Source: Caulobacter soli
Lineage (GTDB): Bacteria; Pseudomonadota; Alphaproteobacteria; Caulobacterales; Caulobacteraceae
Direction: 5' to 3'
Assembly: GCF_011045195.1 (NCBI RefSeq)
Contig: NZ_CP049199.1
Location: 2,480,001 to 2,544,000 of the forward strand
DNA length: 64,000 nt
Below are positions 1 through 64,000 of this stretch, in pieces. Both the position numbers and the translations under genes were made by a program. Positions within the stretch are counted from its first letter, which is position 1; each line of letters begins with the position of its first letter. The notes beneath the pieces were generated by a model. The model was given only the letters and a program-made list of their open reading frames with translations. It had not been told where the DNA came from and made no database searches.

Positions 1-183
1 GACCAGAGCTTCTGGGCCAGCATGATGGCGGCCGACAGGCGGCTGGCCGAACTGCGGCGCGTGATCGATCAGGTCGCGGCGGAAGCGATTTCACACGAGA
101 CCTGCGTGGCGGCTTCGCAAGGTTCCGATCCCCGTCTCGGCCCCCGTCTCGGCGAGGACCGACACGCGACCGAGGACTCCTGA
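1..183 (+). CDS. C-terminal end of an unidentified protein (partial)
   Basis: An open frame runs from the first base of the window to a TGA at 181-183 and gives about 60 residues. It includes the stretch FWASMMAADRRLAEL and a hydrophilic tail with a repeated PRLG unit. The N-terminus lies outside the window and no family can be named from the tail. It converges on the LuxR-type gene at 329-610, with an inverted repeat between them. The frame assignment rests on absence of stops and high-GC codon use only. Confidence 0.5.
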   Translation, partial: DQSFWASMMAADRRLAELRRVIDQVAAEAISHETCVAASQGSDPRLGPRLGEDRHATEDS

Positions 184-260
184 TCCTCGCCATCAGATGA
201 AGCGCCCAAGTCGTGGCGGCTTCCTACGCAGCCATCACGCCTTGCCCTTGGGGGAGGGCG

Positions 261-315
261 GTCGGATGAGCGCCGGCTCCTGCTTCGCTCGGCGAAAAGG
301 CGGCGCTCATCCGAC
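261..315. repeat. 15-bp inverted repeat between convergent genes
   Basis: Bases 261-275 (GTCGGATGAGCGCCG) are perfectly complementary to 301-315, with a 25-base spacer. It sits between two convergent genes, so it may act as a bidirectional terminator or be a REP-like mosaic repeat. There is no T-run directly after either arm. Confidence 0.6.
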
Positions 316-328
316 TTATTCCGTTGGC

Positions 329-610
329 CTATCGAGCGGCGGACCTCAGCCCATGCGTCAGGGCTTGGGCCGCGATCGCGGCCTGGGTCCGGTTGTGCAC
401 ATTGAGCTTGCGCATCAGCGCGGTCATGTGGGCCTTGACCGTGGCTTCGGCGATGCCGAGGTCGAAGGCGATCTGCTTGTTGAGCAGTCCCGAATTGACG
501 CCTTCCAGGACCTTCATCTGGGTCGGCGTGAGACCGCCAAACGCCGTCTCCAGATCCCGGTCGATTACGCGGACGTCCGTCGTGGTCATGCCTGAACCCC
601 TCTGCTTCAT
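329..610 (-). CDS. Stand-alone LuxR-family HTH regulator
   Basis: This 93-aa protein is almost entirely a LuxR/GerE DNA-binding domain. Residues about 24-85 carry the family pattern: LTPTQMKVL, then NKQIAFDLGIAEATVKAHM as the helix-turn-helix, then LMRKLNVHNRTQA. Such domains normally end a response regulator of about 210 aa, but there is no receiver domain here. The ATG at 610 is preceded by a strong AGGAGGGG ribosome site about 8 bases upstream, which supports a genuinely short protein over a truncated one; a second ATG at 589 is possible. It diverges from the GntR gene at 838. Its target and signal cannot be read from the sequence. Confidence 0.8.
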   Translation of the reverse strand: MKQRGSGMTTTDVRVIDRDLETAFGGLTPTQMKVLEGVNSGLLNKQIAFDLGIAEATVKAHMTALMRKLNVHNRTQAAIAAQALTHGLRSAAR

Positions 611-783
611 CCCTACACACCCCTCCTCTCGAGAGGGGTGAAACGCCCGTTGTTTTGTCGGCCGATCGTGTTCGGCGAATCCGGGTCGTGCAATGTGATG
701 GTAGCGCTATCTGTTGGACAAGTTCAAGCGATATTGACGATGTGAGCGTGAACATTGCGCCCTGATCGTCGTCATGCGAAAAC

Positions 784-794
784 CTGTCATACAG
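784..794. promoter_or_regulatory. Possible GntR/FadR-type operator
   Basis: CTGTCATACAG is a palindrome with the GT-N3-AC core typical of operators bound by the FadR (FCD) branch of GntR regulators. It lies 44 bases upstream of the GntR gene, which suits autoregulation. It is an 11-base match, so chance is not excluded. Confidence 0.35.
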
Positions 795-837
795 ATTTTG
801 ATGCGACATTGGCGTCCATCGAACTGGAGACCGATGG

Positions 838-1515
838 ATGAGCGAAGGCCGTTTAGCCGACCGGGCCTATACGGGCATCGTGGAGATGATCAACGCCGAT
901 GGCTTGGCGGTGGGCGATCGTTTGCCGTCCGAGGCTCGCCTGGCGGAAATCTTCGGCATGTCGCGCACGGTCGTGCGCGAAGCGCTGGTGCGATTGGCGG
1001 CCGACAGCATCACCGAGGCGCGGCGCGGGGCGGGATCCTTCGTCAAGAACCGCCCGTCCGACAAGCTGGGCGCCTATATGCCGCTCTCCGAGCTGCCTTC
1101 GACGCTTGGCAGCTACGAGGTGCGCTTCGTGCTGGAGGCCGAGGCGGCGCGGCTGGCGGCGGCGCGGCGATCGGCCGAAGAGATGGCCAGTATCGAGGAG
1201 GGCCTCCAGCAACTGCGCGCCGCGCTGCTGTCGAACGCGCCGGCGCATGTCGAAGACATGGAGCTTCATCGCCGCATCGTGCTGGCGACCGCCAACCCCG
1301 CCTTTCTGATGGCGTTCGAAGCGCTTCAGTCCGACGTCGACCGGATCATGCGCGCCGGCGTCGGCATTTCGCGCTCGCGACCGCCGGAGGCCATCGGCGA
1401 GATGATGCGCGAGCATGAGATGATCGTTGAAGCGATCCGCGCGCAGGACGGCGACGGCGCGGCCCTGGCCATGCGCTGGCATCTGTCACAAGGTCGAAAA
1501 CGGCTCATGCCCTGA
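838..1515 (+). CDS. GntR-family (FadR/FCD) transcriptional regulator
   Basis: The 225-aa product has an N-terminal winged helix (about 6-72) with the GntR signature: LPSEARLAEIFGMSRTVVREAL followed by the wing RRGAGSFV. A helical FCD ligand domain follows (about 90-220), with EVRFVLEAEAARLAA, a D-x-E-L-H segment (DMELHRRI) and a late H in MREHEMIVEAI, positions that commonly bind a metal and an organic acid. The adjacent gluconokinase gene converges on it and their 3' ends overlap by 30 bp, so a gluconate or sugar-acid ligand is a reasonable inference. A possible autoregulatory operator is at 784-794. Confidence 0.9.
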   Translation: MSEGRLADRAYTGIVEMINADGLAVGDRLPSEARLAEIFGMSRTVVREALVRLAADSITEARRGAGSFVKNRPSDKLGAYMPLSELPSTLGSYEVRFVLEAEAARLAAARRSAEEMASIEEGLQQLRAALLSNAPAHVEDMELHRRIVLATANPAFLMAFEALQSDVDRIMRAGVGISRSRPPEAIGEMMREHEMIVEAIRAQDGDGAALAMRWHLSQGRKRLMP

Positions 1516-2079
1516 CGGGCGTTCCCCGTGGCGGGCTTGATCGTCGCGCGCCCTCAGCCAGGCCAGCGTGGCCTCGCACAGTTGCCGGGGCGAAGCGATA
1601 GCCGTGAGCAGGAGAGCTGCTTCGTCCGCCCCTGGACGCTCCAATGTCGCCAATTGGCTGCCCAGCAGGCTGGCCGGCATATAATGATCGGTCCGATGAT
1701 CGAGGCGGCGCTGAAGCTCGTCAGAACTGACATCCAGCAGGACGAACCGGGCAGGCGCCGATATCGCCGCGCGAAGGCGGTCGCGATAGCCGCGCCGTAG
1801 AGCCGAACAGGCGGCCACGACCCTTCCGCCCGACGCCAGGGCTTGATCCATGGCGCCGCCCAACCGGTCGAGCCAGGGCCAGCGGTCGTCGTCGGTAAGC
1901 GGTTCGCCGGCGCTCATCTTGGCGATGGCGACCGGATCGTGAAACGCGTCGCCGTCCAGGAACGGACAGTCGAGCGCTTGGGCGAGAACGCCGCCGAGGG
2001 TCGTCTTTCCGCTTCCGCTCACCCCCATGACGATGATGGCGGTGGGCGCGGATCCGGCGGGAGGCGAGGGCGGCTGCAA
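1486..2079 (-). CDS. gntK: Gluconokinase
   Basis: It phosphorylates D-gluconate to 6-phosphogluconate with ATP in the cytoplasm, feeding the Entner-Doudoroff or pentose phosphate route. The 197-aa protein has the P-loop GVSGSGKTT at residues 19-27, then the gluconokinase pattern FLDGDAFHDPVAIAKMSAGEPLTDDDRWPWLDRL, seen here in two blocks (FLDGDAFHD and GEPLTDDDRWPWL), and CSALRRGYRDRLR further on. The start is a TTG at 2079 with AAGGAA about 5 bases upstream. The family is usually about 170-180 aa, and the extra length is a proline-rich N-terminal tail. The gene is convergent with gntR and divergent from the GH55-like gene at 2255. Confidence 0.92.
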   Translation of the reverse strand: MQPPSPPAGSAPTAIIVMGVSGSGKTTLGGVLAQALDCPFLDGDAFHDPVAIAKMSAGEPLTDDDRWPWLDRLGGAMDQALASGGRVVAACSALRRGYRDRLRAAISAPARFVLLDVSSDELQRRLDHRTDHYMPASLLGSQLATLERPGADEAALLLTAIASPRQLCEATLAWLRARDDQARHGERPSGHEPFSTL

Positions 2080-2182
2080 GCGGCTTCCTTGGGCTGATCG
2101 GGGACGAGCGCTGTCTTGGGTCGGCCGGCCAGCCGAGTAGTTGTAGATCTGGTTTTAGGGACAAGCTTATCGAGCGAGAACT

Positions 2183-2196
2183 ACGACCATGGTCGT
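2183..2196. promoter_or_regulatory. Perfect 14-bp palindrome upstream of the first GH55-like gene
   Basis: ACGACCATGGTCGT is a perfect palindrome 58 bases upstream of the ATG at 2255. The identical 14-mer occurs at 8456-8469 upstream of the TonB-dependent receptor. Two identical copies in two promoters of one locus suggest a shared repressor or activator site; the LacI and GntR proteins encoded here are candidates. Confidence 0.65.
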
Positions 2197-2254
2197 GGAT
2201 GGCGACCCGCTTGCGACCCCTTATCCGTAGCTGGGCGAAACTCAGGGAAGCGGC

Positions 2255-5200
2255 ATGAAAGTGGTTTTACTGGCGGCGGTGATCCTGGCGGCCGCGCCCG
2301 CGTCTTCGGCGATCGCCGCGACCCAATCGGTTCTTCTCACCGCGCCCGACGATCCGCGCGCGATCAGCGTGAAGGGCGTCGGCGACGGTCGCGCCGATGA
2401 TACTCAAGCCGTCCAGAGCGCCATCGACGCGGCGCGCGACAAGACCGGTCATGGCGTGGTGTTCCTGCCGTCCGGCCGCTATCGCCTGAGCCGCAGCATC
2501 CTGGTGCCGCCCGGCGTGCGCATCTTCGGCGTCGGCGCGACGCGGCCCGTCTTCGTGCTCGGCCCCAACACCCCGGGCTTCCAGAAGGGCGTGGGCACGA
2601 TGATCGTGTTCACGGGCGGCGACCAGTACGCCGTCGGCCGCATTCCCGTGCCGGTTCCCACCGTGGTCGGCGCCAAGGACGAGGTGCGCGACGCCAATTC
2701 CGGGACCTTCTATTCGGCGCTGAGCAATGTCGATGTCGAGATCGGCGCGGGCAACCCGGCCGCGGCGGCCGTCCGGTTCCGCATGGCCCAGCACGCCTTT
2801 CTCAGCCACATGGATTTCCGCCTGGGTTCGGCCTTCGCCGGCGTCTACCAGGCCGGCAACATCATGGAGGACGTCCACTTCCACGGCGGCCGCTACGGGA
2901 TCGTCACCGAGAAGACCTCGCCGGCCTGGCAGTTCACCCTCATCGACTCCACCTTCGACGGCCAGCGCGACGCGGCGATCCGTGAGCACGAGGTCGACCT
3001 GACGTTGGTCAACGTGGCGATGCGCAACGTACCCGTCGGCATCGACATCGACAGCGGCTACAGCGACTCCCTTTGGGGCAAGAACGTGCGCTTCGAGAAC
3101 GTCTCGAAGGCCGCCGTCGTCATCTCCAACGAAGACACCGTCTTCACCCAGGTGGGCTTCGACAACGCCGTGGCGTCCAACACCCCGGTGTTCGCGCGCT
3201 TTCGCGACAGCGGCAAGACCGTGGCCGGGAAGGGCCGGGCCTATCGGGTGGCTTCGTTCACCTACGGTCTGACTTTGCCGGGCCTGGGCCAGATGGGCGA
3301 GTACAAGACGAACGTGGACCTGGCCTCGCTGCCGTCACTGCCGGCGACTTCGACGCCGGCTCTTCGTTCACTGCCGCCGGTGGCCGAATGGACCAACGTC
3401 AAGACCTTGGGTGTGAAAGGCGACGGCCAGACCGACGACACCGCCGCCTTGCAGAGCGCGATCAACACCCATCGCGTGCTCTATCTGCCGATCGGCTTCT
3501 ACAGGGTCACCGACACCCTGAAGCTGCGTCCCGACACCGTGCTGATCGGCCTGCATCCTGCCGTGACCCAACTGGTCATTCCCGATGACAACCCCCGCCA
3601 TGCCGGTGTCGGCGCCGTGACGCCCATCCTGGAAACACCGAAAGGCGGCGACAACATCCTGTCGGGGATCGGGCTGTTCACCGGACGCGTCAATCCACGG
3701 GCCTCGGCGCTGCTGTGGCGGTCGGGCGAGACTTCGCAGGTCACCGACGTCAAGATCATGGGCGGCGGCGGCACGCCCACCATGGATGGCAAGCCGCTAG
3801 GCGCGCTCCAGGCCCGCAGCGGCGATCCGGTGGCCGACGGCCGCTGGGACGGCCAGTACCCCAGCATTTGGGTGACCGACGGCGGCGGTGGCACGTTCGC
3901 CAATGTCTGGAGCCCGAACACCTTCGCCTCGGCCGGCTTCTACATCTCCGACACCAGTACGCCCGGGCACATCTACGAGGTGTCGGTCGAGCACCACGTG
4001 CGCAACGAGTTCGTGCTCGACAACGTCCAGAACTGGGAATTCCTGGCGCCGCAGACCGAGCAGGAGGTCGGCGACGGGCCGGACGCCGTCTCGCTGGAGG
4101 TGCGCAATTCGCGCAACATCCTGTTCGCCAACTACCATGGCTATCGGGTGACGCGGTCCTACCACCCCGCCGAAACGGCGGTGAAGCTGTTCAACTCGTC
4201 CGATATCCGATTCCGCAACGTCCATATCAACGCCGAGAGCGGCGTGGCCCTGTGCGATGCGATCGGTTGCGGCACCTATCTGCGGGCCAGCAAATATCCG
4301 TTCGAGAACGCGATCCAGGACAAGACCCGCAAGCTGGACGTCCGCGAGCGCGAATTCGCCGTGCTGGACGTCACCAACACGGCTCCGGCCGCGTCTTCGG
4401 CCAGCGACGCCAAGGTGCGGAAACTGGAGACCGGTTTCTGGTCGATCTCCGGCGCCACGGTGGACGCGGACGGCGCGCTCTATTTTGTCGAGAAGCGTTT
4501 CCAACGGATCTATCGCTGGACCCAGGCCAAGGGCCTGGAGGTGGTGCGCGACAACGCGCTGGATCCCACCAACCTGGCGGTGGATCGCTCTGGCAAGCTC
4601 CTGGTGGTGTCGTCGTTCGGCCCCCAGGCCAGCGTCTATTCGATCGATCCGAACGGCCCCAAGGACCAGATGACGCCGATCGCGCCGACGGCCTCGGCTC
4701 CGCGCGCGGGGACCCAAACGCTGCTTCCGGTCAACTGGTGGAACAACGGCGAATTCAGGGACCAGTACGACCCGGCTTCCGACCAGTTCACGACCTTGGC
4801 GCAGATGTTCGCCCGCGACGTCGGGCAACCGAAACCGCAGGAATACGTCTCGCCCGACGGCAGTATGTCATTGCCCGCCTTCCGGGTGTGGCAACAAGGT
4901 CCGCCCGACCATGTCGGCTGGCGCTGGGCTGACAGTCTGCAGGCCAATGGCTTGATCGGTGGCAAGATCGGCGAGCGGGTGTTCGTCACCAACGGCTCCG
5001 AGAACAAGACCTACAGCGGCAAGATCGGCTCGGGTGGGACGTTGACCGACCTGAAGGTGTTCGCCAACCGGGGCGGGGAGAGCGTCGCGGTCGACGCTCA
5101 GGGCCAGGTCTTTGTCGCCAACGGCCAGATCTTCAAATACGCCGCCGATGGCCGGCCGACCGGGCGCATCGACCTGCCCGAACGGCCCCTGCAGCTGATC

Positions 5201-5269
5201 TTCGGCGGTCCGGGTCGGCGCACCCTCTTCGTCCTGACCCACCACACGCTCTATGCTGTGACGCCATGA
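2255..5269 (+). CDS. Secreted GH55-like beta-helix protein with C-terminal SMP-30-like propeller
   Basis: This 1004-aa exported protein has a signal peptide (about 1-22, ending SAIAA). Two pectate-lyase-3/GH55-type right-handed beta-helix modules follow. Each opens with the family pattern, VKGVGDGRADDTQAVQSAID near residue 35 and VKGDGQTDDTAALQSAIN near 385. From about 720 to the end there is a beta-propeller-like part resembling SMP-30/gluconolactonase (DADGALYFVEK, NLAVDRSGKLLVVSS). GH55 enzymes are usually exo- or endo-beta-1,3-glucanases, but the true substrate here is unknown. The paralogue at 5388 shares the whole architecture. The neighbouring gluconokinase and TonB receptor suggest use of an extracellular glucan or gluconate-yielding glycan. 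The ATG follows an AGGGAAGCGGC leader. Confidence 0.8.
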   Translation: MKVVLLAAVILAAAPASSAIAATQSVLLTAPDDPRAISVKGVGDGRADDTQAVQSAIDAARDKTGHGVVFLPSGRYRLSRSILVPPGVRIFGVGATRPVFVLGPNTPGFQKGVGTMIVFTGGDQYAVGRIPVPVPTVVGAKDEVRDANSGTFYSALSNVDVEIGAGNPAAAAVRFRMAQHAFLSHMDFRLGSAFAGVYQAGNIMEDVHFHGGRYGIVTEKTSPAWQFTLIDSTFDGQRDAAIREHEVDLTLVNVAMRNVPVGIDIDSGYSDSLWGKNVRFENVSKAAVVISNEDTVFTQVGFDNAVASNTPVFARFRDSGKTVAGKGRAYRVASFTYGLTLPGLGQMGEYKTNVDLASLPSLPATSTPALRSLPPVAEWTNVKTLGVKGDGQTDDTAALQSAINTHRVLYLPIGFYRVTDTLKLRPDTVLIGLHPAVTQLVIPDDNPRHAGVGAVTPILETPKGGDNILSGIGLFTGRVNPRASALLWRSGETSQVTDVKIMGGGGTPTMDGKPLGALQARSGDPVADGRWDGQYPSIWVTDGGGGTFANVWSPNTFASAGFYISDTSTPGHIYEVSVEHHVRNEFVLDNVQNWEFLAPQTEQEVGDGPDAVSLEVRNSRNILFANYHGYRVTRSYHPAETAVKLFNSSDIRFRNVHINAESGVALCDAIGCGTYLRASKYPFENAIQDKTRKLDVREREFAVLDVTNTAPAASSASDAKVRKLETGFWSISGATVDADGALYFVEKRFQRIYRWTQAKGLEVVRDNALDPTNLAVDRSGKLLVVSSFGPQASVYSIDPNGPKDQMTPIAPTASAPRAGTQTLLPVNWWNNGEFRDQYDPASDQFTTLAQMFARDVGQPKPQEYVSPDGSMSLPAFRVWQQGPPDHVGWRWADSLQANGLIGGKIGERVFVTNGSENKTYSGKIGSGGTLTDLKVFANRGGESVAVDAQGQVFVANGQIFKYAADGRPTGRIDLPERPLQLIFGGPGRRTLFVLTHHTLYAVTP

Positions 5270-5346
5270 CGCGCGCCGATGACAAACCGATGCGTCCCGT
5301 TGCAGCTTGAAAACGCGCGCGGGTGAAACGCCATACTCCCCTGACT

Positions 5347-5374
5347 GTCCCGGCCCCGCGCCGGGACGTTTTTT
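5347..5374 (+). terminator. Intrinsic terminator in the leader of the second GH55-like gene
   Basis: A 7-bp GC stem (GTCCCGG at 5347-5353 with CCGGGAC at 5361-5367) is followed by G and six T residues. It lies 77 bases after the first GH55-like stop and only 14 bases before the ATG of the second. It would both end the first transcript and sit inside any read-through leader of the second gene. Confidence 0.8.
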
Positions 5375-5387
5375 CGTGAGGTCTGTA

Positions 5388-8300
5388 ATGCGAGGCTGGT
5401 TGGCGACGGGAATGGCGGCCTTGGTTCTGCTGCTGGCGACCAGCGTGCCGGCGGCGGCTTCGACATCGGCCTTCGCGGTGATGCCGGACGATCCCAGCGC
5501 CGTGGTGGTTCGCGCCGTCGGCGACGGCCGCGCCGACGATACCGCCGCGCTGCAGAACGCGATTGACGCGGCCGCGGCCAAGGATGGCGGCGGTCTCGTT
5601 TTCCTTCCGTCGGGTCGCTACCGGATCAGCAAGACGCTCTTCCTGTGGCCGGGCGTACGCGTGTTCGGGGTCGGCGCTAACCGGCCGCTAATCCTGCTCG
5701 CCGACAACGCGCCGGGGTTCCAGAAGGGCCTGGCCAACATGGTGATCTTCGCCGGGGCGAAACGCGATCCGGCGCGCCGCGTGGCGTTCCCACCGCTCGG
5801 CAGCGTGCCCTTCGACAAGGACGTGGCCGACGCCAATCCCGGCACCTTCTATTCGGCGATGAGCAACATCGACTTCAAGATCGGCCGAGGCAATCCGGCC
5901 GCGACGGCGATCCGCTTCCACGCCGCCCAACACGCTTATCTCAGCCATATGGACTTCGACATCGGCTCGGGCATGGCGGGCCTGTATCAGGTCGCCAACG
6001 AGGCCGAGGACCTGCATTTCAGGGGTGGCCGTTACGGCATACTGGCAGAGAAGACCTCGCCGGCTTGGGGCTTCGTGCTGCTGGACTCGACGTTCGAAGG
6101 TCAACGCGACGCGGCGATCCGCGAACACGAGGCCGGCCTGACCCTGGTCAATGTGGCCATGCGGGACACGCCGGTCGGGATCGAGATCGACCGGGGCTAC
6201 GGCGACTGGCTTTGGGGCAAGGACGTTCGCTTCGAGAACGTGTCGAAGGCCGCGGTCGTGATCTCCAACGAGAACAACGTCTACACCCAGGTCGGCTTCG
6301 AGAACGCCGTAGCCAGTAACACCCCGGTGTTCGCGCGCTTCCGCGACAGCGGCAAGACCGAACCGGGCAGGGGGCGCGCCTATCGCGTCGCCACGTTCAA
6401 CCACGGCCTGACGCTGCCAGGCCTCGGCCAGATGGGCGTCTACAAGACGGACATGAAGGCTGAGGCGATCCCCGGCCTTCCGGCGCCGCGCTCTCCAGCG
6501 ATCCGCACCCTGCCGCCCACGTCCGAGTGGTTCAATGTCCGTGGGCTGGGCGCCAAGGGCGACAACGCCACCGATGACACAGTCGCCATTCAGAAGGCGA
6601 TCGACGCCCATCGCGTCGTCTATTTCCCGGCCGGCTTTTATCGGGTCACCGACACCTTGAAGCTGCGACCGGACACCGTGTTGGTCAGTCTGCATCCGAG
6701 CTTGACGCAGATCGTGCTGCCCGATCGCACGCCAGGCTATCAGGGCGTCGGCGCCCCCAAGCCGCTGGTCGCGTCGGCCGCCGGAGGCGACGCCATCGTC
6801 TCGGGACTGGGCCTCAATACCGGCGGGATCAACCCGCGCGCCACGGCTCTGTTCTGGACCGCCGGCGCCAACTCGATGGTCAATGACGTCAAGTTTCAAG
6901 GCGGTCACGGCACCAACCTCCACGACGGCACGCGGTTCAATCCCTACAACGCCAACGCCACGGCCGACGCCGATCCGGCCAAGCGCTGGGCGGGCCAGTA
7001 TCCCAGCCTGTGGGTGACCAACGGCGGCGGCGGAACCTTCGCCAACCTCTGGAGCCCCAGCACCTACGCCTATTCGGGTATCTATGTGTCCGACACCCAG
7101 ACACCCGGCCATGTCTACCAGGCCTCGGTCGAGCACCATGTGCGCAGCGAGATCAGCCTCAACCGGGTCGCCAACTGGGAATTCCTGGCGCCGCAGACCG
7201 AGGAGGAGGCGGGGGAAGGCGAGGACACTGTCTCGCTGGAGATCCGCGACTCGCACGACATCCTGGTCGCCAACTATCACGGCTACCGGGTCACCCGGAC
7301 GCGACGTCCCGCGCCCGCGGCGGTCAGGGTCTACAACTCCCATGACATCCGCTTTCGCAACGTGGCGGTGAACGGCGAAAGCGGTGTCGGGACCTGCGAC
7401 GAGAACGGCTGCGCGACCTTCGCGCGCCTGACCAAGTATCCCTACGAGAACGCCATCCAGGACGTCACCAGCGGCCTTGAGGTACGCGAGCGCCAGTTCG
7501 CGGTGCTGGACTTGCCCGCCAATCCGCCGCCGGTCGCGTCCTCGGTCTTCCCCGCCGGGGCCACGGTGGAGAAACTGGGCGATGGGTTCTATTCCGCGGG
7601 CGGCGGAGCGGTGGATGCGGCGGGGACGCTGTACTTCACCGACCGGCGCAATCAGCGCATCTACAGCTGGTCGGCCGAGCGCAAGCTGTCGATCGTGCGC
7701 GACAACACCCTGGATCCGGTCAATCTGGCGGTCGACGCCTCGGGCAATCTGCTAGTGCTGTCGTCGGACGGGCGCGACGGTTCGGTCTACAGCTTCAAAC
7801 CGGGCACGCCCGACACCGAGGTCAGGGTGATCGCGCCGACCCCGGCGGCCGACCATCCAAGCGCGGCGACCGTGCTGCCGGTCAACTGGTGGAACAACGG
7901 CGAGTTCAAGGATCAGCTGGATCTCCAGACCTATCAGTTCACCACCCTGGCCGAGATGTTCGCCCGCGACATGGCGCTGCCGAAGGCCAGGGAATACGTC
8001 TCGCCCGACGGCAGCCTGACCTTGCCGGCCTTCCGCGTCTTCCAGCAGGGACCGCCCGACTTCCGGGGCCTTCGCTTCTCGGATTCGCTCGACACCTACG
8101 GCTTCACCACCGCCAAACCCGGGCAGCGAGTGTTCATCGCCAACAGCTCGGAGAACAGGACCTACAGCGGCCTCGTCGGACCACATGGCGCGATCACCGA
8201 TCTGAAGCCCTTCGCCGATCGCGGCGGCGAGAGCGTCGCGACGGACGGGGAGGGGCGTGTCTACGTCGCCAACGGTCAGGTATTCGTCTATGCCCCGGAC

Positions 8301-8423
8301 GGTCGGGAACTGGGGCGCGTGGATATTCCCGAACGCCCGCTACAACTGCTGTTCGGCGGTCCCGACGGGCAGACGCTCTTCGTCCTGACCCATCATGCGC
8401 TCTACGCGGTGCGACGTCCGTAG
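5388..8423 (+). CDS. Second secreted GH55-like beta-helix/SMP-30-like protein
   Basis: This is a paralogue of the 2255-5269 product along its full length, 1011 aa. The start is the ATG at 5388, because it gives a clean signal peptide (MRGWLATGMAALVLLLATS to about residue 25) and has GTGAGG upstream; an earlier in-frame TTG would add an unlikely extension. Beta-helix modules begin with VRAVGDGRADDTAALQNAID near residue 40 and AKGDNATDDTVAIQKAID near 386. A propeller-like tail starts near 727 (DAAGTLYFTDRRNQRIYSW). Near-identical blocks such as FENVSKAAVVISNE show a tandem duplication. The substrate and whether the two copies differ in specificity cannot be told from the sequence. An intrinsic terminator precedes the gene closely. 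Confidence 0.8.
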   Translation: MRGWLATGMAALVLLLATSVPAAASTSAFAVMPDDPSAVVVRAVGDGRADDTAALQNAIDAAAAKDGGGLVFLPSGRYRISKTLFLWPGVRVFGVGANRPLILLADNAPGFQKGLANMVIFAGAKRDPARRVAFPPLGSVPFDKDVADANPGTFYSAMSNIDFKIGRGNPAATAIRFHAAQHAYLSHMDFDIGSGMAGLYQVANEAEDLHFRGGRYGILAEKTSPAWGFVLLDSTFEGQRDAAIREHEAGLTLVNVAMRDTPVGIEIDRGYGDWLWGKDVRFENVSKAAVVISNENNVYTQVGFENAVASNTPVFARFRDSGKTEPGRGRAYRVATFNHGLTLPGLGQMGVYKTDMKAEAIPGLPAPRSPAIRTLPPTSEWFNVRGLGAKGDNATDDTVAIQKAIDAHRVVYFPAGFYRVTDTLKLRPDTVLVSLHPSLTQIVLPDRTPGYQGVGAPKPLVASAAGGDAIVSGLGLNTGGINPRATALFWTAGANSMVNDVKFQGGHGTNLHDGTRFNPYNANATADADPAKRWAGQYPSLWVTNGGGGTFANLWSPSTYAYSGIYVSDTQTPGHVYQASVEHHVRSEISLNRVANWEFLAPQTEEEAGEGEDTVSLEIRDSHDILVANYHGYRVTRTRRPAPAAVRVYNSHDIRFRNVAVNGESGVGTCDENGCATFARLTKYPYENAIQDVTSGLEVRERQFAVLDLPANPPPVASSVFPAGATVEKLGDGFYSAGGGAVDAAGTLYFTDRRNQRIYSWSAERKLSIVRDNTLDPVNLAVDASGNLLVLSSDGRDGSVYSFKPGTPDTEVRVIAPTPAADHPSAATVLPVNWWNNGEFKDQLDLQTYQFTTLAEMFARDMALPKAREYVSPDGSLTLPAFRVFQQGPPDFRGLRFSDSLDTYGFTTAKPGQRVFIANSSENRTYSGLVGPHGAITDLKPFADRGGESVATDGEGRVYVANGQVFVYAPDGRELGRVDIPERPLQLLFGGPDGQTLFVLTHHALYAVRRP

Positions 8424-8455
8424 ACCGGAACGGGGCGCTCGCCGCCGGCCGACCT

Positions 8456-8469
8456 ACGACCATGGTCGT
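8456..8469. promoter_or_regulatory. Second copy of the 14-bp palindrome, upstream of the TonB receptor
   Basis: ACGACCATGGTCGT is identical to the site at 2183-2196 and lies 80 bases upstream of the receptor ATG at 8550. The flanking bases CT before it are also shared. It is a likely operator coordinating the receptor with the first GH55-like gene. Confidence 0.65.
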
Positions 8470-8549
8470 AATGGTTAGCGCCCCGCTTGTCTGACAGCTT
8501 CGTGTCAGGCCGTCGCAGATGGCCTCAACGAAAAACGGGAGGCTGCAGG

Positions 8550-11500
8550 ATGAGTGGTTTGGGTCGGACGCGAGCGGGATCGTCCTTTTTGAGCGTGTTG
8601 TTCGCGACAAGCGCGGTCGCGATGATGGTATCCGCCGGATCGGCCGCCGCGCAGACGGCGCAGGCTCCGGCATCGGCCGAGCCAAACGCGACAGCGCTGT
8701 CGGAAATCGTGGTCACCGGCTCCCGGATCCGGTCCACCGGCTTCACCGCGCCGACGCCGACCCAGGCCCTGGGCCAGGCGGATCTGGAGCGCGCCGCCGA
8801 GCCGAACGTCTTCACGACCATCGCTCAATTGCCTTCGCTGCAGGGCTCGACGGGCGCTACCACGGGCACGTTCAGCACCTCGAGCGGCTCGCAGGGCCTC
8901 AGCTCGTTCTCGCTGCGGGGCCTGGGCACCATCCGGACCCTGACCCTGCTGGACGGCCAGCGCGTGGTGCCGGCCAACATCACCGGCGTTCCCGACATCA
9001 GCCTGTTCCCGCAACTGCTGGTCCAGCGGGTCGATGTCGTGACCGGCGGCGCTTCGGCCTCCTACGGCTCGGACGCGGTCGGCGGGGTCGTCAACTTCAT
9101 CACCGACAAGCGCTTCGAAGGCTTCAAGGCCAATATCGCCGGCGGTGTCACGACCTATGGCGACAACCAGCAGTTCCTGGCCCAGGTCGCGGCCGGCAAG
9201 GCCTTCCTGAACGATCGCCTGCACGTCCAGGTCAGCGCTGAGTACGATGACGAGGACGGCGTGCCGGCCGGCGGCTTCGGCGAGGACGCGCCGGGCAGCC
9301 GCGACTGGTACACGACGGCGACCCTGGTCAATCGCGGCGTCACCAACGACGGCTCGCCGCAATATCTCTATCGCGAGCACGCTCAGGCCTATCAGTACAC
9401 GAAATACGGCTTGATCAGCGCCGGGCCGTTGCAAGGCACCGCCTTCGACCAGGCCGGCAATCCGTTCGAGTTTCAGTACGGCTCCAACGGCGTCCCAGCC
9501 AAGAACGCCGCCGGGACGGTCAGCAACTGCTACTCGTCCGGCGGCTTCTGCGTCGGCGGCGACCTGTCGGGCAATGTCGGAGTCGGCACGTCGCTACAGT
9601 CTGAAATCAAGCGGATGAACAGCTACGGCCGGGTCGCCTACGACATCGACGACAACAACGAGATTTACGGCACTCTGAACATCGCTCGGGTCGAATCCGC
9701 CAACCAGCCCAATCCGGGCGGGGCCACGACCGGCCTGACGATGCAGTGCTCCAACCCCTACCTGCCGGCCTCGGTGGTGACCGCCTGCGCGAACGCCGGC
9801 ATCACCAGCTTCACCTTCGGCACCAGCAACGCCCTGCTGCCCAACAACATCTCGGTGCATCCGACGCGGACGCAGTATCGTGGGGTGATCGGGGCCGACG
9901 GCAAGTTCGCCGCCTTCGGCACTGACTGGCACTACGACGCCTACTACACGCACGGCGAGAACATCACGAACATCCACGTCAACGACATCATGCTGGTCCC
10001 GCGCTACAAGGCGGCCATCCAGGCCAGTCTCGTGAACGGCCAGATCGTGTGTTCGGACCCCGTCGCCCGGGCCAATGGCTGCGCGCCGATCAACGTGTTC
10101 GGCGGACAGCGGCCCAGCGATGCCGCGTTGAAATACATCGAGCCCGAGAACGGCCCGTATCAGCATTCGGTCCAGAAGCAGGACGTCGCCAGCCTCAACT
10201 TCAGCGGCGAGCCTATCCAAGGGTGGGCGGGGCCGGTGGCCTTGGCCTTCGGCGCCGAGTATCGCCGCGAAGCCTACCACGTGCAGGGCGACCCCTATGG
10301 CGACGGCTCGACGGCCTCGCCCTACACCACCGACTATCCGGCGGATCCGTTGCTGGGGACGGCGGGCAACAACTGGTACGCGGGCAACTATCACTCCGGC
10401 GCCGGCAAGTACAACGTCAAGGAAGCGTACGCGGAAGTGAACCTGCCGATCGTGAACTCAGAGTCCGCGGGCAAGGCCAACCTGAACTTCGCCGGCCGCT
10501 GGACCGACTACAGCACCTCGGGCACGGTCTACACCTGGAAGGTCGGCGGAACCTGGGACACGCCGCTGGATGGCGTCCGCCTGCGCGCGGTGACCTCGCG
10601 CGACGTTCGCGCGCCCAACCTGTCGGAGCTGTTCGCCGCGCCGGTCACCACCACGATCCCGAACTTCACCATTCCCTCCACGGGCACGCCCCCGCCGGGC
10701 GCCCCTTCCGGCGGCGCGCTGCTGGTGCTCCAGAACGTGGTTGGCAACCCGGACCTGAAGCCCGAGATCGCCAAGAACACGAGCCTCGGCGTGGTGCTGT
10801 CGAACCCCAAATGGCTGCCGGGGTTCAGCGTTTCGGTCGATTGGTACAACATCGTGCTGAACGGCGGCATTTCCAGCCTCAGCGCTCAGCAGGTGGTCAA
10901 CTTCTGCTATGCGGGTCTGACGCAGTATTGCGGCAGCTTCAACTTCGCCCCGCCGGCCGGTACGACGGCCTACGTCAACGCCCAGGTGTTCAACCTGGCC
11001 TCGATCAAGACCAGCGGCTTCGACATCGAGGCCAGTTACCGGTTCGAACTGCCCAGCGTGCCGGGCCGTTTCGACCTGCGCGCCCTGGCGACCAACACCC
11101 ACAAGTTCGTCACCAATCAGGGTTTTCCCGGCGGCTCCGTTGTCGATACCGCCGGCCAGAATTCGGGCAATACGCCGGACTGGAAGGTTCTCGCCGTCCA
11201 GACCTGGAGCTCGGACCGGTTCATGCTCAGCCTGCAGGAACGCTGGTTCAGCGACGGCGTCATCGGCGGCCAGTACATCGAATGCGCCGCCGGCAGCTGT
11301 CCGGTGGGGAGAAGCGTGGCCGACAACAACAACTACCCGACCATCGACTACAACCAGATGAAAGGCGCGACCTATGTCGACGTCAGCGGCTCCTACGAGG
11401 TGAAGAAGGGTCTGACGGCCTATTTCAAGGTCGCCAACCTGTTCAACAAGGATCCGACGCCGTCGCCGCAGACCAACACCGGCCTGGACGCCAATCCGGC

Positions 11501-11555
11501 GCTGTATGACCTGCTGGGACGGTTCTACCACGTGGGCCTGCGCTACAGCTTCTAG
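8550..11555 (+). CDS. TonB-dependent outer-membrane receptor
   Basis: This outer-membrane transporter imports a ligand, probably an oligosaccharide from the adjacent secreted enzymes, using TonB energy. The protein is 1001 aa. It has a signal peptide ending about residue 36 (AGSAAAQ), then EIVVTGSRI at the start of the plug, plug motifs LRGLGTIRTLTLLDGQR and DVVTGGASASYGSDAVGGVV, and a long beta-barrel. The end GRFYHVGLRYSF has the aromatic C-terminus needed for barrel insertion. The ATG at 8550 has GGGAGG 8 bases upstream; an in-frame TTG at 8487 would place a hydrophilic extension before the signal peptide. The palindrome at 8456 lies in its promoter. Confidence 0.93.
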   Translation: MSGLGRTRAGSSFLSVLFATSAVAMMVSAGSAAAQTAQAPASAEPNATALSEIVVTGSRIRSTGFTAPTPTQALGQADLERAAEPNVFTTIAQLPSLQGSTGATTGTFSTSSGSQGLSSFSLRGLGTIRTLTLLDGQRVVPANITGVPDISLFPQLLVQRVDVVTGGASASYGSDAVGGVVNFITDKRFEGFKANIAGGVTTYGDNQQFLAQVAAGKAFLNDRLHVQVSAEYDDEDGVPAGGFGEDAPGSRDWYTTATLVNRGVTNDGSPQYLYREHAQAYQYTKYGLISAGPLQGTAFDQAGNPFEFQYGSNGVPAKNAAGTVSNCYSSGGFCVGGDLSGNVGVGTSLQSEIKRMNSYGRVAYDIDDNNEIYGTLNIARVESANQPNPGGATTGLTMQCSNPYLPASVVTACANAGITSFTFGTSNALLPNNISVHPTRTQYRGVIGADGKFAAFGTDWHYDAYYTHGENITNIHVNDIMLVPRYKAAIQASLVNGQIVCSDPVARANGCAPINVFGGQRPSDAALKYIEPENGPYQHSVQKQDVASLNFSGEPIQGWAGPVALAFGAEYRREAYHVQGDPYGDGSTASPYTTDYPADPLLGTAGNNWYAGNYHSGAGKYNVKEAYAEVNLPIVNSESAGKANLNFAGRWTDYSTSGTVYTWKVGGTWDTPLDGVRLRAVTSRDVRAPNLSELFAAPVTTTIPNFTIPSTGTPPPGAPSGGALLVLQNVVGNPDLKPEIAKNTSLGVVLSNPKWLPGFSVSVDWYNIVLNGGISSLSAQQVVNFCYAGLTQYCGSFNFAPPAGTTAYVNAQVFNLASIKTSGFDIEASYRFELPSVPGRFDLRALATNTHKFVTNQGFPGGSVVDTAGQNSGNTPDWKVLAVQTWSSDRFMLSLQERWFSDGVIGGQYIECAAGSCPVGRSVADNNNYPTIDYNQMKGATYVDVSGSYEVKKGLTAYFKVANLFNKDPTPSPQTNTGLDANPALYDLLGRFYHVGLRYSF

Positions 11556-11665
11556 CCGCCCTTGGCGCCTGGTCGCGGTCCGGTCGAACGACTGGACCGC
11601 GGCGGGGCTGATCGAGATCAAACCAAACACGCCACGGCATCATCGGGCGTTGATAAGGGCATGCA

Positions 11666-12760
11666 TTGAGCAGGTTGGATCGGGTACGGGGCGCCACGAT
11701 CGTCGATGTGGCCCGGTTGGCGGGCGTGTCGCGGATGACGGTGTCGCGGGTGATCAATGACGGAGCGGCGGTGCGCGAGAGCACGCGGCTGGCGGTGCAG
11801 GCGGCGATCCGCGAGCTCAACTACGCGCCCAACCTGGCGGCGCGCAACCTGGTCACGGCCGGCGAGCTGCGGATCGGGGTGATCTATTCCAACCCCAGCG
11901 CCGCCTTCATGAGCGACTTCCTGATCGGGGTGTTCGAGGAGGCCACCAGCGCCGGGGCGCGGCTGATCCTGGCGCGGGGCGAGAACGGCCAGGCCCCGAC
12001 GGCCCAGGAGCTGCAGCGGCTGCTGGACGCCGGCGTGCACGGCGTGGTCCTGGCCCCGCCGCTGGGGGAGTCGGCGCTGGTGCGCGACATCCTGCGCGCC
12101 GCCGACCTGCCCGTCGCCGTGGTCGCGGCGGGGCGCCCGCCGACCGACGCGATCAATGTCCGCATCGACGACCACCAGGCCAGCCAGGCCATGGCCCAGC
12201 ACCTGCTGGACCTGGGCCACCGCCGGATCGGCTTCATCGCCGGCAATCCCGACCAGACCGCCAGCGTCTCGCGCCTGGAGGGGGCCAGGGCGGCGATCGC
12301 CGCGGTTCCGGGCGCCGAACTGGTCCTGGCCCAGGGCAGCTTCAGCTATGGCTCGGGTCTGCGCGCGGCCGAATGGCTGCTGGACGCCGACCCCGCGCCC
12401 ACCGCGATCTTCGCCAGCAACGACGACATGGCCGCCGCGGCCGTGTCGGTGGCCCACCGCCGTCACCTGGACGTGCCGCGCGACCTGACCGTGGTCGGGT
12501 TCGACGACACCACCGTGGCCACCACGCTTTGGCCGCCGCTGACCACCGTGCGCCAGCCGGTGCGGCAGATGGCGGCCGTGGCCCTGGACCGGCTGATGCG
12601 GGCCCTGCGCTCGCCCGATCCGGACGGCGAGCGGGCGGCCGACCATGTGCTGGGCCACGCCCTGATCGAGCGTGACTCCACCGCGCCGCCCCGGCGTGTC
12701 GAGGCCGCAACCTCAACCTCGATCCCTGACGCCAACAGCGGAGCCCGCGCGCATGTCTGA
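11666..12760 (+). CDS. LacI-family transcriptional regulator
   Basis: The 364-aa protein has an N-terminal LacI helix-turn-helix (residues about 9-35, TIVDVARLAGVSRMTVSRVIN) and hinge helix, then a periplasmic-binding-protein-like sugar domain with LRIGVIYSNPSAAF, the FASNDDMAAAAV block and the family-typical VVGFDD. The start is a TTG with AAGGG upstream. Its stop overlaps the ATG of the MFS gene by 8 bases (12753-12760), so the two are co-translated. It probably senses a sugar or sugar acid handled by the locus and may bind the repeated palindrome at 2183 and 8456; that link is inference. Confidence 0.92.
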   Translation: MSRLDRVRGATIVDVARLAGVSRMTVSRVINDGAAVRESTRLAVQAAIRELNYAPNLAARNLVTAGELRIGVIYSNPSAAFMSDFLIGVFEEATSAGARLILARGENGQAPTAQELQRLLDAGVHGVVLAPPLGESALVRDILRAADLPVAVVAAGRPPTDAINVRIDDHQASQAMAQHLLDLGHRRIGFIAGNPDQTASVSRLEGARAAIAAVPGAELVLAQGSFSYGSGLRAAEWLLDADPAPTAIFASNDDMAAAAVSVAHRRHLDVPRDLTVVGFDDTTVATTLWPPLTTVRQPVRQMAAVALDRLMRALRSPDPDGERAADHVLGHALIERDSTAPPRRVEAATSTSIPDANSGARAHV

Positions 12761-14063
12761 CGCCACCGACGCTGGAATGGACGCCGGGATGGAAAAGGCC
12801 ACGGTGGCCAAGGTCACCGCCCGGCTGATGCCGCTGTTCTGCCTGATGTACCTGATCGCCTATATCGACCGGCAGAACGTGTCCTACGCCAAGCTGGACA
12901 TGGTCCAGGCCCTGGGCTTGAGCGAGGCGGCCTATGGGCTGGGCGCGTCGCTGTTCTTCATCGGCTACTTCCTGTTCGAGGCCCCGTCCAACCTGATCCT
13001 GGCCCGGGTCGGGGCGCGGGTGTGGTTCGCGCGGATCATGTTCACCTGGGGCCTGGTGACCCTGGCCCTGGGGTTCACCCAGAACGCCACGATGTTCTAC
13101 GTCCTGCGCTTTGCCCTGGGGGTGACCGAGGCGGGGTTCTTCCCCGGCGTGCTCTACGTGCTGACCCTGTGGTACCCGCAAGCCCACCGGGCGCGGATGG
13201 TGGGCTTGTTCATGATCGCCAGCGCCGTGGCCAACGCGGTCGGGGCGGTCGTGGGCGGCCTGCTGCTGGACCTGGACGGAACCCTGGGCCTGGCCGGCTG
13301 GCAGTGGGTGTTCCTGGTCACCGGCGTGCCGGCCGTGCTGCTGGCGCCTTACGTGCTGTGGAAGCTGCCCGACGGTCCGGTCCAGGCCAAGTGGCTGCCC
13401 GACGCCCAGAAGGCCTGGCTGGCCAAGGTGCTGAGCGCCGAACGGGGAGGGGAGCCCGACGACCATCGGGGGGCCTGGAAGGCGATCTTCGATCCGCGCG
13501 TGCTGCTGCTGGCCAGCCTCTATATCGGCATGCCGCTGGGCGCTTACGGCCTGAGCTACTGGCTGCCGACCATCGTCAAGTCGTTCGGCGTGTCCAACAG
13601 CGTCAACGGCCTGATCAACGTCATTCCGTGGCTGTGCGTGGCCGTGGCCCTGTGGCTGGTGCCGCGTCACGCCGCGCGCCATGGGGCCAGCGCCTGGCAT
13701 ATCGCCGGACCGTGCCTGCTGGGCGCGCTGGCCCTGACGCTGAGCGTGATCGTGCCCGGCGCGGCGCTGAAGTTCGCGATGCTGTGCATCGCCGCCCCGG
13801 CCATCTTCGCGGCCCAGCCGGTGTTCTGGAGCCTGCCGCCCAGCTTCCTCAGCGGTCCCCGGGCCGCGGCCGGCATCGCCGCGATCAACGCCATCGGCAA
13901 CCTGGGCGGCTTCATCGCCCAGAACCTGGTGCCCCTGGTCCGCGACGCCACCGGCTCCAACCTGGCCCCCATGCTGGCCCTGGCCGCCGTCCTGGTCGTC
14001 ACCAGCCTGATGATCTTCTACGCCATGGCCAGGCTGGACAAAACCCGGGCCCGCGCCGCATGA
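12753..14063 (+). CDS. MFS transporter, anion:cation symporter (ACS) family
   Basis: This 436-aa inner-membrane protein should have 12 membrane segments. Segment 1 is followed by the ACS-type motif LIAYIDRQNVSYAKLDM. Later come EAPSNLILARVGARVW in the loop 2-3 region, GVTEAGFFPGVLYVLTLWYP and a second half beginning YIGMPLGAYGLSYWLP. ACS members carry organic or sugar acids such as hexuronates, glucarate and galactonate with protons. The ATG at 12753 overlaps the end of the lacI-type gene by 8 bases. Its position beside the LacI gene and near gluconokinase suggests uptake of the end product of the glycan pathway. Confidence 0.9.
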   Translation: MSDATDAGMDAGMEKATVAKVTARLMPLFCLMYLIAYIDRQNVSYAKLDMVQALGLSEAAYGLGASLFFIGYFLFEAPSNLILARVGARVWFARIMFTWGLVTLALGFTQNATMFYVLRFALGVTEAGFFPGVLYVLTLWYPQAHRARMVGLFMIASAVANAVGAVVGGLLLDLDGTLGLAGWQWVFLVTGVPAVLLAPYVLWKLPDGPVQAKWLPDAQKAWLAKVLSAERGGEPDDHRGAWKAIFDPRVLLLASLYIGMPLGAYGLSYWLPTIVKSFGVSNSVNGLINVIPWLCVAVALWLVPRHAARHGASAWHIAGPCLLGALALTLSVIVPGAALKFAMLCIAAPAIFAAQPVFWSLPPSFLSGPRAAAGIAAINAIGNLGGFIAQNLVPLVRDATGSNLAPMLALAAVLVVTSLMIFYAMARLDKTRARAA

Positions 14064-14102
14064 ACCCCCGCCACGCCCTCCTCGGATGGGTCGTGCCGCG
14101 CT

Positions 14103-15188
14103 TCAGGCGCGCTGAATGAAGAGGCAATCGCCCGCTACGAATGCGCGGGCGACGCCGTTGCCCCAACGCTCCAGCAAGGCGTCGCCCGCGAGCTTGGGCC
14201 CATCGCCATAGCGCCAGCAATAATCGTCGATCGCCACCCATCCGCCTGGTGGAACCAGCGGCGACCAGAGCGAGACGTCCTCAGCCGCGCAGGGCGCGTC
14301 GTGATTGCCGTCGATGTGCAGCAGGGCGATGCGGCCGGAAGGCTTCAGCGCCGGCCGCGTCTTGAAGAGGCGTACGGCCTCGCCGTCGGCGTCGCCCCTG
14401 TAGATCGCGTGGCCCGAGACGGAAGGCGTGCGATAGGCGGTCATCGCGCCCTGCGGCGCGAGAGCCGCGAACGTCGCCTCGAACGCCAAGGCGACGCGTT
14501 CCAGGCCGGCCGCGCGCGTATAGTCCTGCATGATCTGCGGCAGGTCCTTCTGCGCGCCGACCTCCGAACTCCAGGGATCGAAGACGAACAAGGGCCGCTC
14601 CGCCTGGCCCAGCGCGCGTCCAGACAGCAGCACGCTGGCCGAGCGCCCGAACAGCGAACCGATCTCGACGATGTCGCCCTCCGGCGCATCGAGCAGGCAG
14701 GCCAGCAGGGCGGCCAGCTTGTCGTCGTAGGATTCACCGAACAGGTCGAAGGCGAGGCGGATGACGCCGGCCAGGAACGCCGGCTCCGGCGGCGTCCGGG
14801 TGGGCGCCAGCGCGGCGATCAGGCCTCGCCAATGTTCGGCGCGCGCGAAGATGTCGTCCCAGCGCGCGAATTCCTCCTCCAGCGCCGAGCGGTTGATGAT
14901 CCGCAGCTGGGTCAGGCCATGCTCGCGCAGCATGTCGCCGAGCGCCGCATGGACCATGTGCGCGGCGGCATGGATCTGGGTGACCTCATGGGTCCGCACG
15001 AGGTCCAGGAAAGCCGCGAGGAATTCCGGATCGTGCACCAGCGGCAGTCTCACCCAGGGCGCGGCGCCGTCGGTGGGATCGCTTGTATCGATGGAAGCGC
15101 CGATGACCCGTTCGCCCCGCTCCAACGCCTGCTTGAGGTATGCGCGGCCGGCCGGTGTCGAAACCGGAAACACCAAGGTCACAGACAT
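14103..15188 (-). CDS. Class I methyltransferase with N-terminal Rossmann-like domain
   Basis: The start is taken as the ATG at 15188 (361 aa) because GGAG lies just upstream; a start at 15227 has no site. The first 90 or so residues (MSVTLVFPVSTPAGRAYLKQ, then VTQIHAAAHMVHAAL) read like the nucleotide-binding pre-domain found before ATP-grasp enzymes. From about residue 170 a SAM methyltransferase fold follows, with GDIVEIGSLFGRSASVLLS as the SAM loop and ALLHIDGNHDAPCAAEDV and GGWVAIDDYCW as later motifs, like the Methyltransf_24 group. It is divergent from the aminotransferase operon at 15378 and probably belongs to the same pathway. The substrate is unknown. Confidence 0.75.
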   Translation of the reverse strand: MSVTLVFPVSTPAGRAYLKQALERGERVIGASIDTSDPTDGAAPWVRLPLVHDPEFLAAFLDLVRTHEVTQIHAAAHMVHAALGDMLREHGLTQLRIINRSALEEEFARWDDIFARAEHWRGLIAALAPTRTPPEPAFLAGVIRLAFDLFGESYDDKLAALLACLLDAPEGDIVEIGSLFGRSASVLLSGRALGQAERPLFVFDPWSSEVGAQKDLPQIMQDYTRAAGLERVALAFEATFAALAPQGAMTAYRTPSVSGHAIYRGDADGEAVRLFKTRPALKPSGRIALLHIDGNHDAPCAAEDVSLWSPLVPPGGWVAIDDYCWRYGDGPKLAGDALLERWGNGVARAFVAGDCLFIQRA

Positions 15189-15377
15189 GTCGCTCCAGCC
15201 GCGCGGATCAATCCTGGCGCCAGACACGGCGCGATACGGGAAACACTAGCCTGAGATCACGGGCGGCGACGACCCCAAAATCCTCGGTCAGCGGACGAGC
15301 GGAAGGTCGCGTTAACCATATAGTGTGTTTCGCCCCTATAGGGTGCCAAGCTCTAAGTAGCGAAGAGCAGAATCCTC

Positions 15378-16514
15378 ATGTTCAGTCGCGGTTTCGCCCG
15401 ATCCAGCGCTCCGGCCGTCAAGCCGATCGAGCCGCTGGTGATCGCACGTCCCGAGCTTCCCCAGGCCGAAGCCCTACTGCCTTACCTGCGTCGAATCGAC
15501 GCCGCCCGCTGGTATTCCAACTTCGGACCCTTGCTCACCGAGTTCGAAGCCAGGCTGACGGCCCGGTTCGAACCGGACACCCAGGTCGTGACCTGCGCCA
15601 ATGGAACGCAAGGTCTGGCCTTGTGTCTGCAAGCCCTGCAGCTTGCGCCGGGCAGCCTTTGCGCCGTGCCGGCCTACACCTTCGTGGCCACGGCGCATGC
15701 GGTCATCTCCGCCGGCCTGATCCCCTATTTTCTGGACGTCGATCCCGACACCTGGACGCTGCAACCGCACACCGTCCGCGAGGCCCTGGCCCACGCGCCC
15801 GCGCCGGTCTCCGCCGTCATTCTCGTCGCGCCCTTCGGCTTGACGCCCGACCTGGCGCCTTGGCTGGAGCTTCGCGAGCAGACCGGCGTGCAGGTCGTCG
15901 TCGACGCCGCCGCGGCGTTCGACGCCGTCCACTCGGCCGCCTTGCCCACGGTCGTGAGCCTGCACGCCACCAAGGTGCTCGGTATCGGCGAAGGCGGTTT
16001 CCTGGCGACCGAGGATCATCGCCTGGCCCAGCGCGTGAGGCAGCTCACCACCTTTGGCTTTCGCGGATCGCGGGACTCCCAAATGCCCGCCACCAACGCC
16101 AAGCTCAGCGAATATGCCGCCGCGATTGGGCTGGCGGCCCTGGACGCCTGGCCCCACAATCGTTTGCGCTGGCTGCGCGCCGCCCAAGGTCTGCGCGCGG
16201 CGACGACCCATCTGCCCCAGGTGGCCTTCCAACCCGGCTGGGGATTGAGCTGGGCGACCAGCGTCTGCAGCGTTCAACTGCCGGACGGGATGGCCGCGAC
16301 CGTCGAGCGCGGACTGAGCGAGCAGGGCGTGGAGACCCGTCGCTGGTGGGGACTCGGCTGCCAGACCAATCCGGCCTTCGCGGACTGCCCGCGAGGCGAC
16401 CTGACCCAGACCGACCGTCTGGGCCAAGCCGTCATCGGCCTGCCGTTCTCGATCGATCTCGACCACGAGCAGATCAGCCGCGTCGCCGCGGCGCTCGCGG
16501 CCTCTGTCGACTAG
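15378..16514 (+). CDS. DegT/DnrJ/EryC1-type PLP aminotransferase
   Basis: This 378-aa enzyme belongs to the family that aminates keto-sugars (sugar-nucleotide 3- or 4-aminotransferases) and some cyclitols. It shows the N-terminal substrate segment YSNFGPLLTEFEARL, TCANGTQGLALCLQAL, PAYTFVATAHAV and the PLP lysine K199 in SLHATKVLGIGEGGF. It heads a compact operon (15378-21698): the next gene starts 17 bases after its stop. The oxidoreductase just downstream could supply the keto substrate, a standard pairing in amino-sugar pathways. The exact sugar or product cannot be told. Confidence 0.88.
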   Translation: MFSRGFARSSAPAVKPIEPLVIARPELPQAEALLPYLRRIDAARWYSNFGPLLTEFEARLTARFEPDTQVVTCANGTQGLALCLQALQLAPGSLCAVPAYTFVATAHAVISAGLIPYFLDVDPDTWTLQPHTVREALAHAPAPVSAVILVAPFGLTPDLAPWLELREQTGVQVVVDAAAAFDAVHSAALPTVVSLHATKVLGIGEGGFLATEDHRLAQRVRQLTTFGFRGSRDSQMPATNAKLSEYAAAIGLAALDAWPHNRLRWLRAAQGLRAATTHLPQVAFQPGWGLSWATSVCSVQLPDGMAATVERGLSEQGVETRRWWGLGCQTNPAFADCPRGDLTQTDRLGQAVIGLPFSIDLDHEQISRVAAALAASVD

Positions 16515-16531
16515 AGGGCAGGGGCTTTCCG

Positions 16532-17575
16532 ATGACGAAGCAGAGACTGGTCGTGGTCGGCCCCGGCCTGATGGGCCTGAAGCATATCGAACTGATCCTG
16601 GCGAACCCGCGCTGCGAGCTGGCCGGCATCGTCACGCCCGAACGGGAAGTCTTCAACGACGTGGGCGAGCGGCTGAACGTGCCCCTGTTCCATGACCTGG
16701 AAGCCTGCCTGACGGCGCTGGCGCCCTCGGGCGTGATCATCGCCTCGCCCAACATGTTTCACTACGATCAGGCCTGCCTGTGCGCCGAACGGGACATCCC
16801 GGTGCTGATCGAGAAGCCGGTCACCTCGGACTACGAGGACGCCGTGCGTCTGGTCGATCTGGTCGCGCGCCGAAAGGCCAAGGTGATCGTCGGACATCAT
16901 CGGGCCCACAGCCCCCTGATGGCGACGGCCAAGGCGATCATCGAGGAAGGCCGGCTGGGACGCCTGGTGGCCATCCAGGGCAGCGCGATCTTCTACAAGC
17001 CGCCGGAATATTTCGACGCCGGCCCCTGGCGCCGCGAGCCCGGCGGCGGCCCGATCCTGATCAACCTGATCCACGAAGTCGGGATCATGAGGACGCTGTG
17101 CGGCGAGATCTCCGCGGTCCAGGCGATCGTCTCCAACAGGCTCCGACAGTTCCCCGTGGAAGACACCGTCGTGATCAACCTTCAGTTCCGGAACGGCGCG
17201 CTTGGGACGTTCGTCCTGTCGGACACCGGCGCCTCGCCTCGGAGCTGGGAACAGACCTCGCGGGAAAATCCAGTCTATCCGACCTATCCCGACGAGGATT
17301 GCTACAGCATCACCGGAACGCTCGGATCGCTCGACTTTCCCACCATGCGGCTCAAGACACACCCGAGCCCCTCCTGGCACGTGCCGTTCGTCGAGGAGGT
17401 GATCCCGGTGGTTCGCGAGAACCCGCTGGAGCGTCAGCTGGACAATTTTCTGGATGTGATCCTGGGCGTCGCGGACCCCGTCGTGACCGCCTTCGACGGC
17501 GCGCAGAACGTGAGGGTGGTCGAGGCCATCCGCCGTTCGGCGGAGACGAAATCCCTGATCGAGTTCGAGAGCTAG
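16532..17575 (+). CDS. Gfo/Idh/MocA-family NAD(P)-dependent oxidoreductase
   Basis: The 347-aa product begins with a Rossmann fold, VVVGPGLMGLKHIELI, followed by the family hallmark EKPVT near residue 93 and a C-terminal alpha/beta substrate domain with LINLIHEVGIMRTL, the usual H-containing catalytic segment. Members oxidise or reduce hydroxyls of sugars, sugar nucleotides or inositols. The start is the ATG at 16532, 17 bases after the aminotransferase stop. Together with that enzyme it could turn a sugar hydroxyl into an amine. Substrate not determinable here. Confidence 0.88.
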   Translation: MTKQRLVVVGPGLMGLKHIELILANPRCELAGIVTPEREVFNDVGERLNVPLFHDLEACLTALAPSGVIIASPNMFHYDQACLCAERDIPVLIEKPVTSDYEDAVRLVDLVARRKAKVIVGHHRAHSPLMATAKAIIEEGRLGRLVAIQGSAIFYKPPEYFDAGPWRREPGGGPILINLIHEVGIMRTLCGEISAVQAIVSNRLRQFPVEDTVVINLQFRNGALGTFVLSDTGASPRSWEQTSRENPVYPTYPDEDCYSITGTLGSLDFPTMRLKTHPSPSWHVPFVEEVIPVVRENPLERQLDNFLDVILGVADPVVTAFDGAQNVRVVEAIRRSAETKSLIEFES

Positions 17576-17613
17576 CGACGTGGAAATGTCACGCTCAAAA
17601 GGCCAGTTCGACG

Positions 17614-18762
17614 ATGGATAGGGTTCTTCTCCTCGACACCAACGTGTCCTCGGCGCCCATCCACCGATACCTGGTCGACGCGGGCTTCGAGGTCCATGTC
17701 GCCGGGCGAAATCCAGGCGACTTCCTCGCCAAGGTGAGCCCGAACTACGTCAATCTCGACTATTCCGACGTCGAGGCGACCTTGGCGCTCGTCGAGCGGA
17801 TGGAGGTGAAATACCTGATCCCTGGGTGCAACGACCTTTCCTACGACACCTGCGCCGCCATCAGCGCGCGGCGACCGTTTCCGGGCATCGACCCGGTGGA
17901 GGTCGTCCACACCCTGGGCAACAAGCAGGCGTTCCGTCGCTACGCCGCGCTGCACGACATTCCCGCCCCGCGCCAGATCGCCGAGGCGGACGCGGTCGCC
18001 GGCCGGTCGATCATCGTCAAGCCCGTGGACTCCTATAGCGGCCGTGGCGTCACGGCCCTGAACGCGCCGACGACGGACGAGATCGACACCGCGCTGGCCT
18101 TGGCGAAATCATTCTCCGCGACCGGCGCCTGCCTCATCGAAGAGTTCGTCGAAGGTCAGCTCTACAGCCACACCGCCTTCCTCGGCGAGGACGGCGTGGT
18201 CGCCGACTTCATCGTGGAGGAGCACGGGTCCATCAATCCGTTCGCTGTCGACACCAGCTGCCTGGTCCCCGACTTCGACCCGACGATGCTCGGCAAGGTC
18301 AGGGCGTCGATCGAACAGATCGCCCGCGACCTAAAGCTGACCTCGGGCCTGATCCACACCCAGTTCATTTCCGACGGCGACCGGTTCTGGCTCATCGAGA
18401 TCACCCGACGTTGCCCCGGCGACCTCTACAGCCTGCTGATTTCGCTTTCGACCGGCTTCGACTACGCGGAAAACTACGTCCGACCGTTCCTCGGCAAGCC
18501 TTTCAAGGACAGCGATCGACGTCAGAGCGCGATCCTGCGGCACACCATTACCCTGCGGGAAGCGCAGACGTTCGGATCGCTCCAGTTCCACCGGCCCATC
18601 CATATCGAAAAGTTCTTCCCGCAGTCGCTCGCCGGTGACCGGGTCGCGGTGTCTCCGTTCGCCCGTATCGGGATCCTCTTCGCCCGGACCGAGCCCGGCG
18701 CGGCGCTCGACGCGCTGATGAGCGCCACCTTGCGCGGCGAACTCTACTCGGTTCTCAGCTAG
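17614..18762 (+). CDS. ATP-grasp ligase
   Basis: This 382-aa protein has the pre-ATP-grasp domain (RVLLLDTNVSSAPIHRYL; VKYLIPGCNDLSYDTCAAIS), the ATP-binding lysines in IIVKPVDSYSGRGVTAL and the catalytic acidic end FWLIEITRRCPGDLYSLL. ATP-grasp enzymes join a carboxylate to an amine through an acyl phosphate, like carbamoyl-phosphate-synthase-type amino acid ligases. Here it could acylate the amino group made by the DegT enzyme, for example with an amino acid; that is inference. It lies 38 bases after the oxidoreductase and 13 bases before the FkbM gene, in one operon. Confidence 0.85.
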   Translation: MDRVLLLDTNVSSAPIHRYLVDAGFEVHVAGRNPGDFLAKVSPNYVNLDYSDVEATLALVERMEVKYLIPGCNDLSYDTCAAISARRPFPGIDPVEVVHTLGNKQAFRRYAALHDIPAPRQIAEADAVAGRSIIVKPVDSYSGRGVTALNAPTTDEIDTALALAKSFSATGACLIEEFVEGQLYSHTAFLGEDGVVADFIVEEHGSINPFAVDTSCLVPDFDPTMLGKVRASIEQIARDLKLTSGLIHTQFISDGDRFWLIEITRRCPGDLYSLLISLSTGFDYAENYVRPFLGKPFKDSDRRQSAILRHTITLREAQTFGSLQFHRPIHIEKFFPQSLAGDRVAVSPFARIGILFARTEPGAALDALMSATLRGELYSVLS

Positions 18763-18775
18763 GGTAGGAGGAGCG

Positions 18776-19870
18776 ATGACCAGCCAAGATTTCAGAGTCG
18801 CGGTGAACGCCGCGATCGACGCGCCGGCCGCCAACCAGGCGTTGGCCGAGGAACTGCTGTCGGGCGCGTCCAAGCGTCCGTGCTTCGTCATCGGGCGCAA
18901 CGAACAGGCTTCGGACCTGATCGGCAAAATCAGGCTGGACGGTCTCGTGGACGATTTCGCCGAGCCGGGCTCGACCTGGCGCGGGCTTGCGACCACCTCC
19001 ACCGCCCAGCTTCCCGCCGAAGCCGTCGTGGTCAACTGCTCGACCTCGATCAGCCCCGTCGCCGTCGAGCAAAGGATCAGGGCCGCCGGGATCGAGTCGA
19101 TCGTCTCGATCCATGAGCTCATTCACGCGGCGGCGGGCGCGATCGACCGGCCGCAGTTCGTCCAGGACCAGCGCCGCGATTGGGAAGTGTTCGAGGCGGA
19201 ATGGGGCGACATCTTCGCGAGCCTGGAGGACGAGCCGTCCCGGCGAACCCTGCTGGACCTCGTCCGCTACCGCCTGACAGCGAACGTCCAGTTCATGCAG
19301 GACTATGCTGTCCGTGTGAAGGACCAGTACTTCGAGCCGTTCCTCGATCTGCGCTCCGAAGTCTTCGTGGACGCGGGCGGCTTCGACGGCGACACGACCG
19401 AGGAGTTCTGTCGCCGGTATCCTGACTACCGCAAAGTGCATCTGTTCGAGCCGTCGCAACACAATATGCGCGCGGCGAAGGTCAGGCTCGCGGCCTATCG
19501 CGACATCATCTTCCATCCGGAAGGACTTTCCGACCAAGTCGGCAGCGTGACCTTCGACGTCGAATCCGGATCGGCCTCCGCCGTCACCTCGGGCGTGGGG
19601 GAGGAGGTTCAGATGACCACTCTGGACCTGGCCATCGCCGAGCCCGTGAGCCTGATCAAGATGGATCTCGAGGGATGGGAGCTGACCGCTCTGGCTGGAT
19701 GCGAGCGGCATATCCGCGACGATCGTCCCAAACTGGCCATCGCCGTCTATCACCGCGCCAGTGACTTCCGCACCGTGTGGCGATACGCCCGCTCCATCCA
19801 CCCAGACTACAAGGTGTATCTGCGACACTACACCCAGGGCTGGTCGGAAACCGTGATGTTCTTCGTCTGA
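18776..19870 (+). CDS. FkbM-family methyltransferase with extra N-terminal domain
   Basis: The 364-aa protein carries an FkbM methyltransferase domain in its C-terminal half: VFVDAGGFDGDTTEEF (SAM motif I, near residue 198), KVHLFEPSQHN and IKMDLEGWELTALAG (near 294). FkbM enzymes O-methylate sugars or natural products. The first 170 residues form a separate Rossmann-like part (CFVIGRNEQASDLIGKI; VVVNCSTSISPVAVEQRI) that I cannot assign. A strong AGGAGGAG site precedes the ATG. The gene sits mid-operon between the ATP-grasp enzyme and another methyltransferase. Confidence 0.82.
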   Translation: MTSQDFRVAVNAAIDAPAANQALAEELLSGASKRPCFVIGRNEQASDLIGKIRLDGLVDDFAEPGSTWRGLATTSTAQLPAEAVVVNCSTSISPVAVEQRIRAAGIESIVSIHELIHAAAGAIDRPQFVQDQRRDWEVFEAEWGDIFASLEDEPSRRTLLDLVRYRLTANVQFMQDYAVRVKDQYFEPFLDLRSEVFVDAGGFDGDTTEEFCRRYPDYRKVHLFEPSQHNMRAAKVRLAAYRDIIFHPEGLSDQVGSVTFDVESGSASAVTSGVGEEVQMTTLDLAIAEPVSLIKMDLEGWELTALAGCERHIRDDRPKLAIAVYHRASDFRTVWRYARSIHPDYKVYLRHYTQGWSETVMFFV

Positions 19871-19911
19871 CGGCGTAGCTCCGCCCAGGCCAATCTTCGA
19901 TCGGAGTCACC

Positions 19912-20718
19912 ATGAATCTCGAGCCCTCGGCGTCGACCCCCAGCCTCATCGAGAGCCCCGCTGAGTTGCTCGAGCGCTTCGAGTCCCACGCGCCTGGGCT
20001 GGTCCAGATCAAGCCCAAGGTCGTCTTCATGAAGATCGAAGCCAGCGATCCCGCGCCCGTTTCGATGAAGATCAACGTGCCCTCGAGCGGCATCGGCAGC
20101 GTCACCCTGCTCGAAGCCTCGGCGCTCGTGTCGCTGGTCAAGCTCGTCAAGCCGCGCAAGATCTTCGAGTTCGGGACCTTCCTAGGTTATTCCACGTCTC
20201 TGCTCGTCGAAAATTCAGCCGACGACTGCGCCGTCTATTCGCTCGATCTCGGCGACAGCCACGTGAGCGACAAGCCGCTGGCGGCCTTCGCCGAGGCGGA
20301 CCTGCGGAGCGACGGCGACATCAACGACGAATATCTGAGAGGCGCCCAGGGCGCGCGCGGCCCTCACTACACGACCGCCCTGTCGGCCGCCGATCGGTCC
20401 AGGCTGTCCTTGCTCCAACAGGACAGCCGCAAGTTCGATCCGGCGGACCATGGCCTGGAAGGCTCCGTCGACCTGGTGTTCGTCGACGGCGGCCATGACA
20501 CCGAAATCGTGACGATCGACACCGCCAACGCCCGCAAGATGGTCGGCGACAGCGGGGTCATTGTCTTTCACGACTTCAATTCGAACATCCACAGCGACGT
20601 GACGACCTTCGTGAACGGGCTGGCGAAGCACGAGGCCATCGTCTGCATCCAGCACACGATGTTGGCGATCCTGCTGGTCGGGCAGGCTGGCCGCGATTTC
20701 CTGAAGATCGGCGCCTAG
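19912..20718 (+). CDS. Class I SAM-dependent methyltransferase (Methyltransf_24 type)
   Basis: This 268-aa protein has KIFEFGTFLGYSTSLLVE as the SAM-binding loop near residue 85, VYSLDLGDSH, then LVFVDGGHDTEIVTIDTA and VIVFHDFNSN, the pattern of the CmcI/Methyltransf_24 group found in glycan and antibiotic clusters. It may O- or N-methylate the product of this operon. The desaturase start is 5 bases after its stop, so the two are probably translationally coupled. The acceptor is unknown. Confidence 0.8.
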   Translation: MNLEPSASTPSLIESPAELLERFESHAPGLVQIKPKVVFMKIEASDPAPVSMKINVPSSGIGSVTLLEASALVSLVKLVKPRKIFEFGTFLGYSTSLLVENSADDCAVYSLDLGDSHVSDKPLAAFAEADLRSDGDINDEYLRGAQGARGPHYTTALSAADRSRLSLLQQDSRKFDPADHGLEGSVDLVFVDGGHDTEIVTIDTANARKMVGDSGVIVFHDFNSNIHSDVTTFVNGLAKHEAIVCIQHTMLAILLVGQAGRDFLKIGA

Positions 20719-20723
20719 CCCCT

Positions 20724-21698
20724 ATGGCCGACGGCGACAGCGAGATCGGCGCGCGAAAGCTTCTTGATCGGGAGGCCTATCGCAAGCTGCTTGCCCGGCG
20801 GGACGGGCTGGCGACCATGCTTCTGCTGGCCAGGGCGGCCTTCCACGTCACGCTCCTGGCCTGCGCCAATCTCCTGTTTTCGACGGGCCATCTCGTCGTC
20901 GCCGTCCTGCTGCTGATCCCCCATTTCATGGCCTGGTCGTTCCTCGGCTGGGCTGGCGTCGGCCATGAGCTTTTCCACCGCTCGGTCTTCTCCGCGCGGT
21001 GGCTGAACCTCGTGCTGTTCCGGCTTTTCTCGATCCTGACCTGGAACAACTACGGCTACTTCGAGGTCACCCATCCGGCGCACCATCGCGGGACGCTTCG
21101 GGACGGCGACCTGGAGGCCAACCCGCACGGACGGCTGACGGTCCTTGGGACCCTGGCGCTGTTGACCATCGACGTCGGCGCTCTCTGGCGGCGGCTCCGG
21201 ATTCTCGTGTTGAACGCGGCTGGCATGGCCCCGGGGGGCGAGGCCGGCAAGGTGTTCGCGCCCGGCAGCGAAGCGTTCACTCAGCTGAAGACCGGCGCGC
21301 GCGCGGTTCTGGCGGGGCAGGCGCTGGTGATCCTGACCTGTCTGCTGTTCGGCTCGCCGTTCCTGGCCTTGGCGATTTCGCTCGCGCCCTTTTGCGTGAC
21401 CTTCCCCAATCGGACCCTGGCGGCGCTGCAGCACTTCAACCTGTCGGCGGACGAGGCCGATGGCGACTATGCGAGCTCAACCCGCACCGTGGTCCTGGAC
21501 CCGATCATCGGGTTCTTCTACGCGGACATGCACTACCACCTGGAGCACCATCATTTCCCCGCCATCCCGCACTACAACCTGCGTGGGGTGCATGAGGCCT
21601 TTCGGCAGGGCGGCAGGCATCGCCACATCGAGCACGGGTACTGGAACGGGGTGAAGATGCTGGCGCGGGAAGGCTTCTTCACGTCCCGAAAGACCTGA
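20724..21698 (+). CDS. Membrane fatty acid desaturase-type di-iron enzyme
   Basis: This 324-aa integral membrane protein has the three histidine boxes of the fatty acid desaturase/hydroxylase superfamily: HELFH (81-85), HPAHH (117-121) and HYHLEHHHFP (from 270). Hydrophobic spans surround residues 30-75 and 205-235. Members insert double bonds or hydroxyls into acyl chains, ceramides or carotenoids with O2. As the last gene of a sugar-modifying operon it may act on a lipid moiety of a glycolipid or lipopeptide. There is no clear ribosome site, and the start lies 5 bases after the previous stop. Confidence 0.85.
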   Translation: MADGDSEIGARKLLDREAYRKLLARRDGLATMLLLARAAFHVTLLACANLLFSTGHLVVAVLLLIPHFMAWSFLGWAGVGHELFHRSVFSARWLNLVLFRLFSILTWNNYGYFEVTHPAHHRGTLRDGDLEANPHGRLTVLGTLALLTIDVGALWRRLRILVLNAAGMAPGGEAGKVFAPGSEAFTQLKTGARAVLAGQALVILTCLLFGSPFLALAISLAPFCVTFPNRTLAALQHFNLSADEADGDYASSTRTVVLDPIIGFFYADMHYHLEHHHFPAIPHYNLRGVHEAFRQGGRHRHIEHGYWNGVKMLAREGFFTSRKT

Positions 21699-21727
21699 GC
21701 GGCCGGAAAACCTGATCGGAAAGGGCG

Positions 21728-23434
21728 CTAGGTCGAAGCCGTCCAACGGGCGAACATCTGGCGGAAGGCGTCCTCCACGATGCGCGTGAAGCCGGCCTCG
21801 TCGCGATAGGACGAGGTCTCGAACGCCGGGCGTATCCGCGAGCGCAGGCGGTCGAGCGCCTCGAAATCGGCGGTCAGATCGAGCGCGCGTTCCACATACT
21901 GATCCCAATCGTCGGCCACCAGTTCGGGAATGCCAAGGGGCAGCACCGTGCAGGCGCCGCTGCGCGCATAGTAGTTGTCACCCCTGTTCGACAGGACCGG
22001 CACGCCGTTGCCCAGCGCATCATGGGTCGTGGCTCCGCCGATGGCCGGCGAGGGGTCGAGGGCCAGGTCGATGTCCCGGAACTGAAGCAGGTAGTCGAGA
22101 CCCTTGCTCTCGCCCCGGAACTCCAACTGCTCGGGGTTCGCGCCATAGGCCGCGAAGCGCGCCTGTGTCACCCGCTGCAGCACCGGATCGGAGAAGTAGC
22201 TGTATTTGAGGACCAGCTTGGCGTCGGGGCGTCCGCGCAGGATTTGCGCCCAGGCCGCGACCGTTATCTCGTTCAGCTTGGCCGGGTTATTGAACGATCC
22301 GAAGGTGACATAGCCGTTCTTTAGGGCCGGGGTCGGGGCCGGATCCGGGCGGTTGGCCGCCGGACGACTGGGGCTCATCAGTTCGCCGAGGCTCCAGATT
22401 TCCTCGGTGAAGAGCGCCTCCGTCCCCGGAACGGCCATTCCGTCGCAGTGGAACACGTAGTCCATGCAGGCCAGGCCGGTGCTCTGCAGGAAGTTGATCC
22501 AGGCCACCTGAACGGGCGCGGGACGCAAGGAGAAGACCGGCAGGCAGCTACCGGCGGTGTGACCCCAGATATCGATCAGGATGTCGATCTTGTCGTCACG
22601 GACCATCGCCGCGATCCGCTCGCTTGGAAGGTCGCCGATCTTGCGCAGCTTGCAGGTGGCGGGAAGCTGTCCTTCGGCGTCGGGATCGGCGCAGTACAGG
22701 TGGACGTCGACCGCCTCGGGATCGTGCGCCTCGATGACCGGCAAAAGGAACTGGGTCACCTGGTTGCGCGTGAAGGTCGGGCCGATATAGCCGATGCGAA
22801 GAGGGCGGTCGGTGTCGCGCGCGTTCGTGAAGGTCACCGTGTGCGGCGCCAGGGGCGGGGCGTAGAGATCGCCCCACTTGCGGGATTCCTCGGCCATGCG
22901 CTCCGGGCCGAACCCGGCGATGAACACCGGGGTCAGCAGGAATTCGTGAATGATGGGATTGGCGAAGATGCCAGCCGCGGCGCCGAGGACTTCCACGGCC
23001 TCATGCAGACGGCCCTGATGCTGCAACGACAGGCCGTAGCTGACCATGATCTGGGGATCCAGCTTGTCGAAGTCGAGGCTGCGGCCAAGGGCCAGGCTGG
23101 CGGGCCCCATCAGCTTCATGCCGTAAGCCCGCAGGCCTATCTCGGCGCAGTAAGTCTTGTCGGTCTGGAAGCGGGCCATGTCGACATCGAGGGCGCGCAG
23201 GGCGGCCACCGAATGCAGAAGGCGCGCCTCCTCGAGCGCCGGCGTGGCGGCGTCCCAATCATTGGCGGCGACAAGGGCGCTGTAGAGCCAGTAGCGGGCT
23301 TCGTAGTTGGCCGGTTCGGCGCGGGCGATGGCGCGGAAGGCCTGGGCGGCGCCGTCGGGATCTCCTCCGAACAGGCGAGCCCTGCCGTCCGCGAGGCCGT
23401 GGCGTTGAGGCGCAGTGGCGAGGTCAGCGGACAT
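21728..23434 (-). CDS. TPR-containing O-GlcNAc transferase-like glycosyltransferase (GT41, SPINDLY type)
   Basis: A protein O-glycosyltransferase of about 568 aa. The N-terminal 170 residues are TPR-like helices (DPDGAAQAFRAIARAEPANYEARYW; HQGRLHEAVEVLGAAA). From about 195 comes the GT41 catalytic region with RIGYIGPTFTRNQVTQFLLP, DILIDIWGHTAGS, VQVAWINFLQSTGL, YVTFGSFNNPAKL and GGATTHDALGNGVPVLS. In Caulobacter a relative (FlmG) glycosylates flagellin, but whether this copy does so or uses the sugar made by the neighbouring operon is unproven. The start is taken as the ATG at 23434, with CGGAG upstream; an upstream ATG at 23479 adds an Arg/Ser-rich stretch and has no site. Confidence 0.88.
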   Translation of the reverse strand: MSADLATAPQRHGLADGRARLFGGDPDGAAQAFRAIARAEPANYEARYWLYSALVAANDWDAATPALEEARLLHSVAALRALDVDMARFQTDKTYCAEIGLRAYGMKLMGPASLALGRSLDFDKLDPQIMVSYGLSLQHQGRLHEAVEVLGAAAGIFANPIIHEFLLTPVFIAGFGPERMAEESRKWGDLYAPPLAPHTVTFTNARDTDRPLRIGYIGPTFTRNQVTQFLLPVIEAHDPEAVDVHLYCADPDAEGQLPATCKLRKIGDLPSERIAAMVRDDKIDILIDIWGHTAGSCLPVFSLRPAPVQVAWINFLQSTGLACMDYVFHCDGMAVPGTEALFTEEIWSLGELMSPSRPAANRPDPAPTPALKNGYVTFGSFNNPAKLNEITVAAWAQILRGRPDAKLVLKYSYFSDPVLQRVTQARFAAYGANPEQLEFRGESKGLDYLLQFRDIDLALDPSPAIGGATTHDALGNGVPVLSNRGDNYYARSGACTVLPLGIPELVADDWDQYVERALDLTADFEALDRLRSRIRPAFETSSYRDEAGFTRIVEDAFRQMFARWTAST

Positions 23435-23830
23435 GCGCGTCAAACTCCGGGAGGATGATCTCCGTTTGTCTTCGATCATGGTTAACGGGCGCTGAAGGCG
23501 CGGCGTCCGGCGAAGGCTTGTCGATGGCGCTTGGTTCTTGTCCGGATGGCCGGGGAGGGGCGCTCGGAGGTCTTTTAGGTTCGAGCCGGCCGGCGTGGAG
23601 CGAATATGACGACGCCGATCTTTGGATCGCCTGAGCGGCCATTCGGATTTGCAGCCGTCGCTTATCGCAAACGAGTGAGGAATATATTCCTATCTCAGGG
23701 GCTGTGGTTGTAAACGGCCGATTCCTAGCGCGCGGTGCTGAGTGCGTGGCAATTTCGACGACGCCTATGAGGGCCAAGGCGCTTGTTCTCGATGACGACG
23801 GCCTGATTGGCCTTCCGGATTTGTCGATGG
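23435..23830. other. Gene-free stretch between GT41 gene and transposon end
   Basis: No convincing gene is visible in these 396 bases. The stretch must contain the promoter of the GT41 gene. It also holds one AGGAATATATTCCT palindrome (23678-23691) like the two found just inside the transposon end. A reading frame of 155 codons on the minus strand lacks any recognisable domain and I do not call it. Confidence 0.6.
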
Positions 23831-23932
23831 TGTCACTGACTCCAATTATCGCGACAAATTTGTAGGAATATTTTCCTAAACTGAACCGCAATTGCCAACG
23901 CCACCCTCGTTGAATTTTCTGGAATATATTCC
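23678..23932. repeat. Three copies of an AGGAATATATTCCT-type palindrome
   Basis: The copies are 23678-23691 (AGGAATATATTCCT), 23864-23877 (AGGAATATTTTCCT) and 23921-23932 (GGAATATATTCC). They are strongly AT-centred in a GC-rich genome, so chance is unlikely. One lies outside and two lie inside the apparent transposon end at 23831. Function unknown; they could be operators or resolvase/partition-type binding sites. Confidence 0.7.
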
Positions 23933-24141
23933 TATTCTGGATACCTGAAACGCAATCGGCCGTTTATGAAAGGATTCAGCGACTTATGGCGCAAAAGGGA
24001 TAGCGGCTTTCATAATCCCCTTTCAAAATCTGCATGCCCAGAAGGCCGTTTTTGACGCCTCCGGGATCAATCTCAAAATTGGCCTCAAACCCTGCGATTG
24101 TCTCCAAACTCGCGAAAACTGGCTCCAAAATCCGCGACTAA
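23831..24141. repeat. Outer left end A: terminal repeat and TniA-type sites
   Basis: The tip TGTCACTGACTCCAATTATC at 23831 is followed by internal sites at about 24079-24100 (GGCCTCAAACCCTGCGA), 24098-24119 (TGTCTCCAAACTCGCGA) and 24118-24141 (TGGCTCCAAAATCCGCGACT). All share a (T)GNCTCCAAA-N-GCGA core. Multiple spaced sites of this kind are how TniA/TnsB-type transposases mark an end. Confidence 0.75.
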
Positions 24142-24171
24142 CTATTTCCGTCTTTTTGGGCGGCCGCCGGC

Positions 24172-24798
24172 CTATCCGCTCGCCGCGCCTCGAACTGGGC
24201 TCACTCCATCCTTAGCCGGACGCCTGTAGCGTTTTCGCAGATCGGTCGGTGCCTTGCCGAGCGATCGGTAGAGCGTCGATCGCGCGACGCCCAGCGTGTT
24301 TGCAACCTCCGCCCCCGTCGTTTCAGGGTCCGCCAGCAACCGCTTGGCATGGCCGAGCTGCTGCAAGGTCAACTTGGCCGGGCGACCACCCAATCGTCCC
24401 CGCGCCTTGGCGGCGGCTAGGCCCGCGACGGTCCTCTCACGAACTAAGTCCCGCTCCATCTCGGCCATTGCCGCCATGACATGGAAGAAGAACCGTCCCG
24501 CCGACGAGCCTGTGTCGATACCGTCCGTCAGGCTTGCGAACTGAATGCCACGCTTTTCCAGCTGCGCGGTGAATTCCACAAGCTGACGCACCGAGCGTCC
24601 CAGCCGATCCAGTTTCCAGACCATAAGCGTGTCGCCGGCGCGAAGATGCGAGAGCGCGTCCGTCATCCCGACCCGATCACCGCGGCCGCCGCTCGCGTGG
24701 TCCGTGAAGATCCGGTCGCAGCCGGCCTTAGTGAGCGCATCCACCTGGAGGTCGAGCCGCTGGTCCGCCGTCGAGACGCGTGCGTAGCCGATGATCAT
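24172..24798 (-). CDS. Serine recombinase / resolvase (Tn3 TnpR type)
   Basis: A site-specific recombinase of 208 aa that would resolve cointegrates or invert DNA. Catalytic domain: MIIGYARVSTADQ with the nucleophile S9, then WKLDRLGRSVRQLVEF and the long helix MAEMERDLVRERTVAGL. The C-terminal HTH is near 160-190 (TGAEVANTLGVARSTLYRSL). The ATG at 24798 is chosen because it begins the family motif exactly; upstream codons are non-conserved. The gene lies between the two left-end-like sequences. The second end (24882) is only 84 bases upstream of its start, where the res site of such a gene is expected. Tn402/Tn5053 elements are known to target res sites. Confidence 0.9.
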   Translation of the reverse strand: MIIGYARVSTADQRLDLQVDALTKAGCDRIFTDHASGGRGDRVGMTDALSHLRAGDTLMVWKLDRLGRSVRQLVEFTAQLEKRGIQFASLTDGIDTGSSAGRFFFHVMAAMAEMERDLVRERTVAGLAAAKARGRLGGRPAKLTLQQLGHAKRLLADPETTGAEVANTLGVARSTLYRSLGKAPTDLRKRYRRPAKDGVSPVRGAASG

Positions 24799-24881
24799 GC
24801 GTCCATTGTCCCAAAACCCGTGCCGACCACCAAATGCCGACGTTTGATTTCGCGACACAGTTTTCGGACCCCTCACGTTCA

Positions 24882-24998
24882 TGTCACTGACTCTTTAAAT
24901 TGCGACCGATACCTCAAGCAAGTGCCCGGGGGCAGCTGACTCTAAATTCCGCGATTGACTCCAAAATCTCAAAATCTGACTCCAAACTACGCGACTAA
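24882..24998. repeat. Inner left end B: terminal repeat and TniA-type sites
   Basis: TGTCACTGACTC at 24882 matches the first 12 bases of the outer ends. Further sites follow at 24937-24958 (TGACTCTAAATTCCGCGA), from 24955 (TGACTCCAAAATC) and 24976-24998 (TGACTCCAAACTACGCGACT). This is a complete end array of its own and not a stray match. It makes the element either nested or a product of two insertions. Confidence 0.75.
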
Positions 24999-25087
24999 TT
25001 TAGGGCTAGCTTTGACTCTTCTCGGACCTTGGGAGGGTCCGGTTACGGCTGGGACCATTCGAGGAAATGGACAGAACACTTCGACCT

Positions 25088-26527
25088 TCAGGCTCCGCTG
25101 GTAGCCCCTCGGATCCGCTCGGCGAGCATCCGCAGGAACTTGATTGTGACGTCGGTCGGCACGGTCTCGTACTTCAATTGGCGGAACGCATAGCTGAAAG
25201 CTGCGGCAAGAACAGCTAGGTCGCCGCCAGCGACATCGTGAGCCCATTCCCGGCAGGCACCGACCATTGGTCCAAGGCCGCTGGTGCCGACGAACTTTCC
25301 TTCGTCGAGCCAGTCTTCCAATTGGTCCATGAGTTTCTCGCGCAGACCGCACTTGGCTGCGTCGGGATGGAACACCAGGCTGAGTTCGAGCGCGATCGGA
25401 TCCATCACTGTGTAGCCAGGGCCGGCGTCGCCAAAGTCTATGAGCACCGCCTCGCCACCGCTTTTGACCAACACGTTCCCGCAATGGAGGTCGCCGTGAA
25501 TGCAACTCTGGGATACCTGGATGGGAACGTCTTCCACACTCTTCAGGTCTTCTAGATCATGCTTCTGGTAGAGACTTTCGGCGACGTCGTCGGCCACTAG
25601 GCGTCGCCGGACGTCACGGATCAAGGCCATGCCGGCCGTAGCAGCTTCGCTCCATCGCGCCAGGGAAGTGCGAACGTGCGTGACGACCTTCTTGCCCACA
25701 GTGACGTCGGCGGCCAATCGCTCGAAAAACGACAGGGTGTCCTGGTCGGTCAGGGTGTAAAAGATGGCCGCACTCTGTCCGACGCCATCCTCTACAACGG
25801 AGAACAGCGCGGGGCACGCTCCGACGCCCAACTTGCGGACGTGGGCTTCGTAAGCTTCCTTCTCCTGCTGAACGATCGATCGACTCCCCAGTTTTCCGGC
25901 GCATAGGGCTTGAGGTTTACGGGCGCCATCGACCGCTGTCGCTTTGACGACCTTTGCGTCGGAAAGCCCACCGCTCAGCAGGCTGACGTCGCAAGCCACA
26001 CAGTCGACGGAGTTGGCGTAGGATTTAAGCATCCGCTTCTGAACGGGCGTTAGGCCGAGATCGCGCATGCGCGTGTTGATCGCTACCGCGTCCATCCTCC
26101 CAAAACACCCCGCGACCGCCGTGACGCGAGCCACGAGTTCATCGACCTCTTCCTTCAGGAAGTAACTGACCGTTTCGATCTGGGTCTTGTCACCCCACAG
26201 GCGGACTTGGTTTCCGTACCGGGCAAGCTGTCGGCTGAACTTATCGGCCTCGGAGCCAGTCAGGATGAAGATCGGGGTCCCCGGATGACGCTTTTGAGCT
26301 TCATAGAACAGAGTTTGTCCATGCGCCGGGTCAGGCGCATCGCTATCCGCCCCCGATGGGATCGAGAGATCCAAGACTATGAGATCAATGAGATCATCAT
26401 CCAGCGCCTTTCGAGCCGCCTCCAGGTCCTGGACATTGATGACCTGTTCGACGCCGGGTATCTCAAGAAGGATGGGCTGGAGATCTCCAGCAAAACCTTC
26501 GTTATCCTCAACGAACAGAATCTTCAT
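25088..26527 (-). CDS. Response-regulator receiver fused to an APH-type kinase domain
   Basis: This 479-aa fusion has an N-terminal CheY-like receiver, with acidic D8, phospho-acceptor D53 in LIVLDLSIP, T90 in FILTGS and K114. The C-terminal half is of the aminoglycoside phosphotransferase/choline kinase fold: CIHGDLHCGNVLVKSGG holds the catalytic Asp and metal Asn, and AVLIDFGDAGPG is the DFG-like metal site. This family phosphorylates small molecules or proteins. A receiver controlling such a kinase is unusual. The likely input is the histidine kinase gene directly upstream, whose end it overlaps by 20 bases. Start at ATG 26527, which begins the receiver strand MKILFVEDN; an ATG at 26536 is also possible. 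The substrate is unknown. It is the last gene of a three-gene operon. Confidence 0.82.
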   Translation of the reverse strand: MKILFVEDNEGFAGDLQPILLEIPGVEQVINVQDLEAARKALDDDLIDLIVLDLSIPSGADSDAPDPAHGQTLFYEAQKRHPGTPIFILTGSEADKFSRQLARYGNQVRLWGDKTQIETVSYFLKEEVDELVARVTAVAGCFGRMDAVAINTRMRDLGLTPVQKRMLKSYANSVDCVACDVSLLSGGLSDAKVVKATAVDGARKPQALCAGKLGSRSIVQQEKEAYEAHVRKLGVGACPALFSVVEDGVGQSAAIFYTLTDQDTLSFFERLAADVTVGKKVVTHVRTSLARWSEAATAGMALIRDVRRRLVADDVAESLYQKHDLEDLKSVEDVPIQVSQSCIHGDLHCGNVLVKSGGEAVLIDFGDAGPGYTVMDPIALELSLVFHPDAAKCGLREKLMDQLEDWLDEGKFVGTSGLGPMVGACREWAHDVAGGDLAVLAAAFSYAFRQLKYETVPTDVTIKFLRMLAERIRGATSGA

Positions 26528-27416
26528 CGCCGCCAAACCACCTCAGCTCGACCTTGGCACCCCCCTCGAGCGCATTAGTCGGATAGATATCGCCCTCTAG
26601 CGCCTGCATCGCCTGCTTCGCCGTAGCCAGGCCAAAGCCGAGATGTTCGGACTTGTCCTTTGTGCTCTGGCCAAAATCCACCATGCCGCCCGGGTCTCGC
26701 TCGAAACCGAAACCGGTATCGAGGACGGCGACCCAGTATTCATGCCCGGCAAACCCCCAGTTCAACGTCACCGCGCGCGGCGCGCCTTCGGGCAGGGACC
26801 GCACGGCTTCGACCGCGTTCTTCACGACGTTGGTCAAAGCGATTTTGAACAAATCTGGATCGAGTTCCACCAGAAAAGGAGAAGGGCCACCAAACCTGAA
26901 GAGCTCGCCGTCATCGACGAAGATTCCACAAGCGTCGCGACATTCCTGGGCCAGATCGCATTGGCTGTAATTGGCCCGACTGGCCGCTGCCTTCAGGTTA
27001 CGTATGCCGCCCAGCAGGCTCGAAAGAGAATTGACAAGGGTCTCGGTGCGGCTGCCGGCATAGTCGGGTGCTTCGCGAGGCGCGACCAGTTTCAGCGACG
27101 CCACGATGGTTGAAAGTTCATGGATGATGGTTCCGGCGACTTCGTCGATGACCCTGGCGCGGAGCTCCGAAACCAACCGCTGCGGAGGATCGGCATAGAC
27201 GGGTTGAGCCACGGTTTGGGTTTCTTTTGCCGGCCCCAGCCGGCTGATTGCCCGTTCTAGAGCTCGCTTCGTCCACGGCACGTTCTCTTGGAGCAGCGCC
27301 GCCTTCAGTCTCCGCCGATCCGCGCTTGTTGCGTTCATTGCAAAATGGCGGGCGGCTCTTAGCCGCTCCGTCGCGTCAGCCGAAAGCAGGAGTTCGACCG
27401 CCTCGTCGTGCGTCAT
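26508..27416 (-). CDS. Soluble histidine kinase (GHKL) without sensor domain
   Basis: The 302-aa protein has an N-terminal helical part resembling HEAT repeats (residues 1-60), a dimerisation helix with the putative phospho-histidine in GTIIHELSTIVASL, then the ATPase domain with N-box ALTNVVKNAVEAV, G1 box VLDTGFGF and G2 box HLGFGLATAKQAM. It lacks membrane segments and any PAS or GAF domain, so the signal must be cytoplasmic and may come from the ATPase encoded before it. Its ATG follows the ATPase stop without a gap (TGA then ATGA), and its end overlaps the receiver/APH gene, indicating strict co-translation. Confidence 0.85.
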   Translation of the reverse strand: MTHDEAVELLLSADATERLRAARHFAMNATSADRRRLKAALLQENVPWTKRALERAISRLGPAKETQTVAQPVYADPPQRLVSELRARVIDEVAGTIIHELSTIVASLKLVAPREAPDYAGSRTETLVNSLSSLLGGIRNLKAAASRANYSQCDLAQECRDACGIFVDDGELFRFGGPSPFLVELDPDLFKIALTNVVKNAVEAVRSLPEGAPRAVTLNWGFAGHEYWVAVLDTGFGFERDPGGMVDFGQSTKDKSEHLGFGLATAKQAMQALEGDIYPTNALEGGAKVELRWFGGDEDSVR

Positions 27417-29255
27417 TCAGAGTTCGTGCTCATCATAGAACCGCGCGCGGCTTGAAAACGCGTCCCGTCCGCCTTCCATCACGTTGGTGATCGCATCTAC
27501 GGCCTTGGAATTGCTCAAGGCCTCGCAGACCTGAACAAAGCCATTTCGACCGTCCGAGGTCATCTCGACAACTAGGTCGGCCTCGCCAAGGACCGGGATA
27601 TTGGCGTTGTGGGTCGAAATGATCAGCTGTCCGTTTGCCTTGCGGGTCTTGATGGCTTTGATGATCGTCGAAGCAATATATGCGTTGTCTAGATGGTCTT
27701 CGGGCTGATCGATAATTAGGGTTCTGCTCGAGTGCTGCAACACGATCGACAGGATGACGGTGCACCGTTGACCAGCCGATAAATGTTCGACGTCTTTGTA
27801 GTCTACACCATCTAGTAACGACATCCGGACATTGTCTTCTATGCTGACGGTAACGATGTCCGCGGCACCGGCTTCGCGCAGATGGCCCAGCAGTCGGGCG
27901 GCGCGATCCTTCGGAATTCCAGAAATATCAGCTAGGCCGACAAAGTCGTTGGTGTCCAGGAATTGGACCAGCTCATGAGGGCTGATGCTTTGTGTCAACG
28001 CCCCCACGAGATCGTTGTAGCGCATGCCGCTGCCGCGAAGCGCGTCGGTCAAGGCGCGATTGTAGTCGGCGTACTGCCCGTACCGGTCCACCGACACCTT
28101 GATCTGGGGGCCAAGCGCCTTGTTCAGGTCGTTAGTAACCTGCGTTCTTTGCTCGAACCGTTCCAACCGCACGGCGTCCAACGCTCGGATTCGTTCGTCA
28201 CGCCGCACCCTCATCTGTCGCAGGCGCTGATCCCGCTCGTCCACGATCTTCCGCCTGGCGTTGATCTGTGCGACTTCGGTACGCAATTGCGCCAGTTGGC
28301 GCGAAACTGCGCCAGCGCCCGAAACCGACTGCTCGACTTCGACTCTCAACGCGCGGGACTGGGCCTCCGCAGCCATGCGGCTCCCGCTGAGGGCCTCCTT
28401 GGACGCGACAGCCTCGGTTTGCATCGCGTCGAACTTGGACGCGATCACTCCGACGAGTCCCACCTGTTCATCATAGCGTTTGCGGAAGGCCGCCAATGGG
28501 TCTGGTCCGTCCAGCTCGTCCCAGGCCTCCACGCCGAAGTCATCACCGATCATGCCTTGGAGGTTTTCTGCCCAGGCCTGAGCGGAAGCGGCAAAGCGCG
28601 AAAGGACCTCTTCACGTACGGCCAGGTTGGTTACCTGGGCTGTGATCGTCGCCAATTGTGCCTGCTTGTCAGTAAGATCCGAGGAAGCCGCGCGATGCTT
28701 TTCCTCTTCGGCCTCGAATGCCTGGATCCGCTGCTGCAGCGCGTCGAGCCCTTCAAGACCGGCGCCCAGGGAATTTCGTTCGTCCTCCAGGGCGCTGATC
28801 TCCTTGAAGATCGATTTGATCGCCGAAACTGCGGCTGCCTCGTCAGCCGAAAGGGAGGCACCTTTCGAAACGAAACTATCTACCAGACGCAGCCGTCCCC
28901 CTTCGCTGAGGCCAATGTTTTCGATCTCGGTCTGGGAGAAGATCAGCGGTTTTTCATATTTGCCATTGGCCTGTGGCTCCGCATCACCGCCAGCGCGGCT
29001 AACGATGATGGTGTCAAGGATGTCCCCCACTTGAACTGTGACCTCGCCGTCGCCCAAGACAGCGCGGGCATGCTCGGCCGATCGTTGCCCCGCTTCGGTG
29101 GTATGGTTACGGGCCGCCAGCGCGAAGCGAAGGAGCTCGATGACGGAGGTCTTGCCTGTGCCGCGCGCCCCGATCAGCACGTTCAGGCCGCTCGCGAACT
29201 TGACATCGAAGCCATCCAGGAAGCCCCCTTCGATCTGCAAACGCTCGATATTCAC
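27417..29255 (-). CDS. SMC/RecF-like AAA ATPase with coiled coil
   Basis: The 612-aa ATPase is of the ABC-type head/coiled-coil class seen in DNA repair and many phage-defence systems. Walker A is GARGTGKTS (near 32-40), the ABC signature is LSAGQRCTVILSIVL, and Walker B is RTLIIDQPEDHLDN, followed by the H-loop in LIISTHNANIP. Between them lies a long charged helical region (about 130-370) fitting an antiparallel coiled coil. There is no fused nuclease or TOPRIM domain, unlike the Gabija or OLD families. The start is a GTG with CAGGAG upstream. It heads the operon with the histidine kinase and the receiver/APH protein and is the likely sensor of invading or damaged DNA; that role is inferred. 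Confidence 0.88.
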   Translation of the reverse strand: MNIERLQIEGGFLDGFDVKFASGLNVLIGARGTGKTSVIELLRFALAARNHTTEAGQRSAEHARAVLGDGEVTVQVGDILDTIIVSRAGGDAEPQANGKYEKPLIFSQTEIENIGLSEGGRLRLVDSFVSKGASLSADEAAAVSAIKSIFKEISALEDERNSLGAGLEGLDALQQRIQAFEAEEEKHRAASSDLTDKQAQLATITAQVTNLAVREEVLSRFAASAQAWAENLQGMIGDDFGVEAWDELDGPDPLAAFRKRYDEQVGLVGVIASKFDAMQTEAVASKEALSGSRMAAEAQSRALRVEVEQSVSGAGAVSRQLAQLRTEVAQINARRKIVDERDQRLRQMRVRRDERIRALDAVRLERFEQRTQVTNDLNKALGPQIKVSVDRYGQYADYNRALTDALRGSGMRYNDLVGALTQSISPHELVQFLDTNDFVGLADISGIPKDRAARLLGHLREAGAADIVTVSIEDNVRMSLLDGVDYKDVEHLSAGQRCTVILSIVLQHSSRTLIIDQPEDHLDNAYIASTIIKAIKTRKANGQLIISTHNANIPVLGEADLVVEMTSDGRNGFVQVCEALSNSKAVDAITNVMEGGRDAFSSRARFYDEHEL

Positions 29256-29296
29256 GCGCCGGTCGCTCCTGATAGTTCGTTTCTAGTTTACCCCTC

Positions 29297-29530
29297 CTAA
29301 CGCTGACGGCAGATCACCGCTAGGGAAGGCTTGAGACTCGCCAGCCAAACCCTCGTGACCAGTGTCTCGGCGGTGCAAAACTGATCCGGCAAGCTTACGA
29401 ATTTCTTCCGGCGCCACTGGCCCATGCGACCGATTTTGTCGCCTTGCACCTTTATCAGTAAGGCCCTGGTTGAACCGAAGAATTCAAATGCAATACCATC
29501 ACCTAGAAATAACTCCAGAAGCCTCCACAT
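29297..29530 (-). CDS. Small hypothetical protein upstream of the ATPase gene
   Basis: A 77-codon frame on the same strand as the ATPase operon, ending 41 bases before the ATPase start. The product is basic with a hydrophobic N-terminus (MWRLLELFLGDGIAFEFF) and includes KIGRMGQWRRKKFVSLP. No ribosome site is evident and no family is recognised. It overlaps the start of the divergent gene at 29488. It may be a real first gene of the operon or a chance frame. Confidence 0.3.
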   Translation of the reverse strand: MWRLLELFLGDGIAFEFFGSTRALLIKVQGDKIGRMGQWRRKKFVSLPDQFCTAETLVTRVWLASLKPSLAVICRQR

Positions 29531-30072
29531 GTGACCGTGTCACGACGTGCAACATAGAAAAAGGCCTAGAAGCGCTGTCGCTTAGGGCTGAGTTTCTCGC
29601 ATACTTGAACCAGAGCGCTGATGGCATTGAAGCATTCGACGCCCGTGCTCAGCGATGGCAGAAATTTGTAGAGCAATTTGGCGCGCATGGCGTCTGTTTG
29701 CCCTCCGAATATTGCTTCGCCTTCGAGGCGGGTCTGAACGCGCGGATCACACACGCGGCGCTTAGCGGCTACGCGATAGGTTTTGGCTGCGACTCGATGA
29801 TCGGTGTTGCTCACGCGATCTTTGATCACCATCCCCAACATCTTGCCGCGTTCTTGGCCCTTGCCGCAGCCAGCGGGCACGGTGCCGCCATCCGCGCCCA
29901 AGATCATGATGGCCGGTGGCATCGGAAGGTGGCGCGCTTGGTACCATTGGGGATGGCCCTGCCAGCGCGTTATCGCCCGAACCTAAAGTTCGCGCCGTTG
30001 ATGAAGTTTCTGTTTCCGAGCAGCTCCGCAGTCTTCGAGGAGCTGGAACTGAGCGGTCGCGTGCCCCACTAA
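29488..30072 (+). CDS. Hypothetical protein (194 aa)
   Basis: No known domain is recognised. The ATG at 29488 gives a 194-aa soluble protein with an acidic, helical N-terminal half (IEKGLEALSLRAEFLAYLNQ; FDARAQRWQKFVEQFG) and a middle part rich in H and A (HAIFDHHPQHLAAFLALAAASGHG shown here only as HAIFDHHPQHLAAF). It lies divergent to the ATPase operon within the transposon. A longer upstream extension exists in frame, but its codons look random. Codon use is consistent with coding. It may be cargo of unknown function. Confidence 0.5.
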   Translation: MQYHHLEITPEASTCDRVTTCNIEKGLEALSLRAEFLAYLNQSADGIEAFDARAQRWQKFVEQFGAHGVCLPSEYCFAFEAGLNARITHAALSGYAIGFGCDSMIGVAHAIFDHHPQHLAAFLALAAASGHGAAIRAQDHDGRWHRKVARLVPLGMALPARYRPNLKFAPLMKFLFPSSSAVFEELELSGRVPH

Positions 30073-30197
30073 TTAGGGCCTGACTCGCCGCCGATCACCA
30101 CGGCCGGTCCGAAATCCCCGCAAGCAACGTCATAGGACACAACCTCATCACCCAGGGTGAGATTGCCCCGACGGTCATGTCTCTGGAGCGGCACCAA
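30069..30197 (-). pseudogene. Short protein-like frame, probably a gene remnant
   Basis: From a TTG at 30197 the minus strand encodes about 42 residues, including GNLTLGDEVVSYDVACGDFG and ending GGESGPN. The sequence reads like a genuine beta-strand protein fragment, but there is no good start or ribosome site. It follows two other short minus-strand frames, as if an older gene set had decayed here. Confidence 0.25.
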
Positions 30198-30223
30198 CGT
30201 CCGCTATTGTGGCGCGATCGCGG

Positions 30224-30349
30224 CTAGCCACGCCGGTGGCGCTCGAGCTTAGTTAGACGCGCTGCGTGAACCTGTCGTCCGCTCATGCCCAAAGCGCGTC
30301 TGGCTTTGAGCGCCTCGGACACGGCCATCTCGCGCTCATGGGCCTTCAT
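30224..30349 (-). CDS. Small helical hypothetical protein (41 aa)
   Basis: The ATG at 30349 opens 41 codons of a strongly basic helical peptide, with MKAHEREMAVSEALKARRAL and MSGRQVHAARLTKLERH in sequence. It is in the same frame as, and downstream of, the 30389-30814 frame, separated by a TAG and 13 further codons. It may be a short gene or the tail of the preceding one after a nonsense mutation. Confidence 0.3.
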   Translation of the reverse strand: MKAHEREMAVSEALKARRALGMSGRQVHAARLTKLERHRRG

Positions 30350-30388
30350 GATTTCATAGCCATAAGTGCGCGCGATTTCTGGCAGTTG

Positions 30389-30814
30389 CTAGCTGGGAAG
30401 ACCCAGGATCTTTCGAAGAGTCCGCTCGTCGGTGTAGTAAAATTTCTCAAGGCTCATCGGCGCCGGCGTCAGCGGAGGCCGTTCTCGAGAGCCATGTGAC
30501 CGGTTCGCAGCTGGATCAAGGCGAGTGACCAGCGTGTACCAAGCCCGCTTATGCAATGTGAGCTCGCGACCCAAGGCGTGGTCGATGTCCAGCTTACGCC
30601 CAGTTATGCCGAACACCTTTTGTGCGGCGTAGCGGCAGTTGCCGTAGTCGGGCGCGACGTAGAGTAGGCGCAGGTTTCCTCTGATGATGACGAAGGCCTT
30701 GTGCGCCGGGATCCCGCCAATCCGATAGAGCTCGCCGTCCAGCGAGTTCGCTATCGAATGGTGCTTGTGGCCGCGATTGGGATCTGCCCTAGGCCGAGGC
30801 CGCCCAGGAGCCGC
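30389..30814 (-). pseudogene. Remnant of an unidentified (possibly HNH-like) protein
   Basis: An open frame of about 142 codons without an obvious ATG start. It looks strongly protein-like: HKHHSIANSLDGELYRIGG, then AFVIIRGNLRLLYVAPDYG, then KLDIDHALGRELTLHKRAW and NRSHGSRERP, ending TLRKILGLPS. The spacing of DIDH, H and NRSHG residues recalls HNH-type nucleases, but I cannot confirm it. The 5' end is cut by a TAA at 30815-30817. Best read as a truncated gene within the transposon cargo. Confidence 0.4.
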
Positions 30815-31677
30815 TTAGCCTTTCAAGTCTTGGTCAATCCTGAGCAGGTCGTTTGCATCGCCTCGCTTCCCTCGCCCTGCGCCGCTGCACGGTCGATCTG
30901 CTGATCGCCAGCGACGTCTCGATCTTGGAGTTGCCGCAGTTCAAGCGGGCCGGCTTCATCAAGGGCGCGCGAGGCGCGCTCGGCTCGCCCCGCGTGCCGG
31001 CAATTATCTGGGGATACTTGGCGATCGGAAGCGGAGCAGCGTCGGTTCAAACTCGCCGCTCGAAGTCCGCTTTCACCACGATCTGGAGGCTATGGACGCC
31101 TGGACCACAACATCTTGACTCGAAGGTCGACAAGTGGGACGAATCGGCCTCATAGTCGGAATTGGTAAATGGGGTCTTTCCGCCCACGGCCGACTCGTAT
31201 TATCGGGTACTGGCGAGTGGATGATTCCGGTTTCCACTCCCACATCATTTGAGTTTGCTTATCTCGCCGACGGGCTTGGTCGGATTCTCAGGACGTCTTC
31301 AAAGCAGGAGCGACGGCTGAAAAGCATTGAAGCAGCGTAGATCGCTGATGGTGGGGAGAGGACGGAACATCCTGGAACTTTGCCGGTCACCGGAAAGTCC
31401 ATCCTCTCACCCGATTCCCAACCCGTTTCCGAGTCGGTAAGCGAGCAATAGCGGCGGCCGCGTAAGCACACAATGGCCGCGACTGCTAACAGCGCCGTTG
31501 GCCGGCTCGGATGTATCCAAATCATTCCTCCAGGGTCGTGAAGGACCCTCAGTAGGTACAGCGCGCGCTGGCGGCTGACCCTACGTCCCATTTTGTCGGG
31601 GAGGTCTGGTTACATCCGCTCGCGACCGTGAATGCCGCAGCCATTCAGCGGCCGAGCGCCAACCAAAGGAGGGGCCC
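30815..31677. other. 863-bp stretch without a convincing gene
   Basis: Several short frames exist on both strands (for example 31134-31340 plus and 31259-31591 minus), but none has a ribosome site, domain or consistent codon pattern. The last part must hold the promoter of the CBASS operon. Together with the broken frames just left of it, the stretch looks like decayed cargo. Confidence 0.5.
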
Positions 31678-31770
31678 ATGGTCCCTAGCGCCGACCTCGA
31701 CACCGCCCACTGCTGTCCTCGTTCAACGCCACCAGCCCGTCAGGCCGCTCGTCTGGAGGTCCAGCTATGA
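31678..31770 (+). CDS. 30-aa leader ORF overlapping the CBASS cap6 start
   Basis: An ATG at 31678 follows a near-perfect AAAGGAGGGG ribosome site and encodes MVPSADLDTAHCCPRSTPPA and ten more residues. Its TGA (31768-31770) overlaps the ATG of the TRIP13-like gene at 31767 in an ATGA junction. The peptide has no known match. The layout suggests translational coupling or a leader-peptide control of the defence operon. A GGAGG at 31754-31758 could also serve cap6 directly. Confidence 0.5.
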   Translation: MVPSADLDTAHCCPRSTPPARQAARLEVQL

Positions 31771-32678
31771 GGGACGGTCACGCCTATAACGCGGAACTGC
31801 CCAAGGGCATCAGCCGCAGCCGGCCGCTGCCGGACGAGAAGCTGGGCGCTTTGTGGGACTCCATCGTCATTGAGGAGGAGACCAAAAAGCAGCTTCTGTC
31901 CCAGGCGGTGCTCAACTTCACCCTGCGGGGCAAGGTTGATCGGACCGTCATTCCCCTGCACGGCGTCATCCTGCTCACCGGTGAGCCCGGCACAGGCAAG
32001 ACGTCGCTGGCGCGGGGGCTGGCTCATCGCACGGCGATGGCGTTCCGGGGCGGCCGGTTCAAGCTGCTGGAAGTCGAGCCCCATTCCCTGACCAGCTCGG
32101 CGATGGGCAAAACCCAGCGGGCAGTTTCGGACCTCTTTTCCCAAGCGATCGCCGAGGCCGCCATGAGCGGGCCCACGATCGTCCTATTGGACGAGGTCGA
32201 GACCCTGGCGGCCGACCGCTCGAAGATGAGCTTGGAAGCCAACCCCATCGACATCCACCGCGCCACCGACGCGGTCCTAGTGCAGTTGGACGCGCTGGCC
32301 GAGCGGTTCCCCGATCTGCTCTTCGTGGCGACGAGCAATTTCCCCGACGCCGTCGACAGCGCGTTCACCTCCCGCTGCGACCTGGTCCTGCGCGTGCCGT
32401 TGCCCGACCGGGTGGCCTGCGGCCAGATCCTGCGCGACTGCCTGACGGGCCTGGGGAGGACCTATCCCGAGATCGGTCGCCTGGCTTCCGCGCCGGGCTT
32501 TGAGCGCTGCGCCCAGGAGTGTGTCGGGCTCGATGGCCGCGCGATCCGCAAGATGGTGGCCAACGCCTTGGCCTGTCGCCAGGAAGTGGCGATGGATCCG
32601 GCCAAGGTCACGCTCGATGACGTGCTGCGCGCGGCCCAGCGCGCCAAGGCCAATCGCACGGGGGGCAGGTCGAAATGA
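31767..32678 (+). CDS. cap6: CBASS TRIP13/Pch2-like AAA+ ATPase (Cap6)
   Basis: In type III CBASS, the TRIP13-like ATPase remodels the active HORMA protein and so switches off the cyclase; it is the regulator of the system. The 303-aa protein has Walker A GEPGTGKTS (72-80), Walker B TIVLLDEVE with D142 and E143, sensor-1 LFVATSNFPDAVD and the arginine finger segment FTSRCDLVLRV, all typical of Pch2/TRIP13. It is the first gene of five consecutive plus-strand genes with overlapping or near-overlapping junctions. Most described type III operons start with the cyclase, so this gene order is reversed. Confidence 0.88.
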   Translation: MRDGHAYNAELPKGISRSRPLPDEKLGALWDSIVIEEETKKQLLSQAVLNFTLRGKVDRTVIPLHGVILLTGEPGTGKTSLARGLAHRTAMAFRGGRFKLLEVEPHSLTSSAMGKTQRAVSDLFSQAIAEAAMSGPTIVLLDEVETLAADRSKMSLEANPIDIHRATDAVLVQLDALAERFPDLLFVATSNFPDAVDSAFTSRCDLVLRVPLPDRVACGQILRDCLTGLGRTYPEIGRLASAPGFERCAQECVGLDGRAIRKMVANALACRQEVAMDPAKVTLDDVLRAAQRAKANRTGGRSK

Positions 32679-33151
32679 CCACCGTCGCCAGTCGCAGGTT
32701 TTCCAGCACGCCTCAACGCGACGCCGGCGCCACCTGGCGCGCTGTCGTCGATCTTCTGACGGGGGGCGCGACCGGCGCCAAACGCGACGAACTGCTGGCC
32801 GTGGCCGGCGTCGCCTCCAGCATCATCGCCGACAAGGCGGCCAAGGACGCGGCAATCGTCGTCACCTGCGATGGGCCGCGCACCCGCATCTATTGTCTCT
32901 ACGACGATGACGCCATCGACGGCTCGGACGCCAACGAAGACGCCCTTGGCTATGATCCCCTGGACGGCGATTGGCGCGTGTCGCTCCCTTGCGAGCCCGA
33001 CGACCTGGCTTGGGTCCAGGGCGCGCTGAAAAAGCACAGCACGCGCATTACCGCCCGGGACAAGGCCTCGGCCACCGGCGGCGAAAGCGCCAGCAGTGGC
33101 CAGAAGGCCGCCGGCCTGGTCCTGGACCCGAAAGGATTCCTCGGGTCATGA
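32675..33151 (+). CDS. CBASS-associated protein of unknown function between Cap6 and HORMA
   Basis: This 158-aa protein has ATGA overlaps on both sides (32675-32678 and 33148-33151), so it is an integral part of the operon. Residues 1-120 look like a small alpha/beta domain ([50 protein letters not shown]). The last 40 are a low-complexity Ser/Ala/Gly tail ending in [12 protein letters not shown]. Some type III operons carry a second HORMA-linked protein whose tail peptide is clamped by the HORMA domain. The flexible tail with a hydrophobic end could serve as such a closure motif, but I see no direct homology to a named family. Confidence 0.7.
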
Positions 33152-33648
33152 CCGCCGTCACCGTCAACACCTACACCCACTCGGTCACCTACGTGGCCGA
33201 CAACATGCTCAAGAGCCTCAAGGACATCATCCGTCTGAGCGGCCTGGACCCCGCCGCGTTCATCGACGACTGGGACGTCAACATGCGCGGCATCCGCACC
33301 TGGCTCGACACTGGCGACCTCGAAACCGTCAAGTTGGAGATTTTCGATCCAAAGACCGACGCGCTTCTTGTTCGCTGGGACATGGACGTCGTCTACGGCT
33401 GGAGCTCCGGCGACGGCAACTTCTGGGTCGACACCGAGCAGTTGAAGTACGCGATCCTCAAGGCCGGCGTGTGGCCCAGCCAGGCCAAGTATCGCCTGCT
33501 GCTGCACACCAAGCCGGGCCGTCCCGATGTGGCCGGCTGGAGCAAGGGCAGCGCCCGCTCGACCGCCGGCTTCACCAAGCAGTCCCTGGGAACGACGATC
33601 GATCACAGCGGCCTTGGGGCCAACGCCGGATACTGGAGGAAGGGCTGA
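33148..33648 (+). CDS. cap7: CBASS HORMA-domain protein (Cap7, HORMA1 type)
   Basis: The HORMA protein binds a peptide in its closed state, then binds and activates the CD-NTase. The 166-aa product matches bacterial HORMA1 features: [20 protein letters not shown] at the N-terminus, [40 protein letters not shown] and a C-terminal [16 protein letters not shown] safety-belt region. The ATG at 33148 is fixed by the ATGA overlap with the preceding gene, and its stop overlaps the start of the CD-NTase (TGATG at 33646). Confidence 0.88.
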
Positions 33649-34550
33649 TGCTCACCGTCGATGAAGCGTTTCGGAAGTTCAAAAGCCGCCTGGAGCTGAA
33701 CGACCGCGAGCAGAAGAACGCCACCGCGCGCCATACCGAAGTGCGCGACTACATCCGCGCGAAGTTCAAGATCGAGAAGGATTTCCTGACCGGGTCCTAC
33801 AAGCGGCACACCAAGACCAAGCCGCTCAAGGACATCGACATCTTCTTCGTCCTCAAGGACTCGGAGCGCGAAACGTACCGCGACAAGGCACCGTCGGTGG
33901 TCATCGGTGACTTCTATGACGCCCTGGTCGAGAAGTACGGAGCCAGCGCGGTCCGCAAACAGGGCCGTTCGGTCAATGTCGATTTCGGTATCGTGGCCGA
34001 CGCCGAGGACAACACCGACTACCGGGTCCTCAGCGTTGACGTCGTCCCGGCTTTCACCTGCGGTGCCGACTACGAGATCGCCGACACAGACAAGGGCGAG
34101 TGGATCAAGACCAATCCGGAAATCCACGCCTCTAAGGCCGTGGCCGCCCACCAGGCCTATTCTAACGAATGGAAGGGCTTGGTGCGCATGGCCAAATATT
34201 GGAACAACAACCCCCGTCACGGCGAAAAGCCGGTCAAACCCTCGTTCCTGATCGAGGTCATGGCGCTCCAGTGCCTGTACGGGGGCTGGCAAGGCCGGTT
34301 CGACTACGAGTTCCAGTCGTTCTTCCAGACCCTGGCCGACAGGATAACCGACGAATGGCCCGATCCGGCCGGCCTTGGCCCGCCGATCAGCGACGGCATG
34401 GACGCGGCCCGCAAGCAGCGGGCGAAAACCCTGCTGCAGGCAGCCAGCCGCGACGCCAGTCTGGCGATCAATCTGAGCCGGCAGGGGAAGAACGGCGAGG
34501 CGCTGAAGGCCTGGCGCGCGCTCTTTGGGCCCAAGTTCCCGCTGTCGTAG
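33648..34550 (+). CDS. CBASS CD-NTase (cyclic oligonucleotide synthase)
   Basis: This 300-aa enzyme makes a cyclic di- or trinucleotide second messenger after infection sensing. It has the nucleotidyltransferase signature [20 protein letters not shown] with G49-S50 and metal ligands D62 and D64, and the third acid D131 in SVDVVPAF. The C-terminal helical domain includes [14 protein letters not shown] and FLIEVMAL. Length and motifs fit clades C/D of the CD-NTases, which commonly pair with HORMA and TRIP13 proteins. The ATG overlaps the HORMA stop by one base. The product nucleotide cannot be read from the sequence; SAVED-type effectors often bind cyclic trinucleotides. Confidence 0.88.
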
Positions 34551-34587
34551 GGGCGCGTCGCGCCGACCGCATATTCTGGAGATCATC

Positions 34588-36099
34588 ATGGCCGATGCGG
34601 TGACGCCGCGATGGAACGGCGACAAGTACCAGGCGCGGGTATTCTGGCATAACGCCCTGCACATGCTGGCCACGGACTCGGTCGTCGTGGAGGTCACCTT
34701 CGAGGCCGATGCGCCCAAGGCCTTCGACGACGTCGTGGTCAAATATGATCCGCCCATCGCGGGGTCAGGACCGGTGCGGGTGCCTGCGACCTATCACCAG
34801 GTCAAATGGCACGTCGAGCTGGGTGGCCGCTTTGGCTACAAGGACTTCATTGAGCCAGACTTCATCGGCGCGACCAGCGTGTCGCTTCTCCAGCGGCTGC
34901 GCGAGGCCAAGAAGATCGCGCCCGCTGGCGCCCAGTTCGACTTCGTCACCACCTATCGCATCCATGACGACGACCCTCTGTCGCCGCTGCTGTCGGGGAC
35001 CGATCGCTCGATCCTCATCGACCGCCTGTTCGACGGAACCACCGACCGTAGCAAGACCGGCAAGATCCGTAAGCTCTGGCGCGAGCACCTGGGACTGGCT
35101 TCGGACGACGAGCTGAAGGCCGTCGTCTCGGGGCTACGCATCTTCGATGGGCAGCTGTCGCTCGATGAGTTGCGCTCCCAGGTCAATCTGCGGGCGGAGG
35201 TGGTCGGCGCCCTGACCTGCCGGACCAACTCCGACTTCCGCTATGACGGCTTGGCCCAGGCCCTCAAATCGCGGCGCCTCAACAGCTTCACCCGCGAGAC
35301 CTTGCGCGCGATCCTGGCCGAGGAAGGACTGCTGGTGGAGGTCGCGCCCTTGGTGGACGCGCCGCTGCCGGTCGCCATTCGCAGCTTTCACGGTCTGGCG
35401 GCCGACCTGAGCATCGCCTCGCCCGAGAACACCCTGGTCCTGACCGAGGCGTTCAATCAACGATACCTGCGCGCGGATCGTAGCTGGCAGGACGACATCG
35501 GGCCGCGAGTTTCCACCTTCCTGGCCGAGGCCGTCCGGCGGTCGGGGAAGCTTCGCCTATCGCTGGACGCCCATGCCTCCATCGCCTTCCTGGCCGGCTC
35601 GGTGCTGGACGTGAAATCGGGCGTCGACACCACCCTGGTCCAGAAGGGGCGGGTCGGTAGTCGCGAGTGGCGCGCCGACGATGGAACGGAGACGGACGCG
35701 GCCAGGCTCGTTGTGACCTCGGCGGCGCTGGGCAAGGGTAGGGACATCGCCGTGGCGTTGGGCGTGTCGCGCGACGCCGAAAAGGAAACGCGCGCCTATA
35801 TCGCCAAGTCGCTGAAGGGTGTGGGGAAGCTCCTGACGTTCGCGATGCCGTCCGGGCCTGGGCAGCAAGTCGTCGCCGGCGGTGGACACGCCGCGGCATT
35901 GGCCGAGCAGGTCGCCAACCAGGTTCGCGACGCCCGAGAGGAACCCGACGCGGTCGTGCATATCTTCGCGGCCTGCCCCAACAGCGTGATGTTCTTCCTG
36001 GGTCAGGAACATCGCGGCGTCGCGCCCTGCGTCGTCTACGAGTTTGACTTCGATCGCCGGGGCAACAAGAGCTACCAGCCGTCCTTTGTCATCGAGTAG
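34588..36099 (+). CDS. cap4: CBASS effector: Cap4-like nuclease with SAVED sensor domain
   Basis: On binding the messenger, Cap4-type effectors oligomerise and cut double-stranded DNA without sequence specificity, killing the infected cell. The 503-aa protein has an N-terminal DUF4297-like nuclease (RWNGDKYQARVFWHNALHML, then E39, D47/D48 and Q71-x-K73 in YHQVKWHV as the active-site set) and a C-terminal SAVED domain (KLRLSLDAHASIAFLAGSVL; HIFAACPNSVMFFLGQEH; VVYEFDFDRRGNKSYQPSF). The ATG at 34588 has GGAG 7 bases upstream. It ends the CBASS operon and converges with the acidic-protein gene. Confidence 0.85.
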   Translation: MADAVTPRWNGDKYQARVFWHNALHMLATDSVVVEVTFEADAPKAFDDVVVKYDPPIAGSGPVRVPATYHQVKWHVELGGRFGYKDFIEPDFIGATSVSLLQRLREAKKIAPAGAQFDFVTTYRIHDDDPLSPLLSGTDRSILIDRLFDGTTDRSKTGKIRKLWREHLGLASDDELKAVVSGLRIFDGQLSLDELRSQVNLRAEVVGALTCRTNSDFRYDGLAQALKSRRLNSFTRETLRAILAEEGLLVEVAPLVDAPLPVAIRSFHGLAADLSIASPENTLVLTEAFNQRYLRADRSWQDDIGPRVSTFLAEAVRRSGKLRLSLDAHASIAFLAGSVLDVKSGVDTTLVQKGRVGSREWRADDGTETDAARLVVTSAALGKGRDIAVALGVSRDAEKETRAYIAKSLKGVGKLLTFAMPSGPGQQVVAGGGHAAALAEQVANQVRDAREEPDAVVHIFAACPNSVMFFLGQEHRGVAPCVVYEFDFDRRGNKSYQPSFVIE

Positions 36100-36210
36100 G
36101 CCATGAGCACCTGGCCCACGAACGTCGCGTTCTTGGAGGCAGCCCAACTTCTGCTCATGGCGCGTTTCGCGTCAAGCGAACGGCCTTGCAAAACGGCGGA
36201 CCAAATCCTG

Positions 36211-37764
36211 CTATCCGCCCCAGGCTGCCTCGTTGGCCTGACGCCTGAGCTTTTGGATCAGCCGGGATAGGGGGGAGAGCCAACCCGCATCTGTGCCCGT
36301 TGCGGCAATGATCGTGTTGATGTCGTGCAGATGCGCCGCCACGAAGTTGAAGAGTGTGTTGTAGCCGGCAGCAGCCGCCTGAACTGCACCGGCTCCCAAT
36401 GCGCTGGCCTTAAAGCCATCCACCAGAATAGACATGCCGGTCTCGCCCAAAACATGGCCAATGCCGATGGCAAGCCCACCTATGACCAGCCCGGCGACCT
36501 GGCGAGAGCGAGCAGAATGCGGTCCCGTACCCACCGACTGAACGGCGTCGGCAACCAGCGTCTGAGTCGCCGGAGAAAAGAGTGCCGTCGCCTGCTGAAT
36601 TTCGGTCGCGAAGCGCGTGGCTGCCCGCTCAAAGGCTTCGATTGTCCGCTCCGGCATCTGGTAGGCCGCAGCCCCTTCGACGAGGGCCTGGCCGTCTGGG
36701 TTGTTCATCACGAAGGCGCCGTGGAGGGCAATCAGATCATCAGCTGCGAGCGGGGCGTCGTTCGGCAGAGGCGGCAATTCTTCACGTTCGATCAGATCGC
36801 GGGAATGCCGGTAGGCGTTCTCAAGCATTACGCCACGGGCATAGGCACCACCGATGGATGGTGTGTCGCCCCTCAAGACTTCCTCGTAGTTCTGAGCAGC
36901 CCGAAGCAGGTTGATGTGGGCGTTGGTGCCCGCGAGCGATTGCACCAGCCGTTGGGCGGCCTCTCGAAGCGGCGCGAGTAGAGGAGATGGCGGCCGGAGA
37001 TCCGCTGGCTCAGGCCAGCCTTGGAAATCCAGACGCCCAAGCTCGTCTCGGCCGAATTTCGGAACTGAACCGTCGCCCTGGCCGCCGGCTAATTGGGCCG
37101 CCACGGCCTCCATCAGGCTCTCGACGCTGACGTCTTCCTCGTCGTCGTCATCGAAGTCTGGCGCTTGGGTCGCGTCGTCTAGGTCGCCATCGTCGAAGTC
37201 GCTGAAGTCCTTTGACGCCCAATCGAACAGCCCGTCGCTTTGGATTTCATCGACCGCGGCCTCGATCAAACCCTGCGGAGCGTCGGGGAAATTGCTTTCG
37301 ACCTCCTCGCGCGCATCGAAGGGACCACCATTGACCCATTGATAGCCGCCTTCGGCGCTGACGTAGGGCAACCGGTTGGCGGGATCCTCGAAGTTCGCGT
37401 GGAACCACTCCACCATCGCGTCGATCTGCGATTTTCGCTCCTCTGCCGTGAGGGATGAATCTTCGTCTTCCGAGTCGGGCTCGTCGGGTTCGAACTCGAT
37501 GGAAAAATCGAAGTTCTCGATCAGCTGGTGAGGGCCGATGTTCTGGTCGATGTCGTCCAAGATGCCGACCGGATATTCCCATGCCTCCCACGACAGCAAG
37601 CCCAGATCAGGATGGTCGATTTCTGCGGCGAACTGGAGCCGCGGGCCCATCTGCTCCTCATCGCCACCGACCTGGTCCCAATCGAGCTCCTCGGCCTCGA
37701 TGCGATAATCGACCTGCGTCGCGGCATGGCGGATCAAAGCTGTGCCGTTGATAGCCACCGTCAC
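36211..37764 (-). CDS. Large acidic protein of unknown function in transposon cargo
   Basis: I do not recognise this 517-aa protein with confidence. The N-terminal 100 residues are compact (PRLQFAAEIDHPDLGLLSW, EYPVGILDDID). Next comes a conserved-looking block, MVEWFHANFEDPANRLPY with GGYQWVNGGPFDAREEV, a motif I recall in uncharacterised bacterial proteins. An extremely acidic linker follows (about 180-215, runs of D and E), then helical segments, then a Gly/Ala-rich stretch near 425-475 (VAGLVIGGLAIGIGHVLG) that could insert in a membrane. This order recalls a sensor plus latent membrane-active part, but that is speculation. It is convergent with the CBASS operon and divergent from the resolvase at 38074. 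Confidence 0.7.
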   Translation of the reverse strand: MTVAINGTALIRHAATQVDYRIEAEELDWDQVGGDEEQMGPRLQFAAEIDHPDLGLLSWEAWEYPVGILDDIDQNIGPHQLIENFDFSIEFEPDEPDSEDEDSSLTAEERKSQIDAMVEWFHANFEDPANRLPYVSAEGGYQWVNGGPFDAREEVESNFPDAPQGLIEAAVDEIQSDGLFDWASKDFSDFDDGDLDDATQAPDFDDDDEEDVSVESLMEAVAAQLAGGQGDGSVPKFGRDELGRLDFQGWPEPADLRPPSPLLAPLREAAQRLVQSLAGTNAHINLLRAAQNYEEVLRGDTPSIGGAYARGVMLENAYRHSRDLIEREELPPLPNDAPLAADDLIALHGAFVMNNPDGQALVEGAAAYQMPERTIEAFERAATRFATEIQQATALFSPATQTLVADAVQSVGTGPHSARSRQVAGLVIGGLAIGIGHVLGETGMSILVDGFKASALGAGAVQAAAAGYNTLFNFVAAHLHDINTIIAATGTDAGWLSPLSRLIQKLRRQANEAAWGG

Positions 37765-38073
37765 GTGTGTGGGTCCTTATCGAGCGACGCTTGGGTAGAG
37801 CTTTAGAAGATTTCTCTGCATGGCCGCAACAAATGTCCGCTCAGCTTTGCGCCGCCACGGAAGGGGGCGGACGGGGTGCTGAAGGTCCGAAGTCTGGAGA
37901 GGTCCGATGTTCCGCTTCTGGCGCATATCAGATCCTATCGTCGAATAGGATGAAGCATGCTCGGCTCGAAAGGTGTAAGTTATGCGCCATGGCCCGGAAC
38001 TTACCTTTTTCTGTAATATTAGCCATATTATGAGCCAGCCCGCCATCACCCCCTAACTTTTGAGCCAATAGCG
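37765..38073. promoter_or_regulatory. Divergent promoter region and possible res site
   Basis: These 309 bases separate the acidic-protein gene and the resolvase gene and must hold both promoters. At 38014-38030 there is an AT-rich inverted repeat (TAATAT-N5-ATATTA), followed by two TTGAGCC/ATGAGCC motifs (about 38030 and 38055). A resolvase normally acts on a res site immediately upstream of its own gene, and these are candidates. No gene is visible here. Confidence 0.4.
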
Positions 38074-38679
38074 ATGCGGATCGCCTACTATAGGGTTTCG
38101 AGCGGCGATCAGAGCATTGAAGCTCAACGTCATGCGTTGGGCGGCGGCTTCGATCGGGAGTTTTCCGATGTAGGCGTAAGCGGGGGCGTTCCAGCCGCCG
38201 CCAGGCCCGGTTTTACTAAACTATTGGAGCAAGTCCGCCGCAGCGATGTCGTCTGCGTCTACGCAGTCGATAGGCTTGGGCGGGATGCGCTCGACGTTCA
38301 GGCGACCGTTCGCCGGCTAATGGACGAGGGTGTCGTTGTAGATATTCACGGAATAGGGACCATTGACGGGCGAGGGGTAGGCGAGATCGTTCTCGCCGTT
38401 CTTGCCCAGGTCGCGGATCTGGAGCGCCGCCGAATTCGCGAGCGAGCTGACGCAGGTCGAAATGCCGCAAGAGCCGCCTTATTATCGACAGGCCGCACGC
38501 ACAGGGGCAAGGAAAGTCTGGGTCGCCCGATGAAGAGCAGCCCAAATGCCGTAGCGCGATGGAGAGAAGGAAGCGGCGCCAGCATTAGAGCAACAGCCGC
38601 ACATTTTGACCTCTCGACCGCAACGGTAAAGCGCTACTGCGCACAGGTGGCTGCGCGAACCGTCGAGAGTTCGAAATAA
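38074..38679 (+). CDS. tniR: Transposon resolvase (serine recombinase, TniR-like)
   Basis: The 201-aa serine recombinase would resolve the cointegrate formed by tniABQ-driven replicative transposition. It begins MRIAYYRVSSGDQSIEAQR, with nucleophile S9, and has VYAVDRLGRDALDVQATV and the helix ADLERRRIRERADAGRNAA. A C-terminal HTH lies at about 165-190 (SIRATAAHFDLSTATVKRY). It belongs to the same broad family as the resolvase at 24172 but is clearly divergent from it. It lies upstream of tniA on the same strand, whereas in Tn402 tniR follows tniQ. Confidence 0.88.
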   Translation: MRIAYYRVSSGDQSIEAQRHALGGGFDREFSDVGVSGGVPAAARPGFTKLLEQVRRSDVVCVYAVDRLGRDALDVQATVRRLMDEGVVVDIHGIGTIDGRGVGEIVLAVLAQVADLERRRIRERADAGRNAARAALLSTGRTHRGKESLGRPMKSSPNAVARWREGSGASIRATAAHFDLSTATVKRYCAQVAARTVESSK

Positions 38680-38698
38680 GTATTTTCGAAATCTACGG

Positions 38699-38866
38699 CT
38701 AGAGCAAATACTTCGCCGCAAGCATACCCGCAGCGAAAATTCCTGCGCCTAGCGCTAGGCTAGCTAACATAATTGCCGTCAGTTCGCGACCTGCGGGTCG
38801 CATCCGAGCGCGCTCGAATGCGCGATCTATTCGCGCAAGATGCGCAATGTATTCTTCGCGTTTCAT
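38699..38866 (-). CDS. Small predicted membrane protein (55 aa)
   Basis: The ATG at 38866 opens 55 codons. The first 27 residues are charged (MKREEYIAHLARIDRAFERA), then a single hydrophobic span (TAIMLASLALGAGIFAAGML) leads to the end AAKYLL. This looks like a small single-pass inner-membrane protein. The ribosome site is weak. The gene is convergent with the resolvase. Function unknown. Confidence 0.4.
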   Translation of the reverse strand: MKREEYIAHLARIDRAFERARMRPAGRELTAIMLASLALGAGIFAAGMLAAKYLL

Positions 38867-39366
38867 ACAGAAATATCTATTTCCGCTTGTGTTCAGAAGT
38901 TATTACCTAAATCGATGGACCACTTAGTTGAAAAGCGAATGAAGCGAGTCAACTCACAGCGTGCTGCACTATAATGCAGTATAGTTTATCGCTAAAAGCG
39001 CTTGCGATTCTAAAATTCGAGATCACGATTAGGTGCTCCGCGACAAATTCGGAATCGCGAAGTTGGACTGGAAGATCTGGGAGGCTCGGATGCCCTCAAG
39101 CTAACTGCGCAATAGCGCCTTGTCACCGGAAAGCGAAAGGCTTGAGCGTGCCAGCGCCCAAGCCTTCAAGGGGTTATCTATAAACTGATATACCTCTACC
39201 TAGATAATCCTCTCGCATTGCGACTAAGTCAATCGCCCTTTGAAAGGCGCGAGAGGCTGCATGCGACCGCTCTCCATCTGCATTTTCATCCGAAACGGTC
39301 AGGGTGCGCTCATTGCGGTTAGCGATGCCGCACACCGGCCTGATCATTGCGTATGCAGGTCATGTC
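38867..39366. other. 500-bp AT-richer stretch before tniA, no convincing gene
   Basis: No gene is called. A 69-codon plus-strand frame (38974-39183) lacks a ribosome site and any domain. Base composition is clearly richer in A and T than the chromosome. The tniA promoter must lie here. Confidence 0.5.
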
Positions 39367-41121
39367 ATGTCGAATTTTCAGCACTCCAACCACGCGCTGC
39401 AGAAAGAAGACAGCGCAGAGCGATCACCTGAAGATCTATCCGTAAAATGTTTCGATAGATTTGAATCAGATGACGAATTCAAATCTCAGGCAAAGCTATC
39501 TATTAATAATAATATCGAAGAAATGTCGAATGAACGCTTTGAACGGCTAGCGCTTCGCCTCAAAGCAACCAAAAGCATTCCCCCCAGGGGAGAACGAGTT
39601 CGAGCGGATGTTGAAGCCGCAGCCGCCGCGGTGGGCGTTCACCCTGCGACGCTATACCGAGACATGTTGCGTTTGGAGGGAAGGGGGAGTGTTCGCGATT
39701 TATTGCCTAAAGCGCTTGGCTTTCCAAAAGGTCGCTCTCGCTTAAGCGCACGGCAGGAGGAAGTGATCTCTCTGTGCATCCAATCCCATTTTCTCACACT
39801 AGCTCGCCCATCCACGGTGAAGGTCGCCAAGAAAATCGGTGACATGTGCGAGGATGAAGGCCTCCCACGCCCTAGTCGTGCAACCGTCATTCGACGCCTC
39901 AATGCGATCCCAAAGAGAATCGTTGCTCTAAAGCGTCACGGACCCAAGGCCGCCGAACAACAGACCCCTAGGCCTGGCAGATATGTTGTGGCGCGACCTT
40001 GGGATGTTTGGCAAATCGATCACACCCTGGCCGACGTCATCGTCGTTGACCGTGACGGCAAGCCGATCGGCCGTGTTTGGCTGACTATTGTTCTCGACGT
40101 CTGTACACGCATGGTCGTTGCTTATTATGTCGGTCTAGAGCCACCCTCAACCATACGAGTTGCGGCCACTCTGGATTTGGCTGTTTCACCCAAAGCGGCT
40201 TGGCTCGCCGCCCGCGGGCTTGACTACGTTTGGCCTGCCAAGGGTCTTCCGCTCTTACTGCACAGTGACCGCGCCAAGGAATTCACATCGCCCAACCTCA
40301 GGCGGGCTCTGCTCAATCACGGCACAGATACCTTCTATCGGCCGCCCGGCCGAACGCGGTTCGGGGGCCACATCGAGCGCCTGATTGGAACGATGATGGG
40401 AACATGTCGCCTGCTGCCTGGCGCGACCCACAACAGTCCGTCCGCCCGGGGCAACTACGATAGCAAAGGGGCGGCTCGACTCGGGATCGATGACTTGGAG
40501 ATGTACTTTGCCCATCAAATTCTGGGCATCTATCATCATGCTAAGCACAGCGCTCTGGGAATGAGCCCTTTGGACGCTTGGGCAAAACGGCCGAAGGGTT
40601 GGGAGCCTGAATGCCCCGGCGACATGGAAACCTTCCGCCTCGATCTTTTCCCGGAATGCTCGCGGACAATTACTCGCCAAGGCGTTAGTGCGTTCGGCGA
40701 TGAGTATTACAGTCGGGAGTTAGGCGAGGCCTACATCGCCGGCGCTCGCAAGGTGGTTGTCAAATATGATCCGAGAGATCTTTCCCAAATATATGTGAGG
40801 GTGGCCAACGGGCGTTATCTTGTAGTTCCTTACAGGCTTCAGCGAGAGGAGCCAGCTCCGACCCTTTGGCTCCACAAAGCCGGGCGGCGAGCTCGGACGC
40901 AGGCGGGAGATTCCAGCCGCGACCGCGCCACTATTCGGAGGGCCAACGAAGCGGCTGAGCGGGTCATCGAAGAGTCCTTGAAATCTGACAAGATTAAACG
41001 ACAAGCGGAGCGATTAAGAAGAGACCGCCTAGCAGCGGCTGAATTCCGTTCGGCGATGCCGGCACCGTCCACGCCCGATGATGATGATTGGGGCGGTGCA
41101 TTCGGGGGAGGGGAGCCATGA
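39367..41121 (+). CDS. tniA: Transposase TniA (DDE/Mu-type)
   Basis: The transposase binds the repeated end sites and catalyses strand transfer. The protein is about 584 aa. An N-terminal HTH region (AAAAAVGVHPATLYRDMLRL) precedes the RNase-H-like core, with D218 in WQIDHTLADVIVVD, D301 in HSDRAKEF and E337 in GGHIERLIGTMMG. The 35-residue D-to-E spacing is the classical DD35E arrangement. A Mu-like C-terminal beta domain follows (GEAYIAGARKVVVKYDPRDL). The start is uncertain: ATG 39367 is chosen, and a GTG at 39304 or a later ATG at 39523 remains possible. Its stop overlaps the tniB ATG (ATGA, 41118-41121). Confidence 0.92.
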   Translation: MSNFQHSNHALQKEDSAERSPEDLSVKCFDRFESDDEFKSQAKLSINNNIEEMSNERFERLALRLKATKSIPPRGERVRADVEAAAAAVGVHPATLYRDMLRLEGRGSVRDLLPKALGFPKGRSRLSARQEEVISLCIQSHFLTLARPSTVKVAKKIGDMCEDEGLPRPSRATVIRRLNAIPKRIVALKRHGPKAAEQQTPRPGRYVVARPWDVWQIDHTLADVIVVDRDGKPIGRVWLTIVLDVCTRMVVAYYVGLEPPSTIRVAATLDLAVSPKAAWLAARGLDYVWPAKGLPLLLHSDRAKEFTSPNLRRALLNHGTDTFYRPPGRTRFGGHIERLIGTMMGTCRLLPGATHNSPSARGNYDSKGAARLGIDDLEMYFAHQILGIYHHAKHSALGMSPLDAWAKRPKGWEPECPGDMETFRLDLFPECSRTITRQGVSAFGDEYYSRELGEAYIAGARKVVVKYDPRDLSQIYVRVANGRYLVVPYRLQREEPAPTLWLHKAGRRARTQAGDSSRDRATIRRANEAAERVIEESLKSDKIKRQAERLRRDRLAAAEFRSAMPAPSTPDDDDWGGAFGGGEP

Positions 41122-41984
41122 CAACTTCTCTGTTCGGGCACCTTCACCCTGACATACGCCACCTCGCCACAGCAGACCGTCAGGTTCGCAAAACCTGCAT
41201 CCTTACTGACCAATGGATTAGCTATCCCGCTGGCGAGGACGCCATCGAGCGGCTCTTCGAGTTACTCGACATGCCGCCGCGGATTCGCATGCCTTCGATC
41301 CTGTTTTGGGCGCATCCCAATATGGGAAAGACGCATATTCAGAAACGCTTTCTAATGCTTTGCGCTGCTAGGGGGGCGATGTTCGTTGAGGCGGTTTTAT
41401 GGTTGGAGGTAAATGACGGGCTGACAGAGAAGCGGCTCTACCTGGATCTCCTCGCCGCGCTTAACGCGCCCGCGCCTGATGCGACGACATCCCGATTGCA
41501 GGCGATGGTGCTGAGGCAGTTGAAGGCGCGGGGAATTCGCCTAGTTATCCTCGACGAATTGCAACGCGTCACAGAGCTTCGCCCAAGAGACCAACGGGCG
41601 ATTCTCAATGCTCTAAAATACATTTCTAATCAGCTATCGATTAGTATAGCCGGATTTGGCTCTGGCGAGGCGAGAGCGCTGATTCAGTCGGACCCTCATC
41701 TCGGGGAGCGTTTTGATATCATCGCGCTTCCAAAATGTAACAAAAAAGAGAAATGGCTTGTTGATCTGGTTCGGGCTCGTCTCGAGCTCATACCGCTACG
41801 AAAACCAACTCAGGTCGATCGTCAGTTTATGACGGTACTGCTTCTGCATTCGAATTCATTGCTTGGAAGGATGTTTCGCCTCTTGGAGCGAGCGGCCATC
41901 GCAGCTCTCGATAACGAAGAATGCCTATCGGCTGATCTCATTGAGGCTGTCACGCTACGTCGACGGCTTGCTGAGAATGGATAG
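41118..41984 (+). CDS. tniB: Transposition ATPase TniB (TnsC/MuB-like AAA+)
   Basis: The regulatory ATPase bridges transposase and target. The protein is 288 aa, with Walker A AHPNMGKTHIQKRF, Walker B IRLVILDELQRVTEL and sensor motif ISIAGFGSGEAR. The ATG at 41118 follows GGAGGGGAG and overlaps the tniA stop, whereas upstream in-frame codons belong to tniA sequence. It ends within the tniQ start (8-base overlap), showing one translational unit. Confidence 0.9.
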   Translation: MTTSLFGHLHPDIRHLATADRQVRKTCILTDQWISYPAGEDAIERLFELLDMPPRIRMPSILFWAHPNMGKTHIQKRFLMLCAARGAMFVEAVLWLEVNDGLTEKRLYLDLLAALNAPAPDATTSRLQAMVLRQLKARGIRLVILDELQRVTELRPRDQRAILNALKYISNQLSISIAGFGSGEARALIQSDPHLGERFDIIALPKCNKKEKWLVDLVRARLELIPLRKPTQVDRQFMTVLLLHSNSLLGRMFRLLERAAIAALDNEECLSADLIEAVTLRRRLAENG

Positions 41985-43062
41985 CCCGTCAGGCGCTCCG
42001 CGCGATCTCTCTGCACTCGCTCCGCCGTCCGAGGTCGACGAGGTTATTTCGTCTTGGCTAGTTCGTACCGCTGATGCGCACCTCCTCACCATCTCCGAAC
42101 TGGAGCACGAGATCGGGGGCTCGATTGCTGCTCTTGACCGAGGAGACTTGAGCCTCCTTCCGCGGCTGTCCGTGATGTTGCGGATCGAGATCGCAACTTT
42201 GAGCGGGATGGTGCTGCCGCATTTCATTGAAGCGCCGGCACGAAGCGGGCGGCCACCGCCCCATTGTTGGTGCGTTTGCCGCTCTTGCTTGGAGGGCGAC
42301 CGAGAACAGGGGAGGGCACCCTATGTGCGCCAAGTTTGGACCGATCCATTGTCGGTCTATTGCCTAACGCACAAAGTCCCTCTCGTCCCCCACGGCAACT
42401 CCGAAATTAAAATCGCAAGCGACCTAACTTTATTTAATGGTAAATCACCAAAATTGGAATCTAGAGATATTTATCTAAACCGCACATACTTCGATGACGA
42501 TGAAATGATTTCTTATGTTGGAAATGCCCTAAGTAGTCGCGACGAATCTCACACTCACGACCTTCCATTTCTTAGGTGTGCGGTCTGCGATATTGTTGAT
42601 GCTCTTGCGACGAACATGAGAACACCAAACATGGGGGCATTGATATCGTTGGTAGAAAAGCCAATGGTGAAACGAAGGTCGCTGCCTGGCTCAAATACCA
42701 TGCCGGATTCTTGGTGGAGCGATGTCGAAGCTAGAGAGCGTCTTCTATATACGAGGATCGCACTTCTTTTTCTTGCGGAACCGCAGAGCCCGACCTTTCA
42801 TTGGATGCCTTCACCATTTGGGCGAAGTTGGTTTGTGAAGCGTCTGTGCGGCACGGAGAACATCGAGTGGCTCAGGGGCGCAGCCCTAGATCCCTTGATT
42901 TTGATGGTTATGGAATTGCCAAGCCATGCCATCTCCAGACTGAACATCAGCTCGTTGCGATGGCCCAGAAAGCTAAGACAGCGTTGGACGTACGCCGTCG
43001 CTGCTGCAGCGCTCGGCCGCCATAGTCGCAGCATATCGAGTCAGCCAGTCGCAGAGTTTTGA
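41977..43062 (+). CDS. tniQ: Target-selection protein TniQ
   Basis: TniQ/TnsD-family proteins choose the insertion target with TniB. The 361-aa product begins with SEVDEVISSWLVRTADAHLL, the typical TniQ opening, and has zinc-ligand cysteines and a histidine in CWCVCRSCLEGD and VYCLTHKVPLV, then another CxxC in LRCAVCDIVDAL. The ATG at 41977 overlaps the end of tniB. The last codons run into the right-end transposase sites (43024-43143). No Cas genes or CRISPR repeats are nearby, so this is not a CRISPR-guided element. Confidence 0.88.
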   Translation: MDSPSGAPRDLSALAPPSEVDEVISSWLVRTADAHLLTISELEHEIGGSIAALDRGDLSLLPRLSVMLRIEIATLSGMVLPHFIEAPARSGRPPPHCWCVCRSCLEGDREQGRAPYVRQVWTDPLSVYCLTHKVPLVPHGNSEIKIASDLTLFNGKSPKLESRDIYLNRTYFDDDEMISYVGNALSSRDESHTHDLPFLRCAVCDIVDALATNMRTPNMGALISLVEKPMVKRRSLPGSNTMPDSWWSDVEARERLLYTRIALLFLAEPQSPTFHWMPSPFGRSWFVKRLCGTENIEWLRGAALDPLILMVMELPSHAISRLNISSLRWPRKLRQRWTYAVAAAALGRHSRSISSQPVAEF

Positions 43063-43143
43063 GTCAAAAATCCGGAAGGGCTGAACTTTGGATGCAACTG
43101 GTTGCAGGGGGCGTGCGATTCGCAGGGTTTGGAGTCAGTGACA
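43024..43143. repeat. Right transposon end with three TniA-type sites
   Basis: Read on the minus strand, the tip is TGTCACTGACTCCAAACCCT at 43143-43124, with the rest of that site to 43118. Two more sites are 43066-43047 (TGACTCAAAACTCTGCGACT) and 43044-43024 (CTGACTCGATATGCTGCGAC). The first 15 bases match left end A perfectly. The inner two sites overlap the end of tniQ. Confidence 0.8.
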
Positions 43144-43184
43144 AAGGGACGCCGTCTGGCTTGTTGTAGATGTTCATCGTCTAA

Positions 43185-43207
43185 GTAATATTATCGGAAA
43201 ATATTAC
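43185..43207. repeat. AT-rich inverted repeat just outside the right end
   Basis: GTAATATT at 43185-43192 is complementary to AATATTAC at 43200-43207 with a 7-base spacer. It lies 41 bases outside the transposon and 43 bases past the pstB stop. It may be a weak terminator, or half of a recombination site, since a similar TAATAT repeat lies upstream of the resolvase at 38074. Confidence 0.45.
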
Positions 43208-43249
43208 ATAGCGGCGTGCAGCGGCGCGCATCGCGTCCACGGCCTGCCG

Positions 43250-44056
43250 TTAGCCGAACCGTCCACTTATGTAGTCCTGGGTCTGCTGGACCTGTGGTTT
43301 CATGAACATGTCGGCGGTCGGGGTAAATTCGACCATGCGCCCCATGAACATGAAGCCGGTATTGTCGGAAATCCGCGCCGCCTGGCCCAGATTGTGGGTG
43401 ACGATCACGATGGTGAAGTCGCTCTTCAGCTCGCCGATCGTCTGCTCCAGCTTGGCGGTCGAGATCGGGTCCAGCGCCGAGGCCGGCTCGTCCAGCAACA
43501 GGATTTCGGGCTCGACGGCGATGCCGCGCGCCACGCACAGGCGTTGCTGCTGACCGCCGGACAGGCTCAGGCCCGAAGCGTGAAGCTTGTCCTTGACCTC
43601 GTCCCACAGGGCCGCGCGGCGCAGAGCCTTCTCGACCACCTCGTCCATCACCTTGCGCGACTTGCTCTCGTAGAGCCGCACGCCGAAGGCGACGTTGTCG
43701 TAGATCGACATCGGGAACGGCGTGGGCTTCTGGAACACCATGCCGATGCGCGAGCGCAGCTTGGCGATGTCCTTGACCGCCAGCAGGTTCTCGCCCTCGT
43801 GGTCGATCGTTCCGACCGCGCGCTGGCCCGGATAGAGATCGTACATCCGGTTGAAGGTGCGCAGCAGGGTCGACTTTCCGCAGCCGGACGGGCCGATCAG
43901 GGCGGTGACCTTGTTGCGGGCGATCGGCAGGTCGACGCCGAACAGCGCCTGGGTCTTGCCGTAGAAGAAATCCAGCCCCTTGGCGCGCAGGGCGACGCCG
44001 TCGGTGGGCTCGGCGATGAAAGGCTTGAGGTCCTTGAGAGCGTCGTGGGCGGTCAT
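43250..44056 (-). CDS. pstB: Phosphate ABC transporter ATP-binding protein
   Basis: The cytoplasmic ATPase of the high-affinity phosphate importer. The 268-aa protein has Walker [15 protein letters not shown], the signature [17 protein letters not shown], Walker [15 protein letters not shown] and the H-loop IVIVTHN, all standard PstB. The PstB-specific NRMYDLYPG segment follows Walker A. The ATG overlaps the pstA stop (ATGA at 44056-44053). It is the last pst gene. phoU, which usually follows pstB, is absent, and the transposon end is 107 bases beyond the stop. Confidence 0.97.
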
Positions 44057-44901
44057 GGGCGCGTGTTCCCCCGCGCGACGATCACGCGGCCAATGATGTT
44101 GATCGAAAGCACCGTCAGGGCGATCAGCAGCGCGCCGGCCCAGGCCAGGGCGCGCCAGTCGTCATAGGCGCTGAGCGCGTACTGGAAGATCACCGCCGGC
44201 AGGCTGGCCATCGGCTTGGTCATGTCCAGGGCGAAGAACTGGTTGTTGAGGGCGGTGAACAACAACGGCGCGGTCTCGCCGCTGATCCGGGCGAAGGCCA
44301 GCAGGCCGCCGGTCAACAGCCCTCCCCCCGCCCCGCGCCAGATGATCTTGCGGATCGTCACCCAGCGGGCCGCGCCAAGGGCCACGCCCGCCTCGCGCAG
44401 GGCGTTGGGCTGAAGCCTCAGGATGTCCTCGGTGGTGCGCGTGACCACCGGCGCGGCGATCAGCGCCAGCGCGACGCCGCCCGCCAACCCGGAGAAACCG
44501 TGGAACGGCCGCACGATCAGCTCGTAGACGAACAGCCCTACCAGGATCGACGGCGCCGACAGCAGCACGTCGTTGAGAAAGCGCACCACGTGGCCATAGG
44601 GGGTGTCGCCGCCATATTCGGCCAGCCAGGTTCCGGCCAGCATGCCGACGATCACCGCCAGGACCATGGCCGTGGCGCACATCGCCGCCGAGCCGACGAT
44701 CGCGTTGCGCAAGCCCCCCAGCGAACCCGGCGCCGGCGTGTCCTTGGTGAAGATCGTCAGGTTCAGGCCGCCGAAGCCCTGCTTCAGCAACGAGACCATG
44801 ATCAGGCCCAGGGCCGCCAGGGCCAGCAGGGTCGCCAGGCCGCACAGGGCCACGAAGACGGCGTTGGCGGCCCGTCGGCGAGCGCGTCGGTCAAACAGCA
44901 T
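44053..44901 (-). CDS. pstA: Phosphate ABC transporter permease PstA
   Basis: An inner-membrane permease subunit of 282 aa. The first segment is about residues 13-37 ([20 protein letters not shown]), followed by the BPD transport fold with [20 protein letters not shown] and the EAA-type coupling loop [20 protein letters not shown]. It pairs with PstC to form the channel. It starts 8 bases after the pstC stop and overlaps pstB by 4 bases, so the genes form one operon. Confidence 0.95.
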
Positions 44902-44909
44902 GCCGGGCC

Positions 44910-45878
44910 TCAGTCATTGCGCTGGCGAAGCAGCAGCGCGCGGGCGATGGCCAGCACGCTGAAGGTGATGACGAACAGCACCAGGCCCAGGGCCGTCAGG
45001 GCCGCGGTGTGCATTTCGCCGGTGGCCTCGGTGAATTCGTTGGCGATGGTCGAGGCCAGGGTCGAGCCGCTGTCGAACAGCGACTGCGGCAGGCCATGCG
45101 CGTTGCCGATGATGAAGGTCACGGCCATGGTCTCGCCCAGGGCCCGTCCCAGACCCAGCATGACCACCCCGACCATGCCGCTGCGGACATAGGGCACGGT
45201 GACAGAACGGACGACCTCGAACGGGGTGCAGCCGATGCCGTAGGCGCTCTCGCGCACCTGGGTCGGCACGGTCAGGAACAGCTCGCGAAACACCGCCGCC
45301 ATGTAGGGCAGGATCATGATCGACAGGATCAGCGAGGCGGTGAAGATGTTGGCGCCGTTGGGCACGCCGTAGAACACCTTCTCCCAGATCGAACCGCTCG
45401 GGATGTTCATCATCAACGGCAACTGGACGTGCAGCGCGAACCACGGCGCCAGCACGAACAGGCCCCACATGCCGTAGACGATCGACGGGATGCCGGCCAG
45501 CAGCTCCACCGCGATGGCGATCGGCTGGGCCAGGCGCTTGGGGCAGAACTCGACCAGGAACACCGAGATCCCCAGCGCCACCGGCAGGGCCAGGATCAGG
45601 GCCAGGGCCGAGGTGATCAGGGTGCCCGCGATCGGTCCGGCCGCGCCATAGACCTCGGTCACAGGGTTCCAGGTGGTGCTGGTGAAGAAGCTGAAACCGA
45701 ACTTGTGGAGCGCCGGCCAGCCGCCGATGGCCAAGGAGACGACGATGCCGCCCAGGGCGGCCAGCAGCAGGGTCGCCGCGGCCAGGCAGGCGAACTGAAA
45801 GATCGGATCGAACCACGCGCCTTTCGACGCGGGGCGCGTGGTCATCGAGACGGCCGTGGGTCGGGACAGGTCGGACAT
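44910..45878 (-). CDS. pstC: Phosphate ABC transporter permease PstC
   Basis: The 322-aa permease has about six membrane spans, beginning FACLAAATLLLAALGGIVV, and PstC landmarks: GFSFFTSTTWNPVTEVYGAAG and the coupling loop ESAYGIGCTPFEVVRSVTVP. The ATG at 45878 is chosen because GGCGGAAG lies upstream and the preceding in-frame codons are out-of-frame pstS sequence. The 68 bases before it carry a GC-rich hairpin (45895-45922) that probably lowers downstream expression relative to pstS. Confidence 0.95.
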   Translation of the reverse strand: MSDLSRPTAVSMTTRPASKGAWFDPIFQFACLAAATLLLAALGGIVVSLAIGGWPALHKFGFSFFTSTTWNPVTEVYGAAGPIAGTLITSALALILALPVALGISVFLVEFCPKRLAQPIAIAVELLAGIPSIVYGMWGLFVLAPWFALHVQLPLMMNIPSGSIWEKVFYGVPNGANIFTASLILSIMILPYMAAVFRELFLTVPTQVRESAYGIGCTPFEVVRSVTVPYVRSGMVGVVMLGLGRALGETMAVTFIIGNAHGLPQSLFDSGSTLASTIANEFTEATGEMHTAALTALGLVLFVITFSVLAIARALLLRQRND

Positions 45879-45894
45879 CAGCTTCCGCCAAGAG

Positions 45895-45922
45895 AAAACG
45901 GGCGGGAGCAAAGCCCCCGCCC
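45895..45922 (-). terminator. Attenuator-like hairpin between pstS and pstC
   Basis: On the minus strand GGGCGGG (45922-45916) pairs with CCCGCCC (45906-45900), followed by GTTTTCT. Such a partial terminator after the binding-protein gene is common in ABC operons and would give more PstS than permease. Confidence 0.65.
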
Positions 45923-45946
45923 CTCGCAGGTCCAATTTCCGTACGC

Positions 45947-46990
45947 TTACTTGGAAACGTAGACCGGCTTGCCGTCCGACCCCTTCACCTGGGCCGCCCA
46001 CTGCTTGCGCATCATCGTCTTCACGGCGGCGGGCATGGGCACGTAGTCGAGAGCGCCGGCGGCGGCGTCGCCGTTCTTGTAGGCCCAGTCGAAGAACTTC
46101 AGGACGTCGGCGCCCTGGGCGGCGTTGTCCTGCTTCTTGTAGACCAGGATGAAGGTCGCGCCGGTGATCGGCCACGACTTGGCGCCCGGCTGATCCAGCA
46201 GCAGCAGGTAGTTGCCCGGAGCCTTGGTCCAGTCGGCGTGGCTGGCGGCGGCGGCGAAGTCGGCCGCGACCGGGGCCGGATACTGACCGTCCTTGTTCTG
46301 CACCAGGGCGTAGGTCGCCTTGTTCTGCTTGGCGTAGGCGTATTCGACATAGCCGATCGAGCCGATCGTCTGCTTGACGAACGCCGAGACGCCGTCATTG
46401 CCCTTGCCGCCCAGGCCGACCGGCCACTCGACGGAGTCGCTGGCGCCGACCTTCGACTGCCAGGCCGGGTTCTTCATCGACAGGTACGAGGTGAACAGGA
46501 ACGAGGTGCCCGAGCCGTCCGAGCGGTGCACGACGGTGATCGGCAGGTTGGGCAGCTTGACGCCCTTGTTGACGGCGGCGATGCGCGGGTCGTTCCACTT
46601 GGTGACCGCGCCCAGATAGATGTCGGCCAGCAGCGCGCCCGGCAGGTGCAGTTGGCCAGGCATGACGCCCGGCAGGTTCACGACGGGCACCACGCCGCCC
46701 ATCACCATCGGGAACTGCATCAGGCCGGCGGCGTCCAGGTCTTCGACTTTCAGCGGCTTGTCCGAGGCGCCGAACGCCACGGTCTTGGCCTTGATCTGCT
46801 TGATGCCGCCGCCCGAACCGATCGCCTGGTAGTTCAGGCCGACGCCCGTCTGGGCCTTATAGGTCTCGGCCCACTTGGCATAGACGGGCGCGGGGAAGGT
46901 GGCGCCGGCGCCCGAGATATCGCCGGCGTGAGCAGCCGTGCCGGCCAGAAGCGCCGCGCCGAGGGCGGTGGCCGAGATTTTCGTCAGCAT
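45947..46990 (-). CDS. pstS: Periplasmic phosphate-binding protein PstS
   Basis: This protein captures phosphate in the periplasm for PstCAB. It is 347 aa, with signal peptide MLTKISATALGAALLAGTAAHA, then the PstS pattern ISGAGATFPAPVYAKWAETY, YQAIGSGGGIKQI, FGASDKPLKVEDL, and the phosphate-contacting VVHRSDGSGTSFLFTSYLS. A PhoB-box-like site (47051-47067) and a TAAGTTNAACTTA palindrome (47072-47086) lie upstream, so both phosphate starvation and the adjacent LysR protein may regulate it. Confidence 0.97.
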   Translation of the reverse strand: MLTKISATALGAALLAGTAAHAGDISGAGATFPAPVYAKWAETYKAQTGVGLNYQAIGSGGGIKQIKAKTVAFGASDKPLKVEDLDAAGLMQFPMVMGGVVPVVNLPGVMPGQLHLPGALLADIYLGAVTKWNDPRIAAVNKGVKLPNLPITVVHRSDGSGTSFLFTSYLSMKNPAWQSKVGASDSVEWPVGLGGKGNDGVSAFVKQTIGSIGYVEYAYAKQNKATYALVQNKDGQYPAPVAADFAAAASHADWTKAPGNYLLLLDQPGAKSWPITGATFILVYKKQDNAAQGADVLKFFDWAYKNGDAAAGALDYVPMPAAVKTMMRKQWAAQVKGSDGKPVYVSK

Positions 46991-47050
46991 AAGTCATCTC
47001 CTCGGGCGCCAACCGGTGGCCGCCCCCGAGACAGGACTTAGATGGAAAAT

Positions 47051-47067
47051 ATAACAGTGCCGTGACG
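47051..47067 (-). promoter_or_regulatory. PhoB-box-like site upstream of pstS
   Basis: Read on the minus strand, CGTCACGGCACTGTTAT resembles two direct CTGTCAT-type 7-mers spaced as in a pho box, with mismatches in each. It lies about 60 bases upstream of the pstS ATG, a suitable place for activation by PhoB. Confidence 0.45.
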
Positions 47068-47071
47068 ATTT

Positions 47072-47086
47072 GTAAGTTCAACTTAC
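47072..47086. promoter_or_regulatory. Palindrome copy 1 (GTAAGTTCAACTTAC)
   Basis: A perfect 15-bp palindrome around a central base, containing TAAGTTCAACTTA, which obeys the T-N11-A rule for LysR-type boxes. It lies 82-96 bases upstream of pstS and covers the last codons of the LysR gene. Confidence 0.65.
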
Positions 47087-47965
47087 GTCTTGGCGGCGCT
47101 TCGTCAGCCCCTGGACCAGGGCCAGGCTGCGACGGACTTCCAGGCGCAGCCAAAGCACCAAGCGCTCGGCGGCGTCGGCGACGCCCGGCTCGGACCGGGT
47201 CTGAACATCCAGCCACTCGCCGCCCGGCGCCTCGAAGCCGAGCGCCGTCAGACGCCCGGAAGCCAGGTAGGCTTCGGCGGCGAAGACGTTGGACAACACC
47301 ACGCCGCCCCCTTGGGCCGCGGCCTCCAAGGCCATGCCGGCGTCGTCGAAGACATGGGCGCGAGGCGGCTTGACGCCGGGCGTCCAGCGCGCGGCCCAGG
47401 CGGTCCAGCCCCCCGCGCTGTCGGCGATCAGCGGCCCGCCGACGATCGCGGCCACGGAGTCGAAACGTCCGGCCTGGTCCGGTGCGCACAGCGGCAGATG
47501 GACCAGTTCGCACAGGCTGTCCTTGCCCGCCTTGGCCAGCCAGGCCAGGCGGATGTCGGCGTCGGGATCGTCACCCTGGGTGCGGACCTGCACCTCGACA
47601 TCCGGCAGGGCTTCGCTTAGCCGCCCGATCTTGCCGGCGAACCACAAGCGCCCGAATGCCGCCGGCATCACCACCGACAGGGCGGTCGCGCCTTGCGGTC
47701 CGAGGATCTCGCGCAGGGTGCGGCTCAGGGCCTCCTCCGCTTCGGAATAGGTCTGGGCGAGGCGAAGGGCGGCCTCGGAGGGCTCCATGGCCCCGCCCTT
47801 GCGCTCGAACAGTCGCGCGCCGAGCTCGGTCTCCAGTCGACGGATCGACTGGCTGACGGCGCTATGGGTGATCTGCAGCTCGCGCGCCGCGGCGGTGAAG
47901 CTGCGGTGGCGGCTGGCGGCCTCGACGGCGCGCAGAGCGGTGAAAGGCGGTGAACGTTCGGTCAT
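47078..47965 (-). CDS. LysR-family regulator (GcvA-like)
   Basis: This 295-aa protein has an N-terminal winged helix of the LysR type: FTALRAVEAASRHRSFTAAA, ITHSAVSQSIRRLETELGARLF as the recognition region, and an effector-binding domain from about 90. It is most like the GcvA/AmpR branch (PPFTALRAVEAA start). It lies on the same strand directly upstream of pstS. A palindrome that fits a LysR box is found 21 bases upstream of its own start and in three other promoters of this 3-kb stretch. It is therefore the best candidate to bind that motif; this is inference. Confidence 0.9.
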   Translation of the reverse strand: MTERSPPFTALRAVEAASRHRSFTAAARELQITHSAVSQSIRRLETELGARLFERKGGAMEPSEAALRLAQTYSEAEEALSRTLREILGPQGATALSVVMPAAFGRLWFAGKIGRLSEALPDVEVQVRTQGDDPDADIRLAWLAKAGKDSLCELVHLPLCAPDQAGRFDSVAAIVGGPLIADSAGGWTAWAARWTPGVKPPRAHVFDDAGMALEAAAQGGGVVLSNVFAAEAYLASGRLTALGFEAPGGEWLDVQTRSEPGVADAAERLVLWLRLEVRRSLALVQGLTKRRQDVS

Positions 47966-47985
47966 CGGGACGTGAGTCTAGCCGG

Positions 47986-48002
47986 GAAAGTTGAACTTAC
48001 AA
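47986..48002. promoter_or_regulatory. Palindrome copy 2 upstream of the LysR gene
   Basis: GAAAGTTGAACTTACAA contains the AAGTT-N-AACTT core of the family, with one outer mismatch in the left half. It lies 21 bases upstream of the lysR-type start, consistent with autoregulation. Confidence 0.55.
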
Positions 48003-48024
48003 TGACTCGCCGCCACGGGGATCC

Positions 48025-49074
48025 TCAATGAACCGTCGCGGGTCCGCCCCGCACGCCATGTGCGCCCGCCTCCAGCGGAAAGGTCAGCTCCGAGATCCGC
48101 CCTTCGTCGGCGGTGCGTGAGCTGAAGCGGCCACGCAGTTGCTCCACCATGGCCTCGATCAGTGAAGCGCGGCCGCGCTCGATCCCGACCGGGGCCAGTT
48201 CCCGCTCGACCTCGGTGATCCGCAGCTTGCCCATGCCGCGATCGCCCCGCAGGGCGATGCGCATCAGGCCCGGATCATCGGCGGCCAGACGCAGGTTCAG
48301 GCACTCCAGCAGAACGATGGCCACCGAGGTGGCCTGTTCGGACGACAGCCAAAGGCCGCCGTCCTCGAACTCGATCCGCACTGGCGGATGTTTGCGGGCC
48401 GACAGGGTGGCGTCCAGCAGCTGACGGGCGAAGGCGTCGAAGTCGAGCAGCTCTCCCCCCTCCCCGGCCAGGCTGCGATGGGTCTTGGAGATCAGCATGG
48501 TGCGGGCTGACGCCTCGGCCAGAGCCCGGGCCACGGCCTTGTCCGGCTCGTCCTTGGCCTGAAGTTGAAGAAGCGCCGCGACCAGTTGCAAGTGGTTGGT
48601 GACCCGTTCGTTCAGCTCGCCGAACAACGTGGCGTGGGATTGCGCCAGCCGTTCGGCCTTGGCCTGGGCGAGAGTCTTCTCGGCGACGGCGCGAGCCATG
48701 CCGGTGATGAAGTAGATCGCCACGCTGGAGGTCATGACGAAGAACATCAGGCTGGTCAGCGAATCCAGGTCGGTTTTGAACGCATAGGTCGGGCGGTCGA
48801 AGCGCCAGTAGCCGATCGTGGCAGACATCGCCGCCGCCAGGATCGCCGGCCGGCCGCCCAGGAAGTAGGCGCTGAGGATCACGATCGGATAGAAGACCGT
48901 ATAGGCGTGGTTGGAGGCGAAGACCGGGTCCAGCGCCCAGCGCGTGGCCAGGCCGATCAACACCAGGCCCAGGGTGGCGGCGTACGCGCCGGCCCGGCCC
49001 AATCGGAAGTCACGCAAGGTCCCGCTCCGACACAAAGAACGAGCGTCTTTACGACGATTGAGCGACAGTTCCAT
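48025..49074 (-). CDS. Membrane sensor histidine kinase, HisKA_2 type, with degenerate ATPase part
   Basis: The 349-aa protein has an N-terminal DUF4118-like membrane module (about 28-130) with segments AATLGLVLIGLATRWAL and YPIVILSAYFLGGRPAILAA and MFFVMTSSVAIYFITG. A HisKA_2 phospho-acceptor helix follows, LFGELNERVTNHLQLVAALL, where the H is conserved. The C-terminal ATPase domain is weak: the N box reads VAIVLLECLNLRL and the usual G-rich boxes are reduced to GDRGMGKLRITEVE. ATP binding may be altered. No response regulator is adjacent. It is divergent from the gene at 49148, with palindrome copy 3 between them. Confidence 0.8.
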   Translation of the reverse strand: MELSLNRRKDARSLCRSGTLRDFRLGRAGAYAATLGLVLIGLATRWALDPVFASNHAYTVFYPIVILSAYFLGGRPAILAAAMSATIGYWRFDRPTYAFKTDLDSLTSLMFFVMTSSVAIYFITGMARAVAEKTLAQAKAERLAQSHATLFGELNERVTNHLQLVAALLQLQAKDEPDKAVARALAEASARTMLISKTHRSLAGEGGELLDFDAFARQLLDATLSARKHPPVRIEFEDGGLWLSSEQATSVAIVLLECLNLRLAADDPGLMRIALRGDRGMGKLRITEVERELAPVGIERGRASLIEAMVEQLRGRFSSRTADEGRISELTFPLEAGAHGVRGGPATVH

Positions 49075-49100
49075 GACGAGTGTTGGGTGTCAGTTTCATT

Positions 49101-49115
49101 GTAAGTTTAACTTGA
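49101..49115. promoter_or_regulatory. Palindrome copy 3 in a divergent promoter
   Basis: GTAAGTTTAACTTGA matches the GTAAGTT-N-AACTTAC family with mismatches at the right edge. It lies between the sensor kinase (start 49074) and the recombinase-like gene (start 49148), so it could serve both. Confidence 0.55.
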
Positions 49116-49147
49116 CTTGCTGGCGCCCTATCGCCAGCTTTCCGGCC

Positions 49148-49714
49148 ATGCGTCTCGCTTATGTTCAGCTTGGCGGCGGGTTTCCGTCGCTGGAAACCCA
49201 GGTGCTGCGGGTCATGGCCCTACGCCCGGACGACTATACGATCGAGGAAAACTCCACCGACGCGGCGCGCCGGCGGGTCAGCGAACGGTTGGAGACTCTG
49301 GCGCCCGGAGACCATGTCTGCGTCTCGTCATTGGACATGTTCAACGGACCAGCCAAGGACATGACCGCCCTGCTCTCCAATCTCCTGGCGCGAGGTGTCG
49401 TTCTGGAAACCTTTGACGACAAAGGAGAAGTCGTTGAGATCGGTGCTTCTCGCGCCGAGCGCCTCCTGATGTCGTGGCTCGGCCAGGTGTTCGCCGACAC
49501 CACAAAGCCCGTGCCCCGGCGAGTCACGCCCGCGAACCTCGAGGTGTTGTCCGACGCCGATATCGCCGAGATTCGACGCCTGTCCCGCGCCGGACTGTCG
49601 CTACGCCGGATCGGCCTGATCTTTCGCCGCTCTCCCAAATGCATCGAAGGCGTGCTGTCGGCCCATCCGGACACGGACGGAGAAGCCTTCGCCCGACGCA
49701 GCGCTGTTCGTTAA
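49148..49714 (+). CDS. Serine-recombinase-like protein lacking the catalytic serine
   Basis: The 188-aa product resembles a small resolvase in layout. It opens MRLAYVQLGGGFPSLETQ where active enzymes have the YxRVS motif, so the nucleophilic serine is missing. Later come the region DHVCVSSLDMFNGPAKDMTALL, matching the DR-containing motif of resolvases but without the arginines, and a C-terminal HTH (ADIAEIRRLSRAGLSLRRIGLIF). It is probably catalytically dead and works as a DNA-binding regulator. It lies between a kinase and a porin gene in the phosphate cluster, with palindrome copies on both sides. Confidence 0.7.
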   Translation: MRLAYVQLGGGFPSLETQVLRVMALRPDDYTIEENSTDAARRRVSERLETLAPGDHVCVSSLDMFNGPAKDMTALLSNLLARGVVLETFDDKGEVVEIGASRAERLLMSWLGQVFADTTKPVPRRVTPANLEVLSDADIAEIRRLSRAGLSLRRIGLIFRRSPKCIEGVLSAHPDTDGEAFARRSAVR

Positions 49715-49725
49715 GTTAAACTTAC
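49710..49725. promoter_or_regulatory. Palindrome copy 4 upstream of the porin
   Basis: GTTAAGTTAAACTTAC contains TAAGTTAAACTTA, a full T-N11-A palindrome. It overlaps the stop of the recombinase-like gene and lies about 85 bases upstream of the porin start. Confidence 0.65.
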
Positions 49726-49731
49726 ATTCAA

Positions 49732-49750
49732 CTGTCATAAACTTCACCTA
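49732..49750 (+). promoter_or_regulatory. PhoB-box-like site upstream of the porin
   Basis: CTGTCATAAACTTCACCTA begins with an exact CTGTCAT half and continues with a weaker TTCACC-type half at the spacing of a pho box. It lies 57 bases upstream of the phosphate porin ATG. Confidence 0.5.
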
Positions 49751-49806
49751 ACACCCCACCTCAGAGCCCGACTTACGAAAGCGGGCCGAACAAGGGGTTT
49801 CTCACA

Positions 49807-51147
49807 ATGCAAAACAAGCTGTCGCTGCTCGCCGGCGCCGCCGTCGGCGTGGTGCTGGTCACGGGCGTCGCCGCGCCCGCCCAGGCCAAGCCGGTCAAGA
49901 AGCACGCCGCCGCCACCAGCTCGCAAGCCGCCGAACTGGCCGCCCTGAAGGCCCAGGTCCAGGCCCTGACCGAACGACTGAACGCCCAGGAAGCCGCCCA
50001 GGCCCAGACCCAGTCCACCGCTCAGGCCGCCCAGACCCAGGCCCAGGCCGCGACCGATCAGGTCGCCCAGGTCCAGACCCAGACCGCCGCGCAGATCCAG
50101 GCGATCCCGACGCAGGTGAAGACCGAGGTCGCCGCCGCGACACCCAAGCCCAAGACCTCGTGGGCAGACAACACCGTCGTCTCGGGCCGCATGTACTACG
50201 ACCTGTCCAGCGTCTCGCAGAAGTCGAACGGCGTGAAGACCACGCCCAGCGGCACGGGCTTCGACATCAAGCGCTTCTATGTGGGCATCGACCACAAGTT
50301 CAACGACGTGTTCTCGGCCAACGTCACCACCGACTTCCAGTACTCGTCGGCGATCTCGGCCACCGAGCTCTACATCAAGAAGGCCTATCTGCAGGCCAAG
50401 GTCAGCGACGCCCTGGTCTTGAAGGTCGGCTCGGCCGACCTGCCCTGGGTGCCCTTCGTCGAAGACATCTACGGCTACCGCTACGTGGAAAACACCCTGA
50501 TCGACCGCACCAAGTTCGGCACCTCGGCCGACTGGGGCGTCCACGCCTCGGGCAAGTTCATGGACGGCAAGGTGAACTACGCCGTCTCGGTGATCGACGG
50601 CGCCGGCTACAAGGCCCCGCTGCGCTCGCGCGGCATGGACATCGAAGGCCGCCTCAGCGTCGTGCCGATCGACCACGTCACCCTGGCCGTCGGCGGCTAT
50701 TCCGGCAAGCTGGGCAAGGACACCGAAGGCGCGACCAACATCTATCACACCGCCAACCGCTTCAACGCCCTGGCCGCCTACACCACCAAGCAGTACCGCC
50801 TGGGCGTGGAATACTTCTCGACCGAGGACTGGAACAACGTCACCACCACGACCGGCGACAAGGCCGACGGCTACTCGGTGTTCGGCTCGTACAGCTTCAC
50901 CGACCAGATCAGCGCCTTCGGTCGCTACGACTACGTGAAGCCCAACAAGGACACCGCCGACAGCAAGAAGGACAACTACTTCAACGTCGGCCTGACCTAC
51001 AGCCCGGCCAAGATCGTCGACTTGTCGCTGGTCTATAAGCGCGACAGCATCGAGAACGGCACGCTGGCCACCTCGAACGGCACGATCGGCGGTTCCGACA
51101 AGGGGACCTACGACGAAGTCGGCCTGTTCGGTCAGTTCCGCTTCTAG
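49807..51147 (+). CDS. Phosphate-selective porin, OprO/OprP family
   Basis: The outer-membrane porin is 446 aa. A signal peptide ends near residue 27 (APAQAK). Next is an Ala/Gln-rich coiled-coil stretch (about 36-100, ELAALKAQVQALTERLNAQE), as found in OprP/OprO-type porins for trimer assembly. A 16-strand type barrel follows with GRMYYDLSSV, GFDIKRFYVGIDHKFND and the C-terminal GLFGQFRF. With pstSCAB nearby and a pho-box-like site upstream, phosphate or polyphosphate uptake is the likely role. An intrinsic terminator follows at 51169. Confidence 0.88.
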   Translation: MQNKLSLLAGAAVGVVLVTGVAAPAQAKPVKKHAAATSSQAAELAALKAQVQALTERLNAQEAAQAQTQSTAQAAQTQAQAATDQVAQVQTQTAAQIQAIPTQVKTEVAAATPKPKTSWADNTVVSGRMYYDLSSVSQKSNGVKTTPSGTGFDIKRFYVGIDHKFNDVFSANVTTDFQYSSAISATELYIKKAYLQAKVSDALVLKVGSADLPWVPFVEDIYGYRYVENTLIDRTKFGTSADWGVHASGKFMDGKVNYAVSVIDGAGYKAPLRSRGMDIEGRLSVVPIDHVTLAVGGYSGKLGKDTEGATNIYHTANRFNALAAYTTKQYRLGVEYFSTEDWNNVTTTTGDKADGYSVFGSYSFTDQISAFGRYDYVKPNKDTADSKKDNYFNVGLTYSPAKIVDLSLVYKRDSIENGTLATSNGTIGGSDKGTYDEVGLFGQFRF

Positions 51148-51168
51148 ATCGACCTGACGTCAAACGGA

Positions 51169-51192
51169 ATGGGACGCCCACGGGCGTCCCAT
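51169..51192 (+). terminator. Intrinsic terminator after the porin
   Basis: A GC-rich stem ATGGGACGCC / GGCGTCCCAT with a CACG loop is followed by TTTT. It lies 21 bases after the porin stop. Confidence 0.85.
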
Positions 51193-51269
51193 TTTGCTTT
51201 CTAGGTATCGTTCTCCCGGCCGTCCCGCGCCAGACCAGGAAACGCATTCTTCTCGTGTGACGTCCTCTG

Positions 51270-51809
51270 TCACTGCATATGCGCGTGCTCGCAGGTGACG
51301 CTCGGATTCATGTCGGCGAAGACGCCTTTCGGATTCGGCCGCCACGCCCAGACGTGCAGTTCGTAGAACGGTTTGAGGCCGTAGCGGTTCGGCGCGCCGG
51401 TGAAGCTGAAAAGCTGGCCCTTCAGCGACGCCGGCCCCTTGAACGCGATATATTCGACGGCCACGAGGTCCATCTTTCCGTTGGGCGACGGCTCGTACAT
51501 CACCGCCTGGGGGCGTCGGATATCGGGCGTCTCGTCGTCGAGATATTTGGCGTTGACGTAGTGGACGCCCATCGCGCCGCCGTCGACGCCGCTGGTGCAC
51601 GGAATGGGCGCATAGCCTTCCGCGACCGCCGCCGAGACGTCCTTGAAGCGCGCATTGGCCTCACGGACCGCCACAGCGAGGGAGTTGTCGGATGGCTTCA
51701 TCGACGTCTTGGCGATCACTTCGGGACTTTGCCCAGTCAAGAGCGCCAAGAACGAAAAAAACGCGATGATCACCTTCGTCACGGCCATGCAAAAAGCTTT
51801 GGAAGTCAT
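51270..51809 (-). CDS. Conserved periplasmic hypothetical protein
   Basis: This 179-aa protein has an N-terminal hydrophobic signal (about 8-28, AVTKVIIAFFSFLALLTG). The mature part carries FKDVSAAVAEGYAPIPCTSG, MGVHYVNAKYLDD, RPQAVMYEPSPNGKMDLVAV and a C-terminal MNPSVTCEHAHMQ. The two cysteines may form a disulfide, and the terminal H-rich end could bind metal. I know the pattern as an uncharacterised family; no function is assigned. It is convergent with the porin. Confidence 0.7.
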   Translation of the reverse strand: MTSKAFCMAVTKVIIAFFSFLALLTGQSPEVIAKTSMKPSDNSLAVAVREANARFKDVSAAVAEGYAPIPCTSGVDGGAMGVHYVNAKYLDDETPDIRRPQAVMYEPSPNGKMDLVAVEYIAFKGPASLKGQLFSFTGAPNRYGLKPFYELHVWAWRPNPKGVFADMNPSVTCEHAHMQ

Positions 51810-52161
51810 GGAGATTATGTTCCTAAGAGTTTGATTAGACGCCGTTTCGGGGAGGAGCTCCGAAATGGCCGGCCGATCTTAGGGACATGAAGACTTCGCG
51901 ACAGGCGACGAAAGCGACAGAGAACAAGGGTGAAAGCGCTCAAATCCCCCTGTTTTCAGCGCGCTGGCGCCAGACACCCTTCCCAGCGCCGCGGATAGAT
52001 TCCCAGTCGCGCGATCAAGCCAAAACCCGCATCGGTCGATAGCGCCTTTGGCTTAGACCGCCCGAGATCTCGCCCATAGGTTCGTCGGCAAGTGAACGGT
52101 CACGCGGCCAGGACGCCGCGACGCCTTGCGGCGACAAGGACCGATGACGAGCGAGGATCCT
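51810..52161. other. Intergenic promoter region, no gene seen
   Basis: These 352 bases between divergent genes contain no convincing reading frame. A short inverted repeat (TTTCGG at 51845-51850 with CCGAAA at 51860-51865) lies upstream of the hypothetical protein. In-frame ATG and TTG codons at 52144 and 52126 could extend the downstream gene but have poorer ribosome sites. Confidence 0.6.
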
Positions 52162-53079
52162 ATGAGCAAGATGACGCCCTCCGAAATGGCCCAGCAGATC
52201 GGCGGAGGGTTGCTGTCGTTCCCCGTCACCCATTTCGACGCCCAGCATCAGTTCGACGAAGCCCCCTATCGCGAACACTGCGCCTGGATGCTGCAGCATG
52301 AGCTGGCGGGTCTGTTCGCGGCGGGCGGCACCGGCGAATTCTTCTCGCTGACCCCGCCGGAGGTGGCCAAGGTGGTCGCCGCCGCCGTCGACGAGACGGC
52401 CGGCAAGATCCCCGTCGTGGCCGGCTGCGGCTACGGCACCGCCATCGCCGTCGACCTAGCCCAGGCCGCCCACACGGCCGGCGCCGACGGCCTGCTGCTG
52501 CTGCCGCCCTATCTGATGAACTCCACCCAGGAGGGCCTGGCTGCGCACGTCGAGGCGGTCTGCAAGGCCACGCCGCTGGGCGTCATCGTCTACAATCGCG
52601 ACAACGCCGTGCTGACCGAGGACACGCTCGAAAAGCTGTGCGACCGCAATCCCAACCTGGTCGGCTTCAAGGACGGCGTCGGCGACATCGAGCTGATGAT
52701 GCGCGTCTATGCCCGGATGGGCGATCGCCTGACCTATATCGGCGGCCTGCCCACGGCCGAGACCTTCGCCCTGCCCTATCTGGAAATGGGCGTGACGACC
52801 TATTCCTCGGCGATCTTCAACTTCATGCCGGAATGGGCGCTGGGCTTCTACAAGTCGGTGCGCGCCCAGGACCGGACCGCCGTCATGGCCGGTCTGCGCG
52901 ACTTCGTCCTGCCCTATATCGCCCTGCGCAATCGCGGCCGCGGCTATGCGGTGTCGATCGTCAAGGCCGGCATGAAGGCGATCGGCCGCGACGCCGGCCC
53001 GGTGCGCACGCCGCTGACCGACCTGACCCCGGCCGAACTGGCCGAACTGGAGGTCCTGATCAAGCGGGCCCAGGCCTAG
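52162..53079 (+). CDS. kdgD: 5-dehydro-4-deoxyglucarate dehydratase
   Basis: This enzyme of the DHDPS/NAL aldolase superfamily dehydrates and decarboxylates 5-keto-4-deoxyglucarate to 2-oxoglutarate semialdehyde in glucarate/galactarate or hexuronate oxidation. The protein is 305 aa, with [17 protein letters not shown] at the start, the family motif [17 protein letters not shown], the tyrosine in [12 protein letters not shown], the Schiff-base lysine in [14 protein letters not shown] and [17 protein letters not shown] specific to this dehydratase. Start ATG 52162 has GAGG 5 bases upstream. The LysR gene downstream may be its regulator. Confidence 0.88.
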
Positions 53080-53195
53080 GCCACACCATGACCCTGCTGG
53101 CGACGCGGCGACCGAAATCCCTGCGGGCGGCTACCGTCACGGCCGCCAATCGCCTAGCTTCCCCGCTTCAAGGGATCACGAGCGGGCGCTTTCCG

Positions 53196-54101
53196 ATGTT
53201 CGAGTTGAGTCAGCTGCGCTGTTTCGTGGCCACCGCCGAGGAACTGCACTTCGGCCGCGCCGCCCAGCGCCTGAACATGACCCAGCCGCCGCTGAGCCGG
53301 CAGGTCCAGCTGCTGGAGCGCATCCTGGGCGTCACCCTGCTGGACCGCACCAGCCGGTCGGTGCGACTGACACCGGCCGGCCGGGCCTTCCTGCTGGAGG
53401 CCCGCCGCATCCTGCGCCTGGCCGAGAGCGCCGCCCTGGCCACGCGGCGCATCGCGGTGGGCGACGCCGGCGAGGTGGCGATCGGCTTCACCGCCGCCTC
53501 CGGCTACAACTTCCTGCCCAGCCTGGTGATCCTGTCGCGGGCCCGGCTGCCCAATGCCGACCTGACCCTGCGCGAGATGGTCACCCGCGAACAGGTCGAG
53601 GCCCTGCTGACGGGCCGCATCGACATCGGCCTGGTGCGCCCACCGATGGAGCGCGCCGAGTTCGCCACCGCCCGGGTGCTGACCGAGCCCCTGGTCGCCG
53701 CCCTGCCCACCGGCGATCCGCGCCTGGCCAAGGCGTCCCTGACCCTGGCCGACTTCGACGAGGCCCCGCTGATCATGTATTCGGCCGAGGGCGCGGGCTA
53801 TTTCAACAACATGCTGACCACGCTGTTCGACGCCAACGGCGTGTCGCCGCACTACGTCCAGCACGTCACCCAGATCCACTCGATGCTGGCCCTGGTCCAT
53901 GCCGGCCTGGGCGCGGCCCTGGTGCCCGAGGCGGCGATGAGCCTGCATTTCGACGACGTGCAGTTCCGCCCCGTGGCGACCACGCCGGACCGCCCGGTCG
54001 AGCTCTACATGGCTTGGCGCAAGGACAATGACAGCCCGATCCTGCAGTCGTTCATCGATCTCTGCATGGCCGAGGCCTCGCCGATCGAAACCACGGACTG
54101 A
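53196..54101 (+). CDS. LysR-family transcriptional regulator
   Basis: The 301-aa protein has the LysR winged helix, MFELSQLRCFVATAEELHFG then MTQPPLSRQVQLLERILGV, and an effector domain from about 90 (EVAIGFTAASGYNFLPSLV). This pattern is close to the BenM/CatR-like branch that senses small acids. It follows kdgD on the same strand after 116 bases and precedes the esterase gene, so it may regulate either. The ATG at 53196 starts the domain cleanly. Confidence 0.9.
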   Translation: MFELSQLRCFVATAEELHFGRAAQRLNMTQPPLSRQVQLLERILGVTLLDRTSRSVRLTPAGRAFLLEARRILRLAESAALATRRIAVGDAGEVAIGFTAASGYNFLPSLVILSRARLPNADLTLREMVTREQVEALLTGRIDIGLVRPPMERAEFATARVLTEPLVAALPTGDPRLAKASLTLADFDEAPLIMYSAEGAGYFNNMLTTLFDANGVSPHYVQHVTQIHSMLALVHAGLGAALVPEAAMSLHFDDVQFRPVATTPDRPVELYMAWRKDNDSPILQSFIDLCMAEASPIETTD

Positions 54102-54161
54102 CCGCCCTCTCCGTCGGGATTGGGTGCAAGAACACGCTTCAAGATTTGGGGAGACATCGTC

Positions 54162-55742
54162 ATGACCACCGACCGTCGCACCGTGTTGGCCGGCGTCGCC
54201 GCCGCCAGCCTGGCGGGCCTGACGCAGGCCAAGGCCGCCGCCGCCAAGACCTCCAAGGCTCCGATCGCCACCACGGTCTACGGCAAGGTGCGCGGCGCCG
54301 AGGTCGACGGGATCAAGGTGTTCAAGGGCGTGCGTTACGGCGCCGACACGGCCCCTCGCCGCTTCCAGCCCGCCCTGCCGCCCAAGCCCTGGACGGGCGT
54401 CGCCGACGCCCTCGCCTACGGTCCCGCCTCGCCCCAGACCAAGATCCAGGAGGCCACCAGCGAGGACTGCCTGTTCCTCAACGTCTGGACCCCCGCGCTC
54501 GACGGCAAGAAGCGCCCGGTGATGGTCTATGTGCACGGCGGGGCCCACGCCAACGGCTCGGGCTCTGACCCGCTCTATGATGGAGTAAGACTGGCCAAGC
54601 GCGGCGACGTGGTGGTGGTGACGGTCAATCACCGGCTCAACGTCTTCGGCTACTGCTACCTGGCCGCCCTGGGCGGGCCGGATCTGGCCGACAGCGGCAA
54701 TGTCGGCAACATGGACCTGGTCATGGCCTTGGCCTGGGTGCGCGACAACATCGCCGCGTTCGGCGGCGATCCGGGCAATGTCATGGCGTTCGGCCAGTCG
54801 GGCGGCGGTGGCAAGGTCGTCACCCTGATGGCCATGCCGTCGGCCCGTGGTCTGATGCACAAGGTCGCCACCATGAGCGGCCAGCACGTCACCGCCATGG
54901 GCCCGATCCACGCCACGATCCGCGCCAAGGCCTACATGGCCAAGCTGGGCCTGCGTCCCGATCAGGTGGACGTGCTGCGCACCCTGCCCGCCGACCAGTT
55001 GGTCGCCGCCCTGAAGATGCCCGACCCGTTGGAGCGCAAGGGCTCGATCATCTTCTGGTCGGTGATGGATCACGGGGTGCTGCCGCGCCACCCGTTCTAT
55101 CCCGACGCGCCCCGTGAGAGCGCTCATATCCCGATGATCATCGGCAACACTCATGACGAGACCCGGGCCTTCCTCGGCGGCGATCCGAAGAACTTCACGA
55201 TCACCTGGGAGGAGCTGCCCGAGCGCCTGGCGCCGGAGCTGGTGCTGGATCTGGAGCCCCGCTACATCATCGCCCGCTACCGCGAGCTCTATCCGAACTA
55301 CACCCCTTCGGAGGTGTTCTTCGCGGCGACGACCGCTGGGCGCTCGTGGCCGGGTCACCTGATCCAGGCCGAGCAGCGGGCCAGGATCGGCGCGCCGGCC
55401 TGGATGTACCAGCTGGACTTCGGCTCGCCGATCGACGGCAACAAGCTGCGGGCCTTCCACAGCTTCGACATCGCCCTGGTGTTCGACAACCTGGACAAGT
55501 CGGGCTCGAAGACCGGCACGGGCCCCGCGGCTCGCAAGGTGGCCGACCAGATGAGCGAGGCCTTCATCGCCTTCGCCCGCACCGGCGATCCCAACTGCGC
55601 GGCCATCCCGGCCTGGGGGAAGTACACCCTGCCCCAGCGGTCGACGCTGGCGATCAACGAGATCTCGGCCATGGTCGACGATCCCCGCAAGGAAGAGCGC
55701 GAACTGTTCGCGGTGGCGCCGTTCCTGAAGGAAGGGACTTAG
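54162..55742 (+). CDS. Tat-exported carboxylesterase type B
   Basis: An alpha/beta-hydrolase of 526 aa. It starts with a twin-arginine signal (TTDRRTVLAGVAAASLAGL, cleavage near 26). The core shows the carboxylesterase B pattern: YGKVRGAEVDGIKVFKGVRYG, SEDCLFLNVWTP, the oxyanion HGGAHANGSG, the nucleophile serine in VMAFGQSGGGGKVV, and a late DH/HSF catalytic histidine region (RAFHSFDIALVFDN). It may cleave acyl esters of plant glycans or lignin-derived compounds. The substrate is unknown. GGGGAGA lies upstream of the ATG at 54162. Confidence 0.88.
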   Translation: MTTDRRTVLAGVAAASLAGLTQAKAAAAKTSKAPIATTVYGKVRGAEVDGIKVFKGVRYGADTAPRRFQPALPPKPWTGVADALAYGPASPQTKIQEATSEDCLFLNVWTPALDGKKRPVMVYVHGGAHANGSGSDPLYDGVRLAKRGDVVVVTVNHRLNVFGYCYLAALGGPDLADSGNVGNMDLVMALAWVRDNIAAFGGDPGNVMAFGQSGGGGKVVTLMAMPSARGLMHKVATMSGQHVTAMGPIHATIRAKAYMAKLGLRPDQVDVLRTLPADQLVAALKMPDPLERKGSIIFWSVMDHGVLPRHPFYPDAPRESAHIPMIIGNTHDETRAFLGGDPKNFTITWEELPERLAPELVLDLEPRYIIARYRELYPNYTPSEVFFAATTAGRSWPGHLIQAEQRARIGAPAWMYQLDFGSPIDGNKLRAFHSFDIALVFDNLDKSGSKTGTGPAARKVADQMSEAFIAFARTGDPNCAAIPAWGKYTLPQRSTLAINEISAMVDDPRKEERELFAVAPFLKEGT

Positions 55743-56382
55743 GACAAACCCTCCCCCTGTGGGGGAGGCGATCGCGTAGCGATCGGTGGGGGGAGTTGTG
55801 GGATCGAAGATCGTTGATCCGTGCATCTCCCGATCATTCCCCCCACCGTCGGCTTCGCCGACACCTCCCCCACAGGGGGAGGCTTTGGGAACACACGGCT
55901 TCGCCGCTTCACACGGCCCGCCGCTGAAGATTTGGGAAGGGTGCGAAGCGCCCGGGCCTCGCCCGGAGTAGCTTTGATGTTTGTACCGTTTCGACGAAGT
56001 GCAGGCGCTTCGCGTGGACCGTTTTCCAGAAGCCTTCGGATCGCGGATTTTTAACCCGCTCCGATGGAGGCCCCCGACGGGCGGAGAGTTGGCTATCTCT
56101 CCGGACCGTGCGGGCGATTTCAGCCCGCACCTGTTGCGTCCGCCGATCCTTCGTCGCCTGGGCTTCGTCCTGTGTTTCAAGGAACCTGCCCAGAACGTCC
56201 GAAGCGTCACTCAAGACCACCGACGAGCGCTTCCCGCTCGACCACCCCTGAAAGCCGTTCGGTCGCCGGCCGGACGCCCTCCCCGTGCTCTCAGGTGGGA
56301 TCAGGATACGGGCGGTCTGGAGAGGTGAGCACAGATTGGGGGCGAGAAAGTTCAGGGCATTGAAATCGCTGAACTTCACGCT
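55743..56382. other. 640-bp intergenic stretch with mirror repeats, no gene
   Basis: No gene is supported. The first 140 bases are a pair of inverted GC-rich repeats described separately. The remainder has only short frames of random codon pattern. A minus-strand frame covering much of the region is long but carries no domain or start site. Confidence 0.6.
55749..55882. repeat. Inverted pair of REP-like elements
   Basis: One unit (about 55749-55795) has a CCTCCCCC-tgt-GGGGGAGG hairpin, then a CGATCGC-gta-GCGATCG hairpin, then GTGGGGGGAG. The second unit (about 55837-55882) is its mirror image with a different middle stem (GTCGGC-tt-CGCCGAC). The arms are conserved and the middle stem varies while remaining paired, as in REP/BIME elements. 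Confidence 0.75.
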
Positions 56383-56799
56383 CTATCCGCCGAGGATAGG
56401 CGCCCTTTCCCTTTCCAACGTCGCCTTCATCGTCGCGCAGCCCAACGCCATGAAGCCCTCGACCTGGGCGGCGGCCGTGTGCGGCAGGAGGTCGGCGGTC
56501 CAGACGATGCGGCTGCCGCGCCCCGCCTCCAGCACCTGCATGGCGCCGTTGTGGTGGGTCAGCAGCGAGCTGCCGACCACCGACCAGACCAGGCGGCGGG
56601 TCTCTTCATCCACCGCGACGATCAGCTCGCGGGCGACCAGGCCGTTGGCGAAGGTCACGATCCGCGCGCCCTCCTCCACCTGGCAGTCGGTCAGGGCGCC
56701 GGGGCACAGACGCTGGTGAACGTGACCCCAGTCGCGCACCGCGTCCCAGACCTGGTCGGGCCTCAGGGCGACATCGACGGACTTGCTGATCGTGGCCAT
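56383..56799 (-). CDS. SRPBCC-family protein (polyketide cyclase/START-like)
   Basis: This 138-aa protein fits the SRPBCC ligand-binding fold: an N-terminal strand with ISKSVDVALRPDQVWDAVRDW, a middle CQVEEGARIVTFANGLVARELI, RLVWSVVGS, and the C-terminal helix AAAQVEGFMALGCATMKATLE. Members bind hydrophobic ligands or act as cyclases and hydrolases. GAGAGGAC precedes the ATG. It is probably the last gene of a three-gene minus-strand group with the NIPSNAP and DUF1579-like genes, 86 bases apart. Function unassigned. Confidence 0.75.
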   Translation of the reverse strand: MATISKSVDVALRPDQVWDAVRDWGHVHQRLCPGALTDCQVEEGARIVTFANGLVARELIVAVDEETRRLVWSVVGSSLLTHHNGAMQVLEAGRGSRIVWTADLLPHTAAAQVEGFMALGCATMKATLERERAPILGG

Positions 56800-56885
56800 G
56801 GGAAATGTCCTCTCGAGGTTTTCCCGACTCTGGCAAATCCGCGCCGCGCCGGCTGGCGGGATCCGGACCGGGTCATCCCCCTCGC

Positions 56886-57590
56886 CTATCCGAGCCGCGA
56901 ACGGGCCGTCGGCGCCAGGCGCAGCCTCTGGATCACCCCGCGCCGGGAGACGATGCCGAAGCCGTCGCCCAGACCCGCCCGCTCGGCGCGGACCAGATGG
57001 TTGGCATGGGCCGCCGCGTCGGCGAAGCGGGCGACCCAGACCAGCACCGGCTCGCCTTCGCGGACCGGCAGGCGCGGAAAGGAGTTCTCGGACGCCTCGG
57101 TGACCATCCAGCCCAGAACCGACGCGCCGGCGGCCTCCAGCACGGGCCGGACTTCGGCCTCGAACCGTTCGGCGAAGTCGGGCTCCGGCGGACCGTCCAG
57201 GGCCTGGATCGTCACGCCGATCAGCGACGCCGAGTTTGGGTTCGCTGAGCGCGGCGGCAGGTCGAAACGCGCGGCCGTGACGGGCGGCTTCAGCAACAGG
57301 ACGTCGTCATTGTCGGCCAGGGTGGCGTTGGCGGCCTCGCGATGAGCTTGCCAGATCGGGCCGCCATAGAAGCCCTCCAGCGCCGCCTTGCGGGCCGCCA
57401 TGCTTTCAAAGCCGCGCATCCAGACGAAGTGGCCGGGCGCGTCCAGGTCGCGAAACTGGCCCAGCAGGCTCATGCCGTGGACCTCCTGGCTCTCGACGAA
57501 CTCCTGCTCGAACAGGTCGATCAGCTCGTCGCGGCGGCCGGGCTTCATCCGGTACTGGCGCAGTTCGATCACGGTCTGAGCCAGGCTCAC
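56886..57590 (-). CDS. NIPSNAP-family protein
   Basis: The 234-aa product has two ferredoxin-like halves. The first has VIELRQYRMKPGRRDELIDLF and FVWMRGFESMAARKAALEGFY, a strong NIPSNAP pattern; the second is a diverged copy (VRPVLEAAGASVLGWMVTE; VLVWVARFADAAAHANHL). The start is a GTG at 57590 that overlaps the upstream gene's TGA (GTGA), so earlier in-frame codons are not used. The role of bacterial NIPSNAP proteins is poorly known. Confidence 0.78.
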   Translation of the reverse strand: MSLAQTVIELRQYRMKPGRRDELIDLFEQEFVESQEVHGMSLLGQFRDLDAPGHFVWMRGFESMAARKAALEGFYGGPIWQAHREAANATLADNDDVLLLKPPVTAARFDLPPRSANPNSASLIGVTIQALDGPPEPDFAERFEAEVRPVLEAAGASVLGWMVTEASENSFPRLPVREGEPVLVWVARFADAAAHANHLVRAERAGLGDGFGIVSRRGVIQRLRLAPTARSRLG

Positions 57591-58078
57591 GCCGCGTCCT
57601 CCGCCCGCGTGAAGTCCATCACCCAGTTGGCCTCCCAGGTCGCGCCGCCGTCCAGCGAGAAGCTCTGGGTCCAGCGGGCCGAGATCGGCGTGATATCGGA
57701 CCAGACATAGCGGGCGCGGACCGGCCGATCGCCGTCGAGGTCGTCGCCCTCGAACAGGCCGACGCCGTCCCGGAAGCGTCCGGTCACCGGCGGCCGCAAC
57801 CGGCCCTCCAGGCTGCTGATCCACCAGATCGACCACAGGCCGGTCGCCAGGTCGAAGCTGCGCAGGGAGACGCCCGAGAAGCCGTGCTCGGGCATGGCGA
57901 TCTCCTCGACATTGACCAGCCCGCCCAGGCGCGGCTCGCAGGTCGCGGTCGCGCCGAAAGCATCCCAGTCCTGGGAGCCGACATGGCGTTGCTTCAGCTT
58001 GCGATGGGCGATGCGCCAGCGGCCGTGCAGGAAGTCGAAGGCGTGGACGCCGTCTGGCGTTTGGTCGGAGGCGATCAT
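57587..58078 (-). CDS. DUF1579-like conserved hypothetical protein
   Basis: A 163-aa soluble protein with the features FDFLHGRWRIAHRKLKQRH, TATCEPRLGGLVNVEEI, LATGLWSIWWISSLEG and SFSLDGGATWEANWVMDF, typical of small lipocalin-like DUF1579 relatives. Start ATG 58078 has AAGGGTC upstream; an ATG at 58132 would run into the operator region. It is divergent from the WYL regulator and translationally coupled to the NIPSNAP gene. Confidence 0.7.
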   Translation of the reverse strand: MIASDQTPDGVHAFDFLHGRWRIAHRKLKQRHVGSQDWDAFGATATCEPRLGGLVNVEEIAMPEHGFSGVSLRSFDLATGLWSIWWISSLEGRLRPPVTGRFRDGVGLFEGDDLDGDRPVRARYVWSDITPISARWTQSFSLDGGATWEANWVMDFTRAEDAA

Positions 58079-58124
58079 GCTTGACCCTTCATCGAATGCG
58101 ATGAAGGCGGTATAGGTGTGTCTA

Positions 58125-58143
58125 CCTGACATCTATTGTCAGG
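58125..58143. promoter_or_regulatory. Operator-like inverted repeat in the divergent WYL promoter
   Basis: CCTGACA (58125-58131) and TGTCAGG (58137-58143) are separated by TCTAT. The repeat lies 22 bases upstream of the WYL regulator start and 47 bases upstream of the divergent operon, a standard position for autoregulation and control of the neighbours. Confidence 0.65.
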
Positions 58144-58164
58144 ATTTTCGGCTAGGGTCGAAAA

Positions 58165-59130
58165 ATGCGCTCAAGCCGCCTGCTCTCGATCCTGATGCTG
58201 CTGCAGACCCGGGGCCGGCTCACCGCCGAGGCCCTGGCGGAGGAATTCGAGGTCTCGGTGCGCACCATCTATCGCGACATCGACGCCCTGAGCCTTTCGG
58301 GCGCGCCGGTCTATGCCGATCGCGGTCCGGGCGGCGGCTTCGCCCTGCTGGACGGATACCGCACGCGCCTGACGGGCCTGACCGACGCCGAGGCCGAGAC
58401 CCTGTTCCTGGGCGGGCTGGCGGGTCCCGCGGCCCAGTTGGGCCTGAGCGAGGCCATGGGCGTGGCTCAGCTGAAACTGCTGGCCGCCCTGCCCGCCGAG
58501 CGCCAGGCCGCCGCCGAACGGATCTCCAGCCGCTTCCACCTGGACCCGGTCGGCTGGTACCGCGACGCCGAGGAAGCCGCCCGCCTGCCCGCCCTGGCCC
58601 AGGCGGTCTGGACCTGTCGGCGGATCGCGGTGCGCTATGACAGCTGGAAAGGCGTGGTCGAGCGGTCGTTGTCCCCGCTGGGCCTGATCCTGAAGGGCGG
58701 AACCTGGTACCTGGCGGCGCTGGCGGAAAGCGCCGAGCCGCGTGTCTACCGCGCCTCGAACATCCAGGCCCTGACGGTGAGCGACGAGACGTTCGAGCGC
58801 CCGGCCGACTTCGACCTGGAAATCTTCTGGACGGCCTCGACCCAACGCTTCGAAGCCGAGATCTTCACCGGCGAGGCCCGTCTGCGGATCACCCGCGCGG
58901 GCCTGAAGCGCCTGTCCTATCTGGGCGCGGCGCAGGCGAAGGTCGCGGCTGACGCCCTGGCGACACTGGACGGCGAGACCTGCGAGGTGGTCGTGCCGAT
59001 CGAGTCCGTCGACCACGCGGCCCAGGATTTCCTGCGGCTGGGAGTCGAGGCCGAGGTACTGGCGCCGTCGGCGCTGCGCTCGCGCATGACCGAGACGGCG
59101 GCCGCACTGGCGGCGCTCTACGGCGCGTAG
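58165..59130 (+). CDS. WYL-domain HTH regulator (YafY/DeoR-like)
   Basis: The 321-aa protein has an N-terminal DeoR-like HTH (SRLLSILMLLQTRGRLTAEA; EEFEVSVRTIYRDIDALSLSG, with GPGGGFALLDGY after it), then a WYL domain at about 140-215 (RIAVRYDSWKGVVERSLSPL; GGTWYLAALAES; RVYRASNIQAL) and a WCX-like C-terminus. These regulators sense small ligands or nucleic acids. It likely controls the divergent DUF1579-like/NIPSNAP/SRPBCC genes through the repeat at 58125. Confidence 0.9.
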   Translation: MRSSRLLSILMLLQTRGRLTAEALAEEFEVSVRTIYRDIDALSLSGAPVYADRGPGGGFALLDGYRTRLTGLTDAEAETLFLGGLAGPAAQLGLSEAMGVAQLKLLAALPAERQAAAERISSRFHLDPVGWYRDAEEAARLPALAQAVWTCRRIAVRYDSWKGVVERSLSPLGLILKGGTWYLAALAESAEPRVYRASNIQALTVSDETFERPADFDLEIFWTASTQRFEAEIFTGEARLRITRAGLKRLSYLGAAQAKVAADALATLDGETCEVVVPIESVDHAAQDFLRLGVEAEVLAPSALRSRMTETAAALAALYGA

Positions 59131-59150
59131 GTCGAGTTCAAGGCGAAAAC

Positions 59151-59235
59151 CTCGTCCTTCGACAAGCTCAGGATGAGGTTTTTCTACTGCCGCGATCCAT
59201 CAATGGTCCTCATCCTGAGCTTGTCGAAGGACGAG
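59151..59235. repeat. 28-bp perfect inverted repeat between convergent genes
   Basis: Bases 59151-59178 (starting CTCGTCCTTCGACAAGCTCA) are complementary to 59208-59235, with a 29-base spacer. It lies between the convergent WYL regulator and mfd and could end both transcripts. The TTCGACAAGCTCAGGATGAG unit is a well-known dispersed repeat type in alphaproteobacteria. Confidence 0.8.
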
Positions 59236-59266
59236 GACCGCGCGCCGAGAATCGATATCGATCAGC

Positions 59267-62200
59267 CTAAACCTTCGCCAGCTTGGCCAGCTGAGTCAGG
59301 ATCTTCTCGGCCGCGTCCAGGCGCTGGGCGGGGGTGTCCCATTCGCCCTTGACCACCACCTTCTGGTCGGGACGCACCTTCCAGACGATGTTGTTCTTGG
59401 CCACGAATTGCATCAGGGCCAGCGGGTTGGCGTAGGTATCGTTGCGGAAGCTGGCGACCGCGCCCTTGGGCCCGACATCGATCTTGGCGACATTGGCCTC
59501 GCGGCACAGACCCTTGATGGCGACCACCTTCAGCAGGCTGTCGGTTTCGGGCGGCAGCGGGCCGAAGCGGTCGATCAGCTCGGCGGCCAGGGCTTCGCGG
59601 TCGGCGGCCTTCTCGGCTTCCGACAGGCGGCGATAGAGCGACAGGCGCACATTGAGGTCGGGCACGTAGTCGTCTGGGATCATCACGGCCGCGCCGGTGT
59701 TGATCTGCGGCGACCAGCCCCGGTCCTCGATCAGGGCCTCGGCGCCCTGGCGCTCGCGCAGCTCGGCGACGGCGTCCTCCAGCATCTGCTGATAGAGCTC
59801 GACGCCGATCTCCTTGATGTGGCCGCTCTGCTCGTCGCCCAGCAGGTTGCCGCCGCCGCGCTGATCCAGATCGTGCGACGCCAGCTGGAAGCCGGCGCCC
59901 AGGCTGTCGAGCGACTGCAGCACCTTCAGGCGCTTCTCGGCCGACAGGGTGATGGTCTTCTCGCTGGGCGTGGTCAGGTAGGCGTAAGCCCGGGCCTTGG
60001 ACCGCCCCACCCGGCCCCGGATCTGGTAGAGCTGAGCCAGGCCGAACATGTCGGCGCGGTGGACGATCAGGGTGTTGGCCGAGGGGATATCCAGGCCGCT
60101 CTCGACGATCGTGGTGGCCAGCAGCACGTCGTACTGACCCTCGTAGAAGGCCGTCATCACGTCTTCCAGCTGGGTCGGGGCCATCTGGCCGTGGCCGACC
60201 ACGTACTTCACCTCGGGCACCTGGGTGCGGAGGAACTTCTCGATGTCCTCCAGGTCCTTGATGCGCGGCACCACGTAATAGGCCTGGCCGCCGCGATACT
60301 TCTCGCGCAGCAGCGCCTCGCGCAGGGTGACCGGGTCGAACGGGCTGATGTAGGTGCGCACCGCCAGGCGATCGACCGGCGGGGTGGCGATGATCGACAT
60401 CTCCCGGATGCCGCTGAGCGCCATCTGCAGGGTGCGCGGGATCGGCGTGGCGGTCAGGGTCAGCATGTGCACGTCGGCGCGAAGCTCCTTGAGCTTCTCC
60501 TTGTGCTTGACCCCGAAGTGCTGCTCCTCGTCGACGATCACCAGGCCCAGGTCCTTGAACGACACCTGCTTGGAGAGCACCGCGTGGGTGCCGACCACGA
60601 TCTCCAGCTGGCCATTGGCCAGGCCCTCGCGGGTGTCGGCGGCTTCCTTGCCGGTGACCAGGCGCGACAGGCGGGTCACCTTGACCGGCCAGCCCTGGAA
60701 GCGGTCCTTGAAGGTCTTGTAGTGCTGGCGGGCCAGCAGCGTCGTCGGGCAGACGATGGCCACCTGCTTGCCGCTCATCGCCACCACGAAAGCCGCCCGA
60801 AGGGCCACTTCTGTCTTGCCGAAACCGACGTCGCCGCAGATCAGGCGATCCATCGGCTTGCCCGAGCCCAGGTCTTCCAGGACGTCGGCGATGGCCGACA
60901 GCTGGTCGTCGGTCTCCTCGTAGGGGAAGCGGGCGCAGAACTCGTCGAACACGCCGTGCGGCGGGTCGGTCTCTTCCACCGACTTCAGCTGGCGGGCGGC
61001 GGCGATCTGGATCAGGCCCTCGGCCATGACCCGCAGGCGCTCCTTGGCCTTGGCCTTGCGCCCCTGCCAGGCCGCGCCGCCCAGCTTGTCCAGCTGGACG
61101 TTCTCGCCGTCGGTCCCGTAGCGGGTCAGCAGGTCGATGTTCTCGACCGGCAGGTACAGCTTGGCCTCGCCGCCGTAGAGCAGGTCCAGGCAGTCGTGCG
61201 GCGCGCCCTGGACGTCCAGGGTCTTGAGGCCCTCGTAGCGGCCGATGCCGTGGTCGATGTGCACGACCAGGTCGCCCGGAGTCAGGGCGCTGGCCTCGGC
61301 CAGGAAGTTGGCGGCGCGGCGCTTCTTGCGCGGCCGGGCCAGGCGGTCGCCCAGGATGTCGGTCTCGGAGATGACCGCCAGATTTTCGGTCTCGAAGCCG
61401 TTGTCCAGCGGCAGGACCACGCGCTGCGGGATCTTGGGATCGTTGGCCTTGGCCGCCTGCCAGTAGGCGGCGTAGGGGATCTTCTTCAGGCCGTGGTCGG
61501 CCAGCATGGTCCCCAGGCGCTCGGACGAGCCCTCGGACCACGAGGCGAACAGCACGCGCTTGCCCTGCCCGGCCAGCGCCGTGGCGTGGTCGGCGGTGGC
61601 CTGGAACAGGTTGACGCTGTCCTGGGCGCGCTCGGCGGCGAAGGTGCGGCCCAGTTTCGCGCCCATGTCGACGACATCCAGCCCTTGGGGCTGAAAGGGC
61701 GTGAACTTGCGGTTCGGGCGATCCTCGACGGCCTGGTCCCATTCCTTGGCGGTCAGGTAGAGGGCTTCGGGCGCCAGCGGGCGATAGGCGGACTTGCGGT
61801 CGGCCGAGGCGCGGGCGTCATAGGCGTCGGCGATCATCGCCAGGCGTTCGTCGCGGCTCTCGGTGACTTGGTGGTCGACGCCGATCAGGGCGCCGTCCGG
61901 CAGATAGTCGAACAGGGTCGCCATGCGCTCGTAGAACAGCGGCAGCCAGTGCTCGAGGCCGGCGCGGCGGCCGCCCTCGCTGACCGTGGCGTACAGCGGA
62001 TCGTCGCCCGGCGCGCCGAACGCGCGGATATAGCCATTGCGGAACCGGGCGATGCCCTCCTTGTCGAGCAGGGCCTCGCTGACCGGCAGCAGTTGGATTT
62101 CGCGCAACTGCTTGGTCGAGCGCTGGGTTTCCGGATCGAAGGCGCGGATGCTTTCCAGCGTGTCGCCGAACAGGTCCAGGCGCACCGGCTCCTCGGCGGC

Positions 62201-62731
62201 CGGCGGATAGACGTCGATGACGCCGCCGCGGATCGCGAACTCGCCGCGCTCGGAGACGGTCGAGGCGCGCACATAGCCGTTGATCGCGAAGTAGCGCTCC
62301 AGGTCGGCCACATCGACGACATTGCCGACCTTGGCGCCATAGCTGGCGCGCAGGAGCACCGATTTCTCCGGCACCCGCTGCAGCAGGGCCGGCGCGGCGG
62401 TGACCAGGATGGCCGGCTTGGTCTTGCCCAGGCCCTCGGCCAGGCGGTGCAGGGTGGCCATGCGCGTGGCGGCGACCCCGGCCGACGGGCCGATGCGGTC
62501 GTACGGCAGGCAGTCCCACGAGGGAAACAGCACGGCCTCGATCTCGGGCGCGAAGAACTTCAGGGCGTCGATGAAGGCGCTGGCCCGGGCGGTGTCGCGG
62601 GCCACGAAGGCGGTCAGCCCGCCGCGCGCCCGGGCGATATCGGCCATGACCAGGGCGTCGAAGCCCTCCGGCGCGCCGGCCAGGGTCAGGCCCCCCGAGG
62701 CCTTGGCGATCTGTTTGGCGTCGTAGGCCAT
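59267..62731 (-). CDS. mfd: Transcription-repair coupling factor
   Basis: Mfd removes stalled RNA polymerase from DNA lesions and recruits UvrA. The 1154-aa protein has the UvrB-homology N-terminus (LFPSWDCLPYDRIGPSAGVA), a CarD-like RNA-polymerase interaction domain (GDLVVHIDHGIGRYEGLK), and the translocase motor with Walker A ICGDVGFGKTEVALRAAF, the DEEQ box VIVDEEQHFGVKHKE, motif III TLTATPIPRTLQMAL and VVESGLDIPSANTL-type motif V, then the TRCF C-terminal domain. The ATG at 62731 is chosen; upstream in-frame codons cover a repeat. It is the usual length for the family. Confidence 0.97.
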   Translation of the reverse strand: MAYDAKQIAKASGGLTLAGAPEGFDALVMADIARARGGLTAFVARDTARASAFIDALKFFAPEIEAVLFPSWDCLPYDRIGPSAGVAATRMATLHRLAEGLGKTKPAILVTAAPALLQRVPEKSVLLRASYGAKVGNVVDVADLERYFAINGYVRASTVSERGEFAIRGGVIDVYPPAAEEPVRLDLFGDTLESIRAFDPETQRSTKQLREIQLLPVSEALLDKEGIARFRNGYIRAFGAPGDDPLYATVSEGGRRAGLEHWLPLFYERMATLFDYLPDGALIGVDHQVTESRDERLAMIADAYDARASADRKSAYRPLAPEALYLTAKEWDQAVEDRPNRKFTPFQPQGLDVVDMGAKLGRTFAAERAQDSVNLFQATADHATALAGQGKRVLFASWSEGSSERLGTMLADHGLKKIPYAAYWQAAKANDPKIPQRVVLPLDNGFETENLAVISETDILGDRLARPRKKRRAANFLAEASALTPGDLVVHIDHGIGRYEGLKTLDVQGAPHDCLDLLYGGEAKLYLPVENIDLLTRYGTDGENVQLDKLGGAAWQGRKAKAKERLRVMAEGLIQIAAARQLKSVEETDPPHGVFDEFCARFPYEETDDQLSAIADVLEDLGSGKPMDRLICGDVGFGKTEVALRAAFVVAMSGKQVAIVCPTTLLARQHYKTFKDRFQGWPVKVTRLSRLVTGKEAADTREGLANGQLEIVVGTHAVLSKQVSFKDLGLVIVDEEQHFGVKHKEKLKELRADVHMLTLTATPIPRTLQMALSGIREMSIIATPPVDRLAVRTYISPFDPVTLREALLREKYRGGQAYYVVPRIKDLEDIEKFLRTQVPEVKYVVGHGQMAPTQLEDVMTAFYEGQYDVLLATTIVESGLDIPSANTLIVHRADMFGLAQLYQIRGRVGRSKARAYAYLTTPSEKTITLSAEKRLKVLQSLDSLGAGFQLASHDLDQRGGGNLLGDEQSGHIKEIGVELYQQMLEDAVAELRERQGAEALIEDRGWSPQINTGAAVMIPDDYVPDLNVRLSLYRRLSEAEKAADREALAAELIDRFGPLPPETDSLLKVVAIKGLCREANVAKIDVGPKGAVASFRNDTYANPLALMQFVAKNNIVWKVRPDQKVVVKGEWDTPAQRLDAAEKILTQLAKLAKV

Positions 62732-62778
62732 GCTTAGCTCTTCAACTCGTCTGGCCAGAGGCGCCGGAAAACACCGTC

Positions 62779-62855
62779 TCCCCGGCGAAGGCCGGGGTCC
62801 AGGTGACACCCACTAACTGCTCAGGCTGGATCTGGGTCCCGGCCTTCGCCGGGGA
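62779..62855. repeat. 18-bp inverted repeat between mfd and sdhE
   Basis: Bases 62779-62796 (TCCCCGGCGAAGGCCGGG) are complementary to 62838-62855. Each arm is itself nearly palindromic. This is a common type of dispersed intergenic repeat in Caulobacter-like genomes. Confidence 0.75.
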
Positions 62856-62878
62856 AAACGGAGGTGGATGGATCGGAA

Positions 62879-63172
62879 CTAGGCCCCGTCCCCGATCGCC
62901 CGCACCGCATGAGCTTCATAGCGGAAGGTCTTGATCAGGTTGAGGACATCGGTGTCGAACTTGGCCGGCGTCGGCTCTTGGCCAACGATCCAGGCGTAGA
63001 TCTCGCGATCCGACTCCTCCATCAGGGTTTCGAACGTGTCGAGCTGCTCGGGCGTCAGGTTCGGCCCATGGGTGTCCGCGAACGGCCCCAGAATGAGGTC
63101 CGCTTCCCGAAATCCGCGATGCCAGGCCCGGAACTTCAGCCGCCGGAGGCGGGAGTCGTGATCGATCGTCAT
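62879..63172 (-). CDS. sdhE: Succinate dehydrogenase assembly factor 2 (SdhE)
   Basis: This small 97-aa protein helps attach FAD to the flavoprotein subunit of succinate dehydrogenase. It shows the family pattern RRLKFRAWHRGFREADLILG, containing the conserved RGxxE needed for flavinylation, then GPFADTHGPNLTPEQLDTFE, SDREIYAWIVGQE and a short helical end. Location next to mfd on the same strand is typical of alphaproteobacteria. The usual neighbour recG is not on the other side here; cobQ is. Confidence 0.93.
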   Translation of the reverse strand: MTIDHDSRLRRLKFRAWHRGFREADLILGPFADTHGPNLTPEQLDTFETLMEESDREIYAWIVGQEPTPAKFDTDVLNLIKTFRYEAHAVRAIGDGA

Positions 63173-63253
63173 GTGACCGGGGATATAGAGGGCCCAAAGG
63201 CCTTGCGCCAGCGGCGGATTGACCCTGATCGAACGGCGCTATAGGCGCGGGGC

Positions 63254-64000
63254 ATGGCTTCCTTGATGATCCAGGGCTGCGGTTCGGACGTGGGCAAGTC
63301 GACCCTGGTCGCGGGCCTGTGCCGGCTGTTCGCCAATCGCGGCCTGATCGTGCGGCCGTTCAAGCCGCAGAACATGTCCAACAACGCCGCGGTCACCGCC
63401 GACGGGGGCGAGATCGGGCGGGCCCAGGCGCTGCAGGCGCTGGCCTGCCGCACGCCGGCGACGGTCCACATGAACCCCGTGTTGCTGAAGCCGCAGAGCG
63501 ACGTAGGCTCCCAGGTGATCGTGCGCGGCAAGGTGGTCGGCAACTACAAGGCCCGCGCCTTCCAGGGGCTGAAACCGGACCTCTTGGCCACCACGGTCGA
63601 GAGCTACCGGATGCTGGCGGCCGAGGCGGACCTGGTGCTGGTCGAAGGGGCCGGCAGCCCCGCCGAGACCAATCTGCGCAAGGGCGACATCGCCAACATG
63701 GGCTTCGCCCACGCCGCCGACGTGCCCGTCGCCCTGGTGGGCGACATCGACCGGGGGCATGTGATCGCGGCTCTGGCCGGAGCGCATCTGGTGCTGGACG
63801 CGGCCGATCGCGACCGTATCAAAGGCTTCATCATCAACAAGTTCCGCGGCGATCCTTCGCTGTTCGACGAAGGTCGGCGCGAGATCGTCGCCCGCACCGG
63901 CTGGCCGGACCTGGGCATGGCGCCCTGGCTAGCCCCGGCCCGCGCCCTGCCCGCCGAGGACGCCGTGGTGCTGGAGCGCCCGGTCCGCGCCGATGGCGAC
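63254..64000 (+). CDS. cobQ: Cobyric acid synthase (N-terminal part; runs off the window)
   Basis: CobQ amidates four carboxylates of adenosylcobyrinate diamide in B12 synthesis, using glutamine and ATP. The visible 249 residues contain the synthetase domain: [20 protein letters not shown] (P-loop), [20 protein letters not shown] and GRAQALQA (CobQ signature), [29 protein letters not shown] and [19 protein letters not shown]. The glutaminase domain lies beyond base 64000. The ATG at 63254 has GGGG upstream. It is divergent from sdhE. Confidence 0.96.

Follow-up and report, generated by a model that had tools for sequence, protein, structure and literature searches.

Several described systems share components with the locus analyzed here. 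In PARIS, Lamassu and Gabija, an SMC/OLD-like ABC ATPase is combined with an effector; to our knowledge, these ATPases work with nucleases or other effectors and without two-component proteins. The vWA-MoxR-VMAP ternary conflict systems, from which the Pfam name TCAD9 derives, are reported to count a small number of APH-type kinases and the occasional receiver among their effectors and, in the accessible sections of the source, histidine kinases were not found among the vWA-associated effectors (PMC7159879). Two-component signaling is represented by Detocs, in which three genes encode a two-component relay with the receiver-effector last, as characterized in the available portions of two papers (PMC11249213, PMC10952713).

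The window, a stretch of 64,000 nucleotides from Caulobacter soli (contig NZ_CP049199.1), contains a trio of coupled minus-strand genes encoding an ATPase, a histidine kinase and a receiver fused to an APH-type kinase (Table 1). The initial annotation had described a strictly coupled operon that shares a transposon with CBASS, and the coordinates confirm both statements: the histidine kinase ATG directly follows the ATPase stop, the next two genes overlap, and one TniABQ element carries the trio and CBASS. The start of the receiver-kinase gene was set at the ATG used by its relatives. A search for the terminal repeat TGTCACTGACTC with two mismatches allowed gave three matches versus approximately 3.07 expected by chance; all three are exact and terminal. 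No target-site duplication was read at the transposon ends, the promoter and terminator scan gave signals no higher than in shuffled sequences, and searches for Rfam families in positions 23500-43500 and for tRNA genes were without finding.

Table 1. Features of the trio and of the transposon that carries it, in window coordinates
Feature	Position	Strand	Comment
Three coupled genes	25088-29255	-	
SMC/Rad50-like ABC ATPase, TrlF-related	27417-29255	-	612 aa; operon gene 1
Soluble histidine kinase	26508-27416	-	302 aa; HEAT-like N-terminus, DHp, CA domain (N, G1, G2 boxes)
Receiver + TCAD9/APH-type kinase	25088-26527	-	479 aa counted from ATG 26527
Overlap of histidine kinase and receiver-kinase genes	26508-26527	-	20 bases
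Codon of H-box H99	27120-27122	-	
Codon of receiver phospho-acceptor D53	26369-26371	-	
Codon of APH-type kinase D346	25490-25492	-	
CBASS: TRIP13, HORMA, CD-NTase, SAVED-PDDEXK effector	31767-36099	+	same transposon, outside the trio
Outer left transposon end, TGTCACTGACTC	23831-23842	+	12-base repeat
Serine resolvase at left end	24172-24882	-	
Second left-end copy of TGTCACTGACTC	24882-24893	+	12-base repeat
Serine resolvase beside Tni genes	38074-38679	+	
TniA-like transposase	39304-41121	+	
TniB	41088-41984	+	
TniQ	41863-43062	+	
Right transposon end, inverted TGTCACTGACTC	43132-43143	-	12-base repeat

Pfam domains and AlphaFold models also agree with the ATPase type and with the receiver-APH fusion proposed initially. 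The third protein matched TCAD9 (73 bits, cut-off 40) and APH, with Response_reg slightly below its cut-off (27.8 versus 30.2 bits), and was modeled as a receiver plus an APH-fold kinase. The acidic pair, phospho-acceptor Asp, Thr/Ser and Lys of CheY-type receivers were all found, and D8, D53 and K125 are among the receiver residues that are invariant in 30 trios. The kinase combines an over-cut-off TCAD9 match with the HxDxHxxN motif and the metal-binding Asp of the APH fold. Its HxDxHxxN...D motif was intact in 30/30 trios, with H344, D346, H348, N351 and D364 among the invariant residues of the C-lobe, while K212 was found in 28/30 (Arg in two) and E222 in 29/30 (Asp in one). No second TCAD9 above cut-off was found in the genome that carries the trio.

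The second protein, which matched HATPase_c, shows the H-box His and the N, G1 and G2 boxes of two-component histidine kinases; H99, N200, D233, G235, G260 and G262 were present in 30/30 histidine kinases and E100 in 28/30, and H99 is the sole invariant residue of DHp segment 80-150 across the 30 trios. Its profile matched a FixL-kinase chimera (2.8e-16). The claim of a soluble histidine kinase without a sensor domain thus holds for the kinase but is too strong for the sensor, since the protein is not bare at its N-terminus: profile residues ~7-73 matched alphaRep designs, which we take to be HEAT-like, and PF13646, presumably HEAT_2, was present in two relatives (P0184 and P0194).

The ATPase matched AAA_21/AAA_23, with SMC_N slightly below cut-off, and its AlphaFold model matched an SMC/Rad50 ATPase, showing the head fold and coiled coil of this type. 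Walker A (K35), signature (S493/Q496), Walker B (D516) and H-loop (H549) residues were identified, the Walker and signature residues were intact in 30/30 trios, and the protein carries the C-terminal motif MEGGxxAFxxRAxFY. Identity across the 30 trios was a mean of 49% in the heads and 25% in the coiled coil. Residues 3-607 align to TrlF 290-943/944 with 238 bits, against an NCBIfam cut-off of 350 for TrlF, and the match to Ppl reached 100 bits in NCBIfam and 87 bits in PADLOC, the best PADLOC match of this protein; LmuB, AriA and GajA were distant PADLOC matches. These alignments relate the protein to the ATPase portion of TrlF/Ppl.

Co-occurrence of the three genes elsewhere, on which the initial annotation had staked its proposal, was found. 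All three genes, in identical order and strand, were present in 25 of 32 related genome loci, a count that includes two loci with split frames (L012 and L029) and one in which the third gene ends early (L007), and the trio was annotated in the same order in 8 of the 10 plasmid regions opened. The identity matrices of the three proteins from 30 trios correlated pairwise at 0.92-0.94, a level that none of 2000 permutations reached. The trio is a real co-inherited unit. Its distribution is rare and patchy; record titles span five phyla, and in genome sets of the genus (75), the class (385) and the phylum (398) only its own genome carried the trio. Incomplete copies include remnants or split copies without a full trio (L030-L033) and two Piscirickettsia plasmid copies without an annotated ATPase. 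One receiver-kinase query against 50,697 phage records gave no match, nor did two trio DNA queries against E. coli. Against the viral-collection contigs, the receiver-APH profile found seven loci, matching only over a 24-30-residue kinase motif, and the ATPase profile found two whole trios (L097 and L098). Mobile carriers of the trio are the transposon in the window, plasmids and these two contigs.

A different receiver-output protein, here called subtype II, is encoded with the same ATPase and histidine kinase on viral-collection contigs L099, L102-L107 and L118. It is 251-265 aa long and its C-terminus is unlike the APH-type kinase. Because ATPase and histidine kinase are paired with different receiver-outputs, the C-terminus of the third gene represents a swappable output. 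PDB searches with the subtype II output gave nothing better than 0.11; judged by eye, this output may be a DNA-binding, possibly winged-helix domain. A DNA-binding output would suit a regulatory role and an effector role equally well.

Whole defense systems, CBASS in the window among them, adjoin several copies of the trio. A type III restriction gene pair ends ~50 bases upstream of it at L008, a type I restriction set begins ~115 bases downstream at L021, and Hachiman genes lie nearby on a Caballeronia plasmid. VapBC pairs and an AbiEii/AbiGii-family gene are found near plasmid copies. The enrichment near defense genes that the initial annotation had proposed as a check is weak when counted per protein against two controls. 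The flank set comprised 212 proteins within 6 kb of 24 loci (ORFs of at least 130 aa, longest first), leaving out L006, L014, L016, L024, L027, L030, L032 and L033 and keeping L031, which is without a histidine kinase. These proteins matched 58 and 88 PADLOC families at 1e-20, versus 11 families in the same-genome control (103 proteins, 16 regions) and 9 families for 109 proteins near other APH genes (109 of 161 prepared; locus L034 of this control holds a distant relative of the trio's kinase). Such family counts overstate the difference, because one specificity subunit matched 52 families. Counted per protein, defense-family matches were found for at least ~16/212 flank proteins versus ~4-5/103 and 5-7/109 in the respective controls, and strong enrichment is therefore not claimed. 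Among 30 flank proteins scanned singly and picked mainly by size, 11 matched, at 6 of the 24 loci.

Computation supports the order and co-inheritance of the three genes, the integrity of their catalytic residues, the predicted folds and the interchangeability of the output domain. On balance, we lean slightly towards the trio being a self-contained, mobile phosphorelay, gated by the ATPase, that turns on a kinase able to arrest the cell, probably to counter phages or mobile elements. The signal bound by the ATPase would most likely be an aberrant or foreign DNA structure, and the ATP-dependent state of the ATPase would alter the HEAT-type histidine kinase so that it autophosphorylates at H99, a chemistry suggested by the conserved residues. 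Transfer of the phosphoryl group to D53 of the receiver could then free or activate the fused APH-fold kinase, which may phosphorylate a host metabolite or protein, stop growth and thereby block phage or plasmid spread. The earlier description of the operon as a candidate defense relay is partly upheld, by the conserved trio, the intact phosphorelay and kinase residues, the lack of a named match in PADLOC or NCBIfam and the difference in gene content from Detocs-like loci. Counting against the defensive reading are the weak flank enrichment, the empty queries of phage records and E. coli, the possibly DNA-binding alternative output and the incomplete copies. A broader proposal, to which we give slightly less than even weight, is that ATPase-gated two-component immune systems form a class of their own, in which the ATPase and HEAT-type histidine kinase are a chassis that drives interchangeable receiver-outputs, namely an APH-type kinase modifying a universal cell component or, in prophage-like elements, a small C-terminal and possibly winged-helix domain. 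If true, bacteria would in this way connect ancient phosphorelay signaling to the sensing of DNA structures, and the phosphorylation of a protein or metabolite would be the lethal or arresting output.

Instead of immunity, the trio could serve as a stress module of the mobile element, with the ATPase detecting damaged DNA or replication problems in host or element and the relay tuning physiology, or retaining the element, through the kinase. The Rad50/SMC-like nature of the ATPase, the mobile carriers, the VapBC and AbiEii/AbiGii-family neighbors, the possibly DNA-binding output of the sister subtype and the weak per-protein enrichment are all consistent with such a module, which we nevertheless regard as unlikely, as defense systems directly adjoin the trio at several unrelated loci and an anti-phage protein, Ppl, is among the ATPase relatives. 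The relay could also work with the opposite sign. The phosphorylated receiver would then hold the kinase off, and upon invasion the ATPase would shut down the histidine kinase or turn it into a phosphatase, with phosphate loss freeing the output. This would require identical catalytic residues, and sequence does not fix the sign; but any copy that lost its histidine kinase would then release a toxic output, yet at L027 a receiver-kinase (maybe inactive or otherwise regulated) has neither partner gene within 10 kb, and we consider this version improbable.

Ordinary two-component control of an APH-family enzyme with a drug-modifying or metabolic role is suggested by the closest solved folds of the third protein, mostly small-molecule kinases (APH(3'), LicA, PsiK, aminopropanol kinase and FN3K), but is very unlikely given the strict coupling to an SMC-like ATPase, the fusion to a receiver and the patchy mobile distribution. 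Membership in Detocs with a new effector is rated lower still, as barely credible. The logic of histidine kinase and receiver-effector is shared, and weak receiver matches led to PDC-M60B/C loci with a PNP-domain receiver protein; we infer PDC-M60 to be Detocs because of this PNP-receiver gene. The PDC-M60 loci L064-L067 encode an upstream protein, a receiver of 148-166 aa and a receiver-PNP protein. Their receiver similarity to the trio was only 16-37 bits, and histidine kinase profile A2 gave no match at 1e-3 to the last 345-360 aa of the upstream proteins; three of those portions, when scanned, matched nothing in Pfam. That the upstream proteins are DtcA is presumed. The trio has an extra SMC-like ATPase and, in the 25 of 32 loci, no stand-alone receiver between histidine kinase and receiver-APH. 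With gene content that differs and no histidine kinase match in the portions compared, Detocs membership is disfavored. PNP is the best-known Detocs effector, and others are said to occur; the trio effector is TCAD9/APH with no PNP, while PNP_UDP_1 was found in four PDC-M60C relatives, in line with the earlier statement that the effectors differ.

The claim that the trio matches no named system stands for the sources compared. PADLOC gave only partial or distant matches and no named set, with no match at 0.1 for the histidine kinase and a best match of 23.7 bits, located in the receiver, for the third protein. NCBIfam gave nothing above cut-off, and searches of open PMC papers turned up no account of the gene set, subscription literature lying mostly outside this coverage. 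The available part of a paper on BREX diversity (PMC12839542) contained no such trio. HATPase and REC are among the abbreviations of the predicted systems in Fig. 6F of DefensePredictor (PMC13092281), one of which may be related to the trio. The vWA-MoxR-VMAP systems share TCAD9 with the trio, but no vWA or MoxR domain was found in the three proteins. Compared to TrlF and to Ppl, which we take to be PHP-SMC, the trio ATPase has no fused N-terminal domain, as the match starts at TrlF 290 with residue 3, and it has 612 aa, whereas in eight other genomes that encode relatives of the ATPase the open frames are 895-966 aa long; unlike TrlF/Ppl, the outputs of the trio would act in trans via the relay. 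The trio offers a testable function for TCAD9/APH-type kinases, with the relay residues to mutate identified, and the swappable output provides a handle by which a single sensor half can be assayed in combination with either output. Like PARIS, Lamassu and Gabija, the trio joins an ABC ATPase to an effector, but it differs from them by the histidine kinase and receiver placed in between; if protective, it would stand beside Detocs as a second use of two-component signaling in bacterial immunity, one that ends in a kinase and, apparently for the first time, has a separate ATPase ahead of the histidine kinase.

The three ORFs that the initial annotation placed at 25088..29255 are real and located as stated, and their coupling is as tight as described. 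The histidine kinase (HK) ATG lies directly 3' of the ATPase stop, and the HK and receiver-APH genes overlap by exactly the 20 bases claimed (26508-26527), using the ATG at 26527, which is the start that relatives use. Pfam matches were AAA_21 (43.7 bits) and AAA_23 (34.2 bits) in the ATPase, HATPase_c (36.4 bits) in the HK and, in the third protein, TCAD9 (73 bits, above the cut-off of 40), APH (36.3 bits) and Response_reg (27.8 bits, below the cut-off of 30.2). None of the three proteins is fully named by PADLOC or NCBIfam models, and the gene set had no match in PADLOC, NCBIfam or the open-access papers searched, in agreement with the statement that it could not be matched to a named system. 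The best full-length relation was that of the ATPase to NCBIfam TrlF (238 bits, cut-off 350; residues 3-607 against TrlF 290-943), with a weaker match to Ppl (100 bits). In three other genomes, an ORF that by eye looks AlbA/Schlafen-type (GENSGVEFKRD motif) follows a TrlF-like ATPase protein of ~930-965 aa.

A profile built from 32 receiver-APH sequences, run against species-representative genomes, matched 52 loci. Clear relatives are L002-L033; for L034-L053 the similarity is confined to shorter kinase stretches. A co-occurrence survey, which the initial annotation had proposed, found all three genes together, in the same order and on the same strand, in 25 of the 32 clear-relative loci, including two with split frames (L012, L029) and one whose third gene ends early (L007). 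The seven exceptions are a contig edge (L006), a 3.4 kb contig (L016), a receiver-APH gene alone (L027) and remnants or split copies (L030-L033, with L032 and L033 being two records of one strain). By record title, the full loci include Alpha-, Beta- and Gammaproteobacteria, as well as an Acidobacteriota MAG (L009), Chloroflexota (L021, L025), Planctomycetota (L024) and Actinomycetota (L026), with phyla as assigned by us. HmaB/HmaC-type genes were observed upstream of a distant receiver-APH kinase relative (487 aa, 33 bits) in an Acidobacteriota MAG (L034). The distribution of the trio is rare and patchy: searches of 75 genomes from the genus, 385 from the class and 398 from the phylum (at most 4 candidates scored per genome in the latter two) found it in its own genome only, and 18/18 re-searched genomes gave one copy each. 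Among 72,556 plasmid records 47 matched, 36 of them Piscirickettsia. The trio was annotated in 8 of 10 opened plasmid regions (Leclercia, Klebsiella, Caballeronia, Rhodococcus, Vibrio, Pantoea, Shinella and Phaeobacter), and the two opened Piscirickettsia copies (L071, L072) keep the receiver-kinase with no intact ATPase annotated.

Thirty trios were compared (the window, 23 loci and 6 plasmids; L012 and L029 were excluded because of their split frames, and L069 and L070 are not in the set). Mean pairwise identities for the three proteins were 39, 33 and 32%, and the three identity matrices correlated at 0.92-0.94, equalled in 0 of 2000 permutations, a correlation that common descent of the hosts would also produce. 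All ten tested ATPase residues, HK H99, N200, D233, G235, G260 and G262, receiver D8, D53 and K125, and kinase H344, D346, N351 and D364 are kept in 30/30, and E100, E7, T90, K212 and E222 each differ in one or two trios. Within the 71-residue DHp segment, only H99 never varies. The HK profile matched FixL-kinase chimeras (2.8e-16). Because its first 70 residues match alphaRep designs, which we take to be HEAT-like, the HK likely has an N-terminal protein-binding sensor part, contrary to the claim that it has no sensor domain; no residue of this HEAT-like region is invariant across the 30 trios.

The ATPase profile matched 12 loci in viral contigs. Two (L097, L098) carry the complete trio, and seven (L099, L102-L107) encode the ATPase (truncated at a contig edge in L102 and L106), an HK of 372-374 aa and a receiver protein of 251-265 aa, in which profile residues 7-144 match CheY and a different domain of ~110 residues follows. 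A genome of the class (L118) carries this same second kind. The remaining viral-contig loci have a contig end after the ATPase (L096), the ATPase and kinase only (L100) or the ATPase and a partial receiver match (L101). The second-kind HKs have the H-box YHE[IL] in 9/9, and R or K at the automatic H99 column, four residues off, probably reflects misalignment. The ~110-residue domain had no PDB sequence match and, by eye, resembles a winged helix. The second kind, which keeps the ATPase and the HEAT-type HK with another receiver-fused domain, shows that these two proteins form a chassis; it also points to the domain fused to the receiver as the output. Judged by eye, several second-kind loci have serine-recombinase ORFs upstream, L103 and L104 have type I restriction-like ORFs nearby, and L118 lies close to a 1057 aa ORF of the sacsin/HSP90-like type.

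Features with coordinates in the window and in other loci
Region	Position	Strand	Feature
Window	23831, 24882, 43132-43143		exact 12-base terminal repeats (two left-end copies, one right)
Window	23831-24900		second resolvase (24172-24882) flanked by two exact left terminal repeat copies
Window	33148-33648	+	small ORF, HORMA/CD-NTase interval of CBASS
Window	36211-37764	-	517 aa ORF between CBASS and Tni genes
Window	39304-43059		TniA-, TniB- and TniQ-like genes
L034	394-10462		HmaB/HmaC-type genes and distant kinase relative
L099	2998-6899		second-kind locus
L103	7179-11129		second-kind locus
L118	6128-10024		second-kind locus
L111	3349-4563		~403 aa ORF after TrlF-like protein
L112	3346-4560		~403 aa ORF after TrlF-like protein
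L115	1905-3113		~403 aa ORF after TrlF-like protein

That the trio shares a transposon with CBASS, as initially proposed, is well supported: both are framed by Tni genes, two serine resolvases and exact terminal repeats. No target-site duplication was readable at the ends, and no empty site was found among 75 genomes of the genus. The doubled left repeat would fit either neighboring insertions of two related elements or duplication of a left end. The 517 aa ORF (weak HEPN_RES_NTD1 match, 22.5 bits, cut-off 27.4) is a possible further defence gene, and the small ORF, by its position, possibly encodes a second HORMA-like protein.

Besides CBASS in the window, neighbors of the trio include a type III restriction pair ending ~50 bases upstream (L008), a type I restriction set starting ~115 bases downstream (L021), BrxL and PDC-S24 (L003), type IIG (L007), dCTPase and mad3 (L009), and Hachiman genes (HamA, 215 bits, and helicase) adjoining the trio on the Caballeronia plasmid. 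At 1e-20, at least about 16 of 212 flank proteins match PADLOC, identified among the best 25 of 58 and best 25 of 88 families, versus about 4-5 of 103 same-genome control proteins and 5-7 of 109 proteins flanking other APH genes. Since this per-protein excess over two controls is small, no strong enrichment is claimed and the linkage with defence genes is suggestive only. Taken together, the trio is a genuine and conserved mobile relay whose chemistry is intact and whose output can be swapped; the relay reading is strong, and the candidate defence role is likely.

Among known systems, TCAD9, found in the trio's third protein, is named from its association with vWA-MoxR-VMAP ternary systems (PMC10910872), whose effectors are reported by the eLife 2020 account (PMC7159879) to include a few APH-type kinases and sporadic receivers, and no histidine kinases. 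Detocs, according to PMC11249213, is a defensive two-component system of three genes in which a PNP effector degrades ATP. PADLOC PDC-M60C matched in 5/398 genomes, and four of the five loci (L064-L067), taken to be Detocs or kin, encode a stand-alone receiver (148-166 aa) and a receiver-PNP protein, with another protein encoded upstream. The trio HK profile had no match to the (partial) upstream proteins of these PDC-M60C loci, three of which were scanned and had no Pfam match, and receiver similarity between the trio and these loci was 16-37 bits. Detocs resembles the trio in its working logic, a two-component relay; membership of the trio in Detocs fails for want of a stand-alone receiver gene and because the effector differs, an APH-type kinase instead of a PNP.
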